20,205 nt of DNA, taken from the IMG/VR virus record IMGVR_UViG_3300006802_000799, positions 1 through 20,205 of that record, one strand, 5' to 3'. This document shows positions 1-20,205 of this stretch, in pieces. The translations under genes were made by a program, and so were the position numbers. Position 1 is the stretch's first letter, and the number at the start of each line of letters is the position of its first letter. The DNA comes from a virus. The notes beneath the pieces are model-generated. The model was not told the DNA's origin. It saw only the letters and a program-made list of their open reading frames with translations, and searched no databases.

Positions 1-644
1 GGAAAATGTGTTCCAAGAACATCCCAACACTTATCCGCCACTTCAATGTGTTCTGCCTGAGTACCATGTCCTCGACGCAGTTCACAATAATGAATCCACG
101 AGCGTAAGGTGCCTGCCATATACAGTGTTGTTTCGGTCAAACCCTCTGGTAACAATGCTCGTGCTTGTTCTTTCGCAATGCCCGTGTTTAGTGCCATTTC
201 GTAGTAGTCTTTGGCGACTTTAGCAACCTCTGCCTGCATCTCGTTAAAGACCTCCTGCGCCTTCTTCTGACGAGTGGGGTCTTCATCCACCATAGACAAT
301 TGGCGGTTTGTAGGGTGTTGTTTGCGCGCCTGGCGAGTGGTATTGAACCCTTCACTGACCGCATATCGCTGACTAAACTCCTGAAACGCAAACGAGCGAT
401 GACGAATGATCTGGCGACTGATATCGCGTGTCGTTTTGATCTCCATCGTGACACTCACCATCTCAAAGGGTGACCAATGGCCTTCTTTGATTAGATATCC
501 CAACAATTTAGGGGCGGTCTTCTCATTGTTTTGATTCGCAGGATTACTTACCCTTGCAGCATAAGCAATCAACTCGTTAGCTGTGTGACATCCAGTGATT
601 GCACTGGGTTGTGTCATACCAACTAGTTTGACTTCACTCGTCAT
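1..644 (-). CDS. thyX: Flavin-dependent thymidylate synthase ThyX (3' end beyond window)
   Basis: ThyX makes dTMP from dUMP using methylene-tetrahydrofolate and FAD/NADPH; phages use it to raise the thymidylate supply for DNA replication. Reading the minus strand from the ATG at 644 gives an uninterrupted frame to the window edge (214 complete codons). Residues 81-94 read RHRSFAFQEFSQRY, the ThyX signature (RHR plus S-x-R) that binds FAD and dUMP. Further on, a helix with RSWIHYCELRRGHGTQAEHIEVA matches the conserved C-terminal substrate-binding segment. The start is supported by GGAGG just upstream in the 34-bp gap after the preceding gene. The C-terminal end is outside the window, so it is partial only for that reason. 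Identification is firm. Confidence 0.95.
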   Translation of the reverse strand, partial: MTSEVKLVGMTQPSAITGCHTANELIAYAARVSNPANQNNEKTAPKLLGYLIKEGHWSPFEMVSVTMEIKTTRDISRQIIRHRSFAFQEFSQRYAVSEGFNTTRQARKQHPTNRQLSMVDEDPTRQKKAQEVFNEMQAEVAKVAKDYYEMALNTGIAKEQARALLPEGLTETTLYMAGTLRSWIHYCELRRGHGTQAEHIEVADKCWDVLGTHF

Positions 645-677
645 ATTTCCTCCATATTAAATTGATACCAAGAAAAG

Positions 678-1148
678 TTATTTCCCTTGGTTATTTCGGC
701 GGGTTCTTTTTTCTCCGGTTTCTCCTTGTGCCCTGAGTGGTTCATAAGTAACTCTTCCGAGGGCATCAACTTTTTTGTGCATAGAACTTGGTGTTTGTTC
801 AATTTTTCGTTTTTCTTCTCGTAGTTCATCACGTTGATCCTTTAATTCTTTATAACACTTGTCCCAACGTTCTACTCTTTCTCTCTGCGTTGGAAACTTA
901 TTTTTAGGTAAAAACCAGTATCCTTTTTTCTTGTCACCACTGAATTGAAACTTATTCTTTTTTAAAATATTGGTATATAACCATGATGGGGAACCATGAT
1001 CAGGAAAGAATAATTTCAAACCAAAAAATGCTGGATACATCTCACCAAGCATCCTTGCACCAGTTAATACAATTCTAGAACTCCATCTTGACTGCTCGAT
1101 GAAGTACTCGTCCGGAAAATATGGATCACTTATTACTTTATTCGTCAT
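678..1148 (-). CDS. Hypothetical phage protein, 156 aa, basic C-terminus
   Basis: I do not recognise this protein. The N-terminal part (YFIEQSRWSSRIVLTGARML and aromatic stretches such as PSWLYTNILKKNKF) looks folded. The second half (residues about 90-156) is rich in Lys, Arg and Glu, is probably helical or coiled-coil, and ends in a strongly basic tail (GEKRTRRNNQGK). I chose the ATG at 1148 because GAGGATGG lies just upstream and the start then overlaps the end of the preceding small gene by 11 bp, an arrangement seen elsewhere in this window. In-frame ATGs at 1178, 1163 and 1157 lack good spacing to a ribosome binding site. The basic tail suggests nucleic-acid contact, but this is only a guess. 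Confidence 0.75.
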   Translation of the reverse strand: MTNKVISDPYFPDEYFIEQSRWSSRIVLTGARMLGEMYPAFFGLKLFFPDHGSPSWLYTNILKKNKFQFSGDKKKGYWFLPKNKFPTQRERVERWDKCYKELKDQRDELREEKRKIEQTPSSMHKKVDALGRVTYEPLRAQGETGEKRTRRNNQGK

Positions 1149-1335
1149 ATTTTCCATCCTCATAAGTTCCAGGCACACTGTTGTATGCGATTACACGTTT
1201 AAATGCTTTAACCAAGGTAGTATCACGAATACTATCATCGTTCATAGTATCTACGAAATCCTCAAGTTGTTCGATCAATGCGTTGCGAATCAGCTGATCA
1301 AACGCATCTTCATTAAAATCTTCACGAGTTATCAT
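1138..1335 (-). CDS. Small acidic hypothetical protein, 65 aa
   Basis: Unrecognised. The protein is acidic and helical in appearance, with many Asp/Glu residues in the first 40 positions (REDFNEDAFDQLIRNALIEQ, then FVDTMNDDS). GAGGA is well placed upstream of the ATG at 1335. The ATG overlaps the stop of the upstream 47-aa membrane protein (ATGA), and its own stop overlaps the next start by 11 bp, so it sits inside a translationally coupled run of small genes. Size, charge and context are typical of early accessory phage proteins; no function can be named. Confidence 0.75.
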   Translation of the reverse strand: MITREDFNEDAFDQLIRNALIEQLEDFVDTMNDDSIRDTTLVKAFKRVIAYNSVPGTYEDGKYDE

Positions 1336-1475
1336 GTGTTGTCCTCATCATTAAAATGTTCATCACTCTTTCGATAGAGAGCGTATTTGTCGTTTGGATT
1401 TAATCCATAGATTATACCACAAATTCCCACCAATAAAAAGAATAATCCACCTAAAATTTCTACAAAAGATTCCAT
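1332..1475 (-). CDS. Small single-pass membrane protein, 47 aa
   Basis: An ORF of 47 codons from the ATG at 1475 to the TGA at 1332-1334. After a short N-terminus (MESFVEI) comes one hydrophobic helix, roughly residues 7-25 (LGGLFFLLVGICGIIYG), then a charged cytoplasmic-type tail ending SDEHFNDEDNT. Its stop overlaps the next ATG (ATGA), which supports translation as part of the operon. It begins 9 bp after the 3' end of the tRNA-Pro gene. Function unknown. It belongs to a recurring class of tiny one-helix proteins in this window (see 2013-2117, 4688-4783, 16777-16938). Confidence 0.7.
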   Translation of the reverse strand: MESFVEILGGLFFLLVGICGIIYGLNPNDKYALYRKSDEHFNDEDNT

Positions 1476-1483
1476 AATATATT

Positions 1484-1560
1484 TGGTCGGGGTAGAGAGA
1501 TTCGAACTCCCGACATCCTGCTCCCAAAGCAGGCGCGCTACCAGACTGCGCTATACCCCG
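1484..1560 (-). tRNA. tRNA-Pro (anticodon TGG), CCA encoded
   Basis: On the minus strand the sequence folds into a complete cloverleaf: 7-bp acceptor stem CGGGGTA/TACCCCG, anticodon stem CCTGC/GCAGG around the loop TTTGGGA (anticodon TGG, positions 34-36), and T arm GGGAG-TTCGAAT-CTCTC. The discriminator A is followed by an encoded CCA. A proline tRNA reading CCA/CCG-type codons in a phage probably supports phage codon usage. A 78-codon ORF across this gene is only the tRNA read as protein. Confidence 0.95.
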
Positions 1561-1561
1561 A

Positions 1562-1816
1562 TTATTTTTCCTCCTCTTCTTCTTCGTCCCACAAATCATC
1601 GATCATGTTGGCATCTTCCCACCAATGAATCACTTGATTGAAACCCGAACACATTACACTGTACTCGTTATTCTCAATCCATTCTTCCAACATGTCAATC
1701 TGTTCTCTGGTCAAATCGGGAACATCACACTCAAATAGTTCTTCAACCATTTGTACAGCGGAGTCATAGATTTGTCCTTCGAAGTACTCTTCAATTTTGT
1801 GAATCCTATTAAACAT
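1562..1816 (-). CDS. Small very acidic hypothetical protein, 84 aa
   Basis: Unrecognised. Strongly acidic throughout and ending in a poly-Glu tail (WDEEEEEEK). It contains helical segments such as DLTREQIDMLEEWIENNEY and an aromatic patch HWWEDANMIDDLW. AAGGATG lies upstream of the ATG at 1816. The gene fills the space between tRNA-Tyr and tRNA-Pro, and its last codon lies 1 bp from the 5' end of tRNA-Pro, so mRNA and tRNA must be separated by processing. Acidic phage proteins of this size often bind or mimic nucleic-acid partners, but nothing specific shows that here. Confidence 0.75.
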   Translation of the reverse strand: MFNRIHKIEEYFEGQIYDSAVQMVEELFECDVPDLTREQIDMLEEWIENNEYSVMCSGFNQVIHWWEDANMIDDLWDEEEEEEK

Positions 1817-1819
1817 TTT

Positions 1820-2035
1820 TTACATCCTTGGTAAGTCATTGGTGGGAGCGGCTGGACTTGAACCAGCAATGCCGTCGGCGTCGGATTTACAGTCCGATGG
1901 GGTTACCAATTTTCCTACACTCCCTAGTTGAGTTTCAACATATTGTTTCATTTCTTCATCAGTTACAACTTGGGGTTCACCTATTGGTTGGTCGCCCTGA
2001 AACCATTGTCCATTAATCTTTTTTGGCATTAACAT
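1820..2035 (-). CDS. Small ORF whose 3' half is the tRNA-Tyr gene
   Basis: An open frame of 71 codons from the ATG at 2035 (alternative ATG at 2029, giving MPKKINGQWF). The first 37 codons (MLMPKKINGQWFQ, then VTDEEMKQYVETQL) look like ordinary coding sequence. The remainder is the tRNA-Tyr gene read in frame, which yields an unnatural Ser/Ala/Gly/Pro-rich tail. The frame closes 3 bp before the next gene's ATG. GGACTGAAAG upstream is a mediocre ribosome binding site. Either a small gene has been extended by insertion of a tRNA at its 3' end, or the ORF is a chance reading. The N-terminal part is the more believable piece. Confidence 0.45.
   Translation of the reverse strand: MLMPKKINGQWFQGDQPIGEPQVVTDEEMKQYVETQLGSVGKLVTPSDCKSDADGIAGSSPAAPTNDLPRM
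1840..1924 (-). tRNA. tRNA-Tyr (anticodon GTA), CCA encoded
   Basis: Minus-strand cloverleaf with acceptor stem GGGAGTG/CGCTCCC, anticodon stem-loop CGGACTGTAAATCCG (anticodon GTA), a long class-II variable arm, T arm GCTGG-TTCAAGT-CCAGC and an encoded ACCA 3' end. The long variable arm and GTA anticodon are what is expected of bacterial tRNA-Tyr. A 71-codon reading frame (1820-2035) runs straight through it. Confidence 0.95.
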
Positions 2036-2117
2036 CTTTCAGTCCAAGATAAAACAATAGTATGCCCAATCCGAACAAAAACAAAACAACTATTTCGTGT
2101 GCGTATTGTTCTATCAT
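2013..2117 (-). CDS. Putative one-helix membrane micro-protein, 34 aa
   Basis: ATG at 2117 to TAA at 2013-2015. The translation begins MIEQYAHEIV and continues with a hydrophobic helix (VLFLFGLGILLFYLGL, about residues 11-26) and a charged tail KDVNAKKD. It overlaps the start of the next ORF by 23 bp. No good Shine-Dalgarno is visible, and TTGCTC-18-TATTAT could even be a weak promoter overlapping this ATG, so the call is tentative. It resembles in layout the better supported 47-aa and 31-aa micro-proteins nearby. Confidence 0.4.
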   Translation of the reverse strand: MIEQYAHEIVVLFLFGLGILLFYLGLKDVNAKKD

Positions 2118-2233
2118 AATATTAAAGTGGCAGACCTGAGAGCAACCGTCGTTGTCTCCATTGTTGTGTGTTGGTCCGGGCCTGCCAGCCTTTCCTCACC
2201 CACTATCAGAGTTGTTGGGATACTCTCCGGAAT
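2118..2233 (-). other. Non-coding stretch with several complementary arms between tRNA-Asn and a micro-ORF
   Basis: No convincing gene is seen in these 116 bp. It can fold: GGCAG at 2129-2133 pairs with CTGCC at 2182-2186, with ACC/GGT inside (2134-2136 and 2173-2175). A nested hairpin 2140-2158 has CAAC/GTTG around CGTC, flanked by GAG/CTC. A separate hairpin AGAGT/ACTCT sits at 2208-2226. It does not form a tRNA. It could be a small structured RNA, a tRNA-cluster spacer or the remains of a lost tRNA. Confidence 0.35.
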
Positions 2234-2309
2234 TGGCTCCCTGTCGTGGGCTCGAACCACGGACCCAATGATTAACAGTCATTTGCTCTACCAACTGAGC
2301 TAACAGGGA
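2234..2309 (-). tRNA. tRNA-Asn (anticodon GTT), CCA encoded
   Basis: Minus-strand cloverleaf: acceptor TCCCTGT/ACAGGGA, D arm GCTC-AGTTGGTA-GAGC, anticodon stem AATGA/TCATT around CTGTTAA (anticodon GTT), T arm CGTGG-TTCGAGC-CCACG, discriminator G as expected for tRNA-Asn, and encoded CCA. It lies 7 bp from tRNA-Thr, so the two are probably processed from one transcript. Confidence 0.95.
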
Positions 2310-2316
2310 ATGAAAG

Positions 2317-2392
2317 TGGTGCCGCCACCAAGAATCGAACTCGGGACCTACTGATTACAAATCAGTTGCTCTACCTGCTGAGCTATAGCGGC
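2317..2392 (-). tRNA. tRNA-Thr (anticodon TGT), CCA encoded
   Basis: Minus-strand cloverleaf: acceptor GCCGCTA/TGGCGGC, D arm GCTC-AGCAGGTA-GAGC, anticodon stem ACTGA/TCAGT around TTTGTAA (anticodon TGT), T arm CCGAG-TTCGATT-CTTGG, encoded ACCA. It begins 2 bp after the stop of the exported glycine-zipper protein gene, so tRNA maturation must cut right behind that reading frame. Confidence 0.95.
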
Positions 2393-2394
2393 TT

Positions 2395-2808
2395 TTATTT
2401 GATAAAAGTTAGTGTTCTCCTTCTACCTTTATGTTCGAAGGTGATTGTACTATGACTATAAATTGTTCGTTCGTACTCGTCATATCTAGTCTCGTTTGTA
2501 CAAACGTTTTTTATAGTAGGTATGTTATCAGATTTATCGTGACCAATCAAGCCACCAAGAATAATTCCTGCGGCAGTACCTTCAGTATCTTTCGTGATGG
2601 CGTTACCAATCGCACCACCAATAATAGCACCTCTTACTGTGTCCATCGTTTTATCACCACCCACTACACGATTATCACAAACACGAACAATGTAAGGTTC
2701 ATAGACAACATCTGTCTTGAAGTGGTCTTCGATTATTGGAACACTATCCGCAACAGCAAAACCAGGCACCATTAATAAGATTAAACTTGCAACCAATGTC
2801 TTTTTCAT
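2395..2808 (-). CDS. Exported glycine-zipper protein, 137 aa
   Basis: Residues 1-20 form a clear Sec signal peptide (MKKTLVASLILLMVPGFAVA, with AVA before the likely cut). Residues about 58-90 contain a glycine-zipper segment of the kind seen in 17-kDa surface-antigen and Gly-zipper_2TM proteins (RGAIIGGAIGNAI, then GTAAGIILGGLIG). The rest contains two Cys residues (VRVCDN and KNVCTNE) that could form a disulphide in the periplasm. Glycine zippers pack membrane helices or oligomerise, so a periplasmic or outer-membrane role during infection, such as envelope modification or superinfection exclusion, is plausible; this is inference. The gene directly abuts the glycosyltransferase gene upstream and the tRNA-Thr downstream. 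Confidence 0.85.
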   Translation of the reverse strand: MKKTLVASLILLMVPGFAVADSVPIIEDHFKTDVVYEPYIVRVCDNRVVGGDKTMDTVRGAIIGGAIGNAITKDTEGTAAGIILGGLIGHDKSDNIPTIKNVCTNETRYDEYERTIYSHSTITFEHKGRRRTLTFIK

Positions 2809-3486
2809 TTATATCACCAATGTTTTTTCATGACCCACTCTACAGGTAGGGTCCACCCAAATATCTATTCCTAAATTTCTAGCATCAATGCAGAAGGAAA
2901 CATCTTCTGAACACATATCTGACAGTTCACCCACAAACCTTTGTTTAGGTGCGAACCAGGGATACTCCATCCTCTCAAATACACCTTCCTTAATCAAGAC
3001 CCAACCAAAACCAATGTAGTCAGCTTTAAAGGGTGTTTTCTTTTCCTCTATTTCTTTTGCCGAAAGAAATTTATAGTAACCATTTTTCTCGAAGAAGAAA
3101 TCTTCCATCTTCTCGACAACGGGAGTGTAGTATGTCCCATCTTCGGAAACGCCTGGTTGACAATACCAACCAGCTGCGATGCCTTTATCCATTTCTAGTA
3201 ATTTAATAAATTGTTCTGTTGAGAATACTTGGTCTGAATCAATCCACATCATGTAGTCATAGTGATTTTCTTCACCGAACGGTGTTTGATATTTTCCACG
3301 TTTAACATCTGCACCAGCACAAAGACATCGTGCGAAGTTGACCATTGATGAATACTTTTGTGAAATAAAAGGCGTACCACCATTTCGCATAACATACACA
3401 ACAAGTTCGATAAACGATGTTAGAAAGTCGCCAGAGTATTCTCTACCTGGCAAACAAAAAACGATTGTCTTACCTTTTAAATCCAT
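2809..3486 (-). CDS. GT-A type glycosyltransferase-like protein, 225 aa
   Basis: Probable nucleotide-sugar glycosyltransferase. The segment DYMMWIDSDQVFS places a DxD motif (DSD, residues 83-85), which binds metal and nucleotide sugar in GT-A enzymes, at the end of a hydrophobic strand as usual. A second conserved-looking region, DMCSEDVSFCIDARNLGIDI then WVDPTCRVGHEK, resembles the C-terminal ED/H region of GT2-like enzymes. No transmembrane segment is present, so it acts in the cytoplasm. It lies apart from the main cassette (15462-5746), behind a structured leader (3487-3675). Donor and acceptor are unknown. Confidence 0.75.
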   Translation of the reverse strand: MDLKGKTIVFCLPGREYSGDFLTSFIELVVYVMRNGGTPFISQKYSSMVNFARCLCAGADVKRGKYQTPFGEENHYDYMMWIDSDQVFSTEQFIKLLEMDKGIAAGWYCQPGVSEDGTYYTPVVEKMEDFFFEKNGYYKFLSAKEIEEKKTPFKADYIGFGWVLIKEGVFERMEYPWFAPKQRFVGELSDMCSEDVSFCIDARNLGIDIWVDPTCRVGHEKTLVI

Positions 3487-3494
3487 AATCTACA

Positions 3495-3615
3495 ATCCAA
3501 AAAATTAAAAGTGATACAGTTGCCCCTCCACCTCTTTAGTGAGACAAACTCCGCCCCGCACTGTATCCGATGATCCTAAGTTGAGAGGAGAACAAGAAAG
3601 ATCATCTTGCCATGT
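3495..3615 (-). ncRNA. Candidate small RNA or structured leader: two back-to-back stem-loops
   Basis: Two perfect inverted repeats lie one base apart: GATGATC/GATCATC (arms 3600-3606 and 3569-3575, 24-nt loop) and GATACAGT/ACTGTATC (arms 3560-3567 and 3513-3520, 39-nt loop). On the minus strand the second stem is followed by a U-rich tail (ACTTTTAATTTTTT). TATAAT occurs at 3622-3627, where a -10 box would give a start near 3615; no matching -35 is visible. The first loop carries a CTCCTCTC run and the second loop purine runs (AGAGG, GGAG), so the loops could pair with each other or with Shine-Dalgarno sequences. There is no reading frame longer than 9 codons. It could equally be the 5' leader of the gene starting at 3486. 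Confidence 0.45.
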
Positions 3616-3631
3616 TACATTATTATATATG

Positions 3632-3675
3632 TGGGGGAGGCATTACCCTCCCCGCAACGGGGAACCACCCCCAAG
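3632..3675 (-). other. G/C-run region with two mutually exclusive hairpins
   Basis: GGGGAGG (3634-3640) can pair with CCTCCCC (3647-3653) across a 6-nt loop. Alternatively CCCCG (3650-3654) pairs with CGGGG (3658-3662) across CAA; the two overlap and exclude each other. An outer pairing of the flanking G- and C-runs is also possible. It sits just past the stop of the gene ending at 3686. No U-tract follows, so it is not a standard intrinsic terminator. It may be an attenuator-like switch or a 3' end protector. Confidence 0.4.
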
Positions 3676-3685
3676 GAGATATTCT

Positions 3686-3940
3686 TTATCGCACCCTTAC
3701 AGTATACGCTTTAGCATGCGCTTCGTCAAGATCCAAGAGGCAAGCAATGGCATACTCCATGCCTTCAGCGTACCAATCCATGCAGTTCGCCATCTCTTCG
3801 TTGTGATCGTTCTCATACTTACGTATTTGTCGATGAGTCTTAGCAAGCTTATTGTCAAGCATTCGACGCAACTCACGAGACAAATCAGATCGAGTCGGGG
3901 TTACAGGGATTTCTTGCATTTTTAAGTTTGATGCTACCAT
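3686..3940 (-). CDS. Hypothetical protein, 84 aa
   Basis: Unrecognised. Mostly helical by composition, with a basic first half (SRELRRMLDNKLAKTHRQIR) and a more acidic second half (CMDWYAEGMEYAIACLLDLD). The start is strongly supported: GGAGG lies 7 bp upstream, and the ATG overlaps the stop of the preceding gene (TAATG), so the two are translationally coupled. It is the last gene of the short operon driven by the promoter at 4417-4445. Small early-gene-like operons of this sort in phages usually encode host-takeover factors, but nothing proves that here. Confidence 0.8.
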   Translation of the reverse strand: MVASNLKMQEIPVTPTRSDLSRELRRMLDNKLAKTHRQIRKYENDHNEEMANCMDWYAEGMEYAIACLLDLDEAHAKAYTVRVR

Positions 3941-4227
3941 TACGCTACCTCCACCATTTTAGTGATATTTTCAATACGGTTATCAAAGTCCGTGAGACTC
4001 ATTTCAAAGGGGACATATATCGTTTCACCGTGGCGACGATCATCGTCCATGTCAGTGTGGCAGATGATGGTGTAACCATCACAGATATATCGACCAGCAG
4101 GATGATAGATAGGGCCTTTGTCAACAACACGTCCAGTGACGTAAAACTCAGGGCGACCAGGAATCGGTTCGAAGTCGTAAGCCCGAATCATGTCACCAAT
4201 TTCAGCAGTATTTTCGAATTTCAACAT
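3940..4227 (-). CDS. Hypothetical protein, 95 aa
   Basis: Unrecognised, beta-rich in appearance (AYDFEPIPGRPEFYVTGRVV, then RYICDGYTIICHTDMDDD). I prefer the ATG at 4227 (MLKFEN) because AAAGGA is then 7 bp upstream; the ATG at 4233 would place that site almost on the start codon. The alternating charged and aromatic strands suggest a compact small fold. It is the first gene after a leader of roughly 180 nt that is filled with short repeats, and its stop overlaps the next start (TAATG). Confidence 0.8.
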   Translation of the reverse strand: MLKFENTAEIGDMIRAYDFEPIPGRPEFYVTGRVVDKGPIYHPAGRYICDGYTIICHTDMDDDRRHGETIYVPFEMSLTDFDNRIENITKMVEVA

Positions 4228-4243
4228 TTTCATTTCCTTTAAT

Positions 4244-4392
4244 GGGGGGGGGTGGAGAGATTCCAGTTCGAGTTCCAGTTCAAGTTCCAGTTGCTTTCAG
4301 TTAAGTTCTAGTCCGTAGACTCCAGTAGCATTCAGTTAGTTTCTAACTTGATTCAGTTGTTTTCTATCTCGATTCAGTTGGTATCTAATCTC
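4244..4392 (-). repeat. Degenerate short tandem repeats in a 5' leader, next to a run of nine G
   Basis: On the plus strand the stretch has 12-bp units TTCCAGTTCGAG (4261), TTCCAGTTCAAG (4273) and a partial TTCCAGTTGCT (4285). It also has three units of 21-22 bp starting at 4329, 4350 and 4371, each containing ATTCAGTT followed by a TTTCTA/TATCTA block. In mRNA sense the common core is AACTGRA, occurring about seven times, several as CTGGA. All lie between the predicted transcription start (about 4410) and the ATG at 4227. A run of nine G (4244-4252; C in the mRNA) lies between the repeats and the ribosome binding site. No reading frame crosses the region. Confidence 0.8.
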
Positions 4393-4416
4393 TCCGTTCT
4401 GTCATTCAATATACGT

Positions 4417-4483
4417 ATTATCGGTCATTTCGGGGCAAAAGTCAAGGGTTTAAACCATGAAATTACGGAATACGTTATATTCC
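4417..4483 (-). promoter_or_regulatory. Sigma70-type promoter with upstream 17-bp dyad (promoter A)
   Basis: Minus strand: -35 TTGACT at 4440-4445, 17-bp spacer, -10 GATAAT at 4417-4422. Exactly 21 bp upstream of the -35 lies the dyad GGAATA-TAACG-TATTCC at 4467-4483, abutting the stop of the upstream gene. The same 17-bp dyad with the same 21-bp distance, and an AATTTCATG block between, occurs at promoter B (4999-5065). Predicted start near 4410, feeding the operon 4227 to 3686. The dyad centre, near -65, fits an activator site. Confidence 0.85.
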
Positions 4484-4698
4484 TAAAATTCATACATTGC
4501 GAGTTCTTTTTTACTCGTAATGTCTCGAAACTTCCTTCGAGTCGTGGCCCACTGCTTTTTGGGTTCCTTGAAGTACACGGCTTTTGTAGTCCCTTCGGGA
4601 ATATATCCGATTAACTGCCTTTTTTCTATCAAATAGATATGATTTGGGACCCGATAGTCACACTTGTCCCAAACGGTGATTTCTTGCTTAATCTTCAT
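4483..4698 (-). CDS. Hypothetical protein, 71 aa
   Basis: Unrecognised, basic and beta-rich (MKIKQEITVWDKCDYRVPNH, then an FKEPKKQWATTRRKF stretch). I take the ATG at 4698, which overlaps the end of the preceding micro-protein by 11 bp in a different frame, the same 11-bp overlap geometry as at 1138-1148. Longer in-frame starts (4713, 4767) would run back through the micro-protein gene, and their N-termini look like out-of-frame translation. It is the last gene of the operon from promoter B; its stop codon adjoins the dyad of promoter A. Confidence 0.7.
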   Translation of the reverse strand: MKIKQEITVWDKCDYRVPNHIYLIEKRQLIGYIPEGTTKAVYFKEPKKQWATTRRKFRDITSKKELAMYEF

Positions 4699-4783
4699 TG
4701 TCGAATAACTCATCCTTATACGCGAAGAACAACAAAATAAGTGCGGCATATGCACACAAACCAGCAAAGATTTCTACAGTCAT
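4688..4783 (-). CDS. One-helix membrane micro-protein, 31 aa
   Basis: ATG at 4783 to TAA at 4688-4690. The protein has a short acidic N-terminus (MTVEIF), one hydrophobic helix of about 17 residues (AGLCAYAALILLFFAY) and an acidic tail (KDELFDNED). Translation is well supported: GGAGG lies upstream with normal spacing, its ATG overlaps the stop of the preceding gene (ATGA), and its end overlaps the next start. It has the same design as the 47-aa protein at 1332-1475. Function unknown; an inner-membrane effector is possible. Confidence 0.75.
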   Translation of the reverse strand: MTVEIFAGLCAYAALILLFFAYKDELFDNED

Positions 4784-4971
4784 ACGTCCTCCAAGTAGAT
4801 ACCAACCTTACCAAAGGGACCTGTTTTCAGGTCTTCGACGGCAATTTTGTACTTTTCACCGATGTCAGTCTCGATGTAAGCGTGACCCCACTGAACAGCC
4901 CAGATCTTACCGTGAACAGTAGGATGCAGAGCACCGTAGAACGCTTCAACATGTTTACCGACTAATTCCAT
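4780..4971 (-). CDS. Hypothetical protein, 63 aa, first gene of promoter B operon
   Basis: Unrecognised. A compact beta-rich sequence (MELVGKHVEAFYGALHPTVH, then GKIWAVQWGHAYIETDIG) that could be a small SH3-like or OB-like barrel; this is only an impression. GAGGA lies 6-7 bp upstream of the ATG at 4971, about 21 nt after the predicted transcription start of promoter B. The stop overlaps the following micro-protein start (ATGA). Confidence 0.8.
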   Translation of the reverse strand: MELVGKHVEAFYGALHPTVHGKIWAVQWGHAYIETDIGEKYKIAVEDLKTGPFGKVGIYLEDV

Positions 4972-4998
4972 AACAATTCCTCATTGATTACAGGAGTA

Positions 4999-5065
4999 AT
5001 TGTCGCACGAAACGATGAAATTGTCAATAGAAAAAAGCATGAAATTTAGGAATACGTTATATTCC
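4999..5065 (-). promoter_or_regulatory. Sigma70-type promoter with upstream 17-bp dyad (promoter B)
   Basis: Minus strand: -35 TTGACA at 5022-5027 (perfect), 17-bp spacer, -10 GACAAT at 4999-5004. The dyad GGAATA-TAACG-TATTCC occupies 5049-5065, 21 bp upstream of the -35, in the short gap after the exonuclease gene. It is identical to the dyad at promoter A. Predicted start near 4992 gives a leader of about 21 nt before the ATG at 4971. Confidence 0.85.
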
Positions 5066-5074
5066 GCTTTTTCA

Positions 5075-5740
5075 TCAATTGGGAGTGTTCTCGTAGAGTT
5101 CTACAGTTTCGATGAGCTTACCAATCCACTTATCTCTCGTTTCGATAAAGATTTGGGGGTCTTCATCGTCTACAGCTATTATAGTGACTAGTTGGGTGAT
5201 AGGCATTCCGGTACGTTCTTCCCACATAACAGCGTATCCAGCTTCCTGGCAGAAGTAGTTTTCGATGTACTCTCGACGCTTGAGTTTTCGGGAAGTTTTG
5301 AAGTCAATGATTGATATCTCTCCGTCAAATTCAGCAACACAATCGACACGCCCAGCAAGACGTAGATGGTCGCTATAAAGAGGAAGTTCCTGGCCGTATA
5401 CTTTTCCGATTCGTTCATCTAAGATATCCTTAACAGATAAGAAGTTAGCAACAATGTTTGGCATATAACCAGACAAATATTTCGAATCGTTATTTATGTA
5501 TTTTTCGATTAATTCGTGAACACTTGTACCACGTTGTGAAGCACGAAAAGAGATTTGATTAGCTTTCTCTTCACCAATTCTTTTTCGCCACCTCTCAATC
5601 GAATCCTTAGACAGAATGCTGAGTACCGTAGTGATGGATGGATATTTTGTTCCAGTCGGTGTAGCATATTTTCGGCCGGATTCTTCTGTAACAGATTGGA
5701 GGTCATCATACCCCAAATCAACTTTCACATGTTCAAACAT
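5075..5740 (-). CDS. PD-(D/E)XK family exonuclease (RecB/MGME1-like), 221 aa
   Basis: Metal-dependent DNA nuclease of the PD-(D/E)XK superfamily. The catalytic pattern is in order: RGTSVHELIEKY (residues 70-81, the helical H..E motif), GRVDCVAEF (Asp133), IIDFKTS (Asp146 and Lys148) and the Gln motif CQEAGYA (Gln165). This arrangement is that of RecB-type, Cas4-like and MGME1-like nucleases, which process DNA ends. In phages it would act in recombination, replication or breakdown of host DNA. The length fits a single-domain enzyme. It separates the sugar cassette from the small-gene operons, 5 bp after the preceding gene; promoter B begins just past its stop. Confidence 0.88.
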   Translation of the reverse strand: MFEHVKVDLGYDDLQSVTEESGRKYATPTGTKYPSITTVLSILSKDSIERWRKRIGEEKANQISFRASQRGTSVHELIEKYINNDSKYLSGYMPNIVANFLSVKDILDERIGKVYGQELPLYSDHLRLAGRVDCVAEFDGEISIIDFKTSRKLKRREYIENYFCQEAGYAVMWEERTGMPITQLVTIIAVDDEDPQIFIETRDKWIGKLIETVELYENTPN

Positions 5741-5745
5741 AATTT

Positions 5746-6540
5746 TTAACTTCGTGCCTTGAGTTTACCTTTACGTAACTTCGCTTCGTACACCCTTCTT
5801 TGTTTACGGTTAAGTTTTGATAGTTGTTCTTCGGTTAGAATCTCTCGTGATTCCATTGCCTTAACAGCTTCTTTTTTATCGACCTTTTCCTGTTTGCGGG
5901 TTTTATGTATCGCCACTTCAACATTTTTTCCTTGAGGAATTTTCATCTCATCATGATCGTGATGAAGAATAAATCGAGTCTGATCTTCAAACTCTTTAAA
6001 TAGATGATACCATATTGGGCGCCAGTTGTTCAAGAGCCTATAGTTATTTGTATTAGATCTGTCACTACTTAAATATACGTCAGTAACAGAACGCATATTA
6101 AAATCTAATATGGTGTCGAATCCATACATATGAATTTCTTTTGGTCTGAACTTTGTTGAAGCAAAATGTGCCGCCATATGACCACAATTAAAATTTGTTG
6201 CTGATTGAGGATCACCTACAGGCCCACAGTATTTTGGTACATGCAAATAAAACTCTTTAATGTTCTGAGCATACTTTAAATAAAAGGTTGATTGACTAGG
6301 ATTGTCCATCCAAATTTTTGGTCGATTCCCAAGAACCCACGGATACATATCGAGATTAACGTGACCTTCAGTTAAAGCCATCATCATTTTAAAATCGACC
6401 ATCACCGTTGCATAGACATTATCAACGTGAAACGGCGGCATATTACAAACTAAACGAATACCCTCTGGTTCATTCATCTCATCCCAGAATACACACTTAT
6501 CACCGTTTCCAATAAGATGTACAACATCACCCTTTCTCAT
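5746..6540 (-). CDS. DUF115/sialyltransferase-like Rossmann protein with charged tail, 264 aa
   Basis: Probably a sugar-handling enzyme of unclear class. The start HLIGNGDKCVFWDE looks like a Rossmann-type strand-loop. The region NCGHMAAHFASTKF (around residues 117-130) followed by RPKEIHMYGFDTILDF resembles the pattern 'G-x-x-A..A...G.KEIyLvGfD' of DUF115 and bacterial sialyltransferase-like (GT42-type) proteins. Residues about 210-264 form a separate, very charged Lys/Arg/Glu tail ending KAKLRKGKLKARS-like, which may bind nucleic acid or an acidic partner. The start overlaps the upstream glycosyltransferase by 14 bp. The family assignment is by resemblance only. Confidence 0.6.
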   Translation of the reverse strand: MRKGDVVHLIGNGDKCVFWDEMNEPEGIRLVCNMPPFHVDNVYATVMVDFKMMMALTEGHVNLDMYPWVLGNRPKIWMDNPSQSTFYLKYAQNIKEFYLHVPKYCGPVGDPQSATNFNCGHMAAHFASTKFRPKEIHMYGFDTILDFNMRSVTDVYLSSDRSNTNNYRLLNNWRPIWYHLFKEFEDQTRFILHHDHDEMKIPQGKNVEVAIHKTRKQEKVDKKEAVKAMESREILTEEQLSKLNRKQRRVYEAKLRKGKLKARS

Positions 6541-7192
6541 GATACATTATTTTCCTAATTTCGTTTTTACCCTTGAATCCCGTCCAATGCATAGCCAATT
6601 TATTTGGACTGTCTTCCCCATCAAGAATTTGAACTCTTAACCAATTGTATATATTGGGTACAGAATTCACTGCAGCTAATTTTTTTAGTGGTGTGTCTAA
6701 CATCAAATGTAAAGTTTCTTGATCTCCTTGAACAGGCCTCGTTCTACAAACATGTTCCCAATCATATAATATTTTAGGTTTTCCTTTGACTGCAACGACA
6801 CCAGAATTGTGCCAAAGTTCGCCAGTTCTTTTAGACCAAGGTTTATCTTCTACCATCGCTAGTTTGCCTTCTTCGACGTAATTAAACACGCCCGACATAT
6901 CACCAAGAATATGAATATCTGTATCTATCCAACAGGCGAATTCACTTTTTATTTCTAACAGGGCTCTAGGTTTCAGAAACCAAGCTTTATTGGTTCCTCT
7001 ATACTGCAAATCTAAAATATCATCGAATTCACTGACTTGATAGGCCCATGCTCGGGTCTGGTCAGTCATTCCAAAATCGGCAAGGACGATTGGGGTCGAA
7101 TTGTGTTTTATATAATTTTTCAGAAACCAAGGCAACATCCATTCTGTTCTATCATCACAACCTGTGATGAAACACTTATCGAATGATTTCAT
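6527..7192 (-). CDS. GT8-like glycosyltransferase, 221 aa
   Basis: Cytoplasmic GT-A glycosyltransferase. SEFACWIDTDIHIL contains DTD (residues 90-92), the metal/nucleotide-sugar DxD. LWHNSGVVAVKG is the 'N-S/T-G' acceptor-side motif, and HWTGFKGK near the C-terminus (His202) matches the H-x-x-G-x-K motif of GT8-type retaining enzymes that contacts the donor phosphates. I chose the ATG at 7192, with AGGTGG 8 bp upstream, over the GTG at 7204 that overlies that site. It overlaps the upstream GT25 gene by 17 bp. Confidence 0.8.
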   Translation of the reverse strand: MKSFDKCFITGCDDRTEWMLPWFLKNYIKHNSTPIVLADFGMTDQTRAWAYQVSEFDDILDLQYRGTNKAWFLKPRALLEIKSEFACWIDTDIHILGDMSGVFNYVEEGKLAMVEDKPWSKRTGELWHNSGVVAVKGKPKILYDWEHVCRTRPVQGDQETLHLMLDTPLKKLAAVNSVPNIYNWLRVQILDGEDSPNKLAMHWTGFKGKNEIRKIMYHEKG

Positions 7193-7823
7193 AATTCTGT
7201 CCACCTTTCCAGTTATGTTTCGCTAAGCACCCTTCGGTTTTTTGAATGGTTGTGAAATAATCTTTTGCAACGACAGGCCAAGGGTAGAACTCTTCCAACC
7301 AAGGGAAGTGAACCAAGTTAAGATAAACATCAGTCGGGCCGCCTTTAGTTTTTGCAGACTCAATAAGAATCTTTGCACCGGCAGGTTTTAGTCTGTATGC
7401 ATGAGCGCCCGGAAAATATCTCTTCGATACCAACGGTCCAGCACCGATGTGCATTGGTGTGTTATACTTTCCATAACTAGGTTGACCCAAAGAGATTACT
7501 TTATCATAGTTAATAAACAAAGGGACGTTATTTACCGCCACCGCATCGTGTTCGAAGATTTGATATTCTTGATTATCCTGTACACACTTCTCCCATAGTG
7601 TATGGTGAGAAAGAAAGGCAGACATACACGATTCAAGGTAGGAATACTTTTCAATAAAACCTTCGGGATTGATACCTTTTTCCTCAAACAATTTTTCAGG
7701 ATTGTCTTTTGGTGTAATCGCATCGAACATTTGTACATTGTGTTCAGGCATCGACTTTACACAACGAGACGCGGCCTCTACGGACTTGGGGTTTGATTTG
7801 ATTGTTATAACAAATGATTTCAT
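7176..7823 (-). CDS. Glycosyltransferase family 25 (LPS-type), 215 aa
   Basis: GT25 enzymes transfer galactose or glucose to lipooligosaccharide cores and, in other organisms, to collagen. The hallmark sequence is present: the N-terminal MKSFVITIKSNPKSVEAASR strand-helix, SAFLSHHTLWEKC (residues 68-80, the GT25 'C.lSH...w' block) and YQIFEHDAV (EHD at 91-93, the metal-binding acidic motif). HIGAGPLVSKRYFPGAHAYR then LKPAGAKILIE matches the conserved 'G..aYl.s..ga..ll' segment. No membrane helix. It is a member of the cassette, with only 1 bp to the preceding gene. Confidence 0.85.
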   Translation of the reverse strand: MKSFVITIKSNPKSVEAASRCVKSMPEHNVQMFDAITPKDNPEKLFEEKGINPEGFIEKYSYLESCMSAFLSHHTLWEKCVQDNQEYQIFEHDAVAVNNVPLFINYDKVISLGQPSYGKYNTPMHIGAGPLVSKRYFPGAHAYRLKPAGAKILIESAKTKGGPTDVYLNLVHFPWLEEFYPWPVVAKDYFTTIQKTEGCLAKHNWKGGQNYEIIR

Positions 7824-7824
7824 A

Positions 7825-8532
7825 TTAAAGATCTTCGATTATTCCCTTTGCAATAAAGTCTTTTAGATTTTCATCTCTCGGTTTTGGTTTGTGTCTCATA
7901 TGTAACATGAACGCTTTCTCAGGATTGGGCAGATAACTACTCTGGTCCCATCGTGAATCTAAATTATACTTAGGTCCGATTGTAACACCGGCTTTTACTG
8001 ACAGACAGTGGAAGATACCTTCGTCCACAAACGGTAAGGGACTGACCTGTTTAAACATTCTCTCCATTTCAGGATTAATTTGATTACGCAAAAGAATACG
8101 AAAATCTCTAGGCATCACATAACAAGCACCAGACCAGATTGGAGTATTCATACTAGCCCAGTGTGGAAACTGTCTATAAAACTTCGGTAATATCATATCA
8201 CTATGAATTTTGTCAAAAGGTGCAATTCCTTTTGCTTCTAGAATATTTTCTTGACAACCTTTTACCATAAATTTGTCAGTATCCAGCATAACAACAACAT
8301 CGTATTCATCATACTCTTCGTTAATCATTGCACATTTTTGACACTGTGCTCTCAACCCAGGTCTGAAAGGTTCACCAGACAACAAACGGTATTCCGCTCC
8401 GATAGACTCCGCATATTTTTTTATGTTTGCAATGCTTTTGTTTACGATCCATGGCCTAGGAGTTTCAGAACCTAATTCTGGATCTCTATTAACAGCCTGC
8501 GGTTCGAAATGTTGTAAGATAATACCTTTCAT
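7825..8532 (-). CDS. Glycosyltransferase, cassette paralogue 1, 235 aa
   Basis: One of four related GT-A proteins in this cassette (with 8536, 10078 and 14713). The shared plan is an N-terminal 'ILQHF' strand, the helix KKYAESIGAEYRLLSG, the DxD strand VVVMLDTDKF (DTD 84-86), a late NLDSRWDQ block and a His near the end (FMLHMRHKPK). This fits a nucleotide-sugar transferase of the GT8-like type. No signal or membrane segment. It follows the upstream paralogue by 3 bp. The ribosome binding site is weak, so translation probably depends on coupling. Sugar and acceptor unknown. Confidence 0.75.
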   Translation of the reverse strand: MKGIILQHFEPQAVNRDPELGSETPRPWIVNKSIANIKKYAESIGAEYRLLSGEPFRPGLRAQCQKCAMINEEYDEYDVVVMLDTDKFMVKGCQENILEAKGIAPFDKIHSDMILPKFYRQFPHWASMNTPIWSGACYVMPRDFRILLRNQINPEMERMFKQVSPLPFVDEGIFHCLSVKAGVTIGPKYNLDSRWDQSSYLPNPEKAFMLHMRHKPKPRDENLKDFIAKGIIEDL

Positions 8533-8535
8533 ATT

Positions 8536-9336
8536 TTATAGGTTCCATTGATCAACGGGAAGATTCACTATACGTAATAATGTGTCTTCATTATAATGAT
8601 TAGCGCCGGCTAATTGAACATGAACAAAGTTTGCTCGACCTTCTCTTAGATCATTCACTGGTCTTGGTTCTTTTGTTCCTGGAACATAATGAACAGAACT
8701 GTTCCATTTGTAGTCTAGTTCTTTCCAGTTTAAACCAGCAACCTCTAACATTGCGTGTAGATAGGGTTGGTCACAAGTATAGAACACCGGCAATCCAGAA
8801 AAGTTTATCATTGAAACATAACTTTGAAAAGGAACGAACCTTGCACGAGCTTTGTTTATACCTTTTCTAGACCACAATACAACGCCAGAATTATAAGCTT
8901 TTACAGAACCACATTCAGCTCTAGGTAGAGTGACACCCCATTTTGATTCTACGGTTCTTGCCCACATCTTATCATTAGAGTGATTAATACCCGCAACAGT
9001 GTGTTTTTTTCTGACTTCTACTTGTTGCCATTCTTCTACAATACCAACATCTTCGTCTTCGATTTCATCAAAAACATTTTCTTCTAAGTTTTCGGTAGGG
9101 AAGACATCGGTGTCGGTAAAAAGAATTTTGTCATATTTGTCGAATGACTTATCAAACACAACTTTAAACTGGCCGTAATGTGGTGAATACTTTCCTAAGT
9201 TAGTGACATACTTGGGATCTCGTTCGAACAAATAATCTGCGCCAATCCGGTCTGCATATTTTTTCATGGCGGAAGTACTAGCCAAACACTCTTTGGACGG
9301 AACACCATCCCAGTATTGATATATTAAACAATTCAT
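8536..9336 (-). CDS. Glycosyltransferase, cassette paralogue 2, 266 aa
   Basis: The same plan as the other cassette paralogues: start MNCLIYQYWDG, helix MKKYADRIGADYLFE, DxD strand KILFTDTDVFP (DTD 75-77), acceptor-side YNSGVVLWSRKG, the block KELDYKWNSSVHY and a late ANFVHVQLAGANHY with the His-x-x-x-Gly type donor motif. The N-S-G and DxD motifs together make a retaining GT8-like enzyme likely. AGGT sits 8 bp before the ATG at 9336. Acts in the cytoplasm; specificity unknown. Confidence 0.78.
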   Translation of the reverse strand: MNCLIYQYWDGVPSKECLASTSAMKKYADRIGADYLFERDPKYVTNLGKYSPHYGQFKVVFDKSFDKYDKILFTDTDVFPTENLEENVFDEIEDEDVGIVEEWQQVEVRKKHTVAGINHSNDKMWARTVESKWGVTLPRAECGSVKAYNSGVVLWSRKGINKARARFVPFQSYVSMINFSGLPVFYTCDQPYLHAMLEVAGLNWKELDYKWNSSVHYVPGTKEPRPVNDLREGRANFVHVQLAGANHYNEDTLLRIVNLPVDQWNL

Positions 9337-9340
9337 ATTT

Positions 9341-10081
9341 TTACCTATATGCTAATCTAACGCCACCGCCGCAACATAAATGATTAGTACCAAATGGGTA
9401 ACTCAATACCTGATACCAACCAATTTCAGATGGGTACAACTGTTTAGATTTATATAACTTCTTAACCCATTCAGAATCATACATTTCTCTAGGATGTAAT
9501 ATCATAAAGTCTTCCAGGTATTTTCTACCCTCATCTTGATAGTTACCATCCAGATGTTTAATTGTTTCCCAGTTACCATTAATACCATTAACACCAAACG
9601 AAAATCCAATAGCACGTTTTTTCTCGTATGAATTTTCAACATATCGAGTAAAGTCGCACTTTAAAGAAATTTCAATATCGTAACGAGCACGAATTATCAT
9701 ATCATATTTTAACGGAATTTTTTCAAGATGTAAAGCGTGTCCGATTAATTGTTTGGTTCGAAGAGCCTTAAAATGTGCATATTCCCAATTGTCTCGAAAT
9801 CTTTTCATTCGGTTAGGATTGTTAGTGATTACGTTCGGGCCAACCGTGGATTCGGAACCATCTTTGTTTGGAAAGGTGGGTGATTCTAAAAACGCACAGT
9901 AATCTATTTCTGGTTCTTCAGCGTGGTCTACTGGAGAGTTTAGTATGGATTCCATCTCCGTCTTATATTCAGACCATGTAAAATAAAACGGGTCAGCATC
10001 CGGAAAAACTTTTTTATACTTGTCAATACAAGAAACAACATTGCCCCTTGGTATGCCAGAAAAACAGATTGCTGTTTTCAT
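9341..10081 (-). CDS. Glycosyltransferase-like protein with R-x-R-Y-D motif, 246 aa
   Basis: Distinct from the GT-A paralogues. The start MKTAICFSGIPRGN and the middle strand YDMIIRARYDIEI (RARYD 131-135) are the pattern of phage and bacterial proteins related to surface-polysaccharide synthesis (WavE-like and similar glycosyltransferase-like families), in which RxRyD takes the place of DxD. The C-terminus contains two adjacent Cys (NHLCCGGGVRL). The call rests on motif resemblance and on position between two glycosyltransferase genes. Its stop lies 4 bp before the next start. Confidence 0.6.
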   Translation of the reverse strand: MKTAICFSGIPRGNVVSCIDKYKKVFPDADPFYFTWSEYKTEMESILNSPVDHAEEPEIDYCAFLESPTFPNKDGSESTVGPNVITNNPNRMKRFRDNWEYAHFKALRTKQLIGHALHLEKIPLKYDMIIRARYDIEISLKCDFTRYVENSYEKKRAIGFSFGVNGINGNWETIKHLDGNYQDEGRKYLEDFMILHPREMYDSEWVKKLYKSKQLYPSEIGWYQVLSYPFGTNHLCCGGGVRLAYR

Positions 10082-10830
10082 ATAATCAGATCACCGTAAA
10101 TAGATTTGACCGTACTAACAATCTGTCTTTTTCTCCCCGCACAAAAGTGTATCAAGGATGCATCAGGATCAGAATCTTCTGGTTGATTACAGAATTTCTT
10201 GTCCCATCGAGCATCCTCTCTAAATTTAAGATTACACAAATCTTCTCCATCACGGTAATCTGTTCTCATACAAACATCACGAGGGTGTTTACCGTCAAGA
10301 ATTTTAGATTGATGAAAAAGATAATGTAGAATGATTTCATCACCTGGATGTTTGTCTACCAGAGATTCTTCAAATAATTTTTGATTCCAATGTTTTCTAA
10401 GTTCTTGTCTTTGTTCTTTATTAAGTTTTATCCAGTTACCAAAGAAACACCATGTTCCCTGTTTGTATAGGTTAGGTGCGGCTTCAGGTGTTTTACTAGG
10501 ATGAGGTTTTCTTGTGACTGCATTCAACGCTTTTGGTCCAGCAATCGCTCTATCATGCAACACGCCAATTTCAGGTCGATTCCAAAAACTCTGATATCTT
10601 TTAGTCGCAATGGTATCCATATCGATCATGCACACCTGATCATACTCGTCATACTTTTCTAATAGAAGACATAATTTCTGTGGGGTGAACCCAAGTTCTT
10701 TACCCATAGGAAAACCACGAATCAATTGATAATCAGCTCCGGTCATCTCTGCATAACGTTTCACCGTTTTCTCGCAGAAATAAGCCCACTCAGGCATATT
10801 ACCTTCAAAATGTTGCAGTATCAGATTCAA
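10078..10830 (-). CDS. Glycosyltransferase, cassette paralogue 3, 250 aa, TTG start
   Basis: GT-A glycosyltransferase of the cassette family: LILQHFEG start, helix VKRYAEMTGADYQLIRG, DxD strand VCMIDMDTI (DMD 70-72), late block EDARWDKKF and terminal SLIHFCAGRKRQ. The start is a TTG at 10830: it overlaps the upstream stop (TTGA), has GGAG 8 bp upstream, and places the first strand exactly where the paralogues begin (MNLILQHF against MKNLIFQYY and MKGIILQHF). An ATG-initiated frame at 10881 would add 17 residues that are merely the upstream gene read in another frame. Confidence 0.8.
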   Translation of the reverse strand: MNLILQHFEGNMPEWAYFCEKTVKRYAEMTGADYQLIRGFPMGKELGFTPQKLCLLLEKYDEYDQVCMIDMDTIATKRYQSFWNRPEIGVLHDRAIAGPKALNAVTRKPHPSKTPEAAPNLYKQGTWCFFGNWIKLNKEQRQELRKHWNQKLFEESLVDKHPGDEIILHYLFHQSKILDGKHPRDVCMRTDYRDGEDLCNLKFREDARWDKKFCNQPEDSDPDASLIHFCAGRKRQIVSTVKSIYGDLII

Positions 10831-12173
10831 GATTTGTTCTCCAAATAGTATGATAAATCTTCGGGTGTACCCAATCCCCACATTTCATTCGCTTGATACG
10901 TTCTAATTATTTTATTATCTTCAATAGCTTGGTTGAACACTGGACACACATAAAATTCGTTATTGACACGAACATCTCTTTCTATCATCTGTTCAGCGTA
11001 TTTCACAAAGTCAGAACCTTTTTTCCAATAATAAAAACCTACCGTAGCGTTATCAGAAATAGGGTCCTTTTCAGCAACCTTTCTTACTATACCATGTTCA
11101 TCAACTTCGGCAAAAGACCATTTGGGATGTGTGGCCTTAAACGTGACAATTCCACCATCAGCATGACTCTCTTGCATGTTGTACATAAATTGAACAGGGT
11201 CCCAGTTTACCCATTGGTCACTGTTAGCAAAAAATAACGGGTCTTCAGAATTAATATATTCTTTTGCTAAGAGTGCAGTACAGGCTGCACCTTCAGTAAT
11301 ACCATCAACTTCAACAACTTTACAGTTGGGCGCAATAAGAGACAACATGTTCTTTAGGTTGTATTTTTCGTTATGTTCTTTCTGACAAACAAAAATATAA
11401 TTCGCTTCTAGTCCAAGATTCTCAACCACAACCTGAATCATCGGTTTACCTTTAATATCAATTAAAGGTTTCGGGAACGTGTAACCAGCTTGTGCAAACC
11501 TAGAACCTGCGCCAGCCATAGGAATTAGGACATTTAACTTTTCTTCTTTCCAAACGTTTTTCACTTCATTAGTTTCCAATTTAGGCATGATTTTTTCTTT
11601 AGTGACATCTTTAGTGCTTTCTACTCTTATGTATGTGGCTCTTGAACGTGCTGCCGCGAGAAGACCGGGCGGAGAATCTTCAACAATTACAGTCTCTTCA
11701 GGAAGACAACTCATCATAGACATCGCTTTCCAGTATATTTCTGGATGCGGTTTTGAGTTCTTTACATCTTCATTAGATAATATAACTGAACAGTACTCTA
11801 TTAAACCAGATTTTGCAAGAGCTGTCAAGACTGTCCGACGAATAGAATTAGAACATACTCCAATCATATACCCCTGTTTTTCCAATTCTTTAAATAACTC
11901 TAATGCGTGTGTATTGATTGTGAGATTGTGCATCATCTCAACAGTCTTCTTTTGTTTAACATCGAAGATTGTTTCGTGGTCCTCAACAGGCAAACCAAGT
12001 CTTTCAGTTAGCATCTGAAGTTTTTCTTTGGTTTTTCTACCATCAAAAATATTTCGATGGTCCTCACGAGATATTTCGTATTTGATTGGTAGTGCGAAGT
12101 TTAAAGCTTGATAATGAATTTCTTTTGCGTCTACTAACACGCCATCAAGATCGAATAAGACTAATTTTATCAT
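10827..12173 (-). CDS. HAD phosphatase-sugar nucleotidyltransferase fusion, 448 aa
   Basis: Two enzymes in one chain. Residues 1 to about 200 are a HAD-superfamily hydrolase of the beta-phosphoglucomutase-like type: nucleophile motif LFDLDGVLVD (Asp8, Asp10), motif II VCSNS (108-110), Lys141 in NSKPHPEIYW and the acidic motif VEDSPPG (165-166). Residues about 213-448 are a sugar-1-phosphate nucleotidyltransferase: LIPMAGAGSRF then FPKPLIDIKGKPMI, the metal site FFANSDQW (317-320) and a terminal EMWGLGTPEDLSYY. The pair could hydrolyse or isomerise a sugar phosphate and charge it with a nucleotide, supplying the donor for the neighbouring transferases. The N-terminal ATG at 12173 overlaps the previous stop (ATGA). 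Both active sites look intact; the exact sugar cannot be told. Confidence 0.88.
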   Translation of the reverse strand: MIKLVLFDLDGVLVDAKEIHYQALNFALPIKYEISREDHRNIFDGRKTKEKLQMLTERLGLPVEDHETIFDVKQKKTVEMMHNLTINTHALELFKELEKQGYMIGVCSNSIRRTVLTALAKSGLIEYCSVILSNEDVKNSKPHPEIYWKAMSMMSCLPEETVIVEDSPPGLLAAARSRATYIRVESTKDVTKEKIMPKLETNEVKNVWKEEKLNVLIPMAGAGSRFAQAGYTFPKPLIDIKGKPMIQVVVENLGLEANYIFVCQKEHNEKYNLKNMLSLIAPNCKVVEVDGITEGAACTALLAKEYINSEDPLFFANSDQWVNWDPVQFMYNMQESHADGGIVTFKATHPKWSFAEVDEHGIVRKVAEKDPISDNATVGFYYWKKGSDFVKYAEQMIERDVRVNNEFYVCPVFNQAIEDNKIIRTYQANEMWGLGTPEDLSYYLENKS

Positions 12174-12769
12174 CGCCAGAATATAATATCACACTCATGA
12201 TTAGGTTTATGTATACGATATTTAAATCCATGTTCTTCCAAAAATTTCATTGCGTTTGCATGTGTGTTTCCGGTACCAGAATAAAGTTCAACCTTGTATG
12301 CAACTTCCATGCGGCCTTCTTGTATATTTTTAACATGATCTCCCATGCTTTTCAGAACATTAAGATCATTACCCTGTGCATCACACCAGAAATAACTAAT
12401 TTTATCGTAGTTAAGGTTATCTAAGAAACTTTCTAGTCTGATTCTCTCAACCGTTATTTTTTCTACGACCTCAAAATCTTCGCGGCCAGGCCATACTTCA
12501 TCTAAGTTGGTAGAGAACTCGTGAAGACTAGAACAACCGTAAGCGTAAGCAATTCCTGTTGGTTTTGAAATATTGAACGTGGCGGGGCCCTCTTCAATAT
12601 CAACAGCGTAAGGATACAAATTAACTCGATAGTTATTTTTATATCTTTCAGTTAATTTGTTATATAATTCTGGTACAGGTTCGAAACCATGATAATCACC
12701 ACGATATTGTAGCAATCTTTCCACATCTTGGCCGGTGTTTACGCCGATTTCTAAAATAATATTCCCCAT
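12170..12769 (-). CDS. FkbM-like SAM-dependent methyltransferase, 199 aa
   Basis: Probable O-methyltransferase. IILEIGVNTGQDVERLL (residues 4-20) is the glycine-rich SAM motif I, and YHGFEPVPELYNKL (31-44) is motif II with its acidic residue, typical of FkbM proteins ('FEP.p..f..L'). SYFWCDAQGNDLNVLKSMG stands where FkbM has 'iKiDvEG.E..vL.G', with the usual DVEG replaced by DAQG. FkbM enzymes often methylate sugars in glycan clusters, which fits this position between the epimerase and the HAD/nucleotidyltransferase. AGGAT lies 8 bp upstream of the ATG. Confidence 0.82.
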   Translation of the reverse strand: MGNIILEIGVNTGQDVERLLQYRGDYHGFEPVPELYNKLTERYKNNYRVNLYPYAVDIEEGPATFNISKPTGIAYAYGCSSLHEFSTNLDEVWPGREDFEVVEKITVERIRLESFLDNLNYDKISYFWCDAQGNDLNVLKSMGDHVKNIQEGRMEVAYKVELYSGTGNTHANAMKFLEEHGFKYRIHKPNHECDIIFWR

Positions 12770-12777
12770 GATTTATC

Positions 12778-13713
12778 CTAATTATGATAAGACCTATACC
12801 ATTTAACAAAGTTGTCAACACCTTCTTCAATAGAAGTTTTTGGATTATAACCTATCGATTGTAATTTTCTAGTATCACTCCATGTTTCCAAAGCATCCGC
12901 TGGGTGTTTAGGACCTAATTCAATAATCGCCTTTTTATCCAATGAAGTTTCTATAGCCTTTACAAATCTCATGAGTTCTACCTGTTCCCCTCGACCAATG
13001 TTGTACATATCGCGGGGAGTCATATTGTTAAACACACATTCAATACCGTGTACGATATCATCAACGTAAGTAAAATCTCTTTTCATTTCGCCATAATTAA
13101 ACAGTGTGATGGGATTACCAGCGAGAATGTTTTTGGTGAAATCGAACAGGGCCATATCTGGGCGACCATAAGGACCATACACTGTGAAGAATCTCAACCC
13201 AACAGCATTAGGAATTTTCGAAATATGAAACTGAGATTCGTTGATAAACTTGGTATATCCATATGGATTAATCTGCGGATAGATATGTTCACTCTCTCCC
13301 CAAGGTAAAGGATTTCCATGTAACACACAAGACGTTGAAGCATAAACTACATTTGGACAGTTGTTTTTTTCTAATGCATTGATAAGGTTAAGAGAACCCA
13401 TACAGTTGTTCGTGATATACTCATCAGCATGTTCCATAGAATAACGCACACCTGCCATGGCTGCAAGATGAATACAGAAGTCTGGTCTGATATTATCAAC
13501 AATGAAAGTTGTTTCTTCGGGACTTTTCAAATCTATCTTTTCAACTTTTACATTGTATTCTTCTCTCAATATTTGAGCACGTTTATGTTTGAGATCTGGA
13601 TCGTAATAAGAGTTGAAGTTATCAATTCCCCAAACTTCATGACCTAAGTTGGTGAAATGTTTAGCAGCATGAAACCCTATGAAACCAGCTGCACCTGTGA
13701 TTAAAACTTTCAT
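12778..13713 (-). CDS. NAD-dependent sugar epimerase (UDP-glucuronate 4-epimerase-like), 311 aa
   Basis: Extended short-chain dehydrogenase that epimerises a nucleotide sugar. The NAD-binding loop GAAGFIG (7-13) follows the first strand, and WGIDNFNSYYD carries the acidic residue for the adenosine ribose. The catalytic Ser/Thr lies in YASTSC (124-129), and Tyr151-x-x-x-Lys155 in NPYGYTKFINE is the active-site pair. VGLRFFTVYGPYGRPDMALF is the substrate-binding block typical of UDP-glucuronate 4-epimerases and CapI-like proteins. Length is normal. The ATG overlaps the upstream stop (ATGA), with GGAAG before it. It would supply an epimerised donor to the transferases. Confidence 0.92.
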   Translation of the reverse strand: MKVLITGAAGFIGFHAAKHFTNLGHEVWGIDNFNSYYDPDLKHKRAQILREEYNVKVEKIDLKSPEETTFIVDNIRPDFCIHLAAMAGVRYSMEHADEYITNNCMGSLNLINALEKNNCPNVVYASTSCVLHGNPLPWGESEHIYPQINPYGYTKFINESQFHISKIPNAVGLRFFTVYGPYGRPDMALFDFTKNILAGNPITLFNYGEMKRDFTYVDDIVHGIECVFNNMTPRDMYNIGRGEQVELMRFVKAIETSLDKKAIIELGPKHPADALETWSDTRKLQSIGYNPKTSIEEGVDNFVKWYRSYHN

Positions 13714-14114
13714 TTATCGCTTCCTGTTAGATAGTACATTTTACCCTTTTTGATTACTTCGGGGTTTCTTTTTTTGATATAATCGTTTTTTGATTCTCCT
13801 TTATATAGGTCACGATTAACAGAGAAAGAACTTTCACACTCAGCACCTTGAAAATCATTAGGCATGTATTCATGCCAAGACGGACATATTGTCTGATTTT
13901 TTTTCAGTTCTAAAAGGTCAGTCATCATTCTATACGTTGGTATTGCATCATATGTTGTAATGAAAACATTTTGAAATAAACAGTGATTGATACCATTCAT
14001 CACGTTTTTTGCAAATACAATTTGGTACTTAGGGTCATCTTTATATTTAAAATAAAGAGGGTGCCACAAAGGTTTTAGTGAATTATCACCTGTAACTACT
14101 ATACTCACTTCCAT
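13710..14114 (-). CDS. Cassette protein of unknown function, 134 aa
   Basis: I do not recognise a family. It starts with a beta strand and a turn (MEVSIVVTGDNSLKPLWHPL) and has further strands such as KYQIVFAKNV and FQNVFITTYDAIP. The second half includes a Cys/Trp/His segment (QTICPSWHEYMPNDF) and a basic, probably extended tail. It overlaps the methyltransferase upstream by 10 bp and the epimerase start by 4 bp, so it is clearly part of the cassette. A small sugar-modifying enzyme or a glycosyltransferase fragment is possible. Confidence 0.7.
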   Translation of the reverse strand: MEVSIVVTGDNSLKPLWHPLYFKYKDDPKYQIVFAKNVMNGINHCLFQNVFITTYDAIPTYRMMTDLLELKKNQTICPSWHEYMPNDFQGAECESSFSVNRDLYKGESKNDYIKKRNPEVIKKGKMYYLTGSDK

Positions 14115-14716
14115 GGCTTTTTGGCCTCAACCACGGTAGAGTGCATAGCACGAATTTGTCCTGGCGTATCAATGTTATTGAAATCTGCCAAGGAACTTTT
14201 ACCGTATGCGTATTCCTTTGCGTTCTGAAAACCAAGTGTCGTTAGTGTATCAATCATCTCTTGTTTACCCCAGAGATATAAATGCTCTCCCTTTTGGTAT
14301 AGTAAACCAAGAGCAACCTGTTCTTGAATTCTTTTGTTCTGATGTCCAGCAGCACAGAATCTTTCTTGTATAATGTATCTCTGGTAGTAATGTTTAACAA
14401 ACGGATGATCAGATAAATCTTCTTCACCAACTAACCACTCAACAACATCATATGAAGGCCACACAGTCCGAACTACGCCGCCTGGTTTCAAAACTCTCAT
14501 AATTTCTTTGAAGACGTTCACACCCTGATACTTGTACATGTGTTCAATGAAATGTTCTGAATAAACACCGTCATAAAAATTATCAGGTGCGCCTTTAATA
14601 GGCAAATTGGTGAGGTCATGAAGTTTTACTGCCTTATCACCATAGTTACTACTAACATTTACTGCATCCCAATTCAAACCACGTTTACGATTCGCGGCTA
14701 ATTCTAAGAACATCAT
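14105..14716 (-). CDS. SAM-dependent methyltransferase (type 11-like), 203 aa
   Basis: Class I methyltransferase-like protein. The recognisable part is DNFYDGVYSEHFIEHM (strand 4 with the 'S.hviEH' pattern) followed by FKEIMRVLKPGGVVRTVWPSY, the usual strand-5 'RvLKPGG' motif. The glycine-rich SAM loop is shortened: the N-terminus AANRKRGLNWDAVNVSSNYG replaces the usual 'G.G.G', a form seen in SAM enzymes of glycan clusters. I choose the ATG at 14716, which overlaps the upstream stop (ATGATG) with GAGGA 8 bp before it. Likely modifies a sugar or the glycan acceptor. Confidence 0.78.
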   Translation of the reverse strand: MMFLELAANRKRGLNWDAVNVSSNYGDKAVKLHDLTNLPIKGAPDNFYDGVYSEHFIEHMYKYQGVNVFKEIMRVLKPGGVVRTVWPSYDVVEWLVGEEDLSDHPFVKHYYQRYIIQERFCAAGHQNKRIQEQVALGLLYQKGEHLYLWGKQEMIDTLTTLGFQNAKEYAYGKSSLADFNNIDTPGQIRAMHSTVVEAKKPWK

Positions 14717-15462
14717 ATACACATTCCTCTTTTTTCTAGTTCAGGCATACTAAATTTATGACGTGCCAAAAAGTGATTGATATATCCATCAGGTTGACCC
14801 ACCCACTGATAAGGCAAACGATTCCATTTGTTATCTAACTCGGTCACTTTAAAAACAGGTTGGGATAATTGAAGATTGACATACATCTGTTCGGTATATC
14901 TTGTGTGTATAACATAATCGTCCAGTGACGTAAAATGTTCTCGGGCCTTCTCTCTTCCCTGTTTTGACCAGAGTTGTAAACCACCATTCATATATCTCCA
15001 CTTTTCTTGTGGATATAATGATGACTTAGGAAACATCCAATCGTCACCAAAAAGTTTTTTACCATAAGCGATAATACCTCTTTGGTCAAGTGGTACATAC
15101 ATCACCTTTGACAACCATCCACCCATCTTTTGATGAATACCAACCTCGTGTACCATCGCAACATCTTCAATTGGTATATCAAAAATATTTTCTCGGGTGG
15201 TGATAAGCATATCAAGGTCAAGGACCAAAATCTTATCGTACTTAGAGAATTGTGAGTCGTAGTGAATCCTACTAGAATCTAGTCTGGGGTCTAGGTCCGG
15301 AAAGAACCTATCGTGAAGCAACGTGTAATCAGCACCACAAAGTTCTGCATACTTTCTAGCGCACCTAGAACCTGTCCGGGCCCATTCAGGCATTTCAACG
15401 CCGCCTAGGTGAGTGTCATTCGCCTCATAGGGAATGTAGTACTGAAATATCAAATTTTTCAT
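14713..15462 (-). CDS. Glycosyltransferase, cassette paralogue 4, 249 aa
   Basis: First gene of the sugar cassette in transcription order and a member of the four-paralogue family: MKNLIFQYYIP start, helix ARKYAELCGADYTLLHD, DxD strand ILVLDLDMLI (DLD 82-84), acceptor block WRYMNGGLQLWSKQG (N-G-G in place of N-S-G), TELDNKWNRLPYQW, and GYINHFLARHKF near the end. It shares the MPEWA segment after the first strand with paralogue 3, its closest relative here by eye. Cytoplasmic; donor and acceptor unknown. Confidence 0.78.
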   Translation of the reverse strand: MKNLIFQYYIPYEANDTHLGGVEMPEWARTGSRCARKYAELCGADYTLLHDRFFPDLDPRLDSSRIHYDSQFSKYDKILVLDLDMLITTRENIFDIPIEDVAMVHEVGIHQKMGGWLSKVMYVPLDQRGIIAYGKKLFGDDWMFPKSSLYPQEKWRYMNGGLQLWSKQGREKAREHFTSLDDYVIHTRYTEQMYVNLQLSQPVFKVTELDNKWNRLPYQWVGQPDGYINHFLARHKFSMPELEKRGMCI

Positions 15463-15480
15463 GACGAAGATCTTTTGTTT

Positions 15481-15636
15481 TTAACGATAATTATATTTTT
15501 CTAATAAACGTTCTGTTTCATCATTCCAATCGTTTTTAGATGATGAGACGTTTTTATTAGGTTTCTTCTTTTCAGCTCTATACTTATCGTTTTTCTTTTT
15601 CTTATTCTTAGGATCAAATCTAGAATACTTAGCCAT
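15481..15636 (-). CDS. Lys-rich small protein, 51 aa
   Basis: ATG at 15636 to TAA at 15481-15483. Translation begins MAKYSRFDPKNKKKKNDKYR and continues AEKKKPNKN, then a short acidic/aromatic end (WNDETERLLEKYNYR). It is extremely basic in the first 30 residues. The start overlaps the stop of the protease gene (TAATG), which supports translation. Basic phage proteins of this size may bind DNA, RNA or ribosomes. Similar in kind, not in sequence, to the 47-aa basic protein at 16630-16773. Confidence 0.7.
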   Translation of the reverse strand: MAKYSRFDPKNKKKKNDKYRAEKKKPNKNVSSSKNDWNDETERLLEKYNYR

Positions 15637-16052
15637 TATTTTTTCCAAAACTTTCCTTGAATCAATTTAACAATCACAACCAGAGGGTTGTAGTAATATT
15701 TAAAGGTCCAATCGTATTGTGCATAATCTTGTTCGTAAGCAATCTTATACGACCACTCACGTTTCCAATTGTCCACATACATACCATGATGGTAAAGAAT
15801 AGCGTGACCACCACCGTTCACTGTCACGTAACAGATTTTAAATTTACCTGTCAGCAACATCCACAAAAACTTTAATCTACTTTGACCAGCAAGCAACCAA
15901 GCAACAGTGAGTGCATAGTCTTCACAATCACCTTGGTCTTTCTCAGCATTAACGTCTAACACCCGCCAATAATCTGATGCGTTATACTGAACTTTATCGT
16001 ATTCATATTCGAAAAGACTGTTTACTTTTTCTACGGCTTGATGTTTGTCCAT
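15636..16052 (-). CDS. Transglutaminase-like cysteine protease (BTLCP-like), 138 aa
   Basis: Resembles bacterial transglutaminase-like cysteine proteinases (peptidase C93/BTLCP, related to LapG). The catalytic triad is visible: Cys43 in QGDCEDYALTVAWLL, His83 in GGGHAILYH and Asp94 in MYVDNW. LapG-type enzymes cut periplasmic linkers of surface proteins; phage copies are known from annotation, but their substrate is not. No signal peptide is present, so this one starts in the cytoplasm. AAGGA stands 8 bp before the ATG. The gene overlaps the nucleotidyltransferase-fold gene upstream by 22 bp and the Lys-rich gene downstream by 1 bp. Confidence 0.85.
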   Translation of the reverse strand: MDKHQAVEKVNSLFEYEYDKVQYNASDYWRVLDVNAEKDQGDCEDYALTVAWLLAGQSRLKFLWMLLTGKFKICYVTVNGGGHAILYHHGMYVDNWKREWSYKIAYEQDYAQYDWTFKYYYNPLVVIVKLIQGKFWKK

Positions 16053-16582
16053 TTATTTTTCCTTTGTAACAACACCTTAACTGAGATTGGTGTCGCAATT
16101 TTTTTTCTATTTCTTACCTTTTCAGGCAAAGTCTTTAATTTTTTCTCATATTCTGGTATTGGAACTATTTCCCATAAATTATTTTCTATCTTAGTATAAG
16201 TTACTTTATCGCTTACGTCAATACCGTTCTTGTATATTTTATCATGTGGTTTGTAAAAACCTTCATAAACACCGAATTCAATCTCATTGAATCTTTTAAA
16301 CACTCCGGTGGTATTAAATATTTCTGTTTGTATCATAAACAACCGAAATGTTTCTGGTGTAACAACGGAGATGTCTAGCAGTTGTTTAAGTTGGTGAGCG
16401 GAGTTGCATAAGTCTACACAATCTCCACCCACCTCCGAATTAATTTCGGATACCACTAACAAATCAATATCCCAAGTATCAGTTGTTTGAAGAAAACCGC
16501 CATACACATAACAATCGTACTTATCAAAAAACGATTGGTTGTGTCTAACAACCTCAGAGAACATTTCAATATTAGGTCTCAC
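16031..16582 (-). CDS. Nucleotidyltransferase-fold protein, 183 aa
   Basis: Residues 25-44 (YVYGGFLQTTDTWDIDLLVV) match the core of pol-beta-type nucleotidyltransferases: Gly28-Gly29 followed by Asp38-x-Asp40. The residues downstream (GGDCVDLCNSAHQLKQLLDI, then SVVTPETF) could give the third strand, but a third catalytic acid is not obvious. Such proteins transfer NMP groups to RNA or proteins, or are inactive relatives. The C-terminus is basic. The start is GTG at 16582; the ATG at 16564 is a possible alternative, and neither has a strong ribosome binding site. AAAGGA is farther upstream, before a 4-codon ATG-to-TGA frame that ends on the GTG. Confidence 0.65.
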   Translation of the reverse strand: MRPNIEMFSEVVRHNQSFFDKYDCYVYGGFLQTTDTWDIDLLVVSEINSEVGGDCVDLCNSAHQLKQLLDISVVTPETFRLFMIQTEIFNTTGVFKRFNEIEFGVYEGFYKPHDKIYKNGIDVSDKVTYTKIENNLWEIVPIPEYEKKLKTLPEKVRNRKKIATPISVKVLLQRKNKWTNIKP

Positions 16583-16629
16583 CCAACCAACATTAGTTGC
16601 GATGTTTCCTTTAATATAACTAAATGGTT

Positions 16630-16773
16630 CTATCTTCCTTGTCCTCTGTATTTTTTATAAGACGCTTTCTTTCTTTTATTTAACGAAGCTCGTTTAAAAT
16701 GTCCATTACCAATTGACGTTCCCTTTGGTTTTGTTTCAGGTCTTACTAAATTACTATTAAGGGATTTCGCCAT
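16630..16773 (-). CDS. Basic small protein, 47 aa
   Basis: ATG at 16773 to TAG at 16630-16632. The sequence begins MAKSLNSNLVRPETKPKGTS and ends in a very basic segment (FKRASLNKRKKASYKKYRGQ). GAGGA lies 7 bp upstream of the ATG, inside the end of the preceding 53-aa gene, so translation is likely. Unknown function; nucleic-acid binding is plausible from charge alone. Confidence 0.7.
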   Translation of the reverse strand: MAKSLNSNLVRPETKPKGTSIGNGHFKRASLNKRKKASYKKYRGQGR

Positions 16774-16776
16774 GAT

Positions 16777-16938
16777 TTAGTCCTCAGTTTTTAAGAATGT
16801 CCAAATGCCATATGCTAAACCAGCCCACGCCAAAAGTTTTGCAATACCACCAAAGAGAATTACCGCACCACAGACGCCGATTAACATCGCGCCATCAAGC
16901 GTGGTTCTTTCTCCCATAAGTTTACCTAAGTATTTCAT
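16777..16938 (-). CDS. Small membrane protein next to lysozyme, 53 aa (possible holin-like)
   Basis: ATG at 16938, overlapping the lysozyme stop (ATGA), to TAA at 16777-16779. After a short basic N-terminus (MKYLGKLMGERTTLDGA) a hydrophobic stretch of about 30 residues follows (MLIGVCGAVILFGG, then LLAWAGLAYGIWTF), long enough for one extended or two short helices. The tail is LKTED. Position directly behind an endolysin, translational coupling and size suggest a holin or other lysis partner, but the sequence is not that of a holin family I know. T4 itself keeps its holin gene elsewhere, so the link is only contextual. Confidence 0.72.
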   Translation of the reverse strand: MKYLGKLMGERTTLDGAMLIGVCGAVILFGGIAKLLAWAGLAYGIWTFLKTED

Positions 16939-17375
16939 ATTGCCTCCAATCGACTCATGAGTCGTTCTGCTCGGTTAGTTACTTGACGATACCATTTTGA
17001 GTCACGCCCTTCTACTGCGGCAGTCTTCCAGTCACCTTCGTTAGCTGCTGCACAGAATTTCTTGAAACCTGACAAACGGGGTCTACCCATATTGAACATC
17101 ATGTTGACAATAACTTGTTGTGCTTCTTCGGGGAAGTCATCAAAAGTTTCAAAGAGAATGTTACATTCAGAAATAGCAACATCCAAATCTTTTTCAAAGG
17201 CTTCCCATACTCGTTCTTCTGATACAGGTGTTTCAAACGGCGAACCCCATTCTGGGTCACCCTCAACGATTAAATGACCTACACCAAATGTGTGAAGACC
17301 AAGATGGTCAGCGTATACTTTATATTCTACACCCTCATCAATCTTGAGTGTCTCGAATACTTCTTCTCTGTTCAT
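16935..17375 (-). CDS. T4-type lysozyme / endolysin (GH24), 146 aa
   Basis: Muramidase that cuts the MurNAc-GlcNAc bond of peptidoglycan, needed for host lysis (or tail-associated entry). The GH24 catalytic triad is intact: Glu14 in IDEGVEYKVYADHLG, Asp23, and Thr29 in LHTFGVGHL, the same spacing as T4 lysozyme Glu11-Asp20-Thr26. The later NMMFNMGRPRLSGFKKF and SKWYRQVTNRAERLM are the conserved substrate-binding and C-terminal helices. No signal sequence or SAR anchor is present, so release needs a holin. Length is close to T4 lysozyme (164 aa). It overlaps the preceding small gene by 4 bp (ATGA). Confidence 0.95.
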   Translation of the reverse strand: MNREEVFETLKIDEGVEYKVYADHLGLHTFGVGHLIVEGDPEWGSPFETPVSEERVWEAFEKDLDVAISECNILFETFDDFPEEAQQVIVNMMFNMGRPRLSGFKKFCAAANEGDWKTAAVEGRDSKWYRQVTNRAERLMSRLEAI

Positions 17376-17539
17376 GTTCCGTACCTTTGTTTTCTACGTT
17401 GGTAAAATATATATAATCTACAGTACCACTCAAAGACCTTTGGATATTGATTCGGATTTGGGCACTGAGGGAAAACTCTTCTAACCTCAACAATCAAATC
17501 GTCATCATTAGTGAAACTATCCAGATTCACATAGTTCAC
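17372..17539 (-). CDS. Small hypothetical protein, 55 aa, GTG start
   Basis: GTG at 17539 (overlapping the upstream stop, GTGA) to TGA at 17372-17374 (overlapping the lysozyme ATG). The protein begins MNYVNLDSFTNDDDLIVEVR and ends with an aromatic, basic segment (FEWYCRLYIFYQRRKQRYGT). GAGGG lies 6 bp upstream. Both overlaps and the ribosome binding site make translation likely even though the start is not ATG. Two Cys are present (QCPNP and WYCRL). Function unknown. Confidence 0.75.
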   Translation of the reverse strand: MNYVNLDSFTNDDDLIVEVRRVFPQCPNPNQYPKVFEWYCRLYIFYQRRKQRYGT

Positions 17540-17775
17540 TTATTACCCTCAGTTAAAATGTTCGGTAAATTACCTGGCGTCCCATTAACATAATCCAATG
17601 CATCAATCAACTCTTTATACTTTGCAATAGCATCCAGTTCATTTTCTAGTGTCTGCATAAAGTCACCATGTTCAGCAACACCTACTGGATTCTTCATGAA
17701 GGTGTGCCAGTTTGCCATATGATACTGCAAACGTCCTTCAAGGTAACTTCTCATTGCTTTTGAAATGTGTTCCAT
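17536..17775 (-). CDS. Small hypothetical protein, 79 aa, coupled to PhoH
   Basis: Unrecognised helical protein (MEHISKAMRSYLEGRLQYHM, later ENELDAIAKYKELIDALDYV). I select the ATG at 17775, which overlaps the PhoH stop (TAATG) with GGGGAT 7 bp upstream; an ATG at 17793 would lie inside the PhoH gene without a site. It ends by overlapping the next small gene (GTGA). The strict coupling to phoH suggests co-expression and perhaps a common process. Confidence 0.75.
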   Translation of the reverse strand: MEHISKAMRSYLEGRLQYHMANWHTFMKNPVGVAEHGDFMQTLENELDAIAKYKELIDALDYVNGTPGNLPNILTEGNK

Positions 17776-18470
17776 TACTTTATCCCCATCCATTCCTTAG
17801 TCATTATGTAGTCACGTACAAAATCGCTGCGAACAATATCTTCCCAGCCAAATGATATTATACTGAAATGCCGCATATTGTCAAGTATTTCTAAAAATGT
17901 ATTTACGCCTTGTTTGTCTTTCTCTTGTTTAAAATCTGATTGGTGATAGTCACCACAGAAAATAATTTTAGTGGCCTGACCAATCCTAGTGATTACAGAA
18001 TCTAATTCATGAAAGTTTAGGTTCTGCATTTCATCTACTAAAATAATACAGTTGTCATATGTCACGCCCCTAATATATGAAGTCGAATCAAATCCGACAT
18101 ATCCATTATGAACTAACTTTTCGTATGCTTTCACATCATTAAATAACTCTGTACATATTGCACGATAAGGTCCGGTGAATGCGTTGAGTTTGTCTTCTAG
18201 TGTTCCAGGCAAATATCCTACTTCTCTAGTAGGAACAACGCTGCGAATGATTTGAACTTTATCGTAAGGTGTGGACTTATCCATTACCTCCTCTAGTGCG
18301 AGATACATTGCAAGAAAAGTTTTACCTGTTCCAGCTGTACCAGTGAGTGCAAGATGGTCTCCTTCTTTCCAAGATAGGAACGCCTCTCGTTGTTTGTCTG
18401 TGATTGGATCAACTGTGATTAAATCGTCCAATCGAATATTCAACTGTTCCGTTTGTTTTTGTTGCTTCAT
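17775..18470 (-). CDS. phoH: PhoH-like P-loop ATPase, 231 aa
   Basis: PhoH-family ATPase/putative RNA-related enzyme common in marine phages. The Walker A loop is GTAGTGKT (44-51) and the Walker B region CIILVDEMQN (141-150, Asp146-Glu147). RSVVPTREVGYLPGTLEDKL (76-95) and FCGDYHQSDF (sensor region) are the conserved PhoH blocks. The protein lacks any additional PIN or KH domain and matches the short phage form. The biological role in phages is unsettled despite the historic link to phosphate. It overlaps the FmdB-like gene upstream by 4 bp (ATGA) and the 79-aa gene downstream by 1 bp (TAATG). Confidence 0.95.
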   Translation of the reverse strand: MKQQKQTEQLNIRLDDLITVDPITDKQREAFLSWKEGDHLALTGTAGTGKTFLAMYLALEEVMDKSTPYDKVQIIRSVVPTREVGYLPGTLEDKLNAFTGPYRAICTELFNDVKAYEKLVHNGYVGFDSTSYIRGVTYDNCIILVDEMQNLNFHELDSVITRIGQATKIIFCGDYHQSDFKQEKDKQGVNTFLEILDNMRHFSIISFGWEDIVRSDFVRDYIMTKEWMGIK

Positions 18471-18700
18471 GTTTTAATGGTATTATTTTTACCGGAACGT
18501 TGTTTAATAGCTTTCAGGTGGTCTCTCCATCCATCGGATGTTTTAGATAAAGACGATGTTGTTGTACGAACAATTTTCATAGGTTCAAGATGCACCTGTT
18601 CCCATTCACCTGATTTGATCATAGTTTCTTTTTCGGAGATTTTCAAAAACATTTCTTTGATTTCTCCGGTCTTCACATTTTTCATATCGTATGTTGGCAT
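18467..18700 (-). CDS. FmdB-like small protein without zinc cysteines, 77 aa
   Basis: The beginning MPTYDMKNVKTGEIKEMFLK and SEKETMIKSGEWEQVHLEP resembles the N-terminus of FmdB-type zinc-ribbon proteins (MPTYdykC..Cg..fE), but both Cys-x-x-Cys pairs are absent. The second half is polar and basic (SLSKTSDGWRDHLKAIKQRS). Proteins of this kind accompany PhoH in related phages as far as I recall. The ribosome binding site AGGG, 9 bp upstream of the ATG at 18700, lies in the stem of the hairpin at 18711-18749. It ends by overlapping the PhoH start (ATGA). Confidence 0.75.
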   Translation of the reverse strand: MPTYDMKNVKTGEIKEMFLKISEKETMIKSGEWEQVHLEPMKIVRTTTSSLSKTSDGWRDHLKAIKQRSGKNNTIKT

Positions 18701-18710
18701 ATATAAAATC

Positions 18711-18749
18711 CCTAATAGGCACCCCGTTAGAGGTGCCCGTTAGATTAGG
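18711..18749 (-). promoter_or_regulatory. Hairpin covering the ribosome binding site of the FmdB-like gene
   Basis: On the minus strand CCTAAT (18744-18749) pairs with ATTAGG (18711-18716), and inside it GGCACC (18732-18737) pairs with GGTGCC (18718-18723) around an 8-nt loop. A CTAACG internal bulge separates the two helices. The AGGG Shine-Dalgarno of the gene starting at 18700 is part of the outer stem, so the structure would block ribosomes on read-through transcripts. GATTTTATAT follows, so a weak intrinsic terminator is an alternative. Confidence 0.65.
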
Positions 18750-18750
18750 A

Positions 18751-18909
18751 TCACCCCCTTATAACTTGTTGTATGGCCGCATCTAAAAATGCTTGTTTTT
18801 TCTGCATTTTATATGCTGCCTCTGTTTTCCCTTTTTTATTTAACTTATGGATATAATGTCCAAGTTCTCTAGAATCTTTTTTAAGTCTTTCAATTTGATT
18901 TGCTACCAT
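18751..18909 (-). CDS. Small basic helical protein, 52 aa
   Basis: ATG at 18909 to TGA at 18751-18753. The translation starts MVANQIERLKKDSRELGHYI and continues HKLNKKGKTEAAYKMQKKQA with an end FLDAAIQQVIRG; heptad-like spacing suggests a helical hairpin or coiled coil. AGGAG lies 7 bp upstream of the ATG, a strong site. The gene sits between the DUF6433-like gene and the RBS hairpin. Function unknown. Confidence 0.78.
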   Translation of the reverse strand: MVANQIERLKKDSRELGHYIHKLNKKGKTEAAYKMQKKQAFLDAAIQQVIRG

Positions 18910-18944
18910 AGGCAAACTCCTGTTCTAGTTAGTGGGAATCATAA

Positions 18945-19382
18945 TCAAGTCGGGATTAAATCTGGGTAGGCCTCCTTTACTAATTTTTCTGTTAATCCTT
19001 TCACAGGTGGTTTTTTGTTGATCATAGATACTAGTATTCTAGCATCTTCTGGGTGTACTGATTCACAAATTTCAATGAACATCCTTTCTCTTTTGATAGG
19101 ATTTAAATTTTCTGAATCACGTAATCCTTTTACGAAATACTTGAATTTCATATGTTGTTTGAGTAAAGTAGAAGGATATGATTCTTCTTTGTTTGGAGTG
19201 TAGGGCACTTCACCCCCTGGAAGATTCCATTGAATGTTTGGATCAAATGTGCCTTGTAAAACATCTCTTACAGGCATGATGTTGTTTTCTTGTAGGACAT
19301 TGATTTTGTCCTTTCGTGTTTTAGCAGAAGATACTTTATTCAGTATCTCAAACACTTCCAATTTTTTCATACTGATTGCCAT
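18945..19382 (-). CDS. Conserved myophage protein (DUF6433-like), 145 aa
   Basis: Resembles a family widespread in marine T4-like phages that I recall as DUF6433. Characteristic parts are VFEILNKVSSAKTRKDKINV at the start, VLQGTFDPNIQWNLPGGEVP, YPSTLLKQHMKFKYFVKGL, KRERMFIEICESVHPEDARI and KGLTEKLVKEAYPDL at the end. No enzymatic motif is visible. The role is unknown; related genes lie near head, replication or PhoH genes. It has its own near-consensus promoter (19412-19440). The ATG at 19382 has AGGG about 10 bp upstream; an ATG at 19370 is possible. Confidence 0.8.
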   Translation of the reverse strand: MAISMKKLEVFEILNKVSSAKTRKDKINVLQENNIMPVRDVLQGTFDPNIQWNLPGGEVPYTPNKEESYPSTLLKQHMKFKYFVKGLRDSENLNPIKRERMFIEICESVHPEDARILVSMINKKPPVKGLTEKLVKEAYPDLIPT

Positions 19383-19411
19383 ATAATATTATCCCTGGCG
19401 TGTTAAGCTTC

Positions 19412-19440
19412 ATTATACACATCATAAACGTGCTTGTCAA
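19412..19440 (-). promoter_or_regulatory. Near-perfect consensus sigma70 promoter
   Basis: Minus strand: -35 TTGACA at 19435-19440 and -10 TATAAT at 19412-19417, separated by 17 bp: all 12 hexamer bases match consensus. The predicted start near 19405 gives a leader of about 23 nt before the ATG at 19382. It begins directly after the stop of the kinase gene. Unlike promoters A and B it has no GGAATA-N5-TATTCC dyad upstream. This should be recognised by unmodified host RNA polymerase, so the downstream genes are probably expressed early. Confidence 0.9.
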
Positions 19441-19441
19441 G

Positions 19442-20107
19442 TTATTTAGATTTTTCTTTTGCAATCCATTTTTTAGCAACGGGTTTGGTCGGTTCTTGTT
19501 CAGTAAACTTTTTAGCCCACTTATAACCCTGTTGAGTTCCTGCCTTCCAATTCGCACCATCACTATTATCTAGGACGATGAAATTTCTACCAAAATGCCC
19601 GTTGAATTTACCGATGTTGTTCTGTACTGCCTGCCACATCTTTGAGACTTCATCATCAGGAAGGGACCTAGCACGCGCCCTGTTGCGTGCCAAGGCGGTT
19701 TCTTTATCGGTGTTGACGAATATCATTGCGGTGTCATAACCAAGGCGTTGCAACTCCACAGACTGTTTCTTAATCTTGTCATACTCTCTACCAGTACCAT
19801 CAATGACGATACCCAAACGACCTTTAAGATAGAGTTCTTGTTTTTTACCAGTGAGAGTTTTTGCCCGGCCACGCATTTCTTGACCTTTGACAGAGAAGAT
19901 GTTTTCGGGGTTCATTTCCATACCCGCCTTCTTCATAGCATTCTCGAAGGCATCGTCGGAGTTCACTACACGCATACCTAATGCCGTGAGTGCGGTCTGA
20001 CCGACGATAAAAGATTTGCCCGAACCAGGCCCACCAGCGAGGAAGATTGCTTTGAAGATGGCAGGGTCATTGACCCCTTCTAAAATAAACTGTTTAAATT
20101 TTAACAT
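19442..20107 (-). CDS. P-loop kinase, zeta-toxin-like, 221 aa
   Basis: Phosphotransferase-type P-loop protein. The Walker A loop GGPGSGKS (25-32) follows the strand AIFLA, and VVNSDDAFENAM (Ser/Asp block) and LGIVIDGTGREYDKI match the zeta-toxin/AAA_33 kinase pattern, as does the LID-like ALARNRARARSLPDDEV with several Arg. The N-terminus MLKFKQFILEGV is shared by several phage proteins of T4-like viruses. Zeta toxins phosphorylate UDP-GlcNAc; phage members may act on nucleotides or sugars instead. There is no antitoxin partner nearby. Stop at 19442, just before the sigma70 promoter. Confidence 0.85.
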   Translation of the reverse strand: MLKFKQFILEGVNDPAIFKAIFLAGGPGSGKSFIVGQTALTALGMRVVNSDDAFENAMKKAGMEMNPENIFSVKGQEMRGRAKTLTGKKQELYLKGRLGIVIDGTGREYDKIKKQSVELQRLGYDTAMIFVNTDKETALARNRARARSLPDDEVSKMWQAVQNNIGKFNGHFGRNFIVLDNSDGANWKAGTQQGYKWAKKFTEQEPTKPVAKKWIAKEKSK

Positions 20108-20111
20108 CTGC

Positions 20112-20204
20112 TTAAGTGATTAGAATGTATTTTACAACCAATGAAACTATTGTAATACTTATCATCCAATAGAACGTCATTTTCAAACTGTAACTTAGCT
20201 TCAT
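20112..20204 (-). CDS. Possible membrane micro-protein or overlapping partial ORF at the window edge
   Basis: From an ATG at 20204 an ORF of 30 codons encodes a hydrophobic peptide (MKLSYSLKMTF, then MISITIVSLVVKYILIT) with one helix, ending at the TAA 20112-20114. A second frame over the same bases, open from the window edge to the TAA at 20101-20103, gives a polar C-terminus (FENDVLLDDKYYNSFIGCK, then SNHLSRC) whose stop overlaps the kinase start by 7 bp. Only one is likely real. The first fits the micro-protein class seen elsewhere in this window, the second fits the usual overlap style. The upstream sequence is missing, so no ribosome binding site can be judged. Confidence 0.35.
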   Translation of the reverse strand: MKLSYSLKMTFYWMISITIVSLVVKYILIT

Positions 20205-20205
20205 A

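Follow-up and report, generated by a model that had tools for sequence, protein, structure and literature searches.

A sugar-gene island of marine T4-like phages that probably attaches a variable glycan to phage proteins or the host surface

The 20,205-nt stretch of DNA analysed here (the window) is part of the genome of a marine T4-like phage, and its positions 5746-15462 hold a 13-gene cassette that probably adds a variable sugar chain to proteins of the phage itself or to the host surface. We read the island as a glycan-diversification island, comparable to an O-antigen or capsule locus of which only the cytosolic part is present, with a virion protein as acceptor; this reading may equally well prove right or wrong. 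More tentatively, we propose a wholly cytosolic, phage-encoded system that abundant marine T4-like phages would use to place a long, lineage-specific oligosaccharide on their virion proteins, with the cassette interior exchanged in blocks, in a serotype-like manner.

Gene content and genomic context

Thirteen minus-strand ORFs are packed across the region with overlaps of 4 to 55 b or gaps of 1 to 8 b, which confirms the dense sugar cassette described in a first-pass annotation of the window. By type, they are one GT25, several GT8-like glycosyltransferases carrying DxD motifs, the DUF115/sialyltransferase-like anchor, a protein fusing HAD and nucleotidyltransferase domains, an enzyme resembling UDP-glucuronate 4-epimerases, an FkbM methyltransferase, a second, weaker methyltransferase-like protein and an orphan. 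The cassette genes and their neighbours are as follows.

tRNA genes, 1484-2392 of the window
PDDEXK exonuclease, 5075..5740, minus strand: conserved gene bordering the island on its 3' side (PF12705, phrog_298)
gA, 5746..6540, minus strand: conserved anchor gene whose product is predicted to have a nucleotide-binding alpha/beta fold of DUF115/GT42-sialyltransferase/Maf type (alignment and AF2 fold comparison)
gB, 6527..7204, minus strand: GT8/glycogenin-fold glycosyltransferase, invariant DTD (AF2 model and Foldseek)
gC, 7176..7823, minus strand: GT25 glycosyltransferase (PF01755, E 3.9e-13)
gD, 7825..8532, minus strand: GT8-like glycosyltransferase, DTD motif (sequence similarity to gG and gE, DxD in the alignment)
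gE, 8536..9336, minus strand: GT8-like glycosyltransferase, DTD motif (PF01501, E 2.8e-4, below the cut-off)
gF, 9341..10081, minus strand: putative glycosyltransferase of a family without database name (phrog_13607, E 1e-5)
gG, 10078..10881, minus strand: GT8-like glycosyltransferase, DMD motif (similarity to gD, DxD)
gH, 10827..12173, minus strand: HAD phosphatase of the beta-phosphoglucomutase class fused to a sugar nucleotidyltransferase (PF13419, E 5e-29; PF00483, E 2e-11)
gI, 12170..12769, minus strand: FkbM-type SAM methyltransferase (PF05050, E 4.6e-15; TIGR01444 above its cut-off)
gJ, 12778..13713, minus strand: SDR nucleotide-sugar 4-epimerase
gK, 13710..14114, minus strand: 134-aa orphan, present only in some relatives
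gL, 14105..14722, minus strand: methyltransferase-like protein whose SAM motif I is degenerate (PF08241, E 3.8e-7)
gM, 14713..15462, minus strand: GT8-like glycosyltransferase, DLD motif; the cassette begins with this gene (similarity to gE, DxD)
Phage lysozyme, 16935..17375, minus strand: conserved gene bordering the island on its 5' side (PF00959, E 7e-8)
PhoH, 17775..18470, minus strand: conserved flank (PF02562, E 1e-39)

The total in the first-pass annotation was one short (12 genes against 13) because gK was given no family by any of our searches. The Pfam families found in the cassette were GT25, HAD_2 with NTP_transferase, FkbM and Epimerase (PF01370), together with the weak GT8 match. 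NCBIfam provided no name for any cassette glycosyltransferase, nor did Pfam for the relatives of gF, gD, gG, gM or gK, and a DNA search of the window against GenBank phages returned tRNA matches only. The same genes recur in the same order in IMG/VR contigs, at 62-98% amino acid identity, so the cassette is not a chance assembly. The true start of gG may fall inside its overlap with gH.

The cassette lies near phoH and tRNA genes, as do the sugar or LPS clusters of marine T4-like myophages, and PhoH and the exonuclease place T4-like core genes on both of its sides. The flanks of relatives add an NrdA match and ThyX-, NrdB-, gp32- and gp6-like proteins, and the related phage C48C1 has annotated T4-like structural genes. 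The genome hosting the island is that of a marine T4-like (Kyanoviridae-type) phage.

Glycosyltransferases and the anchor gene

The closest fold to the AF2 model of gB (mean pLDDT 78, pTM 0.80) is glycogenin (Foldseek E 1e-10; Z 17.9; rmsd 3.4 over 204 residues). gB thus combines the GT-A fold of GT8 enzymes with a DxD motif, of which D94 and D96 are invariant, while having no Pfam match at the sequence level. For gF, R131, R133 and D135 are invariant in the alignment, and no match was found among GenBank phages.

The gA family counts 517 relatives in IMG/VR and its alignment contains an invariant GNGD motif. The 17 best matches in the fold comparison of its AF2 model were HPPK, TPK, CstII and other bacterial sialyltransferases, Maf and human sialyltransferases (including ST8Sia), with Z of only 5-7.4 for a model of mean pLDDT 69. 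Foldseek by itself found no confident match for gA in the PDB, and a viral structure library returned mostly uncharacterised phage proteins and one MptE-like phage protein (E 0.011). At the sequence level, profile searches detected no Pfam family at E 0.1, hence no DUF115, Maf or GT42 profile, and nothing significant in the PDB for either gA or gB. The label "DUF115-like" given earlier to gA is therefore backed by a fold comparison of middling strength and by no Pfam match. A search for a bacterial origin of gA turned up just two MAG contigs, which may be binned phage.

Sugar activation and modification

The fusion protein gH is 53-54% identical to Synechococcus phage proteins. gJ is probably a UDP-glucuronate 4-epimerase: it aligns over nearly its full length with 5u4q (E 8e-73) and with 6zl6 (E 1e-38), which we take to be a UDP-GlcA 4-epimerase, and it carries the SDR YxxxK motif as YGYTK. 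Its homologue in phage C48C1 (53.5% identical) adjoins a UDP-glucose dehydrogenase.

Two methyltransferases had been proposed. The FkbM protein gI stands, and gL is doubtful: the Methyltransf_11 profile (PF08241) covers it through its C-terminal half only, and its SAM motif I reads LELAAN (LELGAN or LEIGGD in aligned relatives), a degeneracy that makes its activity uncertain. In the "branched, methylated glycan" proposed earlier, methylation is plausible through gI, and branching was not borne out.

Membrane segments and export machinery

Using a 19-residue window averaging at least 1.6 as the criterion, hydropathy predicted no membrane segment in the 13 cassette proteins, the maximum being 1.40 in gH. 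As previously stated, the proteins thus appear devoid of membrane helices and of signal peptides, the latter also judged by hydropathy only. Across 63 loci, none of the 655 island ORFs had two or more TM segments.

We searched near-complete relatives (contigs of 116-156 kb and one complete 156-kb circular genome) for Wzx (PF01943), Wzy (PF04932), ABC2 (PF01061) and PGT (PF02397), with no credible match and with positive controls. GtrA (PF04138) gave a single match, below threshold and in a reading frame that contains stops. Neither the genes of a Wzx/Wzy or ABC exported-polysaccharide locus nor the GtrA-type flippase of Gtr-type O-antigen conversion were thus credibly detected. The reported lack of flippase, polymerase, ABC exporter and phosphoglycosyl transferase is thereby supported at genome scale by sequence searches, including for the genes that would flank the window, where an export system would have contradicted the earlier reading.

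Conservation, exchange and selection among relatives

In relatives too, an island, of 6.5-16.7 kb, lies between PhoH/lysozyme and the exonuclease. The GT25-GT8-DUF115-like trio is conserved at one of its ends: gC is present in 52 of the 52 loci tested, gB in 42 of 52, and gA adjoins the exonuclease in 59 of 73. The interior is reshuffled, with 39 gene orders in 52 loci, and differs from that of the window in a relative whose flanks are 86-99% identical. The relative G021 matches the window in lysozyme (98%), PhoH (96.5%), gC (99.5%), gA (90%) and exonuclease (96%), and encodes other transferases and a sulfotransferase in place of gM, gL, gK, gJ, gI and gG. These comparisons show that close relatives swap the interior as a block. 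The gB of the window, 63% identical to those of two relatives that are themselves 94% identical to each other, is an allele exchanged alone.

Compared with a relative whose cassette is free of decay (L003), all 13 genes had dN/dS of 0.01-0.15, similar to PhoH and lysozyme. Non-functional headful filler ("stuffer DNA") was raised as one possibility for cyanophage LPS clusters (PMC3037559). This explanation, to which we give almost no credence, is contradicted by purifying selection on every gene, by the intact L003 cassette and by anchors conserved over dozens of loci, and we rejected it.

Candidate acceptors of the glycan

A virion protein is our best guess for the acceptor, ranked above a host surface glycan and with about an even chance of being correct. 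Sugars would be activated by the HAD-nucleotidyltransferase, interconverted by the UDP-glucuronate-4-epimerase-like enzyme, transferred by the GT25, GT8-like and DUF115-like enzymes, and methylated. The conserved trio may make a conserved root on a conserved acceptor, to which the variable interior would attach outer sugars and decorations: methyl here, and presumably sulfate, deacetylation and radical-SAM chemistry in relatives. Glycosylation of a virion protein in the cytoplasm during infection would give each phage lineage its own glycotype, which would then be a trait of a widespread marine phage group. Virus-encoded, soluble, signal-less glycosyltransferases, as expected for cytoplasmic virion glycosylation, are what hydropathy indicates here.

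The folds speak on both sides. The nearest fold to gB belongs to glycogenin, a cytosolic protein-initiating GT8, and the list for gA includes Maf, which glycosylates flagellin in the cytoplasm; both favour a virion protein. The GT8 and GT25 families, however, also include enzymes of the LPS/LOS core, and gA also resembles CstII, a LOS sialyltransferase, which favours the host surface. The fold that gA shares with CstII or Maf points to no particular acceptor.

Remodelling of the host surface is a serious, if less probable, explanation: soluble glycosyltransferases would modify LPS core or lipid-linked O-antigen intermediates from the cytosolic side, host exporters would do the rest, and the altered surface would block superinfection. 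The earlier inference from missing export genes to a soluble target is weaker than claimed because the GT8 and GT25 glycosyltransferases of LPS core and LOS are likewise soluble and use host exporters, which keeps a host-LPS target in play. Expression timing bears on the same point. The T4 late-promoter octamer TATAAATA is strongly enriched in G021 (20 occurrences for about 5 expected) and absent from the island and its surroundings. Late transcription from a strict T4 late promoter is thus unsupported; the missing octamer points to expression in the early or middle phase, which weighs slightly towards host modification. On the other side, turnover of host LPS takes time for a lytic phage, no Gtr-type membrane-bound modification gene reached a credible score, and a phage-borne acceptor would account just as well for a conserved root trio beside an exchangeable interior.

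The solubility of all the enzymes would also suit a soluble target within the host, such as a protein or a small-molecule signal that the phage would inactivate. We consider this improbable, as so long and exchangeable a pathway exceeds the needs of inactivation and we know of no precedent of such size. DNA, one of the targets suggested initially, is disfavoured and is the least likely acceptor. Glycosylated hypermodified bases have textbook precedent in T4-like relatives, which glycosylate hydroxymethylcytosine, and some relatives of the present phage encode a TET/JBP dioxygenase. However, the thymidylate synthase/dCMP hydroxymethylase homologue (PF00303) expected for T-even DNA glucosylation was absent in 8 relatives, and G021, the closest near-complete one, also lacks a TET/JBP enzyme. 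Where present, TET/JBP sits elsewhere in the genome and has partner genes of its own (either a GT-like gene together with an RfaE-like cytidylyltransferase, or a UDP-galactopyranose mutase), and a chain of seven glycosyltransferases far exceeds known DNA glycans.

Comparison with known systems

Virion glycosylation has a precedent in the chloroviruses, whose capsid glycans are synthesised in the cytoplasm by virus-encoded glycosyltransferases without signal peptides (PMC7019647). Like our cassette, PBCV-1 also encodes a sugar methyltransferase; unlike it, PBCV-1 is a eukaryotic virus whose glycan and acceptor are proven. If the virion-protein reading is true, the island would be the phage counterpart of this system. 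Among phages, mycobacteriophage capsids bear glycans: in the sections of PMC11256854 used here, phage-encoded glycosyltransferases and a glycosylated major capsid protein are described for Che8 and Rita, siphoviruses of actinobacteria with few glycosyltransferases and, in those sections, no large exchangeable cassette.

Sugar ("LPS") gene clusters near phoH were reported in 2010 in the T4-like cyanophages P-SSM2, S-SM2 and S-SSM7, with their function left unsettled between LPS remodelling and stuffer DNA (Sullivan 2010, PMC3037559). They resemble the present island in their marine T4-like setting near phoH and tRNAs and in their glycosyltransferases, epimerase and nucleotidyltransferase. P-SSM2 differs in having just two genes at the corresponding site, which PhoH and the exonuclease likewise delimit. 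In the two stretches of P-SSM2 that were compared, matches were limited to PhoH, the exonuclease, small flank genes and a 24% identical epimerase, the sole relative of an island gene; they held no cassette glycosyltransferase and, over these stretches, the cassette is not orthologous to the P-SSM2 cluster. The present island is widespread, under strong purifying selection and subject to block exchange, and no export machinery was found in near-complete relatives.

The pelagimyophages, a related phage group, have a GT8-rich hypervariable host-recognition island, which the sections of PMC7029224 consulted read as host O-chain modification, in agreement with a host-surface role here; those sections mention no test for exporters. 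Its insertion point and gene set, as described there, are different. HTVC008M has a 30% identical gB homologue in a sugar island adjoining ribonucleotide reductase.

Phage C48C1 (OQ984149, Kyanoviridae, complete, 156 kb), a name under which we found nothing in the literature, is the nearest phage with a complete genome on record. It carries lysozyme, a gM-like glycosyltransferase, a radical SAM protein, a glycosyltransferase and gA in the same order. Its island is smaller and includes a NodU-like carbamoyltransferase, with the epimerase and dehydrogenase located elsewhere in the genome.

Gene content of the cassette

The window is a self-contained virus record of 20,205 bases without a larger parent genome, and its ORF listing shows 13 tightly packed minus-strand genes running from 15462 (gM) to 5746 (gA). 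Searching Pfam families, gC was assigned to GT25 (E = 4e-13), and a HAD-nucleotidyltransferase fusion (gH), an FkbM methyltransferase (gI) and an NAD-dependent epimerase (gJ) were recognised. gE is GT8-like at an E-value of 3e-4, under the Pfam cut-off, and gL methyltransferase-like with a match covering only half of the profile. By pairwise similarity gD, gG and gM are recognisable paralogues of gE, and the DxD motif is kept in all four aligned proteins. No informative match was returned for gF or the 134-residue gK by family searches including relatives. The first-pass annotation had described the cassette proteins as free of membrane helices; a hydropathy test, used rather than a dedicated signal-peptide predictor, agreed, the highest 19-residue mean being 1.40 and no stretch reaching membrane-helix strength.

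Directly upstream, a small transglutaminase-like protein (15636-16052; BTLCP, weak PF06035) is kept in close relatives. Between it and the lysozyme lies a nucleotidyltransferase-like gene (16031-16582; weak PF01909) without match in the close relative L003. An extra GT-A-like protein with a DSD motif (2809-3486; phrog_1574, unknown function) stands outside the cassette and is unmatched in L003 and in the 146-kb relative G021.

The AF2 model of gB (pLDDT 78) has a GT8 fold, glycogenin being its best match (Foldseek E = 1e-10, Z = 17.9, 3.4 A over 204 residues). The gA model (pLDDT 69) reached Z-scores of only 5-7.4, its first 17 fold matches comprising HPPK, thiamin pyrophosphokinases, CstII, Maf and other sialyltransferases; we tentatively regard gA as having a DUF115/sialyltransferase-like fold. 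gJ aligns nearly full-length with 5u4q (E = 8e-73) and with 6zl6 (E = 1e-38), which we take to be a UDP-glucuronate 4-epimerase, and retains YxxxK. In phage C48C1, a circular 156-kb Kyanoviridae genome and the closest complete one found, the gene directly after a 53.5% identical homologue encodes a UDP-glucose dehydrogenase (Pfam), which would supply UDP-glucuronate. From these alignments and this neighbourhood, gJ likely converts UDP-GlcA to UDP-GalA.

Phage lineage

PhoH and the flanking genes match best to those of cyanophages and further T4-like phages. Where relatives are longer, their flanks include ribonucleotide reductase and proteins reading as ThyX, NrdB, gp32 and gp6. DNA identity to GenBank phages is confined to tRNA genes, so the lineage is unrepresented among them. 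Two contigs assigned to Flavobacteriales and Sphingobacteriales MAGs (L055, L056) also carry gA homologues; they are possibly binned phage DNA and could hint at hosts.

The island in relatives

IMG/VR was scanned with the epimerase, the HAD-nucleotidyltransferase and a gA alignment, the latter alone retrieving 517 relatives; in the relatives the island recurs at the same position. In the 52 loci that extend 7 kb or more upstream of gA, some of them from near-identical contigs, so that counts are not independent, GT25 was always present, gB was found in 42 loci and the HAD-nucleotidyltransferase in 24, and there were 39 distinct gene orders. The exonuclease comes after gA in 59 of 73 loci (again with some near-identical contigs), and complete lysozyme-to-gA spans measure 6.5-16.7 kb. 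Radical SAM proteins, a sulfotransferase, a PIG-L deacetylase, a hexapeptide protein and further methyltransferases occur in relatives only. Upstream of PhoH, L035:14317-16074 and L040:16471-18243 encode NodU/TobZ-like carbamoyltransferases, possibly for further glycan decoration, and L043:2-448 reads as an S-adenosylmethionine synthetase, possibly supplying SAM to the methyltransferases.

G021 is close to the window in the flanks (protein identity: g19442 98.6%, g18945 96.6%, PhoH 96.5%, g17536 85.9%, lysozyme 97.9%, exonuclease 96%), in gC (99.5%) and in gA (90%); in place of the gM-to-gI block and gG it has different transferases, together with an epimerase-like gene and a sulfotransferase. 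L003 retains the full gene set at 82-98% identity except gB (63%). Since the gB proteins of L003 and G021 are mutually 94% identical, gB (6527-7204) was exchanged alone in the window lineage, a single-gene allelic replacement within an otherwise conserved block.

T4-like marine phages are already known to carry sugar clusters near phoH. In P-SSM2, PhoH and the exonuclease are close with only two genes between them, and the two P-SSM2 stretches compared share none of the cassette glycosyltransferases. As far as we are aware, the conserved trio (gC, gB, gA), block exchange, selection test and genome-scale exporter absence are not described in the open-access literature.

Selection

Compared with L003, dN/dS (Nei-Gojobori) was 0.010-0.152 for the 13 cassette genes, a range that includes the values for PhoH (0.052), lysozyme (0.049) and exonuclease (0.076); the ratios are approximate, synonymous sites being near saturation in several genes. 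'Stuffer DNA', raised as a possibility for cyanophage LPS clusters (PMC3037559), is contradicted by these values despite their approximate nature.

Absence of an export system

An export system encoded beyond the window would have spoken against the first-pass annotation, and none was found in relatives. Wzx (PF01943) was absent from 20 records and from a second set of 16 (several of 111-156 kb), ABC2_membrane from the relatives' records searched, and the phosphoglycosyl transferase family from 8 records. The sole Wzy_C match in the profile search of relatives' records was sub-threshold, with stops, in P-SSM2. Positive controls were detected in 10-14 of 14 reference genomes. Across 63 distinct loci, 655 island ORFs of 100 residues or more were screened, and none had two or more membrane segments. 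Outside the island, G021:115323-116348 encodes a membrane protein with four segments and a charged central part; it has no Pfam family match, and a late-promoter octamer precedes it.

Acceptor of the glycan

DNA, host surface and virion protein were compared as acceptors. We give a virion protein an even chance, favoured by the conserved root trio with its exchangeable interior, the glycogenin-like anchor and precedents of virion protein glycosylation in chloroviruses (PMC7019647) and mycobacteriophages (PMC11256854). Counting against a virion protein, TATAAATA is about fourfold enriched in G021 yet absent from the 29-kb stretch containing the island, so island expression may be early or middle.

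The absence of exporters had been taken to indicate a soluble target. The absence stands; the deduction is weakened, because the GT25 and GT8 families, classically tied to the LPS/LOS core, have soluble members, and a host-surface acceptor is compatible with the lack of exporters. O-chain modification is also the interpretation published for pelagimyophages (PMC7029224). We hold a host-surface acceptor as the more tentative reading, behind a virion protein.

DNA is unlikely, because the island occurs both with and without TET/JBP-type dioxygenases, found in 4 of 8 relatives and lacking in G021; a thymidylate synthase/dCMP hydroxymethylase homologue was found in none of 8 relatives searched. 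Such dioxygenase genes in relatives include:

L149:862-3406, TET/JBP-type dioxygenase
L148:1267-3443, TET/JBP-type dioxygenase
C48C1 (OQ984149) 49583-53030, TET/JBP-type dioxygenase

They form clusters of their own, with a GT-like gene and an RfaE-like cytidylyltransferase 3', with uncharacterised genes, or with a UDP-galactopyranose mutase nearby, and probably represent a separate DNA base-hypermodification cluster.
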